A stretch of DNA of 64,000 bases. Origin: Emergencia timonensis. Lineage in GTDB: Bacteria; Bacillota; Clostridia; Peptostreptococcales; Anaerovoracaceae. A program made the translations under genes and the position numbers. The DNA lies in assembly GCF_900086585.1 (NCBI RefSeq), contig NZ_FLKM01000008.1, positions 372,001 to 436,000 of the forward strand. The letters are read 5' to 3'. This document shows, piece by piece, positions 1 to 64,000 of the stretch (position 1 is the first letter of the stretch; every line of letters starts with the position of its first letter). Below the pieces are notes generated by a model. That model had not been told where the DNA came from and searched no databases. It was given only the letters and a program-made list of their open reading frames with translations.

Positions 1-136
1 CAGCTGCCTCTCTCAGCGTTTCTTGAACTGCTCCTGGACATCCAGAACAGGGCAGCCCATGGTTTTCGAATAGGACTTCCAGTCTATCGTCCAGATCCAA
101 AATCTCACATACTTTCATGTCTTCCGTAATCTTCAT
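1..136 (-). CDS. DUF1858 domain protein, C-terminus outside window
   Basis: The ATG lies at 136-134 and the frame stays open to the window edge, so only the first 45 residues are visible. They begin MKITEDMKVCEILDLDDRLE and contain a CSGCPG motif, giving two cysteines spaced CxxC. DUF1858 is a short redox-disulfide-type domain found in anaerobes, often beside hybrid-cluster or Fe-S proteins. Its exact function is not established. The gene lies 14 bp downstream of dnaB on the same strand and is probably transcribed with it. GGGTGA before the ATG is a plausible ribosome binding site. The family call rests on the N-terminal pattern alone. Confidence 0.7.
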   Translation of the reverse strand, partial: MKITEDMKVCEILDLDDRLEVLFENHGLPCSGCPGAVQETLREAA

Positions 137-150
137 TGTATTCACCCTTC

Positions 151-1467
151 TTACGCTTTATCGCTGAACTTGGTATATCTGGCGACCCAGGTTAAATCAA
201 AGGTTTCTGTGGAACCACTTCTGTGTTTCGCCAAATTGACTTCACATACGCCCGGTTTTTCTGAATCCTCCGGGTTATAGTAATCATCTCGGTACAGGAA
301 CATGACCATGTCAGCATCCTGCTCTATGGAGCCGGATTCTCTAAGGTCAGAGAGAACCGGTCTATGGTTTGGCCTCTGTTCTGGCGCTCGGGATAGCTGA
401 GACAATACGATAACGGGACAATCCATTTCCCTGGCCAACAATTTCAGATATCTGGATAACGTACTGATTTCCTGCTGCCTGCTGTCCGACTTGCCGTCAG
501 CCTTCATCAGCTGCAGATAGTCAATAATGACCAAATCTAAGCCCTTCTCCGCTTTCAGCCGTCTGCACTTATTCTTCATCTCCAGAATGCTGACGCCAGG
601 GGTATCGTCAATATGTATGTTGGTTTTGGAAAGAGAGTCCAACGCCATGTTAATTCTCTCCCAATCATTCCTCTCTATATTGCCAGTTTTCAATTTCTGC
701 ATTTCTACTCTCGACTCCATAGCAAGGAGTCTCTGGCCCAGCTGTGCTTTTGCCATCTCCAAGCTGAAAATCAAAACAGTAGCTCCCGATTTAACGGCCG
801 CATTTTGCGCGATGTTCAATACGAAAGCAGTCTTACCCATAGCAGGTCTGGCCGCTACGATTACTAAGTCGGATTTTTGAAAACCAGAAGTCAACTCGTC
901 AAGACGTTTAAAGCCCGTTGCCAATCCGATTACCTGCCCCTGTGTCTGAATCGCTTTGTCTATCATAGCCACATTTTCAAGAAGTACTTCTTTAATCGGC
1001 GCATAATCACTGCCCTGCCTCTGCTGTGCGATTTCAAAGATTCCCTTTTCAGCATAGTCAAGGATTTCTGATGGAGCCATTTCTTCTTCGAAACTTTTTT
1101 CCCTAATGTCTTCTGCAGTTTTAATCAGCTGCCGCATCGAAGCCTTCTCTGCAACGATTTTAGCATATTCCGCTGCGTTCGCCGTTGAAGGCGCTTCTGA
1201 AGACAGTGTGGCAACATAGGCTCTGCCTCCTACCATCTCCAAAGACTTTCTCTTTTTCAGATCTTCGCAGACTGTAACAATGTCGACGGAGACGTTGTTT
1301 CGAAAGAGGTCCATCATGACGGTAAAAATTTCTTTATGGGCGGCATCATAAAAATCGTCCGGTTTCACGACATCAATCACGTCCGCTAGGGCGTCTTTAC
1401 TCAGCATCGCTGATCCTAAAACTGATTTTTCAGCCTCTGTATTATGTGGTGGAATTTTTTCAACCAT
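151..1467 (-). CDS. dnaB: Replicative DNA helicase DnaB
   Basis: This 438-residue protein is full length for the family. An N-terminal DnaB domain starts at PHNTEAEKSVLGSAML. A RecA-like ATPase core follows, with Walker A ARPAMGKTAF near residue 207 and Walker B-type LVIIDYLQLM near 315. DnaB is the hexameric helicase that unwinds DNA at the replication fork and recruits primase. It lies in the gdpP-rplI-dnaB group that is common near the origin in Firmicutes. No inteins or frameshifts are seen. Confidence 0.97.
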   Translation of the reverse strand: MVEKIPPHNTEAEKSVLGSAMLSKDALADVIDVVKPDDFYDAAHKEIFTVMMDLFRNNVSVDIVTVCEDLKKRKSLEMVGGRAYVATLSSEAPSTANAAEYAKIVAEKASMRQLIKTAEDIREKSFEEEMAPSEILDYAEKGIFEIAQQRQGSDYAPIKEVLLENVAMIDKAIQTQGQVIGLATGFKRLDELTSGFQKSDLVIVAARPAMGKTAFVLNIAQNAAVKSGATVLIFSLEMAKAQLGQRLLAMESRVEMQKLKTGNIERNDWERINMALDSLSKTNIHIDDTPGVSILEMKNKCRRLKAEKGLDLVIIDYLQLMKADGKSDSRQQEISTLSRYLKLLAREMDCPVIVLSQLSRAPEQRPNHRPVLSDLRESGSIEQDADMVMFLYRDDYYNPEDSEKPGVCEVNLAKHRSGSTETFDLTWVARYTKFSDKA

Positions 1468-1484
1468 TATTTGACTCCCTTAGC

Positions 1485-1928
1485 CTAATCTGTGATTTCC
1501 ACACTCAGCTTTCCCACCACCTCGGGATAAAGCTTAACATCTACAGTAAATTTTCCTATATTTTTAATCGGATTGCCGATTTGAATTTTCTTCTTATCGA
1601 GGGTAATCCCGGTCTGTTCTTTTGCAGCCTCCGCGATGTCTTTTGAGGTAATCGAGCCGAACAGTTTGCCGCCCTCCCCTGACTTGGTCTTGATGACAAC
1701 TTTTGCATTTTCTAATGCAGCCGCTACTTTTTCTGCCGCAGCTTTGTCGTCCGCTTTTTTCTGCGCTTGTAGTTCTTTCTGTTTTTCCAGATTTCTGATG
1801 TTGCCGTCGGTAGCCTCTGTGGCATAACCTTTCGGCAGCAGCATATTTCTCGCATAACCGTCACTGACCTTAACTACTTCACCAGCTTTGCCAGTGCCTT
1901 TTACGTCTCTATTTAAAATTACAATCAT
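1485..1928 (-). CDS. rplI: Ribosomal protein bL9
   Basis: This 147-residue protein has the typical bL9 length. The N-terminal rRNA-binding lobe carries the family signature VSDGYARNMLLPKGYA. A long Lys/Ala-rich connecting helix (about residues 45-75) leads to the C-terminal lobe. It binds 23S rRNA at the base of the L1 stalk. It lies 17 bp upstream of dnaB and 11 bp downstream of gdpP in an apparent operon. A GGAGGTAATAAG ribosome binding site precedes the ATG. Confidence 0.97.
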   Translation of the reverse strand: MIVILNRDVKGTGKAGEVVKVSDGYARNMLLPKGYATEATDGNIRNLEKQKELQAQKKADDKAAAEKVAAALENAKVVIKTKSGEGGKLFGSITSKDIAEAAKEQTGITLDKKKIQIGNPIKNIGKFTVDVKLYPEVVGKLSVEITD

Positions 1929-1939
1929 CTTATTACCTC

Positions 1940-3694
1940 CTATTTGTTATTTACGATCTCTAATACTTTCTCTATCACTTCCTCAGGGCTGCAGTTTACT
2001 TGCGCCCCGGCTGTCGTTAGATGGCCGCCGCCGCCCAGTTTCTCCATGATGACTTGTACATTCAGTTCACCGAGGGATCTGGCACTGATGACAGTCTGGC
2101 CCTTTTCCGTTCGCCCTGCAACAAAGGATGCCTTTACATCTTTGATATTCAGCAGTTCGTCGGCAACCTGAGAGTTAATGACTTGAGCGTCTTCGTTCCA
2201 GCCTTCGCAGACTGACGTTGCAATGCCATTGCCGCAGAATTCTGCTGCCGCAATACACTTTGCCCGCACTTTAAAGGTTTCCATATCTGTCTGAAAAAAT
2301 CTTTTTACTTCTGTTGTATCTGCTCCAGCCCTGCGGAGCCAAGCTGCTGCTTCAAAGGTTCTGACGCCTGTTTTTACTGCAAATCTGTTGGTATCTATGG
2401 TAATGCCGCCAAGCAAAGCCTCCGCCTCTAATTTAATCAGCGTCTTTTTTGGCGCGGCATATTGCAATATTTCGCTCACTAATTCTGACGCGGAAGACGC
2501 ATAAGATTCTATATAGGATAAAACAGGATTAGCCACGCAGTCTTCTGCCCGCCGGTGGTGATCGATCACAACGATCCTGTCGGTCAGTTCTAATAAATTC
2601 GCATTCTCTGCATAACTAGGTCTGTGCGTATCCACCATAATCACCAGTGTGTCTTTATCTGTCAGACTCTCTGCTTTTTTGTGGTTGATGAAATTATAAT
2701 TTTCGCTTTCCTTTGCCTGTTTATAAATAGCCTGTAAGGAATCATTGATATCATTGAGTACAATATACGCATCACGTCCATACATAACGCACATACGATA
2801 AATGCCGAGAGATGCGCCAAAGCAGTCCATATCCGGATGGGCATGACCCATAATTATGACTCGATTTGATTGATCGATCAACTGTTTTAACGCATGGGCA
2901 ACTACTCTGGACTTGCCTTTATTGCCCTTCTCAACAGTCTGCATCTTTCCGCCGTAATACTCGATCTTGCTCATTCTTTTGATGACCGCCTGATCCCCGC
3001 CCCGGCCCAAAGCCAGGTCCAAAGCTGCAGTGGCATATTCTTCTGTTGTCACAAGATTTTTCCCGCCTATGCCGATTCCAATACTCAGGCTCATTGGAAA
3101 ATCTGCTTCTGTCTCAATCTGTCTTACATCGTCCAATATAGAAAATTTGCTTTCGATCATACCGTCCACATATGCATTTTGAAAGTACATGATATACTGG
3201 GTGTCTTTCATCTTATTGATTGATGCGTTGATTTTCGCTGCCCACTTTCTGATGGTCTTATCTACTTCTGCAGAAATGGTCATGCTCTTCTCTGGGGACG
3301 TGCTGGCAATTAATTCGTCATAATTGTCAATATTGATTTTCCCCACACAGGTTTTTTCATCATTATATCGATCTTTCAGATTTTCATAGTTGGTCACGTC
3401 ATAGAAGAAGACCAGTAAATTGGCTTCTTCATCCTCCCCTACTTTGTTGATTAACAATCTGAATTGTTTTCCGTTTCTCTCCAGCATATAATACATGTCG
3501 TTTTCAACATCTGCATAGATATCCGATACTTTGATGCCTGTGAGAGCAAAAAAATCCGCATCTTCAATTCCATCATAAATAAACACTTCGCTGATGTGAT
3601 CATTTGCTCTGACAACTTTGCCATTGCTGTTGACGATGCACATCGGCAGTGGAATGTATGACGATATTAACTTCCCAAATAATGTTTCTGACAT
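1940..3694 (-). CDS. gdpP: GdpP-like cyclic-di-AMP phosphodiesterase without membrane anchor
   Basis: This 584-residue protein has a PAS-like domain (about 15-85), a degenerate GGDEF-like domain (about 100-260), a DHH domain with GHAHPDMDCFGAS, MVDTHRP and VVIDHHRR motifs, and a C-terminal DHHA1 domain with GGGGHLTTAGA. These are the metal- and substrate-binding signatures of GdpP/YybT enzymes, which hydrolyse c-di-AMP. The oddity is at the N-terminus. GdpP of Bacillus has two transmembrane helices before the PAS domain, but here the protein begins at the PAS domain. An in-frame TAA lies one codon before the ATG and GAGGAA sits at ribosome-binding distance, so the start is not misplaced. The enzyme should therefore be cytosolic unless another protein anchors it. 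Confidence 0.93.
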   Translation of the reverse strand: MSETLFGKLISSYIPLPMCIVNSNGKVVRANDHISEVFIYDGIEDADFFALTGIKVSDIYADVENDMYYMLERNGKQFRLLINKVGEDEEANLLVFFYDVTNYENLKDRYNDEKTCVGKINIDNYDELIASTSPEKSMTISAEVDKTIRKWAAKINASINKMKDTQYIMYFQNAYVDGMIESKFSILDDVRQIETEADFPMSLSIGIGIGGKNLVTTEEYATAALDLALGRGGDQAVIKRMSKIEYYGGKMQTVEKGNKGKSRVVAHALKQLIDQSNRVIIMGHAHPDMDCFGASLGIYRMCVMYGRDAYIVLNDINDSLQAIYKQAKESENYNFINHKKAESLTDKDTLVIMVDTHRPSYAENANLLELTDRIVVIDHHRRAEDCVANPVLSYIESYASSASELVSEILQYAAPKKTLIKLEAEALLGGITIDTNRFAVKTGVRTFEAAAWLRRAGADTTEVKRFFQTDMETFKVRAKCIAAAEFCGNGIATSVCEGWNEDAQVINSQVADELLNIKDVKASFVAGRTEKGQTVISARSLGELNVQVIMEKLGGGGHLTTAGAQVNCSPEEVIEKVLEIVNNK

Positions 3695-3824
3695 TTTTTA
3701 TTCCTCTTAATTAAACAGCTGTTCATAGCAATCATTTATAATATACCACGAAAGCCGCAGACTTAAGTGTAGTTTTTGTGATAATACAGTGCAGTCTATT
3801 CCTATAGTATACCATATTTTCGCT

Positions 3825-4349
3825 CTAATTCCAAAAGCTTTTCTCTTTTACGGAGAGCTGTCCTCCGCATTTTGAACACCTGTAGTTTCCTGGTTCTTTT
3901 ACGACCCTGCTTTTTTTCATTCTATACCCAGTATTCCCGCATTTGGTACATCTTATTTCGTATCTATATGGCTTCTCTCGTCCATCGTCAAGTGTCGGTA
4001 TTTCTGCCGTCGTCCTGATATGGTAGCCATAAATATTGTTTACCCTGGCAGCGAGAGATTTCCATTTCTGTCCATGATTGAGACAGCCTTTGCAGGTATG
4101 CAATAACTCGTGATGAATGATTTCTTTAATTCTTTGATCGGTTTCACCTTCTAGTATCGTCGAGATTTCTATTTCAAACTTTTCAACGCCCCGATTTACT
4201 GTTCTTTTACAACAGCCCAATCTGCGTTTTGCCCTACTGTTGGCTTTAATGCCTGTAATGCTTTCTGCGGGAAAAATATTAATTTTATGTAGTTCTTCTA
4301 TTGCTTCCCGCATCAATTTTTCTAATCTGTCATGATATGTGTTTTTCAT
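3825..4349 (-). CDS. SprT-like zinc metalloprotease-domain protein
   Basis: This 174-residue protein contains a HELLH zinc-protease motif near residue 80, followed by a Cys-containing segment (TCKGC). The C-terminal zinc ribbon has two CxxC pairs (RCTKCGNTG and RCSKCGG). This layout matches the SprT-like/WSS-type family, whose eukaryotic members (Spartan) cut DNA-protein crosslinks; bacterial roles are poorly known. It stands between parB and gdpP on the same strand with about 100-bp gaps on both sides, so it may have its own promoter. The ATG follows a weak purine-rich site. Confidence 0.82.
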   Translation of the reverse strand: MKNTYHDRLEKLMREAIEELHKINIFPAESITGIKANSRAKRRLGCCKRTVNRGVEKFEIEISTILEGETDQRIKEIIHHELLHTCKGCLNHGQKWKSLAARVNNIYGYHIRTTAEIPTLDDGREKPYRYEIRCTKCGNTGYRMKKSRVVKEPGNYRCSKCGGQLSVKEKSFWN

Positions 4350-4427
4350 TTTTACTTCTCATATAATACTTGTCTATATCGTGAGACAAGTAATGCCCCT
4401 TGGCAGAGGCATTAAATAATCTGTTTA

Positions 4428-4443
4428 TGTTTCATGTGAAACA
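4428..4443. promoter_or_regulatory. parS: parS-like site (one mismatch) downstream of parB
   Basis: TGTTTCATGTGAAACA matches the parS consensus TGTTTCACGTGAAACA except for C to T at the eighth base. It lies only 4 bp beyond the end of parB (stop at 4448-4450). ParB/Spo0J binds such sites and spreads along the DNA to seed the partition complex. A perfect copy lies about 1.8 kb away at 6207. Confidence 0.8.
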
Positions 4444-4447
4444 ACTT

Positions 4448-5347
4448 CTATAGTTCCACTGATTTCAACAGTTCGATCAAACGGTTCAGTTCATCGACAC
4501 TGTAATATTCTAGTTGAATCGTTCCCTTCTTGCCTTTTTGATTGATTGAGACTTTCGTACCATATAGGTTCTTCAGTTCACTCTCAACGTGTATGGTATC
4601 GGGGCTTTTTGCTTTTTTTGCAGCTTTCTTTTTTGGCTTTCCTGCTGCCGCCGCCAACTCTTCTACTTTTCTAACAGATAGACCTTCTTCGATAATTTTT
4701 CGGCAAAGGTCTGCCTGCAGTTTTTTATCTTCAATGTTAATCAACGCTCGCGCATGACCTGTAGTCATCTTACCTTCTGTAACGAAGTTCTGAATTTCCT
4801 TCGGTAATTTTAGAAGCCGCAGGGCGTTAGTGATGTATGGTCTGCTTTTACTGACGCTTTTCGATACCTCTTCCTGTGTTAAGCCGTAGGTTTTAATCAT
4901 CTGATTCAGCCCTTCCGCCTCTTCGATAGGATTTAGGTCTTCTCTCTGCATATTTTCAATAATAGCAATGAGCATATTTTCCTCATCAGTAAAATCTCTG
5001 ATCAAGCAAGGGACTTCTTTTAGTTCTGCCTTTCTCGCAGCGCGCCATCTTCGCTCCCCTGCGACAATTTCATATCCTACTCTGTTTTTCCTAACAACTA
5101 AAGGTTGTATGATGCCGTGTTCGATGATAGATGCCGATAACTCCGCAATCTTTTCTTCATCAAACACCTTTCGCGGTTGATTTTCATTTGGTTTGATATT
5201 ATTGATATCGATATATATTACAGAATTTCCTTCAACCGGTTTTTCCGCAATCACTTCTTTTTCTGGTTCCACCACTGGAGCTTGATCTGCGAACAAAGCA
5301 TCTAAGCCTCTGCCTAACCCTCTGTTCTTTGCTTTTGCCGCTGCCAT
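4448..5347 (-). CDS. parB: Chromosome partition protein ParB (Spo0J)
   Basis: This 299-residue protein has a short basic N-terminal ParA-interacting segment with LGRGLDALF, the ParB/Srx CTPase domain with GERRWRAARKA, a helix-turn-helix DNA-binding domain (GLTQEEVSKSVSKSRPYITN) and a C-terminal dimerisation domain. It binds parS, clamps DNA using CTP and loads SMC. Its ATG shares an A with the parA stop codon (TAATG), so the two genes are translationally coupled. Two parS-type sites flank the parA-parB pair. Confidence 0.96.
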   Translation of the reverse strand: MAAAKAKNRGLGRGLDALFADQAPVVEPEKEVIAEKPVEGNSVIYIDINNIKPNENQPRKVFDEEKIAELSASIIEHGIIQPLVVRKNRVGYEIVAGERRWRAARKAELKEVPCLIRDFTDEENMLIAIIENMQREDLNPIEEAEGLNQMIKTYGLTQEEVSKSVSKSRPYITNALRLLKLPKEIQNFVTEGKMTTGHARALINIEDKKLQADLCRKIIEEGLSVRKVEELAAAAGKPKKKAAKKAKSPDTIHVESELKNLYGTKVSINQKGKKGTIQLEYYSVDELNRLIELLKSVEL

Positions 5348-6120
5348 TATTTATCTTCCTCCCATTCAAGAAACTCCTCAGCAAAATCCTTATATGCCTC
5401 CGCACCTTTTGATTTAGGATCGTACTCAGTAATGGCCATACCAAAACTCGGCGCCTCTGCCAATCGAATATTTCTCGGGATAACAGTGGAATACACCTTT
5501 GAACCAAAGTATTTTTTCACCTCTTGTACAACTTGCACAGAAAGGTTCGTTCTGCCGTCAAACATACTCAGTATGACGCCTTCTATCTCAAGTTCTTTAT
5601 TTAAATTCTTCTTTACCAATTCTATGGTGCTGACCAACTGGCTTACCCCTTCCAGCGCATAAAATTCACACTGAATCGGTATGAGCACGCTTTCCACTGC
5701 GGTCAGAGAATTAATAGTCAATAAACCCAAAGAAGGAGGACAATCAATAAATATGTAGTCGTAATCATCTTTTACCTTCTGTATGGATTTTCTCAATCTT
5801 GCTTCTCTGCCCTCTATCTCCACCATTTCAATTTCCGCACCAGCCAGGTCTACACTTGCCGGTATAATGTCCAGATTATCTATTCCCGTATGCATTACTG
5901 CTTTTTTTGTATCAAAATTATCCTCAATCAGCAAGTCATACACCGTGTAAGGAAGATCTTTTTTTGAAATTCCTATACCACTAGTCGTATTACCTTGGGG
6001 ATCGATATCAAGCATTAATATTTTTTTATTCTTCATCGCCAGGCTAGCACCTAAATTTATATTAGTTGTCGTTTTTCCTACTCCGCCCTTTTGATTGAAT
6101 ATTGCTATTGCCTTTCCCAA
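5347..6120 (-). CDS. parA: Chromosome partition ATPase ParA (Soj)
   Basis: This 257-residue protein starts MGKAIAIFNQKGGVGKTTT. This is the deviant Walker A box of the ParA/MinD family, with the signature lysine before GVGKT. The Walker A' and B segments (LMLDIDPQGN and YIFIDCPPSLGLL) follow. As Soj it drives origin segregation together with ParB and regulates DnaA activity. It lies between noc and parB; the perfect parS lies 87 bp upstream of its start codon. Confidence 0.97.
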   Translation of the reverse strand: MGKAIAIFNQKGGVGKTTTNINLGASLAMKNKKILMLDIDPQGNTTSGIGISKKDLPYTVYDLLIEDNFDTKKAVMHTGIDNLDIIPASVDLAGAEIEMVEIEGREARLRKSIQKVKDDYDYIFIDCPPSLGLLTINSLTAVESVLIPIQCEFYALEGVSQLVSTIELVKKNLNKELEIEGVILSMFDGRTNLSVQVVQEVKKYFGSKVYSTVIPRNIRLAEAPSFGMAITEYDPKSKGAEAYKDFAEEFLEWEEDK

Positions 6121-6194
6121 TGTTTTTCCTCCTGCTAAATTTTTTGCTACAATTTATTATATATTATTACGACACATTTTACCACAGTTTTGAC

Positions 6195-6234
6195 AAAAAT
6201 AAAGGATGTTTCACGTGAAACATCCTTTATTTTT
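6195..6234. promoter_or_regulatory. parS: Perfect parS inside a 40-bp palindrome at the end of noc
   Basis: The core TGTTTCACGTGAAACA at 6207-6222 equals the parS consensus. The symmetry extends well past it: bases 6195-6214 and 6215-6234 form a perfect 20+20-bp inverted repeat. The noc stop codon (6211-6213) falls inside the palindrome. Read on the minus strand, the RNA can form a stable hairpin with A-rich and U-rich flanks. The site may therefore also end or weaken noc transcription before parA. The parS call is secure; the terminator role is inference. Confidence 0.92.
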
Positions 6235-7005
6235 AGGAATAACAATTTTTACTTCCATATATTCGCCTTTGTCCTCTTCGAATATTTTGGTATTTTCTTC
6301 CATTTCATGAATTTGAGCAAAGGCTTTTTTAATTGTGTTCATGTATATCTTGTAGCTTATGTAATTGATTTTGTGGCTCCTCCGAACCTCTGCCTCTTCT
6401 CTGCTGAGAAATTCTTCAACCAGCTTTTCTGTCTGTTTGACATTGAGATTATTTGCAATGACTCTTTGGAGCACTTTTTCCCTAATGTTTGCATCCTCAA
6501 TTTTTAATAACGCTCGCGCGTGGCGTTCTGTCAACTTTGCTTCTATCAGTTTTTCTTGAATATCAGGCGGTAAAGTCAAAATCCGCAGTTTATTTGATAT
6601 GGTCGACTGCCTTTTGCCAATTTTTGATGCTAACTCCCCTTGCGTCAAACCAAAGTCATCAATTAACCTCTTATAGGCGTAAGCTTCTTCAATAAAACTG
6701 AGATTTTCTCTCTGCACATTTTCAACCACTGCTATTAGCGCAGCATCTTTATCTCCAAAATCCTTAATCAGAGCTGGAATCTTTGACAGCCCGGCTAACC
6801 TTGCAGCTCTCAGCCTTCTCTCTCCTGCAATCAGGAAATAGCATCCGTTCTTATCTTTTTTGACAATAATCGGCTGTAAAACACCATATTCTGCAATAGA
6901 ATTTTTTAAATCCATCAGCTCCTCTTCTGCAAAAAACTTTCTAGGCTGATCTGGATTTGCACACACTGAGTCTATTGGTAACTCAATACTTTTCCTTTGT
7001 AACAT
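6211..7005 (-). CDS. noc: Nucleoid occlusion protein Noc (ParB family)
   Basis: This ParB paralogue has 264 residues when started at the ATG at 7005, which follows a strong GGGGGG ribosome binding site. The frame is open further upstream, but that extension lacks a good start. Features include the CTPase-domain GERRLRAARLA box and an HTH with LTQGELASKIGKRQSTISN. Its position directly downstream of rsmG and upstream of parA is the Bacillus noc position. That supports Noc (a division inhibitor that binds NBS sites) over a second Spo0J. A Noc-binding-like site lies about 40 bp upstream of the start. Confidence 0.85.
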   Translation of the reverse strand: MLQRKSIELPIDSVCANPDQPRKFFAEEELMDLKNSIAEYGVLQPIIVKKDKNGCYFLIAGERRLRAARLAGLSKIPALIKDFGDKDAALIAVVENVQRENLSFIEEAYAYKRLIDDFGLTQGELASKIGKRQSTISNKLRILTLPPDIQEKLIEAKLTERHARALLKIEDANIREKVLQRVIANNLNVKQTEKLVEEFLSREEAEVRRSHKINYISYKIYMNTIKKAFAQIHEMEENTKIFEEDKGEYMEVKIVIPKNKGCFT

Positions 7006-7045
7006 ATAATCCCCCCTGCACCTTTTCTTAAATACAGAATAACAC

Positions 7046-7059
7046 TTTTCCCGGGTAAT
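7046..7059. promoter_or_regulatory. Noc-binding-site-like palindrome upstream of noc
   Basis: TTTTCCCGGGTAAT differs at two positions from the Bacillus Noc box ATTTCCCGGGAAAT and keeps the central CCCGGG. It lies in the 91-bp rsmG-noc gap, about 40 bp before the noc start, where an autoregulatory site could sit. This rests on a single short match. Confidence 0.45.
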
Positions 7060-7096
7060 TGAACACAAAAAATCCTACAAAAAAACCCATAAATAT

Positions 7097-7801
7097 TCAA
7101 TTTATGGGCTCTTTCGCTGGAGTTCCTGCTTTTCTAGGATATTTCGCAGGTGTTTCCTTTATTTTTTCAATTACTATGATATTATGATCAAAATCAACAA
7201 GATTTACTGCTTCAATTCTGCGTAGCTTACCGCCTAATATCTTTATGGCCTTTTCCGCCTGTCCCATCTCTTTTTCTGCATCTGGACCCTTATAGGCCAG
7301 GAGAAAACCTCCGACTCTGACAAAAGGCAGACAGTATTCAGTTAAAACACTCATATTTGCCACTGCTCTGGATACACAAAGATCAAACTTTTCCCGATAA
7401 TCTCTGTTTCTAGCTAGTTCCTCTGCTCTGCCATGAACAGTAGTGACGTTATCCAGCCCTATAGAGGCCGTCAAATCGTCTATCACCTTCAGCCGTTTAT
7501 GAAGAGAATCTGCTAACACAAATTCCTTGTCCTGCCCTATGATCGCTAGAGGCACTCCCGGAAAACCCGCTCCTGTTCCGATATCAATGACCGATTCTGC
7601 ATTGACGTATTCGGGAAAATTGCAGCAGAGAATAGAATCAACAAAGTGTTTGATAATAAAGTCTTCACGCTCCTTGATTGCCGTCAAATTTATCTTTTCA
7701 TTCCAGAGCAGAATGCCTTCCATATATTTTTCATACTGTTCTAAAATAGCTTCATCTTCTGGTATATGCAGTTTGCCAAATGCTTCTTTTAACTTTTTCA
7801 T
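7097..7801 (-). CDS. rsmG: 16S rRNA (guanine527-N7)-methyltransferase RsmG
   Basis: This 234-residue protein has the family landmarks: LLWNEKINLTAI near residue 32, the SAM-binding DIGTGAGFPGVPLAI loop near residue 72 and CVSRAVANM near residue 142. It methylates G527 of 16S rRNA with S-adenosylmethionine. It lies one base pair downstream of mnmG in the conserved mnmE-mnmG-rsmG order. The C-terminal tail (PAKYPRKAGTPAKEP) is typical. Confidence 0.96.
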   Translation of the reverse strand: MKKLKEAFGKLHIPEDEAILEQYEKYMEGILLWNEKINLTAIKEREDFIIKHFVDSILCCNFPEYVNAESVIDIGTGAGFPGVPLAIIGQDKEFVLADSLHKRLKVIDDLTASIGLDNVTTVHGRAEELARNRDYREKFDLCVSRAVANMSVLTEYCLPFVRVGGFLLAYKGPDAEKEMGQAEKAIKILGGKLRRIEAVNLVDFDHNIIVIEKIKETPAKYPRKAGTPAKEPIN

Positions 7802-7802
7802 T

Positions 7803-9680
7803 TTACTTCTTTCTTCTCATCTTTTCCAAATATACTAACAATACATTAATATCCGCCGGGGATACACCGGAAATTCTCGATGCCTGTCCAACTGATCTAG
7901 GCTTTATTTGATTTAACTTTTGTGCTGCCTCAATCCTCAGACCTTCAATTGATTCGTAGTCCATAGCTTCATTTAGAGTTTTATTTTCTAACTTTTTAAA
8001 TCTCTCTATCTGATGCATCTGCTTTGTTATATAACCTTCGTATTTAATCTGTACTTCCAATTGATTTTTTTCGTGAGACGAAAGCTGGGGTCTGTTTTGA
8101 TCTATCTGAATGAGATTATCATAGGTCACTTCTGGTCTTTTTAAAAGCTCAGCTAAAGACGCTTTATTTTGAATCGGTGAACTGCCAATCTTCTCTAAAT
8201 ACGCCTTTGCATCTTTAGGGCTGACGAAGGTTTCCTCCATTCTGATTCTTTCTTTCTCAACAATCTGTTTTTTCTGTACATATCTCTGATAACGCTCTTC
8301 CGTTGCCAAACCCAACCTGTAAGATTTTTCCGTCAGACGCAAATCTGCATTGTCTTGCCTCAGAACCAGTCTATATTCCGCTCTGCTGGTCATAATTCTG
8401 TAAGGTTCATTAGTACCTTTTGTCACTAAATCGTCGATGAGAACACCAATATAAGCCTCGCTTCTGTCCAACACAAAGGGTTCTTTTCCATTTATTAACA
8501 GTGCAGCGTTAATTCCTGCCATTAATCCCTGGGCTGCAGCTTCTTCATATCCAGAACTACCATTAAATTGCCCTGCACAAAACAAATTACGAATATATCT
8601 ACTTTCTAAATTAGGTTTTAAATCTAAAGGATCAATACAATCATATTCTATCGCATATGCAGGTCTCGTTATAATTATATTTTCTAAACCAGGTATAGTA
8701 TGATAAAACTGTTCTTGCACATCTTCAGGCAAACTTGATGACATACCTTGTATATACATTTCCTCAGTATCTAGTCCTTCTGGTTCGATAAATGTTTGAT
8801 GTCTCTTCTTATCTGCGAATCTATTAACTTTGTCTTCTATAGATGGACAATATCTAGGGCCTATGCCTTCTATCTGTCCTCCAAATAATGCAGACCTATG
8901 AAAGTTATTTCTAATAACAGTATGTGTGTCTTCATTTGTATAAGTCAACCAACATGAAATTTGTTCTTTCTCCAAATAATCATTCATAAAAGAGAAAGGA
9001 ACAATTTCCGCATCACCCTTTTGTTCCGTCATCTTTGCGTAATCAAAAGAAGAGGCCAATGCTCTAGCCGGTGTCCCCGTCTTAAATCTTCTCAGTTTCA
9101 TGCCGTGGGTCTTTAGGTTTTCTGCTAAATCAACAGACGGCGCTAATCCATTTGGCCCGCTGGAATAACAACTGTCGCCTATAAAAATTTTACCTCTCAG
9201 AAATGTTCCTGTGGCGAGAATGACTGCCTTTGCTCTGTAAAGAGTATGGTTTTTCGTTACAATCCCACATACCTGTCCTTCTTCCACTAAAAGTTCGACG
9301 ACTTCCGCCTGCTTCATATCTAAATTTGGCTGTTTCTCTATGGTCTTCTTCATCTCTAAATGATATTTGTCTTTATCCGCTTGCGCCCGCAGCGAATGTA
9401 CAGCCGGACCCTTTGCCGTATTGAGCATCCTGCTCTGAATAAAGGTCTTATCAATATTCTTTCCCATCTCTCCGCCGAGAGCATCAATTTCTCTCACCAA
9501 GTGACCTTTACCGGTCCCTCCAATGGATGGATTACAGGGCATCATTGCAATTGCCTCTAAATTGATGGAAAACAGTAAGGTTCGATTACCCAGACGAGCA
9601 GCGGCAAGTGCAGCCTCACAGCCGGCGTGACCAGCGCCGACTACAATGACATCATATTTTCCCATCAGTATTTTTTCCAT
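7803..9680 (-). CDS. mnmG: tRNA uridine-5-carboxymethylaminomethyl modification enzyme MnmG
   Basis: With the ATG at 9680 this is a 625-residue FAD protein; an upstream TTG extends the frame and another ATG lies at 9665. It begins with the Rossmann motif [20 protein letters not shown]. It contains [20 protein letters not shown] and, in the second half, a [17 protein letters not shown] segment. With MnmE it installs the cmnm5 group on U34 of several tRNAs. It overlaps or abuts mnmE, whose stop is at 9695. The final residues resemble the C-terminal domain that contacts MnmE and tRNA. Confidence 0.95.
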
Positions 9681-9694
9681 AGTTCTTACCAACC

Positions 9695-11065
9695 CTATTT
9701 TCCTAAACAAAATCTCGCAAAGACTTCGTTTATAATATCATCCTGCACTGTTTCTCCGATGATCTCACCCAGCGCCTCATAACTGCTGTTCACGTCAATT
9801 TCAATAAACTCCAAAGCTTCTTTCTTTTTTGTCATCTCTATAGCGTCATCAACTGATTTTTCTGCCGACATTAAAAGGTTCTTATGCCTCACATTGGTGA
9901 CCATGACACTGTCACTCTGACTGACTTTTCCGCCATAGACCATATCCACAATCTTATCTTCAATCAAATCAATACCCTGTTGTTTTTCCATTGAAGTTTC
10001 AATAATGACCGCCTTTGGCAGCATCTCAGCAATCTGTTCACAAAAAACGACCTGTTTTAAATCGATCTTATTTAACACGATGATGGCTTTCTGCCGCTCA
10101 ATATGTTCTATAATTTCCAAATCTTCTTGACTCAATTCTCTACTCGAATCTATGATGAAAATAACCAGATCTGCATGGTTAAAAGACTCTTTTGACTTTT
10201 CAATTCCCATCTTTTCTATGAGGTCGTCTGTCTCTCTGATACCCGCAGTATCAGTCAATCTTACGGGTATTCCTTTTATGCTGAGATGTTCCTCAATTGT
10301 ATCTCTCGTCGTTCCCGGTATCTCTGTAACGATGGCTCTCGCCTCGTTGAGCAGATTGTTCATCAGAGAAGATTTTCCTACATTTGGTTTGCCGATAATT
10401 GCGACATTTAATCCTTCCTGCAAAATACGGCCCGTATCTGCACTCTCGATCAGTCCTGCAACAGCTTTTCTCACCAACCTCAAATCTTGTTCTAATTTAT
10501 CATATGTGATTTCTTCGATATCCTCATCAGGATAATCTATATTTACAGTGATATTTACCAAAACATCCACTAATTGTTTTCTAATTTCTTTTATTTTCTT
10601 AGAAAAAATGCCCTCTAATTGATTCAGCGCAACATCAAAAGTCTTGTCCGTCTTTGCTTTAATCACATCGATTACTGCCTCCGCTTGTGACAAATCCAAA
10701 CGTCCATTTAAAAATGCCCGCTTCGTAAATTCTCCTGGTTCAGCCATTCTGGCGCCGTGTTTCAGCACCAATTCCAGCGTTCTGCGAAGTGGTACCATGC
10801 CTCCATGACAATTGATTTCAACTACATCTTCAACGGTGTAAGTCTTCGGACCCTTCATATAAACAGAGAGTACTTCATCTATGACCTTTTGAGAAAACGG
10901 ATCTACAATCGTCCCATATGACATCTTTCGATTCTCAACTATAGTTGAATTAGCTGGCGCAAAGACTGTATCTAAAATCTTCTTTGCATTCTCTCCGCTG
11001 ATTCTAATAATTCCAATGCCACCCTCTCCTGGAGGGGTTGCAATTGCAGCAATTGTATCTTCCAT
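9695..11065 (-). CDS. mnmE: tRNA modification GTPase MnmE (TrmE)
   Basis: This 456-residue protein has an N-terminal folate-binding domain ([20 protein letters not shown]), a helical domain, and an inserted Ras-like G domain with [12 protein letters not shown] near 226, a DTAGI switch II and NKID. The C-terminal CLGK matches the conserved C(I/L/V)GK motif that forms the formyl-tetrahydrofolate site. It works with MnmG on tRNA wobble uridines. It is separated from jag by a hairpin. Confidence 0.97.
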
Positions 11066-11097
11066 AATAATTCTCCTGCTAACCAGAATGAAAATAA

Positions 11098-11116
11098 GCC
11101 CGCAAATATTGCGGGC
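11098..11116 (-). terminator. Hairpin between jag and mnmE
   Basis: An 8-bp GC-rich perfect stem (GCCCGCAA/TTGCGGGC) with a 3-nt loop lies in the 66-bp gap. On the minus strand it is followed by TTATTTTC. It could end part of the rpmH-jag transcripts before mnmE, although the U-tract is imperfect. Confidence 0.6.
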
Positions 11117-11131
11117 ACATGCACTCGTTTT

Positions 11132-11923
11132 TTACTTCAGCTCTATGATTACCCTTCTATACGGATCCTGTCCCTCGCTTCTTGTCGTTACGCGGGGATT
11201 GTTCTGAAGAGTTGCATGAATCACCTTACGTTCATAAGGATTCATCGGTTCAAGCCTTACGCTTCTCTTTGTTTTTACAACTTTATCAGCAAGCCTGTTT
11301 GCTAATTTTTCAAGAGTCTTTTCTCTCTTTGATCTATAATTCTCAGCATCTACAACGACTCTTATGTAGTTTTCCTGATCTTTGTTTACTACAAGACTTG
11401 TCAGATACTGAATCGCATCCAAAGTCTGTCCTCTTTTACCGATAATAGTGCCGGAATCTTTACCCTGGATGTTAACAAATACGTTGTCGTCATTTGCTTT
11501 AGCCGAAATATCGATATCCAGTCCCATCTGCTCCGTTACTTCCTTTAGGAATACAAGGGCCGAATGGTCTTTGACTGCAGACAGATCTGCAGTTTCTGCT
11601 GCAGGGACAACAGCTGGTGCAGCAGATTTTTTAGGTTCCGGTTCAGGCTTTTTCTCTGGTTTATCTATCTTTTCCTTTTTCTGTGCCTTCACAGGTTCCG
11701 GTTTTGTCTTGACCTTTTCTTTTACTTCTTCTGCCTTTACCTTTTCAACTGGTTTCTTCTTCTCAACTCTGACTAAGGCCAATTTTGATCCAATTCCGAA
11801 AAATCCTCTTGATGGTTCTTCGAGAACTGTAACATCAACTTCATCTATCGTTAACTTCAGTTCAGCCAATGCAAGATTTACAGCGGTATCCACATCGGTT
11901 CCCCATTTTTCAGAAACATCCAT
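11132..11923 (-). CDS. jag: RNA-binding protein Jag/KhpB (EloR)
   Basis: This 263-residue protein has the Jag_N domain at residues 1-50 (EEPSRGFFGIGSKLALV). A Lys/Glu/Pro-rich low-complexity linker spans about 55-100. A KH domain has IIGKRGQTLDAIQYL. A C-terminal R3H domain has RSVRLEPMNPYERKVIHATL. Jag/KhpB binds RNA and affects cell elongation and, in Bacillus, SpoIIIJ-linked processes. Placement directly downstream of yidC is conserved. Confidence 0.95.
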   Translation of the reverse strand: MDVSEKWGTDVDTAVNLALAELKLTIDEVDVTVLEEPSRGFFGIGSKLALVRVEKKKPVEKVKAEEVKEKVKTKPEPVKAQKKEKIDKPEKKPEPEPKKSAAPAVVPAAETADLSAVKDHSALVFLKEVTEQMGLDIDISAKANDDNVFVNIQGKDSGTIIGKRGQTLDAIQYLTSLVVNKDQENYIRVVVDAENYRSKREKTLEKLANRLADKVVKTKRSVRLEPMNPYERKVIHATLQNNPRVTTRSEGQDPYRRVIIELK

Positions 11924-11946
11924 ATTAATTTTTCCTCCAATAGCTC

Positions 11947-12642
11947 TTACTTTTTCTTCTTTTTCGCTGGTTTATCCTTCGCTTTCAGAGCTTTTCTGAT
12001 TTGATTGAAACGCAAATTAAAGAAAATCTGCATGAACTGGCTTATAAACCAATAAATTGCCAGACCAGATGGATAAGTTCTTGCAAGCCACACGATCATG
12101 ATCGGGAAGAAATATTGCATCGCCTTCATCATGAAGTTTCCAGTCTGTGGATTTGGATTCGTCTGTTGATTCAGCCAGAAAGAGAAGAATGTTGCTACTC
12201 CAGCCAAGATAGGTAAAATCCATAAGTCTGGCTGACTGAGATCCTGAATCCATAAAAAACCTTCATGAATTGCAAAATACATCTCGTCAGAAGACACATA
12301 TACCATAGGGTTTCTCAGCAAGGCAAATAAACCCATGATAACGATCATCTGCACGATCATCGGCAGACATCCTCCCATCGGGTTAAATCCTTCTTCCTTA
12401 TACAATTCGGCCATCTTTTCGTTAAGCTTTTCTTTATCGTTTGCGTATTTTCTTTGAAGTTCCTGCATCCTCGGCTGCATATCAGACATGCCGGCTGTAG
12501 ATAATATTTGCTTTTTATAAACTGGATATAAAGCAAACTTTACAATTACAGTTACGATTACCAGCGTGATACCGTAGTTTCCAACTATACTGTACAGCTG
12601 AGTCAGCAGCCAACCCAAAGGTTTAGCTATTATTCCAAACAT
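11947..12642 (-). CDS. yidC: Membrane protein insertase YidC/Oxa1 (SpoIIIJ type)
   Basis: This 231-residue protein carries the YidC/Oxa1 core of about five hydrophobic segments. A positively charged hairpin with MQPRMQELQRKY lies between the first two segments, and a conserved GGCLPMIVQM follows. The C-terminus is Lys-rich (KDKPAKKKKK), as in ribosome-binding YidC tails. It inserts membrane proteins alone or with SecYEG. No lipoprotein signal is present, unlike Bacillus SpoIIIJ. It lies between yidD and jag. Confidence 0.95.
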   Translation of the reverse strand: MFGIIAKPLGWLLTQLYSIVGNYGITLVIVTVIVKFALYPVYKKQILSTAGMSDMQPRMQELQRKYANDKEKLNEKMAELYKEEGFNPMGGCLPMIVQMIVIMGLFALLRNPMVYVSSDEMYFAIHEGFLWIQDLSQPDLWILPILAGVATFFSFWLNQQTNPNPQTGNFMMKAMQYFFPIMIVWLARTYPSGLAIYWFISQFMQIFFNLRFNQIRKALKAKDKPAKKKKK

Positions 12643-12655
12643 TCATTTTCCTCCG

Positions 12656-12886
12656 TCATTTCAAAGGATCATAACCGCCAGGGTTTCCTGGGTGACACTT
12701 CAAAATTCGTTTTATTCCTAAGTAACTACCTTTAAATACTCCATACTTTTGCAGAGCCTGAATAAAGTAAGTGGAGCAGGTAGGATAAAACCTACAGGTA
12801 GGTGGAAATAGGGGTGAAATACAGCGTTGATAAACCTTAATCAGGAAAATCATTATATTCTTAAAGAATTTACTGATATATTTCAT
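12656..12886 (-). CDS. yidD: Membrane protein insertion efficiency factor YidD
   Basis: This 76-residue protein has the YidD signature: [20 protein letters not shown] followed by [10 protein letters not shown] and [11 protein letters not shown] at the end. An N-terminal amphipathic or hydrophobic helix is present. YidD assists YidC-dependent insertion. Its ATG overlaps the rnpA stop in a TAATG junction, indicating translational coupling, and yidC starts 13 bp downstream. Confidence 0.96.
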
Positions 12887-13224
12887 TATTTCTTCGTTAC
12901 CCCGGTTCTTCTAAGCGCGGACTGCAGAGATTTTTTGACCTCTGCGCACTTAGCATTAGCAATAGTATTTCTGGCAATAAAAATAAAATCATAGCCTTCT
13001 GGAAGTTTCATCTCAGTAAGTCTGTAACTCTCTTTCATCAATCTTCTTGCTCTATTCCGTTTGACACTATTGCCGACTTTTTTGCTCGCTAAAAAAGCCA
13101 TTCTGTTATAGGGAAGATTATTCTTTCTGAAAAACAGAACAACATATCTATCACCTATTGATTTACCCCTATTATAGATAGCAGTAAAATCTTTTTTTCG
13201 CCTTAGTACGTTTTTCCTAAGCAT
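12886..13224 (-). CDS. rnpA: Ribonuclease P protein component
   Basis: This 112-residue basic protein contains the RnpA signature [17 protein letters not shown] and a N-terminal LRKKKDF-type segment. It is the protein cofactor of RNase P, which matures tRNA 5' ends. It follows rpmH by 6 bp and overlaps yidD, the standard origin-proximal order. Confidence 0.96.
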
Positions 13225-13230
13225 CGCAAA

Positions 13231-13365
13231 TTAAGCAGATAATCTTTTTCTGCCCTTAGTTCTTCTTCTCTTAAGAACGTTTCTGCCATTTTTGCTGCTC
13301 ATTCTTTTTCTAAAGCCATGCTCTTTCATTCTCTGTCTTTTCTTTGGCTGATAAGTCTGTTTCAT
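13231..13365 (-). CDS. rpmH: Ribosomal protein bL34
   Basis: This 44-residue gene begins [20 protein letters not shown] and ends [11 protein letters not shown], which is the complete bL34 sequence pattern. A GAGGAGG ribosome binding site precedes the ATG at 13365. It is the first gene of the leftward rpmH-rnpA-yidD-yidC-jag operon and lies beside oriC, as in most bacteria. Confidence 0.97.
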
Positions 13366-13434
13366 TATCTTTTACCTCCTCAATGTAAATTTGCCGCATA
13401 ATCTAAATTTCAATCTATGCACACATGTCTTACC

Positions 13435-13463
13435 ATTATACTTTTAAAGACTTTGCTTGTCAA
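13435..13463 (-). promoter_or_regulatory. Promoter of the rpmH operon
   Basis: On the minus strand TTGACA and TATAAT are both perfect and separated by 17 bp, about 70 bp upstream of rpmH. This is an ideal vegetative sigma-A promoter and fits strong expression of ribosomal and RNase P genes. Confidence 0.85.
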
Positions 13464-13525
13464 CATTTTTGTCTTTTTTTGTTTTTTATTTAGGACAAAA
13501 AGGCTTTGAAGGAAGATATGCACAA

Positions 13526-13617
13526 AGTTATCCACATTGTATGGATAACTCTGAGGAAAATTTATTTTTCAGCCTTTTAAATTAACACTTGTATATGGAT
13601 AACTTATTATGTACAAT
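13526..13617. other. oriC: oriC, upstream DnaA-box cluster
   Basis: The rpmH-dnaA gap (291 bp) holds a consensus DnaA box TTATCCACA at 13528-13536 and two near-consensus boxes TATGGATAA (reverse TTATCCATA) at 13540-13548 and 13594-13602. It is AT-rich and divides the divergent rpmH and dnaA transcription units. With the site after dnaA it forms a bipartite origin like that of Bacillus. Weaker boxes may be present but were not scored. Confidence 0.85.
13589..13617 (+). promoter_or_regulatory. dnaA promoter overlapping a DnaA box
   Basis: TTGTAT and TACAAT are separated by 17 bp, 40 bp upstream of dnaA. The DnaA box at 13594-13602 lies at the start of the spacer, so DnaA bound there would block RNA polymerase. 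This suggests autorepression. Confidence 0.6.
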
Positions 13618-13656
13618 GTGATTAGAATTGTTATAACAAAAAGATGAAGGTGAAGT

Positions 13657-15009
13657 ATGAAGAACATTCAAGAGATTTGGAACCAAGTTTTAAAAATAAT
13701 TGAAGAAAATACGACCTCAATTAGTTATAATACCTGGTTTAAACCGATTAAAATTAATAGCATAGATAATAATGTAAAGATTGCCTACTTAGAATCTGAG
13801 GAAGACTTCATCATAAAAGTCCTAAAAGACAGGTATTTGCAGTTGATAGAGTCCAGCTTTAAAACTGTAACAGGAGAAGACTATCGTGTCGTCATCAAAA
13901 ACAGCGAAGACTACGAGCAGGTAAAGGAAGAGGAAGCAGAAACAAATCAGCCGGTTTTAATGGATCCAAAACTCCGCAAGCAAAAGATTTTTAATCCCAG
14001 ATATACTTTTGACAACTTTGTCGTCGGTAACAGCAATAAATATGCACACGCAGCATCTCTTGCTGTCGCCGAGTCTCCTTCCGAAGCGTATAATCCCCTC
14101 TTTATTTACGGCGGTTCTGGGCTGGGAAAAACCCATCTGATGAATGCAATCGGTATTTATCTATTAGAAAATAATGAAAATCTCAACGTTTTATACGTTT
14201 CATCTGAGATGTTTACCAATGAATTCATTAAAGCTCTGGGAGAGAATAAGACGAGGGAGTTTAAAAACAAATATAGAAAAGTCGACGTTCTATTGATTGA
14301 CGATATACAATTTCTCGAAGGAAAAGATACCATGCAGGAAGAGTTCTTCCATACCTTTAACTCTCTGTACGATCTCAATAAACAGATTGTCATCTCCAGT
14401 GACAGAGCGCCCAATAAGTTAGTAAAATTGGAGGAACGACTGAGATCCAGATTTATGTGGAATCTGATTGCAGACCTGCAGCCGGCGGATTACGAAACAC
14501 GAGTCGCAATTTTGATGAAAAAAGCGGAAAACGCCAATATTGAAATCGATGACGATTTATACGAGGTAATCTGTCTGATTGCTGAAAAAATCAAGGACAA
14601 CATCAGAGAACTGGAAGGCGCTTTTAACAGAATCGTCAGCTTTTCAACCTTGATGGACGAAAAGATTGATAAAGTCTTCGCAAAGAGAATTTTGAAAGAC
14701 ATCATTCAAAACAGCGGTACTTCGGCTACCCCTGAAAAAATTAAGACCATCGTCAGCAGGTACTTTAACATCAAGGTTTCTGATATGGAAAGTTCTAAAC
14801 GAACCAACAGTATTGCATTTCCTCGCCAGGTCGCCATGTTTCTCTGCAGAGACATGACAGATTATTCTCTTCCTAAGATAGGAAACCTCTTTGGAGGCAG
14901 ACATTATACGACGGTCATGCATGCCTGTGAAAAGATTCAGGCTGAGATACATAACAACGATTCAGTTAAAGAGGTAATAGAAAACCTAAAGAAGGAAATT
15001 TCTGAATAA
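13657..15009 (+). CDS. dnaA: Chromosomal replication initiator DnaA
   Basis: This 450-residue protein has N-terminal domain I (IQEIWNQVLKIIEEN), a short linker, an AAA+ domain with GGSGLGKTHLMNAIG near 158 and LLIDDIQFL near 217, and a C-terminal helix-turn-helix ending in the DnaA signature GGRHYTTVMHACEKI. It binds DnaA boxes, melts oriC and loads DnaB. The ATG at 13657 follows GAAGGTGAA. It is flanked on both sides by DnaA-box clusters. Confidence 0.98.
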   Translation: MKNIQEIWNQVLKIIEENTTSISYNTWFKPIKINSIDNNVKIAYLESEEDFIIKVLKDRYLQLIESSFKTVTGEDYRVVIKNSEDYEQVKEEEAETNQPVLMDPKLRKQKIFNPRYTFDNFVVGNSNKYAHAASLAVAESPSEAYNPLFIYGGSGLGKTHLMNAIGIYLLENNENLNVLYVSSEMFTNEFIKALGENKTREFKNKYRKVDVLLIDDIQFLEGKDTMQEEFFHTFNSLYDLNKQIVISSDRAPNKLVKLEERLRSRFMWNLIADLQPADYETRVAILMKKAENANIEIDDDLYEVICLIAEKIKDNIRELEGAFNRIVSFSTLMDEKIDKVFAKRILKDIIQNSGTSATPEKIKTIVSRYFNIKVSDMESSKRTNSIAFPRQVAMFLCRDMTDYSLPKIGNLFGGRHYTTVMHACEKIQAEIHNNDSVKEVIENLKKEISE

Positions 15010-15019
15010 AAATCGAAAG

Positions 15020-15113
15020 TTATCCACATAAAACGAACATTAAGTTTTGACGTAATTGCAAAGGGTCTGAAAGTTATCCACAGATTCAACAGCCCCTACT
15101 ACTATTACTACTA
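15020..15113. other. oriC: oriC unwinding site: DnaA boxes and DnaA-trios
   Basis: Two perfect TTATCCACA boxes lie at 15020-15028 and 15074-15082. After the second come 13 bp with a short CCCC run, then six consecutive DnaA-trio triplets on the top strand (CTA CTA CTA TTA CTA CTA, 15096-15113). They read as 3'-GAT/AAT-5' on the other strand. This box, GC stretch, trios order is the basal unwinding element described for Bacillus subtilis between dnaA and dnaN. Confidence 0.88.
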
Positions 15114-15152
15114 AATTCTTATAAGAAAAAGATGGCATTTTGGAGGTTAAAA

Positions 15153-16268
15153 ATGAGATTTGAATGCAACCAACAATTATTAACGAAAGCGTTAAATATA
15201 GTTTCAAAAGCAGTAACATCAAGAACAACCATTCCTATTTTGAAAGGAATCCTTTTAGAAGTATCAGAAGACGGCAAATTAAAAATGTCAGCATCAGACC
15301 TTGATATTACTATAGAAGAAACCGTAGAAATAGAAGCGGGTGTCAGCGGAAGCATTGTTGTACAGTCTAAACTGTTTGGCGATATCATAAGAAAGCTTCC
15401 AAACGCTACAGTATCTATCGAACTTATTGATACAAACGTCGTCATCAAATGTATGAATTCGGAATTCAGTATCATCGGTCTATCAGCTGATGAGTTCCCT
15501 AGCATTAAAAATATAGAAGAAAACCCAGATTACATTACTTTCGACAAGACGATCCTCAAAGAGATGATTAGAAAGACCTCTTTTGCAGCCAGTGTAGATG
15601 AGTCAAAGGGTGTTATCACAGGTATTTTAATTGAATTATTAAACGACGAAATCAATATGGTTGCTATTGACGGCTACAGAATGGCCATCACTAGAGAAGC
15701 GATGGTAAATCTGGAAGAAAAAAATGTCATTATATCAGCCAAGATTATGAATGAAATCAGCAAAATCTTAAGCGAAGCTTCAGAGGAAGAGGAAAATGTA
15801 AAACTTCTATTAAATGACAAGAAAGCTATTTTCATTATCGGTAATGTCAAAGTCGTTTTGAGACTTCTCGACGGCGAATTCATTAAATATAAGGATGTCT
15901 TACCGAAGGATAATAAGATAAAAGTAAAAGTAAGCAGAAGTGATTTGATGGAAAGTATTGAGAGAGCTTCCCTGCTTTCAAAAGAAGGAAAGAATAATCT
16001 CATTAAATTTGCCATCAAGGACACCATTGTCACCATTACTTCAAAATCTGAAGAAGGTAATGTAAGAGAAGAAGTCCTTATCAATAAGGAAGGCGACGAT
16101 TTGGACATCGGATTTAATGCAAAATATGTCTTAGATGTGTTGAAATCCATCGATGATGAAGAAATCTACATGTTATTCAATACCAGCATTACGCCGTGTC
16201 TTGTAGAACCGATCAGCGGAGATTCTTTTGAATATCTGATCCTGCCAGTCAGAATCACTAATAATTAA
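15153..16268 (+). CDS. dnaN: DNA polymerase III beta subunit (sliding clamp)
   Basis: This 371-residue protein starts MRFECNQQLLTKALNIVSKA. The ATG at 15153 has GGAGG at ideal spacing; an in-frame ATG 21 bp upstream has no such site. It has the three-domain clamp length and the typical TIPILKGILLE region. It tethers polymerase to DNA. The stop is followed one base pair later by recF; the yaaA/S4-domain gene that many Firmicutes have here is absent. Confidence 0.96.
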   Translation: MRFECNQQLLTKALNIVSKAVTSRTTIPILKGILLEVSEDGKLKMSASDLDITIEETVEIEAGVSGSIVVQSKLFGDIIRKLPNATVSIELIDTNVVIKCMNSEFSIIGLSADEFPSIKNIEENPDYITFDKTILKEMIRKTSFAASVDESKGVITGILIELLNDEINMVAIDGYRMAITREAMVNLEEKNVIISAKIMNEISKILSEASEEEENVKLLLNDKKAIFIIGNVKVVLRLLDGEFIKYKDVLPKDNKIKVKVSRSDLMESIERASLLSKEGKNNLIKFAIKDTIVTITSKSEEGNVREEVLINKEGDDLDIGFNAKYVLDVLKSIDDEEIYMLFNTSITPCLVEPISGDSFEYLILPVRITNN

Positions 16269-16269
16269 T

Positions 16270-17367
16270 ATGTTTATCAAAGACATTGAACTGACAAATT
16301 TTAGAAATTATGACATACTGAAAACTGATTTTAATCAGAATGTCAACTTAATACTGGGAAACAATGCACAAGGAAAGACCAATCTGCTGGAAGGTATCTA
16401 CCTCACATCGATTGGTCGATCTTTTCGTACAAATAAAGACAGCGATTTAGTCAATTTTCAAAAAGAGATGGCTCGAATTAAAGTCAATGCGGAAAAAGCC
16501 TATTTTGATACCTCCGTGGAGATCACCATAAAGAAGGATTCAAAGAAATCTATTAAGAAAGACGGTACGACGATAAAGAAGACTTCGGAGCTTTTAGAAA
16601 ACATTTTAATCGTCATCTTTTCACCGGAGGACTTAAAAATTGTAAAGGACGAGCCGGAGAAGCGAAGAAAGTTTATTGATAGGGAGTTATGTCAGATACA
16701 GCCGCTCTATTACGACAGCCTCAGCAATTATAAGAAAACTTTGGCGCAGAGGAATACCTATCTAAAAGAAGAAGCCATTGACAACAGTATTTTGGATTTA
16801 TGGGACGTGCAGCTCGCGCAATATGGGGCAAGGATTATAACGATTAGAGATCAGTTTGTACGGAAAATTAGCGGTTATAGCGGAAAGATACACAGCAGCA
16901 TCACCAACGAAAAGGAAAGTCTTTTTTTAGAGTATAATCCCAACATCGATTTAAAAGATGATATAGAGGAACAAGAGGGTTATTTCTATGACGAGATAAA
17001 AAAATCTTTTAAAAATGACTTAAGACAGAGAACGACAACAAAAGGGCCTCATAAAGATGACATTTCTTTTTATGTCAACGGCATCAACATGAGAAGTTTC
17101 GGTTCTCAAGGGCAGCAGCGAACCTGTGCCCTTGCATTAAAACTGGCTGAATTGAATTTGATCAAAGAAGAGACGGAAGAAGATGCAATCCTTTTGCTGG
17201 ATGATGTGATGAGTGAGCTAGATATTGAAAGACAAAAATATCTGATTAAGACATTGAAGGAAAATCAGCTTTTTATCACGACGACAGATATCGACAAAAA
17301 TTTAATGACCTCTTTTCCAGATGCGAAATTGATATACATTCACAATGGGAAAATTACAGAAAATTAA
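16270..17367 (+). CDS. recF: DNA replication and repair protein RecF
   Basis: This 365-residue SMC-like ATPase has Walker A GNNAQGKTNLLEGIY near residue 30, the ABC-type signature SFGSQGQQRTCALALKLAE and Walker B AILLLDDVMSELD near the C-terminus. RecF acts with RecO and RecR to load RecA at gaps. The ATG lies one base pair after the dnaN stop, so translation is probably coupled. A long-loop hairpin follows. Confidence 0.96.
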   Translation: MFIKDIELTNFRNYDILKTDFNQNVNLILGNNAQGKTNLLEGIYLTSIGRSFRTNKDSDLVNFQKEMARIKVNAEKAYFDTSVEITIKKDSKKSIKKDGTTIKKTSELLENILIVIFSPEDLKIVKDEPEKRRKFIDRELCQIQPLYYDSLSNYKKTLAQRNTYLKEEAIDNSILDLWDVQLAQYGARIITIRDQFVRKISGYSGKIHSSITNEKESLFLEYNPNIDLKDDIEEQEGYFYDEIKKSFKNDLRQRTTTKGPHKDDISFYVNGINMRSFGSQGQQRTCALALKLAELNLIKEETEEDAILLLDDVMSELDIERQKYLIKTLKENQLFITTTDIDKNLMTSFPDAKLIYIHNGKITEN

Positions 17368-17415
17368 ACCTATTAAAATTTACGACATATATCGGCAATT
17401 TTTAATAGGTTTTTT
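17366..17415 (+). terminator. Terminator after recF
   Basis: A 13-bp inverted repeat (AAACCTATTAAAA with TTTTAATAGGTTT) encloses a loop of about 21 nt and is followed by TTTGG. The AT-rich stem and long loop make it a weak terminator. Confidence 0.5.
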
Positions 17416-17486
17416 GGTGTCAAATTTTCGTTTTTACGGATTTTTACGCGCTATGATGAGAAAAATCATAAAATGTTCGTATTTTC

Positions 17487-17515
17487 TTGTCAAATCGAAG
17501 ATTTTGATATATAAT
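17487..17515 (+). promoter_or_regulatory. gyrB promoter
   Basis: TTGTCA and a perfect TATAAT are separated by 17 bp, 45 bp upstream of the gyrB ATG. This is a strong sigma-A-type match in the 193-bp recF-gyrB gap. Confidence 0.7.
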
Positions 17516-17530
17516 GTTAAAGTATGTTAA

Positions 17531-19492
<1,962 letters not shown>

Positions 19493-19509
19493 GGAAGGAG
19501 GGCAAAAAA

Positions 19510-22017
19510 TTGAGTACACTATTAGAAGATACAAGACTAGAACAACATGAGATAGCGAAAGAAATGAAAAAGTCATATATTGACTATTCCATGAGCGTTA
19601 TCGTCGGACGTGCCCTTCCTGATGTAAGAGACGGCATGAAGCCGGTACACAGAAGAATCCTATATGGTATGCATCAGCTGGGCGTGACACCGGAGAAACC
19701 CCATAAGAAATCTGCCCGTATCGTGGGAGAAGTCATGGGTAAGTATCATCCTCACGGTGACAGTTCTATTTATGATGCCATGGTTAGAATGGCACAGGAT
19801 TTTTCAACTAGATATATGCTGGTAGACGGTCACGGTAACTTTGGTTCCGTCGATGGAGACGGCGCTGCTGCTATGCGTTATACAGAAGCAAAGATGACGC
19901 CGTTTTCTCTGCAGATGATCAGAGATATCGAAAAAGAAACGGTAGACTTTATAGATAACTTCGACGGAGAAGAAAAAGAACCGGTGGTATTGCCGAGCAG
20001 ATATCCTAATCTTCTCGTAAATGGTTCCAACGGTATTGCCGTCGGCATGGCTACATCCATTCCGCCTCATAATTTAGGCGAGGTAATCGACGCTACAGTC
20101 AAGTTAATTGACGATGAAGAAGCTACTGTAGAGGATCTGATGAAAATCGTCAAAGGTCCGGACTTCCCTACTGGCGCAATGATTCTCGGAAAAAATGGCA
20201 TTAGAGACGCCTATAGAACGGGTATCGGCAAAGTAAAAGCAAGATCTTGCTGTGAAATTGAAGAAACCGACAGAGGAAGATCACAGATTATTGTCACTGA
20301 AATTCCTTATCAGGTGAATAAAGCAAGACTCATCGAAAAGATGGCAGAGCTGGTGAAAGATAAGAGAGTGGAAGGTATTTCTGCTATTCGTGACGAATCC
20401 AACCGAAATGGAATGCGTATCGTCATCGAATTAAAGAGAGATGCAAATCCACAGATCACTTTGAATCGATTGTACAAGCACACCCAGCTACAGGACAGCT
20501 ACAGCATGATTATGATTGCTTTAGTTGATGGTAAACCGAAAGTCCTCAATCTATATGAGATACTTTCTGAATATCTGAAATTCCAGAAAGAAGTTGTTAC
20601 AAGAAGAACACAGTTCGATCTTAAAAAGGCAGAGGCGAGAGCGCACATCTTAGAAGGTCTGCGTATTGCCCTCGATAATATCGATGAAATCATCAAAATT
20701 ATCAGAAGCGCTTATAACGATGCGAAAGAAAAACTGATGGAAAGCTTTGGTCTTTCTGATATCCAGGCACAAGCAATCCTCGACATGAGACTTGCCAGAC
20801 TGCAGGGATTGGAAAGAGAGAAAATCGATAAAGAATATGCTGAACTGATGGAAAAAATCGCATATTATAACTCCCTGCTGGCGGATGAAAAACTTTTGAT
20901 GGGCGTCATCAAAGATGAACTTCTGGAAGTGAGAGAAAAATATGCTGACAGCAGAAGAACAAAATTGGTAGCAGATGTGGATGAATTCGACGATGAAGAT
21001 CTGGTGGAAGAAGAAAAAGTTGCCATCACTCTGACACATCTGGGGTATATCAAGAGAGTTCCATCCGATACCTATAAAGCACAAAAACGCGGGGGTAAAG
21101 GTATTACAGGTATTACTACGCGAGAAAACGATTTTGTAAAGGATCTGATTATGACCTCTACTCATGATCATCTGATGTTCTTTACGAATACAGGAAAGGC
21201 CCACAAGATTAAAGCCTTTGAAGTTCCAGAAGCGACGAGAACCGCTAAGGGAACGCCTGCAGTCAATTTCCTCAATTTGATGCAGCGTGAAAGAATCACA
21301 GCGATTATTCCAGTACAGGAGTTTTCTGACGACAGATATCTGATTGCTGTGACCAAAGACGGTATCATCAAAAAGACACCTCTATCTCAGTTTGATACCC
21401 AGAGAAAGACGGGACTGATTGCCATCAATCTGAAGGAAGACGACCAGTTAATCGGCATCAAAGAGACTTCTGGCAGAAATAATGTCATTATCGTTACAAA
21501 ACACGGCAAGTGTATCTGTTTCTCTGAGGAAGACGTCAGAAGCATGGGCAGAATTGCCGGTGGTGTCAGAGCCATCAAGCTAGAGAAGGGTGACGAAGTT
21601 GTCGCAATGGAACTGGTTGAACCGGATCAGGAACTGCTGGTCGTAACCGAAAACGGATACGGAAAGAGAACTTCTGTCAAGGATTATAAGATTCAGGTTA
21701 GAGGCGGTAAAGGTCTGCTGACTTATGATAAAACAAAGTTCAAGAAAACTGGCGCTTTGATCGGAGCTATGGTTGTGGATGAAGATGATGAAATTCTGAT
21801 GATCAACTCAGAAGGTATTATTATCAGAATCAGAGCCGGTGAAGTATCTAAGCTTGGCAGAGCAACTCAGGGAGTAAAAATTATGAAGGTCGGTGATGAT
21901 ACGAAGATTGTCGCCATGGCAAAGGTCATTAAAGAAGATGACGAAGAAGAGGATGACGAAACCGAGCCAAAACCAAAAAAAGCAGAAAAAAATAGCGATG
22001 AGCAGATGACACTATAG
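19510..22017 (+). CDS. gyrA: DNA gyrase subunit A
   Basis: This 835-residue protein has the breakage-reunion domain with the catalytic tyrosine in AAMRYTEAKM, and the resistance-determining region HPHGDSSIYDAMVRMAQDFS. A C-terminal beta-pinwheel includes QKRGGKGITGI, a GyrA-box-like motif. The tail is very acidic and then basic (EDDEEEDDETEPKPKKAEK). The start is TTG at 19510 after a strong AAGGAGGG. A clear terminator follows. Confidence 0.97.
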   Translation: MSTLLEDTRLEQHEIAKEMKKSYIDYSMSVIVGRALPDVRDGMKPVHRRILYGMHQLGVTPEKPHKKSARIVGEVMGKYHPHGDSSIYDAMVRMAQDFSTRYMLVDGHGNFGSVDGDGAAAMRYTEAKMTPFSLQMIRDIEKETVDFIDNFDGEEKEPVVLPSRYPNLLVNGSNGIAVGMATSIPPHNLGEVIDATVKLIDDEEATVEDLMKIVKGPDFPTGAMILGKNGIRDAYRTGIGKVKARSCCEIEETDRGRSQIIVTEIPYQVNKARLIEKMAELVKDKRVEGISAIRDESNRNGMRIVIELKRDANPQITLNRLYKHTQLQDSYSMIMIALVDGKPKVLNLYEILSEYLKFQKEVVTRRTQFDLKKAEARAHILEGLRIALDNIDEIIKIIRSAYNDAKEKLMESFGLSDIQAQAILDMRLARLQGLEREKIDKEYAELMEKIAYYNSLLADEKLLMGVIKDELLEVREKYADSRRTKLVADVDEFDDEDLVEEEKVAITLTHLGYIKRVPSDTYKAQKRGGKGITGITTRENDFVKDLIMTSTHDHLMFFTNTGKAHKIKAFEVPEATRTAKGTPAVNFLNLMQRERITAIIPVQEFSDDRYLIAVTKDGIIKKTPLSQFDTQRKTGLIAINLKEDDQLIGIKETSGRNNVIIVTKHGKCICFSEEDVRSMGRIAGGVRAIKLEKGDEVVAMELVEPDQELLVVTENGYGKRTSVKDYKIQVRGGKGLLTYDKTKFKKTGALIGAMVVDEDDEILMINSEGIIIRIRAGEVSKLGRATQGVKIMKVGDDTKIVAMAKVIKEDDEEEDDETEPKPKKAEKNSDEQMTL

Positions 22018-22023
22018 AAAAAC

Positions 22024-22058
22024 AAATGGCGTATTTATGATAATACGCCATTTTCATT
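22024..22058 (+). terminator. Rho-independent terminator of gyrBA
   Basis: A 12-bp perfect stem (AAATGGCGTATT/AATACGCCATTT) with a 6-nt loop begins 7 bp after the gyrA stop and runs into TTTCATTTT. Confidence 0.85.
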
Positions 22059-22100
22059 TTGATATTTTGAGGTATATATAGATATAGTAAATAAAAATGC

Positions 22101-22129
22101 TTGCAATTTGCATGAAGTAAAGCTATTCT
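22101..22129 (+). promoter_or_regulatory. Candidate promoter of the anti-sigma/sigma operon
   Basis: TTGCAA and TATTCT are separated by 17 bp, 54 bp upstream of the anti-sigma start. The match to sigma-A is moderate. No clear SigB-type promoter was recognised by eye, so autoregulation is unproven. Confidence 0.4.
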
Positions 22130-22182
22130 ATATAGAGAATGCGAAGCAGGCAGATCAGTTTGTTTTGAAGGAGAGAATTTAA

Positions 22183-22581
22183 ATGGATAATTTGAGATTT
22201 ACAATACCGGGAAAACCGGAATATCTGACTATGGTGAGATTGGCTATTGCTTCTATTGCAACGACTGCTGGTTTTGATCTGGACGCGGCTGAAGACATTA
22301 AGAATGCGGTTTCTGAGGCGTGTAAAAACGTATCATGTCACGGTTTTGATGGTTTTTCAGATAAATATGAAGTAGAATGTAATGTTGAGAAGTCGAAGAT
22401 TGAGATTATCGTAAAGGACGACTGTGAGGCGCATACCTTGGAGAAACTGTCAAAGCCTTGTCAGAACTGCCCAAAGGAAGGCGATATCGGTATTTATATT
22501 ATTCAATCCCTGATGAATGAAGTTGAATTTGGCAAAGGAAAAGACGGACATAAGTCTATTAGAATGGTGAAGAATTTATGA
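22183..22581 (+). CDS. RsbW-like anti-sigma factor / serine kinase
   Basis: This 132-residue protein has a GHKL ATPase fold of the HATPase_c_2 type: AEDIKNAVSEACKNVSCHGF carries the N-box, followed by a VKDD segment and GDIGIYIIQSLMNEVEF, a G-box-like region. RsbW and SpoIIAB proteins hold a sigma factor inactive and phosphorylate an anti-anti-sigma protein. The downstream gene is exactly such a sigma factor and overlaps by 4 bp (ATGATG at 22578). No RsbV/SpoIIAA anti-anti-sigma gene is adjacent, so the switch partner must be elsewhere or missing. Confidence 0.85.
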   Translation: MDNLRFTIPGKPEYLTMVRLAIASIATTAGFDLDAAEDIKNAVSEACKNVSCHGFDGFSDKYEVECNVEKSKIEIIVKDDCEAHTLEKLSKPCQNCPKEGDIGIYIIQSLMNEVEFGKGKDGHKSIRMVKNL

Positions 22582-23312
22582 TGGAACAAGAATTGTTTAT
22601 CAAGTATAAAAACAATCCAAACATAGAGCTCAGAAATGAAATAGTGGAAAAACATCTTTATATGGTAGACATTCTAATTAGAAAATATCTAGGGAAAGGT
22701 GTAGAATACGACGACCTTTATCAGGTCGGTGCGTTGGCGCTTGTTTCTGCTGTTGAGAGATTTGACCCGGATAAGGGCTTTGAATTCAGCTCCTTTGCTA
22801 CCCCGACAATTCTCGGAGAAATCAAGAAGTATTTCAGGGATAAGCAATGGAGTCTTAAAGTGCCCAGAAGACTGAAAGAAATTGCGGCTAAGGTACAAGA
22901 AACAAAGGATGCTCTATATACAGAATATCACAGAAAGCCGTCAGTAGAAGAGATTGCAGAAGCTACAGGGTTTAGTGAGGAGCAGATTATTGAGGCCATG
23001 GAAGGTTCCCAGGCATATGGGACCTATTCTTTGGACAAGACCTTTGATGATATGGGTGAGGATGGCGAAAGCTCTTTTCTTGAGAAATATACAGGTTTTG
23101 ACGAAAAGGGCTACGAAAGAATTGAAACTTCAGAAATCATCAATAAGGTTATAGATGGATTTAACGATCAATATCGATATATTTTTAAAGAAAGATTTAT
23201 CTATAACAGATCGCAGGCTGAAATCGCGAAAACACTTGGTGTTTCGCAGATGACAGTATCAAGAGCAGAAAGAAACATTATCAATCAATTTAGGAGCGAA
23301 TTGTATAAATAG
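22578..23312 (+). CDS. SigB/SigF-family RNA polymerase sigma factor
   Basis: This 244-residue sigma-70 protein has region 2 with YDDLYQVGALALVSAVERF and FSSFATPTILGEIKKYFRD, region 3 with RRLKEIAAKVQETKD, and region 4 with RSQAEIAKTLGVSQMTVSRA. The length and TPTILGEIKK motif place it in the SigB/F/G group that is controlled by RsbW-type partners. The start ATG overlaps the anti-sigma stop. It could direct a stress or developmental regulon; which one cannot be told from sequence alone. Confidence 0.9.
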   Translation: MMEQELFIKYKNNPNIELRNEIVEKHLYMVDILIRKYLGKGVEYDDLYQVGALALVSAVERFDPDKGFEFSSFATPTILGEIKKYFRDKQWSLKVPRRLKEIAAKVQETKDALYTEYHRKPSVEEIAEATGFSEEQIIEAMEGSQAYGTYSLDKTFDDMGEDGESSFLEKYTGFDEKGYERIETSEIINKVIDGFNDQYRYIFKERFIYNRSQAEIAKTLGVSQMTVSRAERNIINQFRSELYK

Positions 23313-23314
23313 AG

Positions 23315-23764
23315 ATGGATAGAAGTGATCAAGCGGCTTCTCTATTTAGAGAAGGTTATAACTGTGCACAAGCAGTGTTGTTGGCTTTTGCAGACGTGCT
23401 TTCCATTGATAAAAAAACTGCTGCCATGCTCAGTTCCTCTTTTGGCGGCGGCATGGGCAGGCTGAGAGAGGTCTGCGGTGCGGTCAGCAGTATGTTTCTC
23501 ATTGCAGGCCTGGTCAAGGGATATGACAGGCCAGATGATGATGAGGCAAAAGCGGCGCACTATCAATTGATTCAGACGCTGGCATATAAATTCAAAGAAG
23601 AGAATGGTTCCATCATCTGTCGAGAACTTTTAGGTTTGGCAGAAGGAGCCGATTTTTTTATGCCAGCAAAAAGGACGGAAAGCTATTACGCCGACCGTCC
23701 CTGTGAAAAACTCGTCGCTGATGCCGCAGAGATTATGGAGAACTATCTTAGAGAATTACGGTAA
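23315..23764 (+). CDS. C_GCAxxG_C_C family redox protein
   Basis: This 149-residue protein has YNCAQAVLLAF near the start and then FGGGMGRLREVCGAVSSMFL. These match the C_GCAxxG_C_C family, named for its conserved cysteines, with a later Cys in ICRELLG and another in PCEKLV. Such proteins are common in anaerobes and are thought to be redox-active or metal-binding, but their role is unknown. It starts 2 bp after the sigma-factor stop, so it may belong to the same operon. Its end overlaps the convergent histidine kinase gene by 17 bp. Confidence 0.85.
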   Translation: MDRSDQAASLFREGYNCAQAVLLAFADVLSIDKKTAAMLSSSFGGGMGRLREVCGAVSSMFLIAGLVKGYDRPDDDEAKAAHYQLIQTLAYKFKEENGSIICRELLGLAEGADFFMPAKRTESYYADRPCEKLVADAAEIMENYLRELR

Positions 23765-25100
23765 ATTCACTGCCCTCCCCTAGTTCGCTTTTGACTGATA
23801 CTTCCCCATTATGCGCTTCTGCAATCCATTTTACCATGGCAAGACCGAGACCAAAGCTGTTTTCCTCCGCTGTTCTGGATTTATCCACCTTATAGAACCG
23901 GCGGAAGATATTTGCCTGGTCTTCTTTTTTGATACCAATGCCATTGTCTTTTATGACGATTTTTATGCGATCTTCTTTTGTTAAGGAAAGTTCCACCTTA
24001 GGATTGCTGCATGAACGGCTGTATTTAATAGCGTTGGTCAACAAATTGATAATCATTCTCATAATCAATGTTTCATCTGCGTCGATTTCAATATCCTTTT
24101 GAATGTTGCTGCTTAAACGTACACCGTTGTCTTCGGCCATCAAAGTCAGTTCATCAATAATGCTTTCACATAAAAGAGATAGATTGAAATCCTCCTTGTC
24201 TAATGCTTTTTCTTTGTCTATGGTTCTGGAAACTTGCAGGAGCTGCTGAATCAAGGACATCGTTCTCATACATTGCTTCTGAATGATTTCAAGAGATTCG
24301 ATGTAGACTGCCGTCTGACGATTTTCCTGCAGTGTATATTCGCATTCCGCTAAAATAACGGAAATCGGCGTTTTTAATTCATGGGAAACGTCAGAAGAAA
24401 ATTCTTTTTCTGATTGGAACGCATTTTCCAGTCTTTCTATCATTTGGTTCAGGGTTTCCGTCAGATAATAAAGCTCGTCTTTATTTTCTCCCTGTGGTAA
24501 CCGCTTTGAAAGATCGCTGCCGTTGTTGATGGAATTTGCTGCATTGGTAATTCTGGCAACTGGTTCAAAGGCTCTCTTTGTAATTCTTCTGCCTGCAAGG
24601 ATAGCAATAATCAGAATGATTGGCAGAATGATAATCATGATACTCATGATGGACTTTAACGTTGCTGCCGCATTGTCCATGTCGTAGATGCCTCGGACCC
24701 AAATCCCCTGCCCGTTCTCATAGGTATTATACAGGTCATAAACAAGCCAGGTGTTCTCTTCTGCCTTTATCTCTTCGTAATCTCCCTGTGTCAAAGGTGT
24801 ATAGGAGGGAAAATCTCTTGGAACAGAGCCCTTAATTAACTTTCCGTCTTCACTGTAAACCAGCAGAGTTACGCCTCGATAGTAGGAATCAAAATCATTG
24901 TCTATTTCGATAATATCATTTTCATATTCTATATCATCGAAGGAATTCTGAACTGCTTTCATTACCGTATCCTTGGACACAACGGTGGTCTGCCTGCTGG
25001 CAGTAAACAGAAAGACTCCAAAAACTAAAACGGTAATAACAACTAAAACCAGGGAATAGTAGAGAGTCACTCTTTTTCTTATTGAACTGTTTTTCATCAT
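23748..25100 (-). CDS. Sensor histidine kinase (OmpR-system partner)
   Basis: This 450-residue membrane kinase has a first TM helix at about 13-33, an extracytoplasmic sensor of about 120 residues, a second TM at about 155-175, a HAMP domain, HisKA with the phospho-acceptor in DVSHELKTPISVI, and HATPase_c with NLLTNAIKYS, DNGIGI and FGLGLAMVKWI. It pairs with the response regulator upstream (3 bp between genes). The PepSY protein gene is divergent from the pair and is the likely target. The ligand is unknown; a cell-envelope or metal signal is possible given the PepSY partner. Confidence 0.93.
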   Translation of the reverse strand: MMKNSSIRKRVTLYYSLVLVVITVLVFGVFLFTASRQTTVVSKDTVMKAVQNSFDDIEYENDIIEIDNDFDSYYRGVTLLVYSEDGKLIKGSVPRDFPSYTPLTQGDYEEIKAEENTWLVYDLYNTYENGQGIWVRGIYDMDNAAATLKSIMSIMIIILPIILIIAILAGRRITKRAFEPVARITNAANSINNGSDLSKRLPQGENKDELYYLTETLNQMIERLENAFQSEKEFSSDVSHELKTPISVILAECEYTLQENRQTAVYIESLEIIQKQCMRTMSLIQQLLQVSRTIDKEKALDKEDFNLSLLCESIIDELTLMAEDNGVRLSSNIQKDIEIDADETLIMRMIINLLTNAIKYSRSCSNPKVELSLTKEDRIKIVIKDNGIGIKKEDQANIFRRFYKVDKSRTAEENSFGLGLAMVKWIAEAHNGEVSVKSELGEGSEFTVIL

Positions 25101-25103
25101 GAT

Positions 25104-25781
25104 TTACTCTTCACTCTTTATCACATAACCCAGTCCCCGAACCGTTTGGATCAGTTTCTGATCGAATTTAGCGTCAATTTTATTCCGTAGTGTACGTATA
25201 TACACGTCTATGATATTGCTGCCGCCCTCGTAATCATAATTCCAAATATGCTGCTGAATTTTTTCTCTGGAGAGTACGATTTCTTTATTGTGCATTAAGT
25301 ATTCCAGAATCGAGTATTCTTTGGCGGTCAAGGTAATCTCTTTCCCCTCTCTTATGGCGACCTTCTTATCGGTATCTAAAGTCAGCGGTCCCACAGTCAG
25401 AAAATTATCCACCCTTTCTACCCCGCTTCGTCTGATCATGACCCGAATTCTAGCAGAAAGCTCCTCCAGGGAAAAAGGTTTGGTCAAATAATCATCCGCT
25501 CCGCTGTCAAGTCCGGTAACTTTGTCTTCAACTGTATTCTTTGCAGTTAGCAGCAAAACCGGCGTTTTTAATTTTTTTGACCTCACTTTTTTTAAAACTG
25601 CAATGCCGTCAATACCGGGAAGCATGATATCCAAAATAATGGCGTCGTATTCCGTCCCTTCTATGTAATCAATGGCATCACTTCCATTGTAACAAGTATC
25701 TATGGTATAACCCTCTGCTTTTAAATGCTTGGCTATAGTCTGGCAAAGTCTCTTTTCATCTTCTACTATCAGTAATTTCAT
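25104..25781 (-). CDS. OmpR/PhoB-family response regulator
   Basis: This 225-residue protein has an N-terminal REC domain with IVEDE, the phospho-acceptor in IILDIMLPG and KPFS. A C-terminal winged-helix domain has LTAKEYSILEYLMHN and DVYIRTLRNKID. It probably controls its own operon and the divergent PepSY gene 154 bp away. That gap contains tandem 11-bp repeats of the type bound by OmpR-family dimers. Confidence 0.95.
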   Translation of the reverse strand: MKLLIVEDEKRLCQTIAKHLKAEGYTIDTCYNGSDAIDYIEGTEYDAIILDIMLPGIDGIAVLKKVRSKKLKTPVLLLTAKNTVEDKVTGLDSGADDYLTKPFSLEELSARIRVMIRRSGVERVDNFLTVGPLTLDTDKKVAIREGKEITLTAKEYSILEYLMHNKEIVLSREKIQQHIWNYDYEGGSNIIDVYIRTLRNKIDAKFDQKLIQTVRGLGYVIKSEE

Positions 25782-25846
25782 AATTTCACCCCTTTTCTTG
25801 ATGTTAGTTTAATGATATATCAAAAAAATTAATTTTCAATGAAATT

Positions 25847-25868
25847 TTTCATTTTAATTTCATTTTGA
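25847..25868 (+). promoter_or_regulatory. Tandem 11-bp repeat, candidate response-regulator operator
   Basis: TTTCATTTTAA and TTTCATTTTGA lie head to tail without a gap, with one mismatch in 11. A TATTAT -10-like element follows 5 bp later (25874-25879). Eleven-bp direct repeats just upstream of a -10 box are the usual arrangement for OmpR-family activators. This makes it the candidate control site for the PepSY gene. Confidence 0.55.
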
Positions 25869-25935
25869 ATGTTTATTATATGGATACACTCAAAGAATAA
25901 TACTTGAAAGACAAATATATGAGGAGGAAAGAACA

Positions 25936-27063
25936 ATGTCAAAATTCATAAACAAAAGAAACGGCATCATAGCCGCCATCGCTGTTGTCTTAGTTATAGC
26001 AGCAATTATCTTTTCCACAACCTTCACTCAAGCCATGACGCTGGATGAAGCAAAAGAAATCGCACAGAAGTATGTACCTTCTACTGCAACTTTTGTAACA
26101 AGTGAAGAAGAGGAAAACAAATTTGAAGTGATGTTCCACGACGATAAGAATGAAGAAGGATTTGAAGTGGAAATCAATAAGGAAACAAAACAGGTTAAAA
26201 AAGTAGAGTCTCAATTGGATAACGATTTGGGCAGCAAAACCGTAAAGTTAAGTGAGAGTGAAGTAAAAGATGTCGTAAAAAAAGCATTTGAAGGCATCAC
26301 CAGCATCTCTGTCAATTTGACAAAGGATAATGGTCTGTACGAGTATGAAGTGGATTTTAAGTCCAATGATTTCTATGGAAACGCAGATGTAAATCCTGAA
26401 ACAGGCGCAATTTTGGAAAGCACCATTAAATATGGCACGGCCATAACAATTCCAACAGACGACCAAAATAAAGGCGATATCCTGAGCTATAAAGAAGCTG
26501 AAAAAGCAGCCATTAAAGAAGCAGGCGGCGGCTTTGTAAAGGACATCGACCTTGAAAGAAAAAATGGAAACTATTATTACGAGATTGAATTGGTCAAGGA
26601 TAACGTAGAGTATGACTATATTGTCGATGCAAAGACTGGAAAGGTTACCCTTGAACATGAACATGACAGTTACTTTGATTATGACGATGATGATGACTGG
26701 GATGATGATGACGAATACCATCCTGGTACCACAGGCGGCAATAGTGGAAACAATACCGCAAGTGGAAATACCGGAAACTCTGGTTCCACTTCAGGCAGCA
26801 CGACTAGCGGAAACAGCGGACTGATTTCTGTAGAAAAAGCTAAGAGTATTGTTTTAGCAAAAATTCCTGGGGCCACAATCGTTAAGATTCATTTGGAAAA
26901 AGATGACGGAATTTATATCTACGAAGGTGAGGCCAGACTGGGAAATTACGAATATGATTTCGAGATTAACGCATCCTCTGGTGTAATCATTGACTGGGAT
27001 AAAGACCGTATCGATCATGACGATGACGATGATGATGATTGGGACGACGAATGGGACGATTAA
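25936..27063 (+). CDS. Membrane-anchored PepSY-repeat protein with Asp/Trp-rich clusters
   Basis: This 375-residue protein has an N-terminal membrane anchor or signal (about 11-33). Four PepSY-like modules follow at about 34-90, 104-160, 182-238 and 296-352, each with the alternating charged beta pattern and a final NxETG or DAKTG type turn. Between modules three and four lie an acidic DYDDDDDWDDDDE stretch (about 248-260) and a Gly/Ser/Asn/Thr linker (about 264-295). The C-terminus is a second run of Asp with Trp (about 361-375). PepSY domains are proposed to inhibit or bind extracellular proteases. The acidic ends suggest divalent cation binding, but this is inference. A strong AGGAGG site precedes the ATG, and the divergent two-component system is the probable regulator. 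Confidence 0.85.
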   Translation: MSKFINKRNGIIAAIAVVLVIAAIIFSTTFTQAMTLDEAKEIAQKYVPSTATFVTSEEEENKFEVMFHDDKNEEGFEVEINKETKQVKKVESQLDNDLGSKTVKLSESEVKDVVKKAFEGITSISVNLTKDNGLYEYEVDFKSNDFYGNADVNPETGAILESTIKYGTAITIPTDDQNKGDILSYKEAEKAAIKEAGGGFVKDIDLERKNGNYYYEIELVKDNVEYDYIVDAKTGKVTLEHEHDSYFDYDDDDDWDDDDEYHPGTTGGNSGNNTASGNTGNSGSTSGSTTSGNSGLISVEKAKSIVLAKIPGATIVKIHLEKDDGIYIYEGEARLGNYEYDFEINASSGVIIDWDKDRIDHDDDDDDDWDDEWDD

Positions 27064-27073
27064 ATTAAAAATA

Positions 27074-27100
27074 AAAAGACGGCGAATAGCCGTTTTTTTT
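27074..27100 (+). terminator. Terminator after the PepSY gene
   Basis: A 5-bp ACGGC/GCCGT stem with a 5-nt loop is followed by eight T residues. It begins about 15 bp after the stop codon. Confidence 0.8.
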
Positions 27101-27246
27101 ATGCAAAAAAACTGGAACTTGACAGATGAAAATTGTAATATAAAAATAGTATATGAAAATAAAAATATTTAATTTATTATGATAACTTTAGGTGTGAAAT
27201 GTAAATTATATTTATTTGAGCTATTGCAGAAAGGAGAGATTTTTAA

Positions 27247-28635
27247 ATGAAAGAAAAAATTTTAATTATTGATGATGAAGTGAATATATGCACTTCTCTT
27301 GTTCTAGCTCTCAAAACCAAATATGAAGTTATGATTGTTGATAATGCGTCAGATGGGCTATTTTGTTTTCAAGCTGACCATTTTTCTGTTTGCTTAATGG
27401 ATTTAAATGTAGACAGCAGGAATGAAATGGAATTAATAAAAGAGATAAAAGAAATTGATGACAAGGTAATTATTATAATTATGACAGCTTATACTTCTGT
27501 CAGCGACTCTATGGAAGCTATAAAAAATGGCGCCTATACATATTTAATTAAACCTCTTGACATACAGGAACTATTTTTAGTTATTAAGAGGGCTTTGAAA
27601 TATCGCTATCTCGATGAAAGAGTGGAGTATTTGAGCCAAAAACTGGAGGAAAAAAACACTTATCATGGAATTATTGGTAAGAGCCCCCAAATGCAGGACG
27701 TATTTCAAATGATTGAAAAAGTGAAAAATCTGACAACTAGTGTATTGGTTACAGGCAAAAGTGGTACAGGTAAAGAATTAGCAGCAAGAGCCCTTCACTA
27801 TTCTAGTGGAAGAAAACAATATCATTTTGAAGATGTAAACTGTGCCGCTATACCAGAAAGCCTATTAGAAGAAGAATTATTTGGCCATAAAAAAGGTTCT
27901 TTTACTGGCGCTATAGCGAATAAGATGGGCAGATTTGAATACGCAGATAATGGAACGATATTTTTAGATGAAATTGGTGATATGTCATTATCTTTACAGG
28001 CAAAGCTGCTTAGGGTCTTGCAGCAACGTGAAGTGACGCCAATAGGAAGTAATATAACAAAGAAATTAAACATTAGGGTTATTGCTGCTACAAACAAGGA
28101 TTTAAAAAAAATGGTTGAAGAAGGAAGCTTTAGAAGTGATCTTTATTTTAGATTGAAAGTAATCGAAATTAAAATGCCAGAATTAAAAGCGCACAGACAG
28201 GATATTCCTCTTTTATGCAGTCACTTTATTCACCACTATAACCAGCAACAGGGAAAAAACGTACAATACTTAACGAAAGAAGCAGAAAAAATTCTTATGA
28301 CATACCATTTCCCTGGTAATATTCGTGAACTATCCAATATTTTGGAATATGCTATGATTATGTGTGATGGAAAAATAATCAAAACGGGAGATTTACCTGA
28401 GGAAGTACAAGCTGTAAATAACAGAGGATTTACAGTAAATCGTATTTTTAAAGAAGATCTGTCAGGATTGACATTAAAAGAGGCAGAAAAGAAAATTATC
28501 TTGCAGGCGCTTGAAGAAAATCAGTGGAATCGCAGAGTTACAGCAGAAAAATTGGGAATTAGTGATAAGGGATTAAGAAATAAAATAACAGAATATGAAT
28601 TAGTTAAAACAAAAAAGTCGGTAAATAATACCTAG
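27247..28635 (+). CDS. Sigma-54-dependent NtrC-family response regulator, orphan
   Basis: This 462-residue protein has REC at 1-120 with IIDDEVN, phospho-acceptor LMDLNV and KPLD. A sigma-54 AAA+ domain at about 138-370 has VTGKSGTGKELAARA, a GSFTGA loop (the sigma-54 contact, with S in place of the usual A), and IFLDEIGDMSLSLQAKLLRVLQ. A C-terminal Fis-type HTH has NRRVTAEKLGISDKGLRNKI. It activates RNA polymerase-sigma-54 from a distance. No histidine kinase is adjacent. The next gene has a perfect -24/-12 promoter and a palindrome between them, so this regulator very probably drives the amidohydrolase. Confidence 0.95.
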   Translation: MKEKILIIDDEVNICTSLVLALKTKYEVMIVDNASDGLFCFQADHFSVCLMDLNVDSRNEMELIKEIKEIDDKVIIIIMTAYTSVSDSMEAIKNGAYTYLIKPLDIQELFLVIKRALKYRYLDERVEYLSQKLEEKNTYHGIIGKSPQMQDVFQMIEKVKNLTTSVLVTGKSGTGKELAARALHYSSGRKQYHFEDVNCAAIPESLLEEELFGHKKGSFTGAIANKMGRFEYADNGTIFLDEIGDMSLSLQAKLLRVLQQREVTPIGSNITKKLNIRVIAATNKDLKKMVEEGSFRSDLYFRLKVIEIKMPELKAHRQDIPLLCSHFIHHYNQQQGKNVQYLTKEAEKILMTYHFPGNIRELSNILEYAMIMCDGKIIKTGDLPEEVQAVNNRGFTVNRIFKEDLSGLTLKEAEKKIILQALEENQWNRRVTAEKLGISDKGLRNKITEYELVKTKKSVNNT

Positions 28636-28660
28636 TCGGTAGAATTTACCGACTTTTTTA
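28634..28660 (+). terminator. Terminator after the sigma-54 regulator gene
   Basis: The 8-bp stem AGTCGGTA/TACCGACT with a 5-nt loop ends in TTTTTTAA. It overlaps the last codon and stop of the regulator gene and separates it from the amidohydrolase promoter. Confidence 0.85.
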
Positions 28661-28690
28661 ATTTGAAGGAAATATCTATGAAGTCGATAT

Positions 28691-28710
28691 TGACGGAATA
28701 GATTCTGTCA
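28691..28710. promoter_or_regulatory. Candidate UAS for the NtrC-family regulator
   Basis: TGACGGAATAGATTCTGTCA is a 20-bp near-palindrome (nine pairs, one mismatch, AT-rich centre). It lies 60 bp upstream of the -24 element, the range where enhancer-binding proteins act. Only this one copy was spotted, whereas many such regulators use two. Confidence 0.5.
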
Positions 28711-28769
28711 TTTCCACGTTTTTTATTTTGCTAACAGTTAAAAAATGCAGAAAGCAAAGCAGTCTAAAT

Positions 28770-28786
28770 TGGCACCATATTTGCAT
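28770..28786 (+). promoter_or_regulatory. Sigma-54 (-24/-12) promoter of the amidohydrolase
   Basis: TGGCAC, five bases (CATAT), then TTGCAT is an exact fit to the sigma-54 consensus TGGCACN5TTGCW. It lies 32 bp before the amidohydrolase ATG. The AT-rich bases after TTGCAT suit the transcription start. Confidence 0.9.
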
Positions 28787-28817
28787 TTATATTATAAAAA
28801 AGAAAGGTTGTGAAACT

Positions 28818-30002
28818 ATGCAGAATGTAAAAGATCAGTTTCTACAGTTAGTTGATGATTATAAAGAGCAAGCGATCCGCATGCGACGATATCTCCATCA
28901 ATACCCTGAAACTGCGGGATGCGAAAAAAATACAACTAATTATATAAAGGAACGGCTGCAGGAAAGCGATATTCAAGTCGTCGACAGCCCCTTTCATACA
29001 GGCTTAGTTGCTAAAGTGAATGGCAAAACAGGAGGCAAAAACATCTGTATCCGAGTAGGAATAGACGCTTTACCTGTGAAAGAAGAAAGTGATGTCGACT
29101 TTATATCAAAAAATGAGGGCGCCTGTCATTGCTGCGGCCACGATCTTCATATGGCCGCAGCTATCATTTGTGCTAAAATTTTGCATGAAACAAGAAACAC
29201 CTGGAATGGAAGTGTCGGGTTTATTTTTCAACCTGCGACGGAAACCGGAAAAGGCGCAGAGTATATGATTAGACAGCAGGTCTTAAAAATTTTACGTCCA
29301 GATGTAATTCTCGGTTTTCATTGCTGGCCTGAGCTTATGGTAGGAAGCGTCGGGGTGCGTCGGGGGCCAATGATGGCAGCATCAGATTCTATAAAAATCA
29401 TAATTGAGGGCAAAAGTGGTTCAGCAGCACATCCTCATAAGTGTGTAGATCCCATTTTAATTTCTACCTATGTTATGCAGCTGTTACAAAATATTGTTTC
29501 CCGTGAATGCAGCCCAGTTGAACCAGTGGTAATTACAATTGGTAAAATAATCGGCGGTACTGGAGGTGATTCGATTCCTAATATAGTAGAAATGGAAGGA
29601 ACTGTTCGCACTTTACGGGCTGCACAACGTATCTGTATTAGAAAGGCCATTTCACGTACCGTAGAACATACCGCGGCAGCAATGGGAGGTACAGGTCATG
29701 TAACCTTTATAGAGAATGGAGATTCTGTGATTTGTGATGAAATAGTAGCCTCTTATTTGGAAGAAGCTGCTGCTTATGTCGCGACAGGGCCTATAGATCA
29801 ATTACAAAAACCTTCTATGGGTATGGAAGATTTTTCTTATTATTTGCGAGACCTGCCAGGTGCTTACTTCAGAATCGGTACTGCCAACAAGCAGTCCGCC
29901 TCAAAACTGCCCCTTCACAACCCGGCGCTCATCTTTGATGAGGATGCTATTTTAGTTGCATGTAAAATTCTCCTGCAGTTTACGGCCATCTATAACACTT
30001 GA
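28818..30002 (+). CDS. M20-family metal-dependent amidohydrolase
   Basis: With the ATG at 28818 (after GAAAGGTTGTG) this is a 394-residue protein. The longer frame would start before the sigma-54 promoter and is not credible. It has RRYLHQYPETAG near the N-terminus, the metal-binding cysteine and histidines in CHCCGHDLHMAAA, and a later GKSGSAAHPHK, ending with GMEDFSYYL. These match M20D amidohydrolases (hippurate or N-acyl amino acid hydrolases, indole-acetyl-amino acid hydrolases). It would cleave an N-acyl amino acid or small peptide amide; the substrate cannot be fixed. Sigma-54 control hints at a nitrogen or carbon scavenging role. Confidence 0.9.
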   Translation: MQNVKDQFLQLVDDYKEQAIRMRRYLHQYPETAGCEKNTTNYIKERLQESDIQVVDSPFHTGLVAKVNGKTGGKNICIRVGIDALPVKEESDVDFISKNEGACHCCGHDLHMAAAIICAKILHETRNTWNGSVGFIFQPATETGKGAEYMIRQQVLKILRPDVILGFHCWPELMVGSVGVRRGPMMAASDSIKIIIEGKSGSAAHPHKCVDPILISTYVMQLLQNIVSRECSPVEPVVITIGKIIGGTGGDSIPNIVEMEGTVRTLRAAQRICIRKAISRTVEHTAAAMGGTGHVTFIENGDSVICDEIVASYLEEAAAYVATGPIDQLQKPSMGMEDFSYYLRDLPGAYFRIGTANKQSASKLPLHNPALIFDEDAILVACKILLQFTAIYNT

Positions 30003-30052
30003 TTTATATTACAGATACAGTATAATGATGTTATAAATAAGGGGGTGAAGCA

Positions 30053-32212
30053 GTGGAAGAAAGTATGAAGGGGCTGAATGCAGCGCAGGAGGAAGCGGTT
30101 ACCTCCACAGAAGGTTTTATTCGCGTCATAGCCGGAGCCGGTTCCGGTAAGACGCGGGCTCTTTCACAGCGATTCGCCTATTTGGTTAACGAAATTGGGA
30201 TTTTGCCAGGCAACATTCTCTGTGTAACTTTTACCAATAAGTCGGCCAACGAGATGCGCCAGCGTATCCATCATCTGACGGGAGATAATGATACCGGTTA
30301 TATCTGCACCTTTCACAGTTTCTGCGTCTCGATTTTACAGGAAGACAGCAATGCTGTCCAATATCCGAAAAGCTTTTTGGTATTAGATAATTCCGATATC
30401 GACGCTATGCTAAAGATTATTTATGAGGAACGGAATCTGACGCTGCGAAATATGACCTTCAGCAAAGCGCGGGACATGATTGAAATCCGCAAGATCAGCA
30501 AGGAACCGGAATACTATTTGGACATGATTACTATGTCATTGGATACTCTCAGGCAGAAATATGAGGAAGCTGTCAATCCATCGGACATCATCTTCTACGG
30601 GTACCTCTATCAAGAAAAGAAATGTTTTGGCTTAGATTATAATGACTTAATCAAATTTTCCCTCTATATCTTTCAAGAAGAGGAAGAAATCCGTCTCAAG
30701 TGGCAGAGGCGGCTGGAATATATTATGATTGATGAGTTTCAGGATATTGATGATTTGCAATACAGACTAATGGAAGTTCTGTGCAATCATCACAAAAATC
30801 TGTTCATCGTAGGCGACCCTGACCAAACAATCTATACTTGGCGTGGAGCAAACGTCAAGTATTTATTGGATTTTGACAAGGTATTTCCCCATGTTAAAAC
30901 CATCATGATGATGCAGAATTATCGCTCCACGCCACAGATCCTTTCTGCAGCCAATTCTCTAATAGAAAAGAATCAAAGCCGTATCAAGAAGGAACTTTTA
31001 CCTACTCTGCCTGGCGGTTTGCCCGTTCTCTGTCATCACGCCGATCATTCCAGGGCAGAGGCCGTTTTTATTGCCGCTAAAATTCAGGAGCTTCACGAAA
31101 AAGGAACGCCATATCGGGACATGACCATACTATATCGAGCTCATTACATCACGAGAACCATCGAAGAGATATTTTTGAAAGAAAAAATTCCCTATACGAT
31201 TTATAGCGGCGTCCAGTTTTTTGGTCGTATGGAAATCAAGGATGCCCTCTCCTACCTGCGAATGATCGCCTACAAAGACGATCTTTCTTTTCTGCGTATC
31301 GCCAATGTGCCTAAGCGCAACATCGGGCAACGGCGCTTGGCCTTCTTGCAAGAATACGCAGCGGAGAAAAATTGCACACTGTATGATGCTTTGATTAAAA
31401 ATATAGAAAACGATATCTTTAAGGGAACAAAAGCCGCCAGTTTTGTTGCACTGATAGAGTCCTTTGCTGCTGACTACGCAGAGCGGCCGATTTCTGAAGT
31501 GCTGTCTGCCATTCTCAATGAGAGCGGTTATGAAAGGATGCTGCGCACCGAGGGCAGCCAGGAGCGCCTTGATAATTTAGCGGAGCTAAAGCAGTCTGTC
31601 TATGAATATGAGACCTCCTGCGGTGAGGAAAGTACCTTGGAACATTATTTGACGCACATCGCGTTGTTCACAAACAGTGATGCAGAAGATCGCAGTGATA
31701 AAGTCAAGCTGATGACTGTCCACACCGCCAAAGGCTTGGAATTTCCATATGTCTTTCTCTGTGCTATGAATGAGGGAATCTTTCCATCAAAGAAAACAAA
31801 CACACTGCAAGCTATGGAAGAGGAACGCCGTTTGGCTTTTGTGGCTATGACCCGAGCAGAAAAACGGTTGTACCTCACAGAAGCGGAGGGGCGTAATTTT
31901 GACGGTTCTCCTCGTTACCCTTCCCGCTTTTTGCTGGATATCGATGAAACACTCCTGGCCTATACCCAAAAGCCGCAGGATCATCTGATTGCGAAGGCAC
32001 AGGACTATATCAACTTCAACAGCCGTTATCTCTTGGATCACTCACAGGGTCAGCATTTTGCCAGGGGTCAGAGAATCAAACACAGTATCTTTGGACCAGG
32101 GACCATTGTTGAAGTGGACATGGAAAAAGCAGCCTATACGATTCAATTTGAAAAGATAGAAACGCCGCGAACCATTACTTTTCGAGCGAAACTGGAAGTC
32201 CTCCAAGGATAA
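30053..32212 (+). CDS. UvrD/PcrA-like superfamily 1 DNA helicase
   Basis: This 719-residue protein carries the SF1A set: LNAAQEEAV (Q motif), AGAGSGKTRAL (Walker A), TFTNKSANEM (Ia), DEFQDID (II), GDPDQTIYTWRG (III), NYRSTPQIL (IV), VHTAKGLEFPYVFL (V) and AMTRAEKRLYL (VI). A C-terminal GQRIKHSIFGPGTIVEV Tudor-like domain resembles the RNA-polymerase-binding end of PcrA. The start is a GTG at 30053 after GGGGGTGA; an ATG lies four codons later. It may act in repair or in resolving transcription conflicts. A second, canonical PcrA may exist elsewhere, so no symbol is assigned. Confidence 0.92.
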   Translation: MEESMKGLNAAQEEAVTSTEGFIRVIAGAGSGKTRALSQRFAYLVNEIGILPGNILCVTFTNKSANEMRQRIHHLTGDNDTGYICTFHSFCVSILQEDSNAVQYPKSFLVLDNSDIDAMLKIIYEERNLTLRNMTFSKARDMIEIRKISKEPEYYLDMITMSLDTLRQKYEEAVNPSDIIFYGYLYQEKKCFGLDYNDLIKFSLYIFQEEEEIRLKWQRRLEYIMIDEFQDIDDLQYRLMEVLCNHHKNLFIVGDPDQTIYTWRGANVKYLLDFDKVFPHVKTIMMMQNYRSTPQILSAANSLIEKNQSRIKKELLPTLPGGLPVLCHHADHSRAEAVFIAAKIQELHEKGTPYRDMTILYRAHYITRTIEEIFLKEKIPYTIYSGVQFFGRMEIKDALSYLRMIAYKDDLSFLRIANVPKRNIGQRRLAFLQEYAAEKNCTLYDALIKNIENDIFKGTKAASFVALIESFAADYAERPISEVLSAILNESGYERMLRTEGSQERLDNLAELKQSVYEYETSCGEESTLEHYLTHIALFTNSDAEDRSDKVKLMTVHTAKGLEFPYVFLCAMNEGIFPSKKTNTLQAMEEERRLAFVAMTRAEKRLYLTEAEGRNFDGSPRYPSRFLLDIDETLLAYTQKPQDHLIAKAQDYINFNSRYLLDHSQGQHFARGQRIKHSIFGPGTIVEVDMEKAAYTIQFEKIETPRTITFRAKLEVLQG

Positions 32213-32230
32213 GAGAAAAGAGAGTTTTTT

Positions 32231-32872
32231 ATGATTATTTACTTAGGCAATAAAGCGACAGAACGAGACACTCTGGATTTTCTGACAGATATGTTAGCCG
32301 ATGGTTATAGCTTTAGAGGACTTACCATGGGTTATGGCAAGTTAAAATATACAGGACATCACGATCGCAGCAATAAGATCGGCGTCATGTCAAAGGATGA
32401 TTACGATAAATTGTCAGAGCAGGAGAAGAAGGACTTTAAATATATAGACGAGACAGGCGAAAACGTCTTTTATCAGACGAAGAAAACCATTGGGGATAAC
32501 AACTTCTATCGAAATAAAAAAGAAGAGAAAGAACGAAATCCTTCAAATTACATCATTGGAGGACTAGTCGTCCTTGCCGTTATGGCGGTAATCGTAAAAG
32601 TGCTACTATCCATGGACACACAGGGCGTCTTCAAAACATTAGGTGAAATTTTTCTGCAGCCGATCGTTTTTTTTATGGTATTTCTGCCTGCTCTGATCTG
32701 GATTTTAGCTTGGATCGCACATAAATTAATCATAAAAACCATTGAAGCAGATGACAACAGAGAAAACCGAAAAAAGGCCAGAAAAACCAAACTACTCTAC
32801 AATACGGTGATGCAGATTGCCGCTTTTCTGATACAGATCGGTGTTGCTTTGGCTCCACTGCTGCATCATTGA
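32231..32872 (+). CDS. Small membrane protein of unknown function
   Basis: This 213-residue protein is not recognised. It has a soluble N-terminal part of about 100 residues rich in charged residues and then three hydrophobic segments at about 107-127, 140-165 and 192-212. A basic stretch (DNRENRKKARKTK) lies between the last two. It starts 18 bp after the helicase and could be cotranscribed. Codon use is like the neighbours. Confidence 0.65.
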   Translation: MIIYLGNKATERDTLDFLTDMLADGYSFRGLTMGYGKLKYTGHHDRSNKIGVMSKDDYDKLSEQEKKDFKYIDETGENVFYQTKKTIGDNNFYRNKKEEKERNPSNYIIGGLVVLAVMAVIVKVLLSMDTQGVFKTLGEIFLQPIVFFMVFLPALIWILAWIAHKLIIKTIEADDNRENRKKARKTKLLYNTVMQIAAFLIQIGVALAPLLHH

Positions 32873-32923
32873 ATGCAGCAATTTTCATCTTTTGCTTCTT
32901 TTTTAAAGCAGTATCGAAGATAT

Positions 32924-32955
32924 TTGACAAAATCTTGACTTTTTAGTGTTACACT
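32924..32955 (+). promoter_or_regulatory. TTGAC direct repeat and -10 upstream of the second two-component system
   Basis: TTGAC occurs at 32924 and 32935, exactly 11 bp apart. TACACT lies at 32950-32955, 20 bp after the first TTGACA. The same geometry stands before the lipoprotein gene at 34937. The likely reader is the response regulator encoded directly downstream, giving autoregulation. Confidence 0.65.
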
Positions 32956-32977
32956 TCTTTAGAAAGGAGGCAGGACG

Positions 32978-33652
32978 ATGAAACAGAAATTATTGATTAT
33001 AGATGACGAAACGATACTGACTGAATTACTTTATGACCATTTTAATACCTGTGGGTATCTGGTATATACGGCGAATAATGGCCGAGAGGCAGCTTCACTT
33101 CTCTCTGTGCAGCCCGATTTGATTTTGCTGGATATAAATATGCCAGATTTGGACGGTATGACTTTGTGCAAGCAGATTCGCAGATCTGTAATTTGTCCTA
33201 TTCTGTTTTTAACTGCCAGAATCACAGAGCAGGATAAAGTTAACGGGTTTGCCAGCGGCGGCGACGATTATATTACAAAACCGTTCAGTTTACAGGAGCT
33301 GACTGCCAGGGTGGAAGCTCATCTCCGCCGGGATGCCAGAAACAGAATTGCCCCGAAGCTGCTGTCATCGCAAGGGTTGATTGTCAATTTGTCCGAGAGA
33401 ACTGTCAGCTATGAAGGAAAGGAGATTCCTTTTTCTAAAAGAGAGTTTGACATCATAGAATTTCTTCTTTCCAATGGCAATCACGTCTTTGACAAAGAAC
33501 ATATTTATGAAGGCGCGTGGGGATTTGATGCTGAAGGCGACAGCAGCGTAGTAAAGGAACATGTGCGGAAGATTCGCACAAAATTATATGAGACGACAGG
33601 TAAAGAATACATTGAAACAGTTTGGGGGATGGGATACAAATGGAACAAATAA
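32978..33652 (+). CDS. OmpR/PhoB-family response regulator
   Basis: This 224-residue protein has REC with IIDDE, LILLDINMPDLDG and KPFS. A winged-helix output domain has FSKREFDIIEFLLSN and VVKEHVRKIRTKLYE. A strong AAAGGAGG precedes the ATG. It overlaps the following kinase by 13 bp. The shared TTGAC repeats upstream of this gene and of the lipoprotein-ABC operon name its probable regulon. Confidence 0.95.
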   Translation: MKQKLLIIDDETILTELLYDHFNTCGYLVYTANNGREAASLLSVQPDLILLDINMPDLDGMTLCKQIRRSVICPILFLTARITEQDKVNGFASGGDDYITKPFSLQELTARVEAHLRRDARNRIAPKLLSSQGLIVNLSERTVSYEGKEIPFSKREFDIIEFLLSNGNHVFDKEHIYEGAWGFDAEGDSSVVKEHVRKIRTKLYETTGKEYIETVWGMGYKWNK

Positions 33653-34926
33653 AAAGGAAAAGAGCAGAATCTTTGAAAAGTTCCTTTACTTATGCCATGC
33701 TATTCACCGTATTTATGATTATCCTTCTTTCAGTTTTGTCTGTATGGGGCTGCGCCGCCTTGCAGAAGTGGGTTATGCCAGACAAGAATGAGGCTTATCT
33801 TCATCTGACAACGACGTATTTTGACGGTACGCAGACCACGTCTACCCAGTTGGTGACCTTTGGCAAGGAAGATAACATTCCGCTTATAGAAGGAAATAAT
33901 GAACTCAGCCCTTCTATCAAAGAAATATCTAACTATTCCATAGATAAAATTGAAAACAGCTTTGATTCTTTAACGCCAAAACGAAAAGCAGCTTACACTC
34001 TGCTCTCTGCCGCCATGGTAGGCCTGCCGGCAGTCTATTCAATTGCAGGCGTCCTGCTTTGTGCGCTTTGGTTCTATCGAAAAAAATTAGAAAAACCAAT
34101 TGAAATCTTGTCCAATGCGACAGAAAATATAGCGAAAGAAGATTTGGATTTTACCGTCTCTTACGAAGGCGGAGACGAAATGGCCAAGTTATGCGATTCT
34201 TTTGAAATGATGAGACAGACCTTGTATACAAATAACCAGAAAGTCTGGAATATGTTAGAAGAACGACGAATGCTGCAGGCCTCTGTCGCTCACGATCTGC
34301 GCAATCCAATTTCTATCATCGAAGGATACACGGAATATCTACAACAAAATATCCCGCAGGGCACCTTGTCAGAGGAGAAACTTCTGCACACTGTAGAAAA
34401 CCTATCCACAGCGGCAAAGCGATTGGAACGTTATACCGATTCTATTCAGGATATCCAAAGTATGGAGGACCTCGAGATTACACCGAAGGAAACCAATTTG
34501 CCGGATACCCTGCTGGAAATGATAGAGGATTTTTCCCACGTTGCAAGGCAGAAAGACCTATCGCTGGAAGTTCATGCTGATATTGCGGCAAGTCAGGTTA
34601 TGATTGACGGACAAATATTGTACCGCATCCTGGAAAACCTGTTTACCAATGCACTTCGCTTTGCCGTCAGCAAAATAGAAATCACATTTTTGTTAGAGGG
34701 TACCAGCCTCCTTGTTTTCATAGATGACGATGGAAAAGGATTTCCAGAAAAAATATTAAAAAACCAGGAACGCTATGCCATTACATCTACTACCACAGAC
34801 AGACACATGGGCATGGGACTCATTATCAGTCGTATTTTAAGTAAAAAACACGGCGGTTCTCTGCGGTTATCTAACGGCAGCCCTAGTGGAGGCGCACGGG
34901 CTGAAGTAAAAATTTGTATCAGATAA
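33640..34926 (+). CDS. Sensor histidine kinase
   Basis: With the ATG at 33640 this is a 428-residue kinase. An N-terminal TM helix (about 16-40) is followed by an extracytoplasmic loop of about 80 residues, a second TM at about 123-145, HAMP, HisKA with SVAHDLRNPISIIEGY, and HATPase_c with NLFTNALRFA, DDDGKGFP and MGMGLIISRI. It is translationally coupled to the regulator. It probably senses an envelope stress or a peptide, given the lipoprotein and ABC exporter downstream. Confidence 0.93.
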   Translation: MEQIKRKRAESLKSSFTYAMLFTVFMIILLSVLSVWGCAALQKWVMPDKNEAYLHLTTTYFDGTQTTSTQLVTFGKEDNIPLIEGNNELSPSIKEISNYSIDKIENSFDSLTPKRKAAYTLLSAAMVGLPAVYSIAGVLLCALWFYRKKLEKPIEILSNATENIAKEDLDFTVSYEGGDEMAKLCDSFEMMRQTLYTNNQKVWNMLEERRMLQASVAHDLRNPISIIEGYTEYLQQNIPQGTLSEEKLLHTVENLSTAAKRLERYTDSIQDIQSMEDLEITPKETNLPDTLLEMIEDFSHVARQKDLSLEVHADIAASQVMIDGQILYRILENLFTNALRFAVSKIEITFLLEGTSLLVFIDDDGKGFPEKILKNQERYAITSTTTDRHMGMGLIISRILSKKHGGSLRLSNGSPSGGARAEVKICIR

Positions 34927-34936
34927 ATCCAAGGTC

Positions 34937-34968
34937 TTGACGAATTTTTGACCTCTCTCTCTTATAAT
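34937..34968 (+). promoter_or_regulatory. TTGAC direct repeat and TATAAT upstream of the lipoprotein-ABC operon
   Basis: TTGAC lies at 34937 and 34948, 11 bp apart, with a perfect TATAAT at 34963-34968, 20 bp after the first TTGACG. Every spacing equals that at 32924-32955. The absence of a -35 at the standard 17 bp suits an activated promoter. Confidence 0.7.
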
Positions 34969-35003
34969 CTCCTTATCAAATAACAGGTAAGGAGATTATT
35001 TTT

Positions 35004-36368
35004 ATGAAAAAGTTAGTCGTTACGCTTTGTCTGCTGACAGTTTTGTTATCATTTGCCGGCTGCGGGGAAAACAGCAGTAAACAGGACGGCACCGGTGCCG
35101 CTGAAAAAGCAAAGGATCTGACCATGATTACACAAGGCCGGCTGCGCTGCACAAGTGACCAGGGATATTACTATATTGGCGAGGACAGCATTGCGCTCAA
35201 GGAGAATACTTTTGGTTTTCGGATGATGTATGTTGACTATGAGACACAAAAGGAAATCTTTCTTTGCAACCGGCCAGGCTGTGAACACGATTCCGAAGAA
35301 TGTCCGGCCGTTTTTAATGACACAGATTTAAAAATGGGCAGCAGCCTGCTGTTCTATAATGGATACTTATACCTTTTTTCACACGACCAGGATTTAGGCG
35401 GAGGTTCAATGACAGACCATTCAGCAGGCAGTAATCCAATGGAGGATGATGGTGCTTCCTTTACGGCAGATTCTGCCTGCCTATATCGCATGAATCCAGA
35501 TGGGACTGACCGCAAAAAGGTTTTTACCTTTGATGAAGGACTTTCTCTGGAAGATCAAGTCTTTGCCTCAAGAGATACGCTTTACTTTATTACAAAAAAG
35601 GTTACAAGTGAGAAAGTAAACAATCAGACCACTTATTATGCTTCCTCTCAAAGAAGGTTAGTTGCAGTCAATACACAGGACTGGAAATCTTCCACGATAT
35701 GCGAGCTGGATACAGACGTAAATGTGATTGGCGCCTTTGATAACCAATTGGTTTTTTATCAGACAATCTTTGACCATAAAATGTCAAGAGAAGAGATGTT
35801 AGATGACAATCAGTATTTGGACGCGCTGAATAAATCCTATAACTCTTATTGTGTTTTAGATCTTGCAGGGGGCAAAAGCGAGGAGGTCGCGAAATTATCC
35901 AATAAAAAAATACACACCTACGCAGTGAAAGGCAAAAAGCTGTATCTCTCAACAGAGGGAAAAGGAAAAATCGAGGAAATTGATTTAGTTTCTAAAGAAA
36001 AGAAAACCTTTGCAGAGACAGCCGACAGCTGTATTGATCGAGCCTATGACGACGTCCTCTCTTGTTCCTCCTGGGGGAAGAATGGAGAGATCAGCGATAA
36101 CAGCAGGCTCTACATCCATTTAAACGACGGCAGTATAGATAAATCTAAAATGCAGATGAAGTCCATGGAGGGCGCTATCGAAATTCTAGGAGAACGAAAA
36201 GACCAGTTTCTAGTGCTCTACGATTACGATGCTAAGAAAGACCCTGTATATGAAGGTCAGTATAATATCAATGGGGCAAAGTACGCTCTGATAAATAAAG
36301 AAGATTTGTATAAGGGTAATGAGAATTATCATACGATCAAGCTGATTAGTTCTGGTCTGGGATTGTGA
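35004..36368 (+). CDS. Lipoprotein with a beta-propeller-like ectodomain
   Basis: This 454-residue protein has a signal peptide and lipobox (LLSFAGC, lipidated Cys about residue 20). The rest is a repeat-rich beta ectodomain with several Y-x-x-Y/F and LYFI-type strands, like TolB/DUF5050 propellers. A CNRPGCEHDSEECPA motif (about residues 91-105) recurs in related clostridial lipoproteins and could bind metal. Its 11-bp distance from the ABC ATPase gene suggests one operon and a shared function, for example sensing or substrate capture for the exporter. The function is not known. Confidence 0.8.
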   Translation: MKKLVVTLCLLTVLLSFAGCGENSSKQDGTGAAEKAKDLTMITQGRLRCTSDQGYYYIGEDSIALKENTFGFRMMYVDYETQKEIFLCNRPGCEHDSEECPAVFNDTDLKMGSSLLFYNGYLYLFSHDQDLGGGSMTDHSAGSNPMEDDGASFTADSACLYRMNPDGTDRKKVFTFDEGLSLEDQVFASRDTLYFITKKVTSEKVNNQTTYYASSQRRLVAVNTQDWKSSTICELDTDVNVIGAFDNQLVFYQTIFDHKMSREEMLDDNQYLDALNKSYNSYCVLDLAGGKSEEVAKLSNKKIHTYAVKGKKLYLSTEGKGKIEEIDLVSKEKKTFAETADSCIDRAYDDVLSCSSWGKNGEISDNSRLYIHLNDGSIDKSKMQMKSMEGAIEILGERKDQFLVLYDYDAKKDPVYEGQYNINGAKYALINKEDLYKGNENYHTIKLISSGLGL

Positions 36369-36379
36369 GGTGAAGGAAG

Positions 36380-37108
36380 ATGCTAGAATTAAAGACGATT
36401 ACAAAAAAGTATGACGATAAATACGCGCTGCAGGATATTTCTCTAACTCTTTCAGAAGGCATCTATGGTATTCTAGGTCCCAATGGTGCGGGAAAATCGA
36501 CGTTGATGAATATCATTACAGAGAATCTTCAGGCAGACGAAGGGCAAGTTTTATGGGACGGTAAATCAATACAGGAGTGGGGAGCGGAATATCGGGCGAT
36601 TTTAGGCTACGCTCCTCAGCAGCAAGGCCTCTATGATACTTTTACAGGCCGTCGTTTTCTCAGTTATATGGGAGCATTAAAAGAAATTCCCAAAGATCGG
36701 ATAAAAAGTGAGATAGAAGAATCAGCGGCTTATGTAAATTTGCTGGAAAAACTGGATCGCCCGATTGGTACCTATTCTGGCGGCATGAAGCAGCGGCTTC
36801 TGATTGCCCAGGCAATGATGGGCAGCCCAAAATTAATTGTTTTGGATGAGCCGACTGCAGGTCTCGATCCCAAGGAACGAGTCAGTATTCGCGAAAAAAT
36901 TAAAGAGCTGGCAGAGGGTAAAATCATTTTGATGGCCACACATGTGGTTTCTGATATCCAGTCTATCGCAAAAGAAATTATCATTCTGCAGTCAGGCAAA
37001 ATCGCGGCAAAAGACAGCGTAGAAGCCTTGTGTTCTCAATTTGGAGAGGCGAAGGATTTAGAAGCAGTGTATATGGCAATCTTTGGTGAGGAGGCTTCGT
37101 ATGTATAG
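36380..37108 (+). CDS. ABC transporter ATP-binding protein
   Basis: This 242-residue ATPase has Walker A GPNGAGKSTLMNII near residue 35, Q-loop YAPQQQGLY, signature YSGGMKQRLLIAQAMMG, Walker B LIVLDEPTAGLDP and an H-loop in ATHVVSD. It is the short single-domain type used by ABC-2 exporters for antimicrobial peptides or lantibiotics. It overlaps the permease gene by 8 bp. Confidence 0.95.
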   Translation: MLELKTITKKYDDKYALQDISLTLSEGIYGILGPNGAGKSTLMNIITENLQADEGQVLWDGKSIQEWGAEYRAILGYAPQQQGLYDTFTGRRFLSYMGALKEIPKDRIKSEIEESAAYVNLLEKLDRPIGTYSGGMKQRLLIAQAMMGSPKLIVLDEPTAGLDPKERVSIREKIKELAEGKIILMATHVVSDIQSIAKEIIILQSGKIAAKDSVEALCSQFGEAKDLEAVYMAIFGEEASYV

Positions 37109-39479
37109 GCTGATGTGTTTCGAGCTGGATAAAGTGTGGAGAAAACGAAGCTTTCTGCTGTCCGTTGCCGTTTTGCTGGCGATAAACATCTTTTTACTCT
37201 GGTATACCAACTTGCCAAATAACGAGACCCCTCCCCTATCCGCCTACAAGGCGGTAGAAAAAGATTTGCAGCACCTGTCTGAGGCAGAGAAAAAGAGTTT
37301 TATTGAAGATCTTTATGAAGACAGCAAAGGCGTAATGTTGGTCAACGACATACTGAATATGCAGAACAGCGCAACAGAGATGGGAAAAGAGTTAGGAAAA
37401 AAAACAATGGCGGAAAATCCTGGTGTCTTTGAAAAGTATTACAAGACCTTTACTTCCGGAAAATATTTAAAGTATACTGATTCTTTAGAACAGGAAATGT
37501 CGCTGATAAAGGAGATTTATGAGGAGTCAGAGAAGGTATCTTCTTATGGAAAATACCTAAAGGATATCAAAGATCGTAAAAAGACCCTGGAAAGCGTTTC
37601 TGTTTTTCAGGCTGCAGATCAGAACAGTTTTTCTGCGAGGAATATCACAAAAGAGGCTGCAGACTACCAGGACTTATCTGCCATCAAAACGGAGTTTTAT
37701 CCGTCAAAGGGTCTGACGTCGGCCGTCTCAGCCCAGGCGACAGATCTGCTGCTGCTGTTATTGCTGTTTCTCTTTGCCGGCACATTAATCTATGAAGAGA
37801 AGGAGAAGAAATTATTTCTGATTACCAGAGTTACGCCGGCCGGCAGAGAAAAAAGTATCATTGCAAAATTAACCGCCTTACTTATTCAATGTTTTGCCAT
37901 GACCTTCTTATTTTATGGTGTGAACGTCATCTTTTTCTCTGCCTCTGCAGGTGTGGGAAATCTGCTGCGAAGCCTGCAGTCTGTTGCACCCTACATGGGA
38001 AGTGACTTGCAGATTTCCCTCCTCGCTTATTTGCTGCTGACAGTTGTCACAAAAGCTATTTTGCTGTTTTCCCTGGGAGCATTCCTGGTATTCATTGCGA
38101 TTATCGGAAAACAAAGCTTCTTACCTTACCTTGCTGGTACGGGACTATTGGCGATCAGTTCGTTGCTGTATCTATTCGTTCCAGCGAGTTCGTCGGTAAA
38201 TTGGCTTAAGTATTTAAACCCAATTGGATTATTGCAGACAGACACGATTTATGGCGGCTACTTAAATTTTAACTTGTTTGGTTATCCCCTATCACGACTG
38301 CTGACGTCCTGGGTGATTTTAGGGTTATATGCGGCATACAGCTGTTTCTTGGCCGTTAAGGCATTCCTGACTAGCCGCAGCCTGGAAATCAGCAAACTGC
38401 GCTTGCCGACACTGCGGTCTTTTCACCCTCATGTAAATCTCTGCAGACATGAAGGCTACAAGATTTTTATCATGAACCGCGCGCTGCTTATTCTGCTGAC
38501 CTTTGCAATACTCTTCGGATATCAGCATCTGTCAAAGACGTATACCCTGACGCCGGCAGAGACTTACTATCAAAATATCATGACTGAACTTTCAGGGGAC
38601 TTGACAGAAGAAAAAACCTCTTTAATTGAACAGGAAAGGAAACGATACGAAGAAGCCTTTGCAAAGATAAAGAGCATTGACGAAATGGTCGCAAAAGGAA
38701 AGATCAGTATGGAAGAAGGAGAAAATATAAAATCACCATACTACAGCGAAACCGCCTTTTACCCATCTTTTCAGCGGGTACTGCAGCAGTACGATTATGT
38801 GGTAGATTCAGGCGGTAAATTTGTATACGATACAGGATATCTGCTGATTTTCGGCCTGTCTCAAAGCAGCCGTTCGCCAGATTTGATTCTGTTTACGGTC
38901 TGCATCATTTTCGCTTTCAGCGCCTTATTTTCCATGGAATACAGGGATAAATCCTGGAATCTGCTGGCCGCGACAAGGCGTGGGAAGAGAGACATATACA
39001 AGAGCAAACTTCTGCTTGCTATGGCAGCAACGACAGCTGTTTTTGCATCAGGATGGGTCTGTCAGATAATCCAAGTTGCCAGAAGCTGCCCTCTTAGGGA
39101 GATTACCTCGTCGACGATGGCTCTTGCACAATTGCGAGAAATGAAACTGGATATGCCTTTAGCAGTACTGCTGCTTTTGATGGCTCTGCTGCAGATATTG
39201 AGCCTGTTTGCAGTATTGATGGTTACAGTGTGCCTGTCTGACAGGCTGAAAAACCATATTCAGACGCTGTCTGTTTCAGTTTTGCTTTTGATTGTACCGC
39301 TGATTTTAAATGAAATGGGTCTGACCTTTGGAAAGTGGGTTTCTCTGCTGCCGCTTTATGATTGTGTCAACAGTGTTTTGATAAACCACGGCCTGGCTAT
39401 AAACGCAGGCTATTTGGCTGCTGCAGCTGTATTGCTCGCAGGCGGTATTTTGACCCTTCGAAAATCTGCGTCAAAGTGA
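37101..39479 (+). CDS. ABC transporter permease, two permease halves fused
   Basis: With the ATG at 37101 (GGTGAGGAGG upstream) this is a 792-residue membrane protein. The first half has a TM helix at about 15-35, an extracytoplasmic loop of about 180 residues and then a bundle of five or six helices. Around residues 450-480 the pattern restarts (HEGYKIFIMNRALLILLTF): a TM helix, another charged loop and a second helix bundle. It therefore looks like two ABC-2-type permeases joined in one chain, needing one ATPase dimer. The substrate is unknown. A hairpin and T-run follow the stop. Confidence 0.88.
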   Translation: MYRLMCFELDKVWRKRSFLLSVAVLLAINIFLLWYTNLPNNETPPLSAYKAVEKDLQHLSEAEKKSFIEDLYEDSKGVMLVNDILNMQNSATEMGKELGKKTMAENPGVFEKYYKTFTSGKYLKYTDSLEQEMSLIKEIYEESEKVSSYGKYLKDIKDRKKTLESVSVFQAADQNSFSARNITKEAADYQDLSAIKTEFYPSKGLTSAVSAQATDLLLLLLLFLFAGTLIYEEKEKKLFLITRVTPAGREKSIIAKLTALLIQCFAMTFLFYGVNVIFFSASAGVGNLLRSLQSVAPYMGSDLQISLLAYLLLTVVTKAILLFSLGAFLVFIAIIGKQSFLPYLAGTGLLAISSLLYLFVPASSSVNWLKYLNPIGLLQTDTIYGGYLNFNLFGYPLSRLLTSWVILGLYAAYSCFLAVKAFLTSRSLEISKLRLPTLRSFHPHVNLCRHEGYKIFIMNRALLILLTFAILFGYQHLSKTYTLTPAETYYQNIMTELSGDLTEEKTSLIEQERKRYEEAFAKIKSIDEMVAKGKISMEEGENIKSPYYSETAFYPSFQRVLQQYDYVVDSGGKFVYDTGYLLIFGLSQSSRSPDLILFTVCIIFAFSALFSMEYRDKSWNLLAATRRGKRDIYKSKLLLAMAATTAVFASGWVCQIIQVARSCPLREITSSTMALAQLREMKLDMPLAVLLLLMALLQILSLFAVLMVTVCLSDRLKNHIQTLSVSVLLLIVPLILNEMGLTFGKWVSLLPLYDCVNSVLINHGLAINAGYLAAAAVLLAGGILTLRKSASK

Positions 39480-39482
39480 AAA

Positions 39483-39508
39483 TAAGATTTAGGGAGAATC
39501 TTGCGCAT
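39483..39508 (+). repeat. 26-bp direct repeat, copy 1
   Basis: TAAGATTTAGGGAGAATCTT plus GCGCAT begins 4 bp after the permease stop and recurs exactly at 39948. Its first 20 bases can fold as AAGATT-loop-AATCTT. A related sequence lies at 41463. Confidence 0.85.
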
Positions 39509-39521
39509 GTGATGCGTTTTT
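39503..39521 (+). terminator. Terminator after the ABC permease
   Basis: CGCAT-GTG-ATGCG followed by TTTTT forms a short GC-rich hairpin with a U-tract, about 25 bp after the permease stop codon. It shares bases with repeat copy 1. Confidence 0.6.
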
Positions 39522-39947
39522 GAAAATGTCCCAGAAAGTTCAATATAAGACAGCCAGACACGGACGACAGAATATACGGTATAAGGGTATACAACTGCAC
39601 CATCTACGATAGATTTGTGCCTATTGAGATTTTTTTGGTAATCTGACCTAAAACCTGACATATTCACAAGTCGTTCCTCTCAAAAAAGCCTGCACCAGTT
39701 TATCGGATTTGCAAATATACTGTGTATGGTTACTTTTGCGGACTGCGAAAAGGAATTGGAATGCAGAAATTCACATAAAACTAACCAGAATGAGAAATAT
39801 ACCCGGACAAATCCTCCCACATGGTAATCGTTTTAGGTCAAAACGAGAAAAATACGCCAAAAAGCATAAAACCATCATATCAGCAGGTCAGCCTGGAACA
39901 TTTTATCTTACGATCACTTAAGACATTATCATTTATGAAGCGCAAAC
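39509..39947. other. Non-coding stretch between the 26-bp repeats
   Basis: No convincing gene is present: the longest frames (plus 39709-39921, minus 39410-39667) lack ribosome binding sites and family resemblance. GACCTAAAAC near 39645 and GTTTTAGGTC near 39830 form a distant inverted repeat, so a folded RNA or a decayed element is possible. No transposase remains are seen. Confidence 0.4.
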
Positions 39948-39973
39948 TAAGATTTAGGGAGAATCTTGCGCAT
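39948..39973 (+). repeat. 26-bp direct repeat, copy 2
   Basis: Identical to 39483-39508 over 26 bp. It is preceded by GCGCAAAC, which can pair with its own GCGC end, and it runs directly into the TTGACA of the next promoter. Confidence 0.85.
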
Positions 39974-40001
39974 TGACACCTTCGCTGCATTGGATTAAAC
40001 T
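39973..40001 (+). promoter_or_regulatory. Promoter of the S41 peptidase
   Basis: A perfect TTGACA, 17 bp, then TAAACT. The predicted start lies just before the hairpin leader at 40006. Confidence 0.65.
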
Positions 40002-40123
40002 ATAACAGATGCCGGATGTCCTCAGCTTCCGGCATCTGCTGCAAGTCTCCTTGTCTAAGACAAAAGAAGCTTGCCGGGAGCTACGCTCCGCTTTCAATCA
40101 AATTGCAAAAGGGAGATTATACG
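40002..40123 (+). ncRNA. Hairpin-rich 5' leader, candidate cis-regulatory RNA
   Basis: Between the promoter and the GTG start lie an 11-bp perfect hairpin (CAGATGCCGGA/TCCGGCATCTG, 40006-40038), a small TTGTCT-AAGACAA hairpin (about 40051-40063), and a nested stem around GGAGC-TAC-GCTCC (about 40077-40092). The ribosome binding site AGGGAG follows at once. No known riboswitch is recognised. The first hairpin lacks a U-run, so it is not a simple terminator. Confidence 0.4.
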
Positions 40124-41395
40124 GTGAAAAAGAATTTCAAGATGGGAATGATTGCAGGGATTTTGGTCGGCGTCCTTGTAACAGCAGGAATCGGCAGTGC
40201 TGCATTTTTTGCAACAGACGGATTTACAAATCTGACCAGAGAGAAAAATCGGTTGGATTTGATGACGATAAACAAAAGCATACGTGAATTAGAGACGATG
40301 ATTGATGAGAACTATCTCAATAAAAAAGATAATCAGAAGCTAGAGCAATACATCTATAAGGGCCTTTTCGCAGGTTTGGGAGATCCCTATTCTGAATATT
40401 ACACTGCATCTGAATACAAGTCTCTAAAGACGGAGACCACAGGCAGTTATTGTGGTATCGGGGTCAGAATTGTTCAAGATAACCAGACGCTGGAGACCAG
40501 CGTAGTGGAATTGTTTAAAAATAGCCCGGCAGTAAAGGCTGGTATGAAGGAACAGGATATTATTAAAGGGGTGGATGGCGTAGATGTTACGACGATGGAC
40601 CTGGACAGTATTGTAAACGACCATATTATCGGTAAAGAAGGCACAAAGGTAAAAATAAAAATCTACAGACCTACGACGAAAGACACGCTGACGCTGGAGA
40701 TCACCAGGCGCCAAGTGGAAGCTGAATACATAAAATCAGAAATGCTAGAGAATAAAACTGGCTATATCAACGTCTCCTCCTTTGCGGTTGCAACGACGAA
40801 GCAGTTTACAACTGCGGTGGAGAATCTGAAGAAAGAGGGAGCGAAAAGCCTGATTATTGATTTGCGCAATAATCCAGGCGGCGTTCTCAACAGCGCCGTC
40901 GATATGCTTGCAAGCATTTTGCCGGACGGAAAATTGGTTTATACAAAAGACAAGAATGGCAAAGGGGAAGAATACTATTCAAAAGACGGTCAAATTCGTT
41001 ATAAGAGTAATGACGGTTACAGGGATAAAGCCTATCCAAAAAAGGATAGCGGTCAGTTGGATCTTCCTATGGTAGTGCTGATAAACCAAAATTCTGCTAG
41101 CGCTTCAGAAGTATTTGCGCAATCCATGAAGGATTATAAGCGGGCGATCATCATCGGAACCAAGAGTTTCGGAAAGGGCATTGTTCAGAACTTGATTCCG
41201 CGGGCGGACGGTTCCGCAGTCAAGTTAACGGTATCCAGCTATTTTACGAAAAATGGCAATGTCATCCAGGATAAAGGTGTTACACCAGATATTGAAATAA
41301 AGCAAAGTGGAAAGTGGAAGCGATCTACCCTGCTTCCCCCTCATAATGAGGATCGGCAACTACAGCGTGCCATAAAAGAACTGAAAGATAAATAA
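40124..41395 (+). CDS. S41-family C-terminal processing peptidase
   Basis: Starting at the GTG at 40124 (AGGGAG upstream) this is a 423-residue protein, VKKNFKMGMIAGILVGVLVT being a membrane anchor. The upstream open frame lies in the leader and is rejected. A PDZ domain (YCGIGVRIVQ to IIKGVDGVDV) is followed by the protease domain with LIIDLRNNPGG, the catalytic serine in NQNSASASEVFA and the catalytic lysine in GTKSFGKGIVQ. Ctp proteases trim or degrade envelope proteins. No C-terminal peptidoglycan-binding domain is present. A strong terminator follows. Confidence 0.94.
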   Translation: MKKNFKMGMIAGILVGVLVTAGIGSAAFFATDGFTNLTREKNRLDLMTINKSIRELETMIDENYLNKKDNQKLEQYIYKGLFAGLGDPYSEYYTASEYKSLKTETTGSYCGIGVRIVQDNQTLETSVVELFKNSPAVKAGMKEQDIIKGVDGVDVTTMDLDSIVNDHIIGKEGTKVKIKIYRPTTKDTLTLEITRRQVEAEYIKSEMLENKTGYINVSSFAVATTKQFTTAVENLKKEGAKSLIIDLRNNPGGVLNSAVDMLASILPDGKLVYTKDKNGKGEEYYSKDGQIRYKSNDGYRDKAYPKKDSGQLDLPMVVLINQNSASASEVFAQSMKDYKRAIIIGTKSFGKGIVQNLIPRADGSAVKLTVSSYFTKNGNVIQDKGVTPDIEIKQSGKWKRSTLLPPHNEDRQLQRAIKELKDK

Positions 41396-41474
41396 AGTGG
41401 GGCCGCTCCTATTAACAGATTCATAATCCGTTAATAAGTAGTGCCTGAAAGCAAGCAAAAGATAAGCTTTTAGG

Positions 41475-41514
41475 GGAGATTTTGCCGTTCAGAGGCAAAA
41501 TCTCCTCTTTGCTT
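41475..41514. terminator. Strong terminator between convergent genes
   Basis: A 12-bp perfect stem GGAGATTTTGCC/GGCAAAATCTCC with a 7-nt loop is followed by TCTTTGCTT. The bases before the stem resemble the 26-bp repeat at 39483. Upstream a second imperfect hairpin ATTAACAGA/TCCGTTAAT lies near 41410-41435. Confidence 0.75.
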
Positions 41515-41569
41515 ACAAGGCCGTTCCAACGCAACCGTGATTTTATGTTAATGCGGACAGCCCGCTCTT

Positions 41570-41968
41570 CTATTCTTTGACCAATTGGCGGCGATCCAGA
41601 GCGTCGTTGACTGCCCTCTTAATCACCTGACTGGATATGGTAGCACTGCTCACCGCATCAACGTCATAAGTATTGTTCTTTATCATCGTTTTAACGATTT
41701 TTTCGGCTTTCTGCCCCAGTCCATTGTCGTGTTCAATAAGCGTGATATTTTGGATTTGGTGGTCTTTGACAGTGACTGTAACTGCGGCCTTTACCAAGGT
41801 CGTCTGTTCTTCGCCGCAGTAGGTACCGTCCGCTATTTGCGTCATATCGACAGCAGTAAATTGTAAATGATCGATTTCATTTTTCTGTTTTATGAGCAGA
41901 AATGCGAAAAAAAACAGGAGCACCACAATAACGATACTCATATATTTAAGTACTTTTTTCTTTATCAT
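41570..41968 (-). CDS. Membrane-anchored FMN-binding domain protein
   Basis: This 132-residue protein has an N-terminal TM helix (about 9-27) and an FMN_bind domain ending DVDAVSSATISSQVIKRAV. The (S/T)(G/S)AT-type motif is where FMN is attached in RnfG and NqrC-like proteins; here it reads SSAT, so covalent attachment is plausible but not assured. It lies 5 bp after the flavodoxin gene and probably shares an electron-transfer role with it. Confidence 0.88.
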   Translation of the reverse strand: MIKKKVLKYMSIVIVVLLFFFAFLLIKQKNEIDHLQFTAVDMTQIADGTYCGEEQTTLVKAAVTVTVKDHQIQNITLIEHDNGLGQKAEKIVKTMIKNNTYDVDAVSSATISSQVIKRAVNDALDRRQLVKE

Positions 41969-41973
41969 CTGTG

Positions 41974-42495
41974 TTATCCTCGTTGTTCGTTGCCATTGAT
42001 ATATGCCAGCAAAGGCTTCAGCGCCTCTTTTGACGTATGGTCAAAGGAAAGGCGGAGAATCTGGTAAGTTTGGGGATTCTTTGTCTTCAGCATTTTGCAG
42101 AACATTTTCATCATCAATTTGTGCTTAAAGGCCATCTTTTCGTAACATAGACCGCTGTGAAGAAAAAAAGATTTAACCTGAGCAGCTTCTGCTTCGGTAA
42201 AGTTTTTTTCCATGGCTTCTTTGGTTTCCGGTGCATCAGCAGGCATGGCGCCTGTAGCATAGACGACCACTTTTTTGTTCTTCAATTCTGGCAGTTTAGA
42301 TTTCAACCAATCGATGCCGTTGATGGAACCGGCATAGATACCGCCTCCGTAAATAACTGCCTCATAATCAGACCAGTTTATTGTATTTCGGTTTTCATAG
42401 TTTAGCAGGTCGCAGTTCAGTTCTTCGCTAAGCCACTTAGCATATTTTTCTGCAAATCCGGTATTACTTTTATAAATTACCAATGTCTTTTCCAT
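41974..42495 (-). CDS. Flavodoxin-domain protein
   Basis: This 173-residue protein starts LVIYKSNTGFAEKYAKWLSE, which has the FMN phosphate loop with Ser/Thr residues. The following IYGGGIYAGSING and VVVYATGA segments resemble the flavodoxin_5/HemG-type family. It is probably an FMN-dependent redox protein. Its start lies inside the 3' end of the tetR gene (26-bp overlap). Confidence 0.88.
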   Translation of the reverse strand: MEKTLVIYKSNTGFAEKYAKWLSEELNCDLLNYENRNTINWSDYEAVIYGGGIYAGSINGIDWLKSKLPELKNKKVVVYATGAMPADAPETKEAMEKNFTEAEAAQVKSFFLHSGLCYEKMAFKHKLMMKMFCKMLKTKNPQTYQILRLSFDHTSKEALKPLLAYINGNEQRG

Positions 42496-43057
42496 GTGTT
42501 TCCCCTTTCAATTGTGCAAGAAATGTATTGTAAGCCATATCCAGCTGATTCTGAATATCCTCTCCTTCGACGTCTATGTTGGTTGACGCTGCCATGGCTG
42601 AGATTCCCATAACGTAAATAATCATATGCAGATGAAGGGCTTTAGCCTGTTCTATGCTGATGCCCAGTGATTCAGCAATGAAAATGCCGACCTGTTGACT
42701 GCTTTCTTTTCGGTAAAGATCATCAAGGGTGTAAACGTCAGGCTGCTGCCGTAAGAAATAAAGCTGAAACAAATTGGGCTCGTCTTTTGCAAATTTCAAG
42801 TAGGACCGCCCCGTACTGCGAAAATAGTCCTTCTTATTGATGCGGGCAGCGACGTATTCCCTGATAAATTTAGCAGTTCGGGCAACCAGTTCTTGTTTTA
42901 CTCCCTCCATGTTGGCACAATAGCTGTAAATGGGCTGTACAGAGCAATTCAGCTTTGCGGCGATATTTTTTACCAATAAGTTTTCAAGTCCTTCCTTTCG
43001 AACAATCTCAAAGGCAGTCTCAATAATCATCTCTTTTGTAATCTTCTGTTTTGGCAT
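42470..43057 (-). CDS. TetR-family repressor of the flavodoxin operon
   Basis: This 195-residue protein has an N-terminal HTH (IIETAFEIVRKEGLENLLVK to SVQPIYSYCANMEGV) and a C-terminal ligand-binding domain typical of TetR_C. It is first in the tetR-flavodoxin-FMN_bind operon. A 45-bp palindrome directly upstream of its ribosome binding site is the probable autoregulatory operator. The ligand is unknown; a redox-active compound would fit the downstream genes. Confidence 0.92.
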   Translation of the reverse strand: MPKQKITKEMIIETAFEIVRKEGLENLLVKNIAAKLNCSVQPIYSYCANMEGVKQELVARTAKFIREYVAARINKKDYFRSTGRSYLKFAKDEPNLFQLYFLRQQPDVYTLDDLYRKESSQQVGIFIAESLGISIEQAKALHLHMIIYVMGISAMAASTNIDVEGEDIQNQLDMAYNTFLAQLKGETHGKDIGNL

Positions 43058-43067
43058 GACTCACTCC

Positions 43068-43112
43068 TATATAATCATTTTATATAAATAGTTTATATAA
43101 AATGATTATATA
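43068..43112. promoter_or_regulatory. 45-bp palindromic operator before tetR
   Basis: Arms of 21 bp (43068-43088 and 43092-43112) are perfectly complementary around a TAG centre, with ATAATCATTTTATATAAA as the inner arm. It ends 10 bp before the ATG and is AT-rich enough to include the -10. TetR dimers bind such sites, and two dimers could fit here. Confidence 0.75.
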
Positions 43113-43136
43113 CTAAACTAAAAAATTGTCAAGGAA

Positions 43137-43170
43137 GTTTTGCACAGGTGTGGATGAATATGTGGATAGA
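43137..43170. other. DnaA-box pair, copy A
   Basis: TGTGGATGA (43149) and TGTGGATAG (43161) are spaced 12 bp apart and preceded by GTTTTGCACA. The same layout recurs at 44082-44115. Confidence 0.6.
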
Positions 43171-43346
43171 ATTTAGACGTATATGCATAATACTTTTCTC
43201 TCAAGTTCCTGCACCATAGGTAGTACTAAAGTATGCTTTTGCTGGACAGCTATTTACAATGATTCTAGTAAATATTAAAGTGAGACTACAGTAACAAATA
43301 GCCAAGTACAGGGTATTAGAGGATAAGGAAAGGAGATTTTTAAATC

Positions 43347-43844
43347 ATGTTAAAAATTTTTGTTGGCATCGTACTGCTATGTTTTTCTTTTGGCGATTAT
43401 CTGCAGTTTTTAGTGCCGCTTGCAGGCGCAGTCGTCATAGCTCGTCAGTTAATTCAGATGCGGAGATTGGACGATAGCTTTAACACTGCAATTGTAGGCG
43501 CAGTTGTATTTGCAGCCTATGAGGTAATCAGCATGGTGCTTTATCTATTGCCGATTTATGAGACGGGTAACTTCAGCAGTTATTTATATACAGGAAAAAT
43601 TATAATTAGTTCTCTTCTGCTGCTAGCTCTTTATGTTGCATTTCATAGAGGGTATAGCCGGAAGGTCTTTGGCATCTTTGGCATTATCTGTATGAATGTG
43701 GGTACCGCGGCAGTCGTCTTAGTGACACCTGTTTTCAATCTGGGATATGACGAGATTACCAAAGCCATGGCGGTACTAGTTTACGCCTTTATTTTTGGTT
43801 ATATCGGGTCAGATATGAGGATGATGCATCTATCAGAAGCATAA
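43347..43844 (+). CDS. Polytopic membrane protein of unknown function
   Basis: This 165-residue protein is not recognised. About five hydrophobic segments cover nearly the whole chain (about 3-33, 46-68, 81-101, 107-130, 138-155). The ATG follows AAAGGAG at good spacing and a strong terminator follows the stop, so the gene is likely to be real and monocistronic. Composition is like the core genome rather than the GC-rich genes downstream. Confidence 0.7.
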   Translation: MLKIFVGIVLLCFSFGDYLQFLVPLAGAVVIARQLIQMRRLDDSFNTAIVGAVVFAAYEVISMVLYLLPIYETGNFSSYLYTGKIIISSLLLLALYVAFHRGYSRKVFGIFGIICMNVGTAAVVLVTPVFNLGYDEITKAMAVLVYAFIFGYIGSDMRMMHLSEA

Positions 43845-43872
43845 TATGCCTTTTCTTTCATAAGTTAAAATA

Positions 43873-43916
43873 AAAAACAAGGGAATGCTCAAGTGCGAGG
43901 CATTCCCTTGTTTTTG
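43873..43916 (+). terminator. Strong terminator after 43347-43844
   Basis: An 11-bp CAAGGGAATGC/GCATTCCCTTG stem extends through flanking A and T runs, with an 11-nt loop and TTTTT tail. It can work in both directions. Confidence 0.9.
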
Positions 43917-44081
43917 TTTGTGTTAGCATAATTTATAAAACAGGGTATTGCCGTACTGATAGAGGATAATCTTGAAAACGAGAAGACAAAGGAACAGATC
44001 CGCGACAAGTTGCAGCGCTGTTTTGATCTGAATCAAAATAAGCAGAATACTTTTTTTCTCAAAAAGCAGTTTTCCCTCAAA
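43917..44081 (+). pseudogene. Short decayed coding remnant, unidentified
   Basis: A frame from about 43945 reads GIAVLIEDNLENEKTKEQIR and continues with DKLQRCFDLN before it becomes low-complexity and ends in a stop near 44101. It has no start codon or ribosome binding site and looks like the middle or end of a lost gene. The family is not known. Confidence 0.3.
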
Positions 44082-44115
44082 GTTTTACACATCTGTGGAT
44101 AGAGATGTGGATAAA
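44082..44115. other. DnaA-box pair, copy B
   Basis: TGTGGATAG (44094) and a perfect TGTGGATAA (44106, reverse TTATCCACA) are 12 bp apart and preceded by GTTTTACACA. The layout matches copy A at 43137. A further TGTGGATAT lies at 44580. Confidence 0.65.
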
Positions 44116-44136
44116 AATTCTGCAGGTGCAGGCTTC

Positions 44137-44352
44137 TTATGAATCTGCTTCTACAGTCAAGAACTTCCCCGAATAGTACCGGCTCCGTAGATCATTCGTG
44201 CCTTGGCTATACGGCGCAGCTCCCTTTTTGTGGACTGGCGTCTTTCTGCCATCCCGAATCCAGGTATAGCTGAGGGGTCTTTTCCCGAAGAAATCCGCCT
44301 TTACTGACACACCATCATCATGGAGCCGGATAACTCGCAGTTGCTTCCCATT
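44137..44352 (-). pseudogene. 3' fragment of a paralogue of the 52765-53361 gene
   Basis: The minus-strand frame ends KADFFGKRPLSYTWIRDG and then KTPVHKKGAAPYSQGT, nearly identical to the C-terminus of the protein encoded at 52765-53361. The 71-residue frame has an in-frame stop upstream and no N-terminal anchor, so the gene has lost its 5' two thirds. It marks the left edge of the GC-rich island, whereas the intact copy marks the right edge. Confidence 0.85.
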
Positions 44353-44543
44353 TTATGGCGAGCCAGCCCACCAACTACGCCACGATGCTGACCACAGACC
44401 CCGGGCTGCTCCGAGCGATGGAATCTGAGTTTCAGTCCTGTCTCGCCCTGTGCAGACCTACATTGTTAACTTTCTTATTCTGCCATTCTCTGGAGCAGGC
44501 TCCCCCTTAAAGTGAGTAAGTTTGCAACAGAATATATACTTTT

Positions 44544-44680
44544 TGTCATTTAAAATGACGCTAAAATGTCATTGTCAATTGTGGATATGCCCTTGAATTT
44601 TGTTTGAAGATGAAGTATTCTATAAGCCAAGAATATTACAGTTTGGAATTTGTCATTATAAATGACAAATATGTGTCATT
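44544..44680. promoter_or_regulatory. TGTCATT operator array upstream of the c-di-GMP genes
   Basis: Two blocks share one layout: a palindrome TGTCATT-N3-AATGAC(A) followed by a direct TGTCATT half-site 23 bp from the first (44544, 44554, 44567 and 44651, 44661, 44674). The blocks are 107 bp apart. The second ends 50 bp before the start codon at 44731. An unidentified DNA-binding protein probably controls this promoter. Confidence 0.65.
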
Positions 44681-44730
44681 TGCAATTAAAATTAGATGCA
44701 TGTATAAATGTGAAGGATTGAGTGTGAGCA

Positions 44731-47307
44731 ATGTTATTCAAGAGAAAAATTTTAGTGGTTGAAGACAATGAGATCAATCGGGCGACGCTGTGTGTCATCC
44801 TGTCTTCTCAATATACGGTTTTGGAGGCAGAAAATGGGGAGCAGGCCCTGTCGCTGCTGGAGAAATACAGAGAGGGAATCTCTCTGATCTTGTTGGATAT
44901 TGTTATGCCGGTTATGGATGGCTACACCTTTCTGAAACATCTGAAAGCAGATAACAGGCTGAACTCAATCCCGGTCATAGTCACAACTTCCAACAACAGT
45001 GAGGCAGATGAGGTGACCGCGCTTTCCAACGGGGCCACAGACTTCATTACCAAGCCCTACCGCGCCCAGGTCATTTTACACCGGGCAGCCGGCATCATCC
45101 GCCTGCGGGAGACTTCCACCCTCATCCATCAGATCCAGTATGACCGGGTCACCGGGGTGTACAGTAAGGAATATTTCTGCCAGCAGGTCCGAGAAATCTT
45201 ATTTCGAAATCCGGATGTGAAATATGATGTCCTTTGTTCAGACATTGAGGACTTTAAACTGATCAACGACACCTTTGGCATGGCTGCAGGGGATCGTCTG
45301 CTGCGGCAGGTGGCGGCGCTCTGTACTCAGCGGCTGGGGGATCGCGGGATCTGTGGCCGCTTGAACGCGGACCAGTTCGCCTGTCTCCTGGAGCATCGCG
45401 AGGACTATGCGGATGAGATGTTCACCCAGTCCGACAGCAAGATCAACAGCGGCTTCGGCGATCTGAATGTGATCATGAAATACGGCATCTACACGGTGGA
45501 GGACCGGGAGGTTTCCGTTGAGCAGATGTGTGACCGGGCGCTGCTGGCGGCGCATAGCATCAAGGGAAAGTATGGCAAGCACTTTGCCCTCTACGACGAT
45601 AAGCTGCGGGGCACCCTGCTGCGCCGGCAGGCCATCACGGACGGTATGGAAACGGCCCTGGCCAAGGGGCAGTTTGAGGTCTACCTGCAGCCAAAGTACC
45701 AGATCCGGGATGGCCGGTTGGCGGGGGCCGAGGCGCTGGTGCGCTGGAACCACCCGGAATGGGGTCTGCAGCCACCTGGGGAGTTTATCCCCCTCTTTGA
45801 GCGCAACGGCTTTATCACGAAGCTGGACCAATATGTCTGGGAGCGGGTCTGCGCTCTGCTCCAGGAATGGGACCGAAAGGGCTATCCCAGCATCAACATA
45901 TCTGTCAACGTCTCCCGCTTGGATATCTACAACACGGATTTGGCGGACGTCCTGACGAGTCTCGTTCGGCGGTACGGTCTTTCCCCCGACCGCCTGCACC
46001 TGGAAATCACGGAGAGCGCATACACGGATACCTCAAGGCAGCTCATCGAGACCCTGGGCACTCTGCGCAGGCTGGGTTTCGTCATTGAAATGGATGATTT
46101 TGGAAGCGGTTACTCTTCGCTGAATATGCTTGCGGAAATGCCCATCGATGTGTTGAAGCTGGATATGAAGTTTATTCAAACAGAGATTACGAGACCCACC
46201 GGCCAGGGCATCCTGCGCTTTATCGTGGACCTGGCCCGTTGGATGAAATTGAGAGTGGTGGCGGAGGGTGTAGAGACCCGGGAACAGTTGGAGCGGCTTC
46301 AAAACGACGGGTGTGACTACGCTCAGGGCTATTATTTTGCAAAGCCTATGCCTGTGGAAAGTTTTGTTTCGGTATTGACAGTGCAGGACCCTCCCGCAGA
46401 TATGGAAAACAGCCGATCTGATGACTCTGCGGACCGCATGGACAGGGCTCTGCTGGTGGTCGATGAGGACGAGGAATATCGTGCTCAGGTGCATCGGAGC
46501 TTCTCAGACTGTTTTAAGGTACTGGAGGCGGCCAGTTATGAAGAGGCAGTTAAAATCCTAGGAAGCCATCCGTATCAGATGTCGGCCGTGATTCTCAGTT
46601 TGACACTCCAAGGTGGTGCTGATATCCTGACTGCGATTCAAAAGGAGCGGGGAGCCTGGGTGACACCATGTGTCGCCACGGGACCTCTGGACATGGAACT
46701 GGAGCGCAGCGCCATGGAGCTGGGCGCCGACGACTATGCGGTTAAGCCCCACAGTCAGGAGTCGCTGCGCAGGCGGGTCCTGCGGGTGATGAGTTTCCAC
46801 ACTCTTCAAGAACGGATACGGTCTCAGCAGGATGAGGCCTGCAGAGACTCCATGACCGGCCTGCTTAACCGCCAGGGGCTGTATACCATAGCCGAATCAC
46901 TGCGGCATGCGTCTTTTTCCGCTGTTTATCTGTTTGAACTAGACGACTTGAAAAAGTTCAACGAGAAGTATGGCTATGTGGAGGGAGATCATTTGATCTT
47001 CCACTTCGCCTCCCTTCTACGTGCCCACACCCGGATGGACGATGTGCTGGTCCGGCTGGGCGGAGATGAATTTCTGGTTGTGATGTGCCACATGAGCTCC
47101 ATGGAAGATGTCAATAAGAAAAAAACGGCTATTCTCCGGGCTTATCATGAGAGCCGTTACGCGGAACCAGATTTGGTGGCCTGCTTTGCCGGCACAGCGT
47201 TCTGGAATGCAGAGGAACCATTGGATGAAATCATACGCCGGGCTCGCGAGGTCATGTATGCTGCAAAGGCCGGCGGTAAGGACGAGTGCCTTATACGGAA
47301 AGGGTGA
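44731..47307 (+). CDS. REC-GGDEF-EAL-REC-GGDEF cyclic-di-GMP protein
   Basis: This 858-residue soluble protein has five domains. REC1 (1-120) has VVEDNE, acceptor Asp near 56 (LLLDIVMPV) and TKPY. GGDEF1 (about 135-290) is degenerate, reading LNADQF at the active site. EAL (about 305-550) keeps AEALVRW, ITES, MDDFGSGYSS, LKLDMKF and AEGVET, so phosphodiesterase activity is likely. REC2 (about 565-690) has lost the acceptor Asp (VILSLTL). GGDEF2 (about 700-855) has an intact RLGGDEF near 777 and an RMDD inhibitory site five residues before it. It may both make and destroy c-di-GMP. No membrane segment is seen. It lies 7 bp before the kinase-GGDEF gene and is visibly richer in GC than the flanks. 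Confidence 0.93.
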   Translation: MLFKRKILVVEDNEINRATLCVILSSQYTVLEAENGEQALSLLEKYREGISLILLDIVMPVMDGYTFLKHLKADNRLNSIPVIVTTSNNSEADEVTALSNGATDFITKPYRAQVILHRAAGIIRLRETSTLIHQIQYDRVTGVYSKEYFCQQVREILFRNPDVKYDVLCSDIEDFKLINDTFGMAAGDRLLRQVAALCTQRLGDRGICGRLNADQFACLLEHREDYADEMFTQSDSKINSGFGDLNVIMKYGIYTVEDREVSVEQMCDRALLAAHSIKGKYGKHFALYDDKLRGTLLRRQAITDGMETALAKGQFEVYLQPKYQIRDGRLAGAEALVRWNHPEWGLQPPGEFIPLFERNGFITKLDQYVWERVCALLQEWDRKGYPSINISVNVSRLDIYNTDLADVLTSLVRRYGLSPDRLHLEITESAYTDTSRQLIETLGTLRRLGFVIEMDDFGSGYSSLNMLAEMPIDVLKLDMKFIQTEITRPTGQGILRFIVDLARWMKLRVVAEGVETREQLERLQNDGCDYAQGYYFAKPMPVESFVSVLTVQDPPADMENSRSDDSADRMDRALLVVDEDEEYRAQVHRSFSDCFKVLEAASYEEAVKILGSHPYQMSAVILSLTLQGGADILTAIQKERGAWVTPCVATGPLDMELERSAMELGADDYAVKPHSQESLRRRVLRVMSFHTLQERIRSQQDEACRDSMTGLLNRQGLYTIAESLRHASFSAVYLFELDDLKKFNEKYGYVEGDHLIFHFASLLRAHTRMDDVLVRLGGDEFLVVMCHMSSMEDVNKKKTAILRAYHESRYAEPDLVACFAGTAFWNAEEPLDEIIRRAREVMYAAKAGGKDECLIRKG

Positions 47308-47314
47308 GCATGTG

Positions 47315-50300
47315 ATGAGTAAATATACAAATTTAGAAGTAATATACGTCTCTCCGTCCAGCAAGCTGCTGCGCGGAAAGGAGGGCAGTACCGGCAACCG
47401 GGTAGTACTTAAGACCGGAGGCCAGGAGCCCATGACGCAGGAGCAAACAGCCCGGCTGCGACGAGAATATCAGATCATGCAGAGGATAGACAGCCCTCAT
47501 GTGGTAAAGGCTTTTGGCGAGGTCACGCTGGACGGGCGCTACTATCTGGTGGAGGAATTCTGTCCGGGGATTACGCTGAGCAGGCTGCTGAAACAGGGCG
47601 CCCTGGATATGCCGGATTTCTACCGGATCGCGGAACAGCTGGTAATGGGCCTGCGGGACATCCACAAGGCTGGCGTCATCCACAAAGATGTGAACCCATC
47701 CAATATCATGTACGACGCAGAGTCCGGCCGGGTGGCGCTGCTGGACTTCGGTATCTCTTCCATGTTTATGCATGAACAGATGTCGGGAACCAGACTTGAA
47801 AATATTGAGGGGACCCTCCGCTACATCGCCCCGGAGCAGACCGGACGGATGAATACGGAGTTGGATTATCGCGCAGATTTTTATTCTCTGGGCATAACCT
47901 TGTATCAAATGCTGACGGGGCGTCATCCATTTGATGCGGAGACCCCCACAGAGCTGGTTTTTTCTCATATTGCGAAGACGCCGCCGGATCTTCGCGTGAT
48001 TTTGCCCAATGTGCCGCCTATGCTTGCAGCCGTCGTAGACAAGCTCCTGGCCAAGATGGCAAAAGACCGCTATTTAAGCAGTGAAGGCCTTCTTTATGAT
48101 CTGACGCGTTGCCAAAGGGAAAAGGAATTTGTCCTTGGCGAAAAGGATTTCAGCCGGCGCTTTGAATTCACCCACCAGCTGTATGGGCGGGAAGATGAAA
48201 TCACCCAGTTGGAGAATGACTTCAAGGAAGTGGCGTCCGGTTCCAAGATTCTTGTCTCCGTCAGCGGTTATTCCGGCATTGGCAAGACCTCGCTGGTCAA
48301 TCAGCTTCAGGAGGAAGCTCATCGGACCAGCGGTATGTTTCTACAAGGGAAGTTTGACCAGTATCACGCCAACGTACCTTACTTTGCCTTTTTCGAGGCC
48401 ATCAAGCAATTTTGCAGCATGATCTTTATGGAGCCGGAGGAAAGTATCGGTAAGTGGAAGCAGACACTGTCAGAGCACTTGGGCGACGACGCGGCTTTGC
48501 TGACCGGTAAGGTGGCGGAGCTGGCCCTGCTGACCGGCACTCAGCCAACCCCTGAGGACATGGGGCCTCTGGAGGAGCGAACCAGGTTCAAATCCGTATT
48601 GGAACAGCTCTTGTCCCTGCTGGCTGCGCCGGAGCATCCTCTAGTTCTGTTTTTGGACGATGTGCACCGGGCGGATATGGGCTCCCTGGAAATGCTGGAA
48701 GAACTGTTCAAAAATGAGGATATCCACGATTTAATGATTATCGTATGCTATCGCGACAATGAAGTAAGCAGCGAACATCCCCTCACCCTCAGCCTGAATA
48801 AAATCATACAGCGGGGCGGCCGGGTCACACAGCTCAACCTGAAAGGGCTGGACCCGGAGAGCACCGCTCAGATGCTGGGAGACATATTCAAAACGGAAGC
48901 GGATACGACTTCTGTGCTGGCGGATATCCTTTATAGGAAGACAAAGGGAAATCCGTTTTACATCAAGCAGTTTCTGCGGCTGTGCCATTCAAAAGGCTAC
49001 CTGAATCTGGATATGGACACCGGAAGCTGGAGCTGGAAGGAGGCGGAGATCCGGGCCTGCCCTGCCCAGGAGAATGTAGTGGACTTCCTGACGGAAAATC
49101 TAAACCAGTTTTCGGAGGAGACCATATCTCTGCTGTCTTTTGGCGCCTGTATCGGTCAAAGCTTTTCTGTGGAGGATCTGTCCGCTGTCTGCGGCCTGCC
49201 AGAACGTGAAATCAACCGCAGACTGATTACGGCGGTGGTACAGGAGGCGGTATATCCCATAGAGAAGGATGGGAAAATCGGCCTGCAGACCATGTATCAG
49301 TTTGCACACGACCGGTTCCAGCAGGTGTTCTATACTACCTTGTCAGAGAAGACGCGGGCAAGTGTCCATTACCTACTTGGAAAGCGGTATGAGGAATATT
49401 CGCGCGCCGCAGGCGTTCTGGACGAACGGGCGTTTGAAATCGCGGACCACTATGCAATGGGGCTTGGGGAGGCGGAGGATCAGGAAGAAAGGCGCCGGAT
49501 TCAGGAATTCCTGCTGGGTACGGCCCACCGGTGCGGGCTGGTATCCGCCTTCGACACGGCGGAGCGGTACCTGAACCTCCTGCTCTCCCAGCCGGAGCTG
49601 AAGCGACCGGAAAACCGTCCCTTCCTCACCAAAGTCTACATGGAATATCATACGGCTCTGTGCAATCTGGTTAAGGAGGAGGAATGCGACCGGATCTACG
49701 GGATGCTCTGCAATCTGGTGACGGAGCCCACTGAGCTGGTAGATAACTGCCGCCTGCAGATATCCAGCTTCTCCAACCGGGGCCGGTATGAGGACGCCTT
49801 TGAGATCGGGCGCACCCTGCTTGGACAGCTTGGAGTCACCTTCCCCGGCGAAAATATGCAGCTGACCCTGGAACAGGAGATCGCATCCTTTTATCAGGAG
49901 CGGGAGGCCCTTGGATCGGAAGATATTCTGAATCTCAAAGAAGCTGAGGACCCGGTGGAGGCCGGGATCAGTAAATTGCTCTGCCGCCTGTGCGGCCCGA
50001 CCTTTTTCTTTCGTCCAGATTATTCCTACTGGACGGTATTTACGGCTGTGCGGCGCATGTTCCAGCATGGTTATACGCCGCATGCCCTGCAGATGTATTC
50101 CAATCTGATGATGCCTCTGGGAGAACTGCGCAGGGATTACCGGACGTCCTACGCGGCTGGCAGGTCAGCTATGCGCCTGGCCGAAAAGCACCAGTACAAG
50201 GAAGTCATCCACTCCATCTACTGTATGTTTGCTCTCCATTCCGGCCATTGGTTCGAAGATGTGGTCAATGAGATTCCCTATGCAAAGGAGTCCATCAAGG

Positions 50301-52312
50301 GAAACGCCCAGATGGGAGACTTTGAGTACGCCTGCTATGGCTATTATGGTCTCATGATGGCGGTCATGGAAAGTGCGGCCCATGTGGAAGAACTGTGGAA
50401 CGAGGCGCAGGCTGGAGTAAAGTTTGCGGAGAAGACCGGTAGCGACCATGCTTTGGGCAGCTTTTTGAGCTTTCAGCAGCTGTGCAGGAGTATCCGCGGG
50501 GAGCTCTCCCTCACCGGAAGTTTTGATGGGGACGGATTTTCTGAACAGGTCCATCTGGAGCAGTTTTCCCACAACCTGCAGGCAATCAGCTATTACCATG
50601 TCATTCGGGCCCTGTCGGCTGTGATCTACCGGGATTATTCCACGGCCTACCGGCTGTGCAGGGACGCTGTGCCCCTGCTCCCGTATGTCTCCAGCTTTTA
50701 CAACGTGGCGCTCCACAATTTTCTGTATTCCCTGTCCATTTGCCAGGTACTGGAGACAGGGGACTGTGAGCCGGAGGCAAGGCCGGAGCTTCTGCGTGTC
50801 CTGGAGGAAAACCAGGATTGGCTGAAGGAACGCAGCAACGACGCGTTCTGCAATTATGGACATCTCTATCTTGTAATCGAGGCGGAGCGGAAAACGGCGG
50901 AAGGCTGTACCGAAGAGGCCCTGCAGCTTTACGAAGAGGCGCTGGGGGCCGCGAAAAAGCATGACCGCAGCCTTCATCATGCCATCCTCTGCGATGTGGC
51001 CGCGCTGCGCTATGAGAGGCTGGGGATCAAGTCGGCAGCCAGGCATTACCTGACGGATACCTACCGGCTGTACAGCCATTGGGGGGCGGAGGGAAAGTGC
51101 GCTCGCATGCGGCAGGACTACCCTGAACTGGCGGGCCTATGGAAGAACGATAACCGGCAGAGTACCCTGTCGGAAGCTTCCATCCGTACCACCGCATCGC
51201 TGGATATGCGCTCTGTGCTGAAAGCGTCCCAGGCCATTTCGGAGGAACTTGAACTGGAAGGCATCCTGGAAAAGCTGATTCACAGTCTTCTGGAATGCGC
51301 GGGAGCACAGCATATCTACTATCTGAGCCAGGCGGATTCCGGGTATGAGCTCCAGGCGGAGGGCCATTCCGGGGCCAAGGACGTATGCATCGTATCAAAG
51401 CGGCCGGCGGAGGGCCGGGATGTTCCGCTGAGCATCGTGTCGTATGTGGAGAGAACACTGGAAGCCGTAATCCTGGAAGACGGAGAGAACTCCAGAGTTT
51501 TTGGCAAGGACATCCATATCAAAGAGAATCACTGCAAGTCGGTCCTGTGCATGCCGATTCTCAGTAAGGGGGAGCTAAAGGGCATCCTCTACTTGGAAAA
51601 CAACCTGGCCGCGGGTGTCTTTGACCAGCGGAGAAAAGAAAACCTCATGCCCATTGCGGCACAGCTGGCCATTTCTCTTGAAAACGCCTATTTATATGAG
51701 CATCTGCGCTTTTTGGTAGACGAACGAACGAAGGCCCTGCTGGAGGAGATCAAGGTGCGTAAGCGGGCGGAGGAAAAGTTGGCCCATATGGCAAACTACG
51801 ACGCACTCACCGGACTTCCCAACCGCAGGCTGTTTCACAAACTCCTGTCCCGGCTGCTCCTGGAGGCAGAAGCCAGCGGGCAGCTGCTGGCTGTCCTCTA
51901 CATGGATTTGGATGGATTCAAAGAGGTCAATGACACCTATGGCCATGAAAAGGGTGACCTGGTATTGGAGGAGACAGCCAGGCGGCTGATCCGTGCTGTG
52001 CGCGGCAGCGATATCGTGTCCCGTCTGGGCGGCGACGAGTTCGTCCTGCTGCTGAGCCGGATTATGGCGGACGAAGAGATCCGGCATGTCTGTGAACGGA
52101 TTCTCTCTGAGATCAGGCAGCCTTTCCGGCTCTCAGAGGACCTGATTGTTGAAATGACAGCAAGTATCGGGGTCAGCGTCTATCCCAGAGATGGTAAGGA
52201 CGAGAAGGAGCTTCTCTCCTGCGCCGACCAGGCCATGTACAAGATCAAAAAAAGTGACAAAAACTTTTACTCGTTTACAGAGCCTCTTTCTGACTCGCAG
52301 GAGAAGTTTTAA
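47315..52312 (+). CDS. Ser/Thr kinase-AAA ATPase-helical-GAF-GGDEF fusion protein
   Basis: Starting at the ATG at 47315 (AAAGGGTGA upstream) this is a 1665-residue protein; the frame is open further upstream only as a shadow of the preceding gene. Domains: protein kinase (about 10-275) with VVLK near 33, VIHKDVNPSNIM near 121 and LLDFG near 143; an AAA_16/STAND-like ATPase (about 290-560) with GYSGIGKTSLVNQL near 320 and LFLDDVHRAD near 447; a long helical TPR-like region (about 560-1290); a GAF domain (about 1297-1460); a short coiled coil; and a GGDEF domain with RGSD near 1563 and RLGGDEF near 1571. The kinase-ATPase-TPR-GAF core is known from large cyanobacterial and proteobacterial signalling proteins that end in a histidine kinase; here a diguanylate cyclase takes that place. 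All key residues look intact. Confidence 0.92.
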   Translation: MSKYTNLEVIYVSPSSKLLRGKEGSTGNRVVLKTGGQEPMTQEQTARLRREYQIMQRIDSPHVVKAFGEVTLDGRYYLVEEFCPGITLSRLLKQGALDMPDFYRIAEQLVMGLRDIHKAGVIHKDVNPSNIMYDAESGRVALLDFGISSMFMHEQMSGTRLENIEGTLRYIAPEQTGRMNTELDYRADFYSLGITLYQMLTGRHPFDAETPTELVFSHIAKTPPDLRVILPNVPPMLAAVVDKLLAKMAKDRYLSSEGLLYDLTRCQREKEFVLGEKDFSRRFEFTHQLYGREDEITQLENDFKEVASGSKILVSVSGYSGIGKTSLVNQLQEEAHRTSGMFLQGKFDQYHANVPYFAFFEAIKQFCSMIFMEPEESIGKWKQTLSEHLGDDAALLTGKVAELALLTGTQPTPEDMGPLEERTRFKSVLEQLLSLLAAPEHPLVLFLDDVHRADMGSLEMLEELFKNEDIHDLMIIVCYRDNEVSSEHPLTLSLNKIIQRGGRVTQLNLKGLDPESTAQMLGDIFKTEADTTSVLADILYRKTKGNPFYIKQFLRLCHSKGYLNLDMDTGSWSWKEAEIRACPAQENVVDFLTENLNQFSEETISLLSFGACIGQSFSVEDLSAVCGLPEREINRRLITAVVQEAVYPIEKDGKIGLQTMYQFAHDRFQQVFYTTLSEKTRASVHYLLGKRYEEYSRAAGVLDERAFEIADHYAMGLGEAEDQEERRRIQEFLLGTAHRCGLVSAFDTAERYLNLLLSQPELKRPENRPFLTKVYMEYHTALCNLVKEEECDRIYGMLCNLVTEPTELVDNCRLQISSFSNRGRYEDAFEIGRTLLGQLGVTFPGENMQLTLEQEIASFYQEREALGSEDILNLKEAEDPVEAGISKLLCRLCGPTFFFRPDYSYWTVFTAVRRMFQHGYTPHALQMYSNLMMPLGELRRDYRTSYAAGRSAMRLAEKHQYKEVIHSIYCMFALHSGHWFEDVVNEIPYAKESIKGNAQMGDFEYACYGYYGLMMAVMESAAHVEELWNEAQAGVKFAEKTGSDHALGSFLSFQQLCRSIRGELSLTGSFDGDGFSEQVHLEQFSHNLQAISYYHVIRALSAVIYRDYSTAYRLCRDAVPLLPYVSSFYNVALHNFLYSLSICQVLETGDCEPEARPELLRVLEENQDWLKERSNDAFCNYGHLYLVIEAERKTAEGCTEEALQLYEEALGAAKKHDRSLHHAILCDVAALRYERLGIKSAARHYLTDTYRLYSHWGAEGKCARMRQDYPELAGLWKNDNRQSTLSEASIRTTASLDMRSVLKASQAISEELELEGILEKLIHSLLECAGAQHIYYLSQADSGYELQAEGHSGAKDVCIVSKRPAEGRDVPLSIVSYVERTLEAVILEDGENSRVFGKDIHIKENHCKSVLCMPILSKGELKGILYLENNLAAGVFDQRRKENLMPIAAQLAISLENAYLYEHLRFLVDERTKALLEEIKVRKRAEEKLAHMANYDALTGLPNRRLFHKLLSRLLLEAEASGQLLAVLYMDLDGFKEVNDTYGHEKGDLVLEETARRLIRAVRGSDIVSRLGGDEFVLLLSRIMADEEIRHVCERILSEIRQPFRLSEDLIVEMTASIGVSVYPRDGKDEKELLSCADQAMYKIKKSDKNFYSFTEPLSDSQEKF

Positions 52313-52342
52313 AAGAAAATACCATACCCAGCCGCGGCCGGC

Positions 52343-52636
52343 GCGAACGAAACCATTGCTGGTCATGGAAAGGATGAGATCGATGGAAAAAACAATGCCC
52401 GGGATATCCAGGAAATCCCCGAGCCCTTCACAGTGGATACGGCGGCCGATAACATCCGCCATATGAGCAATTCTGATGCCAAAACCATCCCTTTCATCGC
52501 CATGACCGCCAACGCGTTTGACGATGACATGGAAAAGAGCAAGGCTGCCGGCATGAATGCGCATTTGGCCAAACCGATTGAACCTGAGAGGCTGTATCAG
52601 GTCCTCTATGACTTTATTTTGAGGCAGGAGGAATAA
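52343..52636 (+). pseudogene. Remnant of a receiver domain (hybrid kinase C-terminus)
   Basis: The frame ends IPFIAMTANAFDDDMEKSKA followed by AGMNAHLAKPIEPERLYQVL, the second half of a REC domain from a hybrid histidine kinase. The preceding ETIAGHGKDEI segment resembles the first half, but the phospho-acceptor region between them is gone and no start or kinase core is present. The DNA is GC-rich like the two genes before it. A frame of 19 codons (52640-52699) follows and is not credited. Confidence 0.7.
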
Positions 52637-52708
52637 AGAATGTGGGCAGCCATAGAAGACTGCGACGAGTTCCTATCAAGAGCAGTAGAATTAGAATAAG
52701 GCAAAACA

Positions 52709-52749
52709 GAAACAGCCGCCCTTGACGTATTGTCTTAGGCGGCTGTTTC
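52709..52749. terminator. Bidirectional terminator at the island end
   Basis: A 12-bp perfect stem GAAACAGCCGCC/GGCGGCTGTTTC encloses a 17-nt loop, between the GC-rich block and the convergent gene at 52765. The T-run is short on the plus side. Confidence 0.65.
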
Positions 52750-52764
52750 TTACGAATCTACGTC

Positions 52765-53361
52765 TCACTGTGGGAACTTGCCTGAATAGTACCTGCTCTG
52801 CAGATAACTAGTGCCTTGGCTATACGGCGCAGCTCCCTTTTTATAGACTGGCGTCTTTTTGCCATCCCGAATCCAGGTATAGCTGAGGGGCCTTTTCCCG
52901 AAAAAATCTGCCTTCCCTGCTGTCACGGTGATTCTGCCGGCTTCCCCATTGCTGCCGTCCAGGAGGATCAGGCTGCCTTTGCCGTCATACCTGCACAGAT
53001 ACATGGTAGTCTTAGTTCCGGACTCCTCATCATACTGGCTGCTATACGGACGGTTGATATAATAATAGTTGAACCCTTCGAATGTCCCTTTCTTTTCGTT
53101 TGCAAAGGTCAGATTCTTTTCATCGTAATCCAGGTTTTCATTACTGAAAAAAACGCAGATGTCATGTCCTGATGTGCCGTCCGCCTTCAGATCCTTTGCA
53201 GTATTGAAAACACCGTGAAAAAGGACTGCAGGCCTGCGCAGCTTCTCATCCAGCGCTTTTTCATTATCCCCTCTGATACGGATTAGCAAAAATACCAAGG
53301 CAACGATAAAACAGAGAACAACAATTATCGCGCTGATAACGGTTTTCTTTCTACTCTTCAT
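52765..53361 (-). CDS. Membrane-anchored protein of unknown function
   Basis: This 198-residue protein has one N-terminal TM helix (about 7-28, after KSRKK) and an extracytoplasmic part of about 170 residues with many Tyr, Gly and Asp. The last 50 residues (ADFFGKRPLSYTWIRDG to YYSGKFPQ) recur in the fragment at 44137-44352. The family is not recognised. The ATG follows GGGAGGGTTCC. Its composition is intermediate between the island and the core. Confidence 0.7.
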   Translation of the reverse strand: MKSRKKTVISAIIVVLCFIVALVFLLIRIRGDNEKALDEKLRRPAVLFHGVFNTAKDLKADGTSGHDICVFFSNENLDYDEKNLTFANEKKGTFEGFNYYYINRPYSSQYDEESGTKTTMYLCRYDGKGSLILLDGSNGEAGRITVTAGKADFFGKRPLSYTWIRDGKKTPVYKKGAAPYSQGTSYLQSRYYSGKFPQ

Positions 53362-53411
53362 TGGAACCCTCCCTTTGATTATATGTAGAAGTATATCGTA
53401 AACAAATTATA

Positions 53412-53705
53412 TCATTTCACATTACCTAATTCAATAAAAACATTTTTGACATATATATAGTCTGCTCCCAAAATGCTAATGTCTTGGGGAAACATAAAGA
53501 AAACTGTCCCACGATGACATTCTGTTACAATAACGTTATGCTTTTTGAGAATATCTGCACATTCTCGCGTAACTGACTCACAGTCAGACGGTTTTGACAG
53601 GGGGTATAGCAGATTCCGGCTACTTTTTCTATCAATTTTTCCGCCGCATAGGGCTTCCACAATCCGTAAAAGTAACGGAGCACAGCATATTCGTAAATTC
53701 TTCAT
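53412..53705 (-). CDS. Possible small protein, unrecognised
   Basis: This 97-residue frame starts MKNLRICCAPLLLRIVEALC and has no recognised domain. Several Cys residues are spread along the chain. The ribosome binding site is weak (AAGAATTT) and no partner gene is obvious. It may be a real small protein or a chance frame in the 574-bp gap. Confidence 0.3.
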   Translation of the reverse strand: MKNLRICCAPLLLRIVEALCGGKIDRKSSRNLLYPLSKPSDCESVTRECADILKKHNVIVTECHRGTVFFMFPQDISILGADYIYVKNVFIELGNVK

Positions 53706-53935
53706 AGAATCATGTCCTATCTCGAAGTCTATGGAGAGCTATGGCGTCTGCTACCGCCGTAGTGTTACGCGAAACCTTTTGGACAGGACCAAAAAACCTA
53801 ACTTTATTGTAAAGAATGCTCGCTCTATACCCCCGTCCCGTATACGTTGCGCCAGGCAATTGCTTTACACAACCCTCTTTTTACCGTATATATAAAAACG
53901 GAATGCCATTCAACCGAACAGTATCCCGCATTATT

Positions 53936-55687
53936 TTATTTTAATTTACTCATATAGTTTTGCTCTTTGCTGATCTTCTCTTCCTCTGTCAGGTCGAATC
54001 CCAGAGTTCCACCCGGGTTCATGATGCCGTCCGGATCAAAGTGCTCTTTGAGGGTGCGGAAGACTTCGTATTCGTTATGACCGATAGACCCCTCCAGCCA
54101 AGGCGCGAACATCTTGCCGATGCCGTGGTGGTGGCTCATGGATGCGCCGCTCTTCTGGATCGCATCGAGAATACCTGCGTGATAAGCCTTGAACTCCGCC
54201 GGATCGTGCATCCGCGTGATGAAAATCCAGTACAGGTTGGCTCCCTGAGGATAGACGTGTGACATGTGGGTCATACAGATGGTGTGCGGTCTGGATTTGA
54301 CAAACTTCCTCACTTCTGCATGGACTTTGCTCATGTTGCTCCAGTTGACGGAGCATTCCATGGTGTCCATGACCAGGCCGAAATCCTGCATGGTATCGCG
54401 CATGTAAGGGTCGTTGAATCTGCCCTTCTCCCAACTCTTTGTCACATAACCGGTCAACGTCAGGCCGCCGTACTTGCGGCACACCCGCTTTGTATGTTTT
54501 GCCAGGTTCTTTGAAAATCCTTTTTCGCCGTTGGTAAAGCTAAGGAACAGGCACATCTTGCCCTCCTCAAAGCCTTTTAGTTTGAACAGATGACGAACCG
54601 GTGAGTCGATGACGTTGTACATGTGCAGCATGATGTTAGTTTCCTCCGGATCGGAGAGACGGAACACCGATGGGTAACCGGCTTCGGACTGCATAATTTC
54701 CTTTGCCGCTGCCTGCGCCGTCTCCCAGTCCTTGAACATATAGGAGAATCGTTTGACCGTTTCCGGCGTGTGGCGGAAAATCTTTAAGGTGACGTGTGTC
54801 AATACGCCAAAGGTTCCTTCACTGCCCATCATGATCTGGTCCAGATCCGGTCCGCAGGCTTTGCGCGGGTAAGTGTCTGTTTTGATGGGGCCGATCGGCG
54901 TTGCATATTCCTGGGCTATGACGATGTCCGAAATGCAGCCGTAGTAAGTAGAGTTTTGACCGGCGCCGCGAGTGACCACCCAGCCGCCCACAGAGGAATA
55001 TTCGAAGCTCTGAGGGAAATGGCCGCAGGTGTAGGCTCTTTTTGCTCCAAAGAGTTCCATTGCATTGTTCAGCACTTTTTCTAGCTGCGGGCCGCTCATG
55101 CCTGCCTGCACCGTGATTGTCTGATCTTTTTCGTTGAACTCGATGACCTTATCAAAACGAAGGCGCATATCGAGAGAGATACCGCCTTTCATACATTCCA
55201 CGCCCCGGGTGACGGAAGAACCGCCGCCGTAGACATAGACAGGAATTTTTTCCTGCTGACAGTAGGCGACAATCTGCTCCACCTGCTCTTTGGTGTCGGG
55301 ATAAGCTACTACATCTGGCACATTTTCCACGATTTTGTTGCGCAGACGCATGATATCGTACATGGTCTTGCCGTAGGCCACGGACAGCCGGGCGTAATTG
55401 TCAGTTCTGACAAATTCGTCGCCGCAGATTTCCCTGAACTTGGTGATATGTTTTTCTTCCAGCTTTACAGGAATGTCAAAATCCACCTCGTCTAACCCCA
55501 GGTCTTCGGTGTAGCCTTTGAAATCGTCGTCTGTCAATTCGAAGACGTCTTTGATCATCTTGTAAAGGGATTCCCGAGGGGCTTTGATCTGTCTCTTTTC
55601 TCCCCATTTAAAAATTGAGCGATAGCTTTTGTCTGAATAGTCGTCGTCGAACCATTTCGGTTCAAATTCTTTATACGGATGTGACAT
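53936..55687 (-). CDS. AGPS-like FAD-binding oxidoreductase
   Basis: This 583-residue protein has a FAD_binding_4 (VAO-type) domain with VYVYGGGSSVTRGVECMKGG near 170 and GAGQNSTYYGCISDIVIA near 245. The C-terminal domain has SMSHHHGIGK near 535, the histidine motif of alkyldihydroxyacetonephosphate synthase (AGPS), and ends DPDGIMNPGG. AGPS-like bacterial proteins include ether-lipid enzymes and lactate- or glycolate-type dehydrogenases, so the substrate is open. Its start overlaps the FGGY kinase stop by 17 bp, and it is last in a five-gene operon. Confidence 0.88.
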   Translation of the reverse strand: MSHPYKEFEPKWFDDDYSDKSYRSIFKWGEKRQIKAPRESLYKMIKDVFELTDDDFKGYTEDLGLDEVDFDIPVKLEEKHITKFREICGDEFVRTDNYARLSVAYGKTMYDIMRLRNKIVENVPDVVAYPDTKEQVEQIVAYCQQEKIPVYVYGGGSSVTRGVECMKGGISLDMRLRFDKVIEFNEKDQTITVQAGMSGPQLEKVLNNAMELFGAKRAYTCGHFPQSFEYSSVGGWVVTRGAGQNSTYYGCISDIVIAQEYATPIGPIKTDTYPRKACGPDLDQIMMGSEGTFGVLTHVTLKIFRHTPETVKRFSYMFKDWETAQAAAKEIMQSEAGYPSVFRLSDPEETNIMLHMYNVIDSPVRHLFKLKGFEEGKMCLFLSFTNGEKGFSKNLAKHTKRVCRKYGGLTLTGYVTKSWEKGRFNDPYMRDTMQDFGLVMDTMECSVNWSNMSKVHAEVRKFVKSRPHTICMTHMSHVYPQGANLYWIFITRMHDPAEFKAYHAGILDAIQKSGASMSHHHGIGKMFAPWLEGSIGHNEYEVFRTLKEHFDPDGIMNPGGTLGFDLTEEEKISKEQNYMSKLK

Positions 55688-57230
55688 TGTTCTCCTCCAT
55701 CTCCCTGCTAATGTTATATAACGGTTTTAATTTATCAAATATTTTTACAAAGATTTCGTTGTAAATTCTGTCATAGATTTTGTGCACTTCCATGTTCGGT
55801 TGAAACTTATCTTTGATGTGGACCATGGATGCCGTTGCCTGGTCCAGGTCGTCAAAACGGCCGATGGCCGTAAAGGCAATCATGGAGCTGCCGATGACGG
55901 CTGCTTCGTAGGTCTGAATGCGGCAGACGGGAACGCCGAACATGTCAGCGGAAATTTGGCAGATTTCATCGCTGCGGGAACCGCCTCCTGCCACATAAAC
56001 TTCGTTCGTTTTTGTACCCATGCGCCTTTCCAGGGTTTTCATTCCTTCCATCAAAGCAAAGTTAATGCCTTCAATAATGGCTCTGTAAATATGTATCCTG
56101 GTGTGAACGTCAGAAAAGCCGATAATAGAACCGCGGGCGTTTGGCATGGATACCCCCGGCGTAAAATATGGCTGAAAGACCAGACCTTCGCAGCCAGGCG
56201 GTATCTCCGCCAGCCGTTGGTTCAGCAGCTCTTCTGCACTGACCCCTTTGCTCTGGGCCTCTCGTTCCTCCTTCTCAGCGAATTCCTTTTTAAACCAGGA
56301 AATCAGCCAATATCCTCTGTATATTTCGATTTCCGGATTATATCGTCCTTTATAAGCAGAAACATATGGCGGGAAGAAACGCTGGGGTTCCACATAGCGG
56401 TCTATGGTATACTGCACCGTAGCTGTGGTGCCGAAGCTGACGGCTGCTTTTTCCGGTGTGGTGCAGGACAGGCCGATGGTCTCACAGCCTTTATCGGAGC
56501 CGGTGGCGATCAAAGGCAGACCTGCCAGGATGCCTGTCTCAAGGGACGCCTTAGCTGTGATTTCTCCCAGCACCTCACCGGGGTGCTTTAGCGCACAGAG
56601 CTTCTCTGGAGGGATGGGGAACACACAATTGGTCAGGTCCTTACTGGTCTGCCAGCGCGCATTTTTATTGTCATAAGGTACGTGGCCGATAATATTTGCG
56701 GTGGAATCCACCATTTTGCCGGTGAAGCAGTAGTTCATGTAGCCGGACAGCATCAGATACTTATACGTTCTCTGCCAAATTCCCGGCTCGTTTTTCATAA
56801 TCCAGTTACAGTGGCAGATTTTGCGGATAAAATTAGCGGTGCCAGTCATGCCGGCAGCTTTAAAAAGCATCTGATTTTTTGCTGGAAAGGATTCTGTCAT
56901 TTCTACTTCCCGTTTGTCCAGCCACAGAATAGCGGGACGTAAGGGAATGCCGTCTTTGCCTACGCAGATATCCGTATCGCGAATCGTCGTAATACTGACG
57001 GCCTTTATGCGGTTCCAGAGATCACCTGACGTCGCCTTCAGCTCTAAAGAAGCCTTACAGATTCCGTCCCAGTAAAATTCTCCCCTTTGCTCTGCCCAGC
57101 CAGGGCTTTGGGAAAAATACGGCTTCTCAAAGTGAATCTGTCTTTTTGAAAGCAAGTTTCCCGACGCGTCTACGAGTACAGCCCGCAGGCTCTGGGTCCC
57201 GATGTCAAATGTTAGTACCAAAGGTTCCAT
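55671..57230 (-). CDS. FGGY-family carbohydrate kinase
   Basis: With the ATG at 57230 (perfect GGAGGTGCGAA site) this is a 519-residue kinase. The first domain begins LVLTFDIGTQSLRAVLVDASG. The second has VSFGTTATVQYTID and the conserved YVAGGGSRSDEICQISADM. FGGY kinases phosphorylate sugars or polyols (xylulose, glycerol, erythritol and others). The substrate is uncertain; the glycerol-3-phosphate dehydrogenase-like genes upstream suggest glycerol or another small polyol. Confidence 0.9.
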   Translation of the reverse strand: MEPLVLTFDIGTQSLRAVLVDASGNLLSKRQIHFEKPYFSQSPGWAEQRGEFYWDGICKASLELKATSGDLWNRIKAVSITTIRDTDICVGKDGIPLRPAILWLDKREVEMTESFPAKNQMLFKAAGMTGTANFIRKICHCNWIMKNEPGIWQRTYKYLMLSGYMNYCFTGKMVDSTANIIGHVPYDNKNARWQTSKDLTNCVFPIPPEKLCALKHPGEVLGEITAKASLETGILAGLPLIATGSDKGCETIGLSCTTPEKAAVSFGTTATVQYTIDRYVEPQRFFPPYVSAYKGRYNPEIEIYRGYWLISWFKKEFAEKEEREAQSKGVSAEELLNQRLAEIPPGCEGLVFQPYFTPGVSMPNARGSIIGFSDVHTRIHIYRAIIEGINFALMEGMKTLERRMGTKTNEVYVAGGGSRSDEICQISADMFGVPVCRIQTYEAAVIGSSMIAFTAIGRFDDLDQATASMVHIKDKFQPNMEVHKIYDRIYNEIFVKIFDKLKPLYNISREMEENNVTSV

Positions 57231-57296
57231 TTCGCACCTCCTTAATGGTTCTGCTCCCAATTTACAAAGCAAATGTTGGACAGAACTTATGCTTTA

Positions 57297-57662
57297 TCAA
57301 ATTGTCATTGTTGCAATGATGTTTACACCTGTTTCTGCAGCATTTTCAAGAACAACATCGCCGCAGACCATTCTCTTCGTTACCACTAGCCTCTGCAATT
57401 CCTCTAAAACCGCGGCGACAGCATATTTGGGGACCTCTCCATTTGTCCGTACAGGCAGGAAAGGAAAATCCTCAAAGACTGTTTTGACCGTGGTGGTAAT
57501 CGAGCGAGTTGGATTGGTCAGTTCCGTGCCGGCAAAAGCGTTGCCTCTAATACAGCGATTTCCCGTTACCTCCAGTTCTCCCTCCTCTGTCAGTACACCG
57601 TGAAGGCGACAACCATTTGGGCAGACAATACAGATTAAATCTTTTTCTATTCGCTTACTCAT
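57297..57662 (-). CDS. DUF1667 protein (anaerobic G3P dehydrogenase accessory)
   Basis: Starting at the ATG at 57662 this is a 121-residue protein beginning MSKRIEKDLICIVCPNGCRL, with the Cys pair CPNGC preceded by ICIVC and a later NRCIRGNAFA. DUF1667 proteins recur as the third gene after glpA-like and FAD-reductase genes in clostridia and probably carry a redox or Fe-S role. Its start overlaps the upstream reductase by 8 bp. Confidence 0.9.
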   Translation of the reverse strand: MSKRIEKDLICIVCPNGCRLHGVLTEEGELEVTGNRCIRGNAFAGTELTNPTRSITTTVKTVFEDFPFLPVRTNGEVPKYAVAAVLEELQRLVVTKRMVCGDVVLENAAETGVNIIATMTI

Positions 57663-58914
57663 GGGCTGCTTCCTCCATAACAAAGTATAAATCTTCTTTT
57701 AATTCTAGTTGCGCAAAATCAATTTCAACTTTCTCCATCTCAGGGGGCCTCAAACCGCCATACTTTTTCCTAAATATTTCCTCATTGCCTAAATACAGTT
57801 TGACGGTAATCGTATCCCGCGTTGCCTTTGAGCGAAAGAAAAACTGTACCTTTTTGTTGGTCTCTGCCTCAAGGCGGGAGGGAACAATGTAGGCAAAATC
57901 ACTGCTGCCTTTTACAGAAACGTAATTAGACGATGTAAAAGGCCTGGCAGCCTGTTTCGCAGCAGCGGCACCTGCTTTTTCACCGCTTTCTGACACATAA
58001 TCGACCAGATCGTTAACATGTAATGCGTTGCCGCAGCTAAATACGCCGGCAACGGTGGTCTGATAGTCCTGATCGGATAATGGGCCTTTGGTCTCAGGGA
58101 GGATGGCGATCCCCAGCGTTTCGGCCAGCTCGTTTTCTGGAATGAGTCCCACCGATACAATTAACGTATCGCAAGGAATGTATTCTTCCGTGCCTGAAAT
58201 GGGCTGCATCCTTTGATCTACAGCACAGACAGTGACACCGGAAAGCCGCTCACGGCCGTGAACTTCTATCACTGTATGGGAAAGATGAAGAGGAATGTCA
58301 AAGTCCACCAGACATTGATAGATGTTCCTTGAAAGTCCGCTTGGTTCTGACTTTGCTTCATATACGCCGAGCACCTTAGCGCCTTCCAGGGTCAGGCGCC
58401 TGGCCATAATCAATCCGATGTCGCCGGAACCGAGAATGACGCAGTTTTTTCCAGGCAGCTGGCCTAAAACATTGACGAAGTATTGCGCTGCCCCGGCTGT
58501 CAAGACGCCGGCGGGACGAGTGCCGTGAATCGCCACTTGTTTTGCTGTTCTTTCCCGACAGCCTGTAGCTAAAATCAGTGTTTTAGAAAATACCCTTTCG
58601 TAGCCATTGTTCTGCGTAAGAGAAAGCTCAAAACCACCAGATATATTGCTTATTTGCGATGCAAATGTCAAAGTTCTGATTTCAACATCTGTTTTTTCAA
58701 TTTCCTCGATAAAGCGGCAGGCATATTCACAGCCAGACAATTTTTCTCCGAATCTAATGAGACCGAATCCATCGTGAATACATTGCTTGAGTACGCCGCC
58801 GAGCCGTTCTTCACGCTCTATCAGTAGAACCTTGGCTTCAGCTTTTGATGCGGAAATTGCAGCGGCCAGACCTGCCGGTCCCCCGCCGATTACGGTAACA
58901 TCATAAGAATTCAC
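57655..58914 (-). CDS. FAD/NAD(P)-dependent oxidoreductase
   Basis: With a GTG start at 58914 (GGGAGGCAGCC upstream) this is a 419-residue protein. It starts NSYDVTVIGGGPAGLAAAIS (FAD dinucleotide fold) and has a second Rossmann motif VILGSGDIGLIMARRL near 165 and a GVFSCGNALHV FAD motif near 300. It is the usual pyridine nucleotide-disulfide-type partner of the GlpA-like protein. The start overlaps glpA by 14 bp, so the two are translationally coupled. Confidence 0.9.
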   Translation of the reverse strand: MNSYDVTVIGGGPAGLAAAISASKAEAKVLLIEREERLGGVLKQCIHDGFGLIRFGEKLSGCEYACRFIEEIEKTDVEIRTLTFASQISNISGGFELSLTQNNGYERVFSKTLILATGCRERTAKQVAIHGTRPAGVLTAGAAQYFVNVLGQLPGKNCVILGSGDIGLIMARRLTLEGAKVLGVYEAKSEPSGLSRNIYQCLVDFDIPLHLSHTVIEVHGRERLSGVTVCAVDQRMQPISGTEEYIPCDTLIVSVGLIPENELAETLGIAILPETKGPLSDQDYQTTVAGVFSCGNALHVNDLVDYVSESGEKAGAAAAKQAARPFTSSNYVSVKGSSDFAYIVPSRLEAETNKKVQFFFRSKATRDTITVKLYLGNEEIFRKKYGGLRPPEMEKVEIDFAQLELKEDLYFVMEEAAHE

Positions 58915-60610
58915 GGCTGCCTCCCTTCTCCCCAAAGAGAATTTCACTGCCGGGATATCCCTTGCGAACCTGCATTAGCGGAATCTGCTTTTCTTCCGCA
59001 ATCAGTCTGATGACCTGCTGTCCGCAGAAACTGCCCTGACATCTTCCCATGCCGGGCCGCACCCGCCGTTTGATGCCGTCTACTGTGTCGCATGGCAAGC
59101 TTCTTCTCATGGCGTCGAGAACTTCCCCTTTGCTGACTTCTTCACAGCGGCATACAATTTGGCCGTAGTCGGGATTTTCCTTAATCAGATTTGCACGTTC
59201 TTCGTCTGTCAGTTCCTTTGGCCGTATAATTGCCTTGCGGATCGGGTTAAATTTTGGGTTCTTGTTTTTTTCTCCTAAAAGCTCTGTAACCAAAGACTCC
59301 ACTTGAAGCCCTATGGCTGGCGCCGCTGTGAGGCCGGGAGATTGGATACCTGCTGCATGGACGATATTATCGGTCAGTCTCCCCTTTTCTATAATGAAAT
59401 CTTCTTCATAAGTCGCAGCTCTGATACCGGTGAAATAGGTAATGATATCGCCTGTAGTCAGCCATTGTCCTGCGTGGCTGTGTTTCTCAAAGGTAGACTC
59501 TATACTCTCTTTGTGCGTTGCAAAATCCTCTTTTTCTATGGTTTCCGCCGCATCAGGTCCGACCAAAACATTGCCGTCTACGGTACCCACGATGCCGCCT
59601 CCTTTGGTGTGTCCGCTCTTAGACTGTGTGCCCATGAGGGTATAAATGGTTTTAATATGTCGGCGGGCTTTTTTATCGAGAATGGCGTTGGTGCCTTTCC
59701 GCGGATGAATGGAGAAAAAACGATCCCCTGCCATCTGCGCAATATCTTCTGCAAAGACGCCGGCGGCGTTGACGACAATTTTAGGATAAATGGTGCCGCG
59801 GTTCGTAGAAACACTTTTAATGCGGCCGTCTTTGACTTCCATCTTTGAGACTGCGGTATTCAGTGCAATTTCGGCTCCATTGTCTACGGCGTTTTCTGCA
59901 AAGGCAATGGTGAGACCGTATGGGCATACTGTTCCCGCGCCGTCAAAGTAAAGGGCGCATTTTGCTTCTGGTGAAATGCCAGGCTCCAATCTGCGCAGTG
60001 TTTTTCCTGTGATGACATGAGCTTTGCCGGCTGCCGTCAGGTTCCAATAAGGAATTGTCAAAATGAGCAGCGGCAGATAGGATATTTTCTTAAAACAGAG
60101 AAATTGACCGCTGCGCACAAAAGGAACGTCAAGTTCTTTGCAGACTTTGTCGTAGAGGGCATTGCCCAGATTATTCATCTTCTTTTTGAGAAGGCCCGGC
60201 CTGATATCGATTCCGGGGTGAACCATGCCATCGTTTCTCGACGAAGCATGCAGGGCAACATCGTATTCTTTGTCAATCAGTAAAATTTCCATTTTTTCTT
60301 TGGTCAGCTCTCTGGCAATGGCACAGCCGACAACTCCGCCGCCGATGACGAGCACATCAGGGCGTCTTCCCTCTAAAGCAGCGTCGCTGATCTTTGGCTG
60401 TATAACGCAAGGTTTTTCTAAGCCGGGCACCGTAATATCGTTTACGATATGCTTTTTACTCCCGCTTTTTGCACACATAAGCCCCGCTTCGACCACCTGA
60501 TTCCAGGTATCAACGGTACCAGTCAACCGAAAACTGTATCCAGTGTCTGCGATGTGCACGTTCCCGCCAAAACGAATATCGAGGCGCTTCTGCACTTTTT
60601 TGATGTTCAA
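58901..60610 (-). CDS. BON-DAO-BFD glycerol-3-phosphate dehydrogenase-like protein
   Basis: This 569-residue protein starts at TTG 60610 after GGGGAGGTGGGG. Residues 1-65 look like a BON domain (RLTGTVDTWNQVVEAG to HIVNDITV), which is unusual on this family. A DAO/GlpA FAD domain follows with VLVIGGGVVGCAIARELTKE near 88 and SSRNDGMVHPG. The C-terminal BFD-like [2Fe-2S] domain has VCRCEEVSKGE near 480 and RPGMGRCQGSFCG near 520. It would oxidise glycerol-3-phosphate or a similar polyol phosphate to a keto form and pass electrons to the next two gene products. Confidence 0.9.
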   Translation of the reverse strand: MNIKKVQKRLDIRFGGNVHIADTGYSFRLTGTVDTWNQVVEAGLMCAKSGSKKHIVNDITVPGLEKPCVIQPKISDAALEGRRPDVLVIGGGVVGCAIARELTKEKMEILLIDKEYDVALHASSRNDGMVHPGIDIRPGLLKKKMNNLGNALYDKVCKELDVPFVRSGQFLCFKKISYLPLLILTIPYWNLTAAGKAHVITGKTLRRLEPGISPEAKCALYFDGAGTVCPYGLTIAFAENAVDNGAEIALNTAVSKMEVKDGRIKSVSTNRGTIYPKIVVNAAGVFAEDIAQMAGDRFFSIHPRKGTNAILDKKARRHIKTIYTLMGTQSKSGHTKGGGIVGTVDGNVLVGPDAAETIEKEDFATHKESIESTFEKHSHAGQWLTTGDIITYFTGIRAATYEEDFIIEKGRLTDNIVHAAGIQSPGLTAAPAIGLQVESLVTELLGEKNKNPKFNPIRKAIIRPKELTDEERANLIKENPDYGQIVCRCEEVSKGEVLDAMRRSLPCDTVDGIKRRVRPGMGRCQGSFCGQQVIRLIAEEKQIPLMQVRKGYPGSEILFGEKGGSREFL

Positions 60611-60678
60611 AAAAACCCCACCTCCCCGAAAAAGGTTTTATTCTAAGTCAGCCATACGGCTAACTCTTTCTTACGTTT

Positions 60679-60707
60679 ATTTTACCATTGAAATTCTCGT
60701 TGGTCAA
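60679..60707 (-). promoter_or_regulatory. Promoter of the five-gene catabolic operon
   Basis: On the minus strand TTGACC and TAAAAT are separated by 17 bp, about 70 bp upstream of the TTG start. The rest of the 60611-60884 gap shows no gene or clear operator. Confidence 0.6.
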
Positions 60708-60884
60708 TGCTATCCTAGATAAGAAAGAAAATACTGGCCGGTTCCATATCCCTCAATCGATAAAGTGTGTATCATGGCGTACCTTAAGAAAGAACACACA
60801 GAATACGGATTTATGATAGGACTTTATAGATATTGCAAGGAACCCCTTACAAATACAGGTTAATCTACATCATCATAAGGAAGA

Positions 60885-61380
60885 ACTAGCCGAAACAGCG
60901 TAACGGCGTCCCAAGCAGAGGGCTGTGATTAAGCAGGAGCTGGCGTTCGGAAAGAATCTGCGTAACAAAACAGCGGAAACCAGCCGAAACAGCGTAACGG
61001 CGTCCCAAGCAGAGGGCTGTGATTAAGCAGGAACTGGTGTTTGGAAAGAATCTGCGTAACAAAACAGCGGAAACTAGCTAAAACTGCGTAACGGTGCCCC
61101 AAGCAGAGGACTGTGATTAAGCAGGAGCTGGTGTTTGGAAAGAATCTGCGTAACGAAACAGCGGAAATCAGCCAAAACAGCGTAACGGCGCCCCAAGCAG
61201 AGGGCTGTGATTAAGCAGGAGCTGGTGTTTGGAAGGAATCTGCGTAACGAAACAGCGGAAACTAGCCAAAACAGCGTAACAGCACTCCAAGCAGAGGGCT
61301 GTGATTAAGCAGGAGCTGGTGTTTGGAAAGAATCTGCGTAACGAAACAGCGGAAACTAGCCAAAACAGCGTAACGGCCCC
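60885..61380. repeat. 94-bp tandem repeat array, 5.3 copies
   Basis: Units start at 60885, 60979, 61073, 61167 and 61261, each exactly 94 bp, plus a partial sixth from 61355. Copies differ at a few positions, mainly transitions. Within each unit CAGCGTAACGG and CTGCGTAACRA recur as sub-repeats. Because 94 is not a multiple of three, the array is unlikely to be coding. It ends 61 bp before the tetR start. Confidence 0.95.
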
Positions 61381-61441
61381 TATACCAATAGCGGCAGGAA
61401 TCAAACCTGCTGTCTGGCGATTAATGAAAGGACAACGATTT

Positions 61442-62002
61442 ATGGCGGCACCACATAATGATAATATAAAAGAAAAGATTTTAGATGCGGCGACAGCCTT
61501 GCTTGCGGAGAAATCCTTTAACGAGATATCCCTTTCTGAAATTGCAAAGAAATCCGGCGTTTCAAAAGGCAGCGTCTATTATTACTATAAAAACAAGGAC
61601 GATATATTATATGATGTTGCAGATGGATATCTGCAGCAAATGTATGACCAATTAATTGCCTGGGTGGAGAATAAGGAAAAAGACACCTCCCTGCCGAGGC
61701 TTCTGCATTATGTTCTTTCGCGGGGAATCGATGATCCCGGGAAGAACCTGAGACTCCATCTTACTGCGGATGCCATAGCGGGGAATGACCAGATCAGGGA
61801 GAAGTTGATTAATCGCTACCGGACCTTCCGAAAAGTAATTGGCGAAAAGATTGCGCAGCGAAAACCTGATGCGGATGCGCAGTATTACGGCTGGCTGGTA
61901 CTTACCGTCATCGACGGATTGATGATACAAAACCTTCTGGGAAACACAGAAATAGATACGGAAATGTTTATAAAAGACTTTATTAGAGAAACAGAAAGGT
62001 AA
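61442..62002 (+). CDS. TetR-family transcriptional regulator
   Basis: With the ATG at 61442 (AAAGGA upstream) this is a 186-residue protein; the frame extends back into the tandem repeats, but that part is not credible as protein. The HTH reads ILDAATALLAEKSFNEISLS and SGVSKGSVYYYYKNKDDIL. The C-terminal domain has a typical TetR helical pattern. Its stop abuts the transporter ATG without a gap, so it probably controls that gene and itself. The tandem repeats lie in its promoter region. Confidence 0.92.
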   Translation: MAAPHNDNIKEKILDAATALLAEKSFNEISLSEIAKKSGVSKGSVYYYYKNKDDILYDVADGYLQQMYDQLIAWVENKEKDTSLPRLLHYVLSRGIDDPGKNLRLHLTADAIAGNDQIREKLINRYRTFRKVIGEKIAQRKPDADAQYYGWLVLTVIDGLMIQNLLGNTEIDTEMFIKDFIRETER

Positions 62003-62758
62003 ATGCAGATGTTACAATATTTGATCGTATGTCCCCTGCTCTTTTTAGCAGGGTTTATTGATGCCATTGGCGGTGGCGGCGGATTGATTTCGATACCTGC
62101 CTATATTATTTCAGGCGTACCTGTTCATAACGCCATAGCGACTAATAAACTCAGTTCCTGTATGGGGACAGGGCTGACCACCTGGCAATATTGGGTTAAC
62201 GGCTATATTAGGCCAAAACTGGCGCTGCTCTGTGTGGCTGCGGCTCTTGTTGGTTCCCCTATCGGCGCAGAAATTGCACTGCGAATTGACGCCGATGTAT
62301 TTAAACTGTTAATGCTGGTCATATTGCCGGTAACGGCTTTTTATGTCCTAAAGAAAAAAGACATTGGAAAAAATGAAGAAGAACTTTCTTTTAAAAAGAC
62401 TGCCGTTATTTCTGTAGCCGCCGCGTTGATTGTAGGTATGTACGACGGTTTCTACGGTCCGGGTACTGGTACATTTTTAATGCTGCTGCTGACCGGGGCG
62501 GCGAAGCTGGATATTTACACAGCTGCCGGCACGACAAAAGCAATCAATCTGACAACAAATATTGGCAGTATGATGATCTATCTTCTCAATGGGAAAGTGA
62601 TCTTTTTACTCGGTCTTGCGGCAGGAGTATTTAACATGGCAGGAAATTTCTTAGGAGCCAGGTTCTTTCGTGACAAAGGCAGTGATATTGTCAGACCTAT
62701 TATCATGGTTGTGCTCGTTATTTTCTTTATCAAAATTCTCATAGAAATGGTCGGCTAA
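62003..62758 (+). CDS. TauE/SafE-family membrane transporter
   Basis: This 251-residue protein has about eight hydrophobic helices and the TauE/SafE landmarks GFIDAIGGGGGLISIPAYI near the start and MYDGFYGPGTGTFLMLLLTG in the second half. The family exports sulfite, sulfoacetate or other organic anions. It directly follows tetR and precedes a PEP mutase-family enzyme. A role in exporting an anionic product is inferred. Confidence 0.93.
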   Translation: MQMLQYLIVCPLLFLAGFIDAIGGGGGLISIPAYIISGVPVHNAIATNKLSSCMGTGLTTWQYWVNGYIRPKLALLCVAAALVGSPIGAEIALRIDADVFKLLMLVILPVTAFYVLKKKDIGKNEEELSFKKTAVISVAAALIVGMYDGFYGPGTGTFLMLLLTGAAKLDIYTAAGTTKAINLTTNIGSMMIYLLNGKVIFLLGLAAGVFNMAGNFLGARFFRDKGSDIVRPIIMVVLVIFFIKILIEMVG

Positions 62759-62762
62759 AGGA

Positions 62763-62790
62763 TTGGGCTGTGAATTGGATGTGTTATAAT
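62763..62790 (+). promoter_or_regulatory. Candidate promoter of the PEP mutase-family gene
   Basis: TTGGGC, 16 bp, then a perfect TATAAT. A second GTGTTATACTCA near 62825 repeats the GTGTTATAATCA around this -10 and could be an alternative start. Confidence 0.5.
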
Positions 62791-62881
62791 CATGTCCGAA
62801 AACAGCGAGATTTTTACTATTAGTGTGTTATACTCAATCTATTATTTACAATCACAGTGCAGAGAAGGAGCCGAGACGTAG

Positions 62882-63712
62882 ATGATTACAGAAAGACAGA
62901 AGGAAAAAGCGCGCATTTTTTCAACGATGCACAAGGAGGATAAGATGTTTGTTCTGCCTAACGCATGGGATGCTGGCAGCGCGTATATATTTGAAAAACA
63001 GGGATTCCAAGCTGTTGCAACTTCCAGTGCAGGGATGGCGTATGACTTGGGTTATCCAGATGGGGAAAATATCTGTTTTGACGATCTTTTATATGCAGTG
63101 AGGAAAATTGCAAAACGCATTGACATTCCGCTTTCCGTGGACTTTGAAAGAGGATATGGCAAAACCGTCTGTGAAGTAAAAGAAAATGCCAAGAAGCTGA
63201 TTGTGGCCGGCGCTGTCGGATTCAACATTGAAGACGGTTTGCCTGATGGCACATTAAATCCGCTGGATCAGCAGCTTGATAAGATCAAAGGCCTTTGTCA
63301 GCTCAAACAGGAATTAGACATTGATTTTGTTATCAACGCCAGAACCTGTGCATATTGGCTCAATGTGGCAGGAGAGGAAGAAAAACTGCAGATGGCCATT
63401 GAACGCGGCAACGCTTTCGCAGAAGCAGGAGCAGATTGCGTTTTTGTTCCTGGCGCAATGGACAAAACAACTGTGGAAAAGCTTACAGCAGGAATAAAAG
63501 CACCGATTAACATTATTCTCAACGGTGTATTTCATGATTATGCCCAGCTGGAGGAACTTGGCGTGCGCAGATTAAGTCTCGGTTCCGGACCTGTTCGTTA
63601 TATCTACGGCCAGACGATTTCTTTAGCAAATCATCTGTATAACGGAGAGATAGACGAAATGCTGAACAGCCCTTTCGTTTATGCAGAGGCAAACGCATAC
63701 TTTAAAAAATAG
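62882..63712 (+). CDS. Isocitrate lyase/PEP mutase-family enzyme
   Basis: This 276-residue protein has a TIM-barrel of the ICL/PEPM family: LPNAWDAGSAYIFEKQG, TSSAGMAYDLGYPDG, LSVDFERGYG and VGFNIEDGL match the metal-binding and substrate loops. It lacks the KKCGH motif of true isocitrate lyases. It more likely acts on a C3-C4 acid such as oxaloacetate, phosphonopyruvate or a 2-methylcitrate-like compound. The exact activity cannot be assigned. GAGCCGAGACGT precedes the ATG. Confidence 0.88.
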   Translation: MITERQKEKARIFSTMHKEDKMFVLPNAWDAGSAYIFEKQGFQAVATSSAGMAYDLGYPDGENICFDDLLYAVRKIAKRIDIPLSVDFERGYGKTVCEVKENAKKLIVAGAVGFNIEDGLPDGTLNPLDQQLDKIKGLCQLKQELDIDFVINARTCAYWLNVAGEEEKLQMAIERGNAFAEAGADCVFVPGAMDKTTVEKLTAGIKAPINIILNGVFHDYAQLEELGVRRLSLGSGPVRYIYGQTISLANHLYNGEIDEMLNSPFVYAEANAYFKK

Positions 63713-63757
63713 TATTGTTTCGCGTCACTCTCAAAAGGTCTAACGTACTCTATACAA

Positions 63758-63808
63758 TCGCACAAAATACTAGAAAGCCGTATGAACACTGGGTTTGTGC
63801 GACTTTTC
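63758..63808 (+). terminator. Terminator after the PEP mutase-family gene
   Basis: A 9-bp stem TCGCACAAA/TTTGTGCGA encloses a 27-nt loop and is followed by CTTTTCTTTTT. The final 190 bp of the window show no gene. Confidence 0.65.
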
Positions 63809-64000
63809 TTTTTCTTTCCCGCCATTGTTTTATGTGGGATTATCGAGGTCAAATCGTGAAATGGTGCCCGAATTTTATAAGGGGTTGTAAGGACTTTTAA
63901 GTAAAGATAAGGGCTGCCGTCCGCTTGGCTTTCCAGCATAGTAAAAAGAGCCTCCTATCCAAGGTTGTACATGCGGCATTGAGGCACAGTCCCCCAAAGA

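Follow-up and report, generated by a model that had tools for sequence, protein, structure and literature searches.

The closest described systems to the locus reported here include large signalling proteins that carry a Ser/Thr kinase. One family of such proteins, cbSTKIII/HstK, has an AAA_16 domain, although the part of PMC2176072 used here does not name it. As far as the available part of PMC2176072 goes, cbSTKIII/HstK shares with the 1665-residue protein described below an N-terminal KD-type Ser/Thr kinase, at least one GAF domain and a C-terminal signalling output. Its output is a histidine kinase, whereas that of the 1665-residue protein is a GGDEF domain, and that part of the source describes no island of the kind found here. 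A clostridial protein comes closer in its output. A Clostridium thermocellum protein of 1826 residues (gi|23020879), with a kinase, six TPRs and a GGDEF domain, was listed in 2005 (PMC1262709), and the accessible portion of that paper proposes a role for it in making cyclic diguanylate. By description, both proteins are clostridial and have the order kinase–repeats–GGDEF, but the ATPase and GAF domains of our protein are not reported for the C. thermocellum one in that portion.

Family models point to two further likenesses. The TOMM system kinase/cyclase fusion TIGR03903, a kinase–cyclase fusion by name, is an NCBIfam match of the 1665-residue protein (best stretch residues 286-715), but its score of 205 bits is far under the curated cut-off of 705.75, and the C-terminal domain here is GGDEF. 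Among the NCBIfam matches listed (25 of 44), the GGDEF domain model alone reaches its cut-off. Hybrid histidine kinase–HPt phosphorelays (TorS, BarA and RcsC among the matches, all under their cut-offs) resemble the related island at locus L021 in their PAS, HisKA, HATPase_c and two REC domains together with a separate HPt gene. The island differs in its likely output gene, which encodes a REC-GGDEF-EAL-REC-GGDEF protein, and the copy studied here has lost the relay.

Second-messenger systems are usually regarded as a cell's own wiring. SXT/R391 integrative conjugative elements carry diguanylate cyclases, and they have c-di-GMP enzymes on transferable DNA in common with our island, which differs in being a sensor–phosphorelay–regulator set in which no conjugation or integration gene was recognised. 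What is new here is the island and its transfer; the domain plan of the protein is already of a known kind. A c-di-GMP control set that moved between bacteria with 65-68% RpoB identity makes the portability of such wiring testable.

Domains and proposed working of the 1665-residue protein

The window (the whole stretch of DNA analysed, 64,000 nucleotides from Emergencia timonensis) encodes an uninterrupted protein of 1665 residues plus stop at 47315-52312 on the forward strand. The frame stays open upstream to 47108, where it runs into the 3' end of the gene ahead of it (which ends at 47307). The purine-rich GGAAAGGGTGAG ends 6 bases ahead of the start at 47315, and for six of the seven close relatives the alignment begins at residue 1 and stays in a single frame. 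The seventh, from Eubacterium callanderi (L026), is split near residue 224 into two frames, parting most of the kinase from the rest, and was left out of the dN/dS and residue counts. The seven full-length copies, each of 1665 residues, give dN/dS values of 0.098-0.137 in 21 of 21 pairs, so an open reading frame with these domains is not a product of chance. Purifying selection acts on the gene, with domain-wise dN/dS against the window copy of 0.025-0.205. The original prediction had placed a kinase, a STAND-like ATPase, a GAF and a GGDEF domain in one protein; Pfam and the translation agree, and the order is right. The full plan runs from the kinase and the STAND-type ATPase through a probably helical, TPR-like region to the GAF domain, a signalling helix and GGDEF.

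The Ser/Thr kinase domain (residues 16-254; 47360-48076, forward strand; Pkinase 1.2e-40) has a complete Hanks-type Lys-Glu-Asp-Asn-Asp catalytic set. K33, E51, D125 of HKD, N130, D144 of DFG and E174 of the PE motif are present and identical in the seven copies tested, the window included. A 'KD' form, here HKD, is reported for the cyanobacterial dual kinases cbSTKIII in the part of PMC2176072 available. The glycine-rich loop GxGxxG is not matched in the window kinase, which reads VSPSSKLLRG, and it is poorly retained in distant relatives. Because the canonical loop is missing, kinase activity is uncertain. The earlier view that all signature residues are intact is borne out for the catalytic residues it lists, which are identical in seven copies, with the non-canonical glycine loop as a qualification.

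The kinase is followed by an AAA_16 P-loop ATPase (residues 288-476; 48176-48742, forward strand; 1e-35) with the Walker A motif GYSGIGKTS and the Walker B motif LFLDDVH, the combination expected of a STAND ATPase. Walker A Lys324 and Walker B Asp448 are identical in the same seven copies, and in 27 rows of distant relatives the lysine is found in 26 of 26 aligned and the aspartate in 27 of 27. In the window protein, the stretch of approximately 830 residues that separates the ATPase from the GAF domain has no Pfam match above cut-off. Residues 561-1290 (48995-51184, forward strand) probably form a winged helix and a TPR-like superhelix, a fold suggested by matches elsewhere in the family: of 28 members, 12 match TPR_CHK1 and 5 match nSTAND6, both counted over whole proteins irrespective of position. 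A PDB sequence search with a profile of residues 561-1290 returned no match, and structure prediction for residues 1-720 (7 sequences; mean pLDDT 40) gave no usable model.

The GAF domain (residues 1313-1455; 51251-51679, forward strand; 1.5e-8) occurs in 28 of 28 family members. It is joined to the GGDEF domain by a linker (approximately 51680-51790, forward strand) that carries V-x-ERT-xx-L at residues 1468-1475, reading V-D-ERT-KA-L, and thereby the ERT motif of the signalling helix, or S-helix, as given in the available part of PMC1592074. The protein ends in a GGDEF diguanylate cyclase domain (residues 1493-1650; 51791-52264, forward strand; 1.8e-45) with I-site RGSD and RLGGDEF, whose best PDB sequence matches are the diguanylate cyclases 4urs/4urg. 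The GGDEF motif, an upstream DxD, the I-site RxxD and the guanine-binding N and D are all there. RGSD is located five residues ahead of GGDEF, the canonical I-site position.

With a probability of roughly 0.6, we read the protein as a soluble ATP-gated diguanylate cyclase and as the core that remains of a c-di-GMP signalling island spread by horizontal transfer. Sensing of a ligand or partner would fall to the TPR-like region, the GAF domain or both, and ATP binding and hydrolysis by the AAA_16/STAND-type domain would set the conformation. The conformational change would then travel via the ERT signalling helix and pair two GGDEF domains, which would convert GTP to c-di-GMP and be subject to product feedback through the I-site RGSD. 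The KD-type kinase at the N-terminus probably adjusts this switch through autophosphorylation or by phosphorylating a partner. Because relatives join the same sensor module to two other outputs, the protein provides a natural test of how a diguanylate cyclase takes its input from an NTP switch together with a eukaryote-like kinase.

Exchange of the output in the wider family

In a class-wide draw, 21 of 391 genomes hold a relative at E <= 1e-100, the window genome counted. Within the family of the window genome the count is 4 of 349, its own included, and in the genus no full-length copy was found in 12 other members (5 of them less than 90% complete). The 27 distant loci are 24-36% identical to the 1665-residue protein. 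Two of them, L036 and L052, contain a stop and were represented by the longer of their open pieces, which leaves all or most of their kinase region out of the counts.

A Pfam scan of 28 members (the window, L021 and 26 distant relatives) found AAA_16 and GAF in 28 each, Pkinase in 27, HATPase_c in 10, GerE (LuxR-type DNA binding) in 9 and GGDEF in 8. The same kinase–ATPase–GAF module is thus joined to three classes of output: a histidine kinase, a LuxR-type DNA-binding domain or GGDEF. The GGDEF output occurs in 6 of 27 distant relatives and does not form one clade. In the family tree, built with L026 and L061 left out, L036, L037, L038 and L055 stand apart from the window group, L035 and L044 (alignment A1 leaves out L061 and the six close copies L022-L027). 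All aligned distant relatives retain the Walker residues, whereas 13 of 27 have the full kinase set K-E-D-N-D, which points to the ATPase as the constant part. The aligned sequences point to an ATPase–sensor module that stays constant while its output is swapped.

The same counts bear on an alternative in which the kinase is the true output. Its phosphorylation target would be a partner, such as the regulator or the REC-EAL protein, and the GGDEF domain would provide feedback through the c-di-GMP that it makes or binds. Catalytic residues that are intact in the seven copies tested, together with a kinase-domain dN/dS of 0.085-0.174 against the window copy, are what such a role would predict. 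The kinase set is also complete in 5 of 6 distant relatives with GGDEF output, as against 8 of 21 others, a hint rather than a test since the rows are related by descent; the sixth, L036, is unaligned there, its kinase region lying largely outside the ORF used. Nevertheless, we consider a kinase output unlikely: the set is incomplete or unaligned in 14 of 27 distant relatives, which means that the family as a whole can do without kinase activity, and the glycine loop is missing.

Relatives are also found on plasmids, where among the best 5000 records 200 contain a match that spans at least 80% of the query. The top two carry the annotation 'EAL domain-containing', and their match runs over the GGDEF region. 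Other annotations read 'trifunctional serine/threonine-protein kinase/ATP-binding...' and 'ATP-binding sensor histidine kinase'. These names and the available part of the cbSTKIII report (PMC2176072) agree with the predicted likeness to kinase-ATPase-GAF-histidine kinase giants. Pkinase, AAA_16 and GAF follow each other in the window protein in the order of these kinase-STAND-GAF giants (HstK-like family). By its domains the protein is a variant of a known family, with GGDEF in place of the histidine kinase, and not a cbSTKIII member. The implied novelty of a c-di-GMP output on this architecture stands only in part. GGDEF recurs among the distant relatives, and a clostridial kinase with TPRs and GGDEF had been listed in 2005, to go by the accessible portion of PMC1262709; in the open-licence literature, we found neither a characterised protein with this GGDEF output nor a description of the island.

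Anatomy and transfer of the island

In six hosts, the gene lies in a GC-rich unit of approximately 13 kb with an XRE-like regulator, paired operator-like palindromes, the REC-GGDEF-EAL-REC-GGDEF protein, the 1665-residue protein, a hybrid histidine kinase and often HPt. At L021, a divergent XRE-like regulator (525 residues) is followed by the genes for the REC-GGDEF-EAL-REC-GGDEF protein, the homologue of the 1665-residue protein, a hybrid histidine kinase (SnoaL-like, PAS, HisKA, HATPase_c and two REC domains) and HPt. Three hosts have an extra ORF of 1051-1062 residues after these genes, similar to the second histidine kinase of a diverged island on contig C9 of the window genome.

In six other islands the regulator shares 91-96% identity with its L021 counterpart. 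It has no Pfam or NCBIfam match; its helix-turn-helix was read from the sequence. Its predicted structure has a mean pLDDT of 44, with mainly residues 21-130 better (block means 56-83). Elsewhere, the regulator family occurs in 5 of 391 genomes of the class draw (the window genome counted) and on two plasmid records, of [Eubacterium] eligens and Lachnospira eligens.

Directly upstream of the 1665-residue protein, the window encodes the 858-residue neighbour (44731-47307, forward strand). It comprises REC, a degenerate GGDEF (RLNADQF), an EAL domain with its motifs kept, a degenerate second REC and a last GGDEF. Of 7 other islands, 6 have the two genes side by side. In 7 of 7 copies this protein retains the Asp of its first receiver and the motifs of its EAL domain and has a degenerate first GGDEF, and in 6 of 7 the second receiver is without its Asp; the last GGDEF motif is retained, with E-L-D as its upstream acidic motif. 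In complete islands, the hybrid histidine kinase would act via HPt on this protein, which would degrade or make c-di-GMP, and the phosphorelay would thereby set the activity that opposes the 1665-residue cyclase. Many islands have lost parts, so these need not work as one system: Blautia schinkii has neither the REC-GGDEF-EAL-REC-GGDEF neighbour nor the histidine kinase, and a motif check found an intact HPt frame in 3 of 6 longer islands. An azaaromatic (yjdF) riboswitch lies just outside the E. callanderi island, at L026 18130-18227.

The region that separates the divergent genes contains two operator-like palindromes with the pattern TGTCATT-NN-AAATGAC. In the window these are TGTCATTTAAAATGACG (44544-44560) and TGTCATTATAAATGACA (44651-44667), 107 bp apart. 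Full pairs at identical spacing are found in Cuneatibacter, MCC353, E. callanderi and Lactonifactor; the half-sites of Soleaferrea and CE91-St61 keep the spacing as well, and the second site of Blautia schinkii is degenerate. With at most one mismatch allowed, the 4.66-Mb window genome has four matches to TGTCATTNNAAATGACA, two at the cassette, as against one match for the reversed control. The two further matches are at C9:1711179 and C8:1409065. Such palindromes would fit a pair of binding sites for the regulator, possibly with looping, and the XRE-like regulator bound to them would control the divergent promoters.

Copies of the protein with 87-94% identity were found in at least seven named genomes (Soleaferrea, MCC353, Cuneatibacter, CE91-St61, Lactonifactor, Blautia schinkii and Eubacterium callanderi); the scan used six exact 8-residue patterns, which makes seven a lower bound. 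The five of these hosts that were looked up in the NCBI taxonomy all belong to the class Clostridia (orders Eubacteriales and Lachnospirales), as the predicted clostridial host would suggest. RpoB of the seven is 65.0-67.5% identical to that of the window genome (66-69% for the main pieces in a local search). Between the window genome and Soleaferrea, RpoB is 66.9% and the 1665-residue protein 93.9% identical, which rules out vertical descent for this pair, and gaps of a similar kind separate both from the remaining hosts. These identities show horizontal transfer for the window genome and Soleaferrea. For E. callanderi, with RpoB 65-67% and the copy 89-91% identical to other hosts, they make horizontal transfer likely. 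MCC353, Cuneatibacter, CE91-St61, Lactonifactor and Blautia may have inherited the island by descent without transfer, because in 10 of 10 pairs their identity in the protein (86-93%) lies near that in RpoB (81-88%). Pairwise synonymous distances of 0.24-0.60 among the copies indicate that the transfers were not all very recent. Conflict between the gene tree and the RpoB tree was dropped as an argument for transfer, as the conflicts sit at moderately supported nodes alone.

The DNA around the gene agrees with a mobile unit. Similarity extends over approximately 13 kb in six hosts and 16.6 kb between Soleaferrea and MCC353, and in Blautia schinkii is limited to pieces of 1.7 kb and 5.0 kb. The flanks share no near-identical DNA between hosts except a 3.2-kb extension common to Soleaferrea, MCC353 and Cuneatibacter; other similarity there consists of scattered matches of approximately 63-73%. 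A highly similar unit thus sits in distant hosts between unlike flanks, as is characteristic of a mobile element. Pfam recognised no integrase or transposase among the regulator, histidine kinase and HPt of L021. The GC content of the island (51.2-55.1%) is above that of its flanks (41.8-49.5%) in 8 of 8 hosts, and the island may stem from a GC-richer source lineage outside the sampled genomes. Vertical inheritance in all hosts with loss in most lineages and no transfer is scarcely credible in the face of the RpoB gaps that separate the window genome and Soleaferrea from each other and from other hosts, the elevated GC and the unlike flanks, even though the scatter of distant relatives over the class and the near-equal protein and RpoB identities of the five-host group are what it would predict.

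STAND ATPases with TPR-like sensors act in defence, and this resemblance, together with the patchy distribution, the transfer and matches to PADLOC kinase models, raises the question whether the protein serves as a defence sensor of the STAND type, with c-di-GMP as its response to phage or other mobile DNA. We regard this as very unlikely. The PADLOC matches listed (25 of 35) fall mainly on the kinase domain and are generic, and the island carries histidine kinases and an EAL protein. Furthermore, two limited searches, a distant DNA comparison with phages over 48179-50800 and a scan of viral contigs with six exact patterns, found no match.

The reduced copy in the window and the C9 island

The window copy retains the two c-di-GMP genes and remnants of other island genes. 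DNA comparison places a remnant of the regulator gene, approximately 166 bp and inverted relative to other islands, at 44295-44460 (forward strand). Internally deleted fragments of the hybrid histidine kinase gene lie at 52356-52632 (forward strand), where a middle piece of 39-42 bp matched two relatives alone. HPt similarity was not found in the window, including the stretch after the histidine kinase remnants. The cassette is flanked by a 169-bp direct repeat (87%), with the left copy at 44134-44301 and the right copy, at 52747-52914, forming the 3' end of an ORF on the reverse strand (52765-53361); a third copy was not found in the window genome.

Fragmentary control genes without HPt similarity, in an island type that loses parts in other hosts too, invite the view that the 1665-residue protein gene is a relic, a functionless orphan of a decayed island. 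This seems quite unlikely to us. Both remaining ORFs are intact, and codon changes confined to the window are mostly synonymous (43 synonymous and 11 not in the 1665-residue protein gene, 31 and 12 in its neighbour), from which it follows that both genes were under constraint, though many of these changes may predate the loss.

The island at C9:1870575-1879217 (L092) has an XRE-like regulator divergent from two hybrid histidine kinases and contains neither the 1665-residue protein gene nor the REC-GGDEF-EAL-REC-GGDEF gene. It is approximately 72-79% identical in DNA to other islands over the main matches. In the window strain, this island may provide regulator and histidine kinases in trans; that its intergenic region holds degenerate palindromes alone weakens the case. 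A more far-reaching version, which we hold tentatively and think more doubtful than probable, is that of a transferable, self-regulated island with a regulator acting on looping-type paired operators, a phosphorelay, a bifunctional turnover protein and a kinase-STAND-GAF diguanylate cyclase. It would spread between orders of Clostridia and plug into the recipient's c-di-GMP pool, and in the window strain the enzyme half would have been split from a control half now provided by a paralogous island at another locus.

The window genome has 31 GGDEF matches above cut-off, some within one protein, a rich c-di-GMP repertoire. Rfam at gathering score returned no family in the window, hence no c-di-GMP riboswitch at that threshold.

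Some further genes in the window are worth recording. A 798-residue ORF at 37083-39479 has no Pfam match at 1e-6 and no PHROGs match at 1e-3. Pfam recognises gyrB and gyrA at 17561-22017, and the ORFs ahead of gyrB have the sizes and order of dnaA, dnaN and recF, so that the cassette may be near the replication origin. On the reverse strand at 53936-60610, an FAD-linked oxidase, an FGGY-family kinase, a pyridine nucleotide-disulphide oxidoreductase and a DAO/BFD-type oxidoreductase are encoded in a row.
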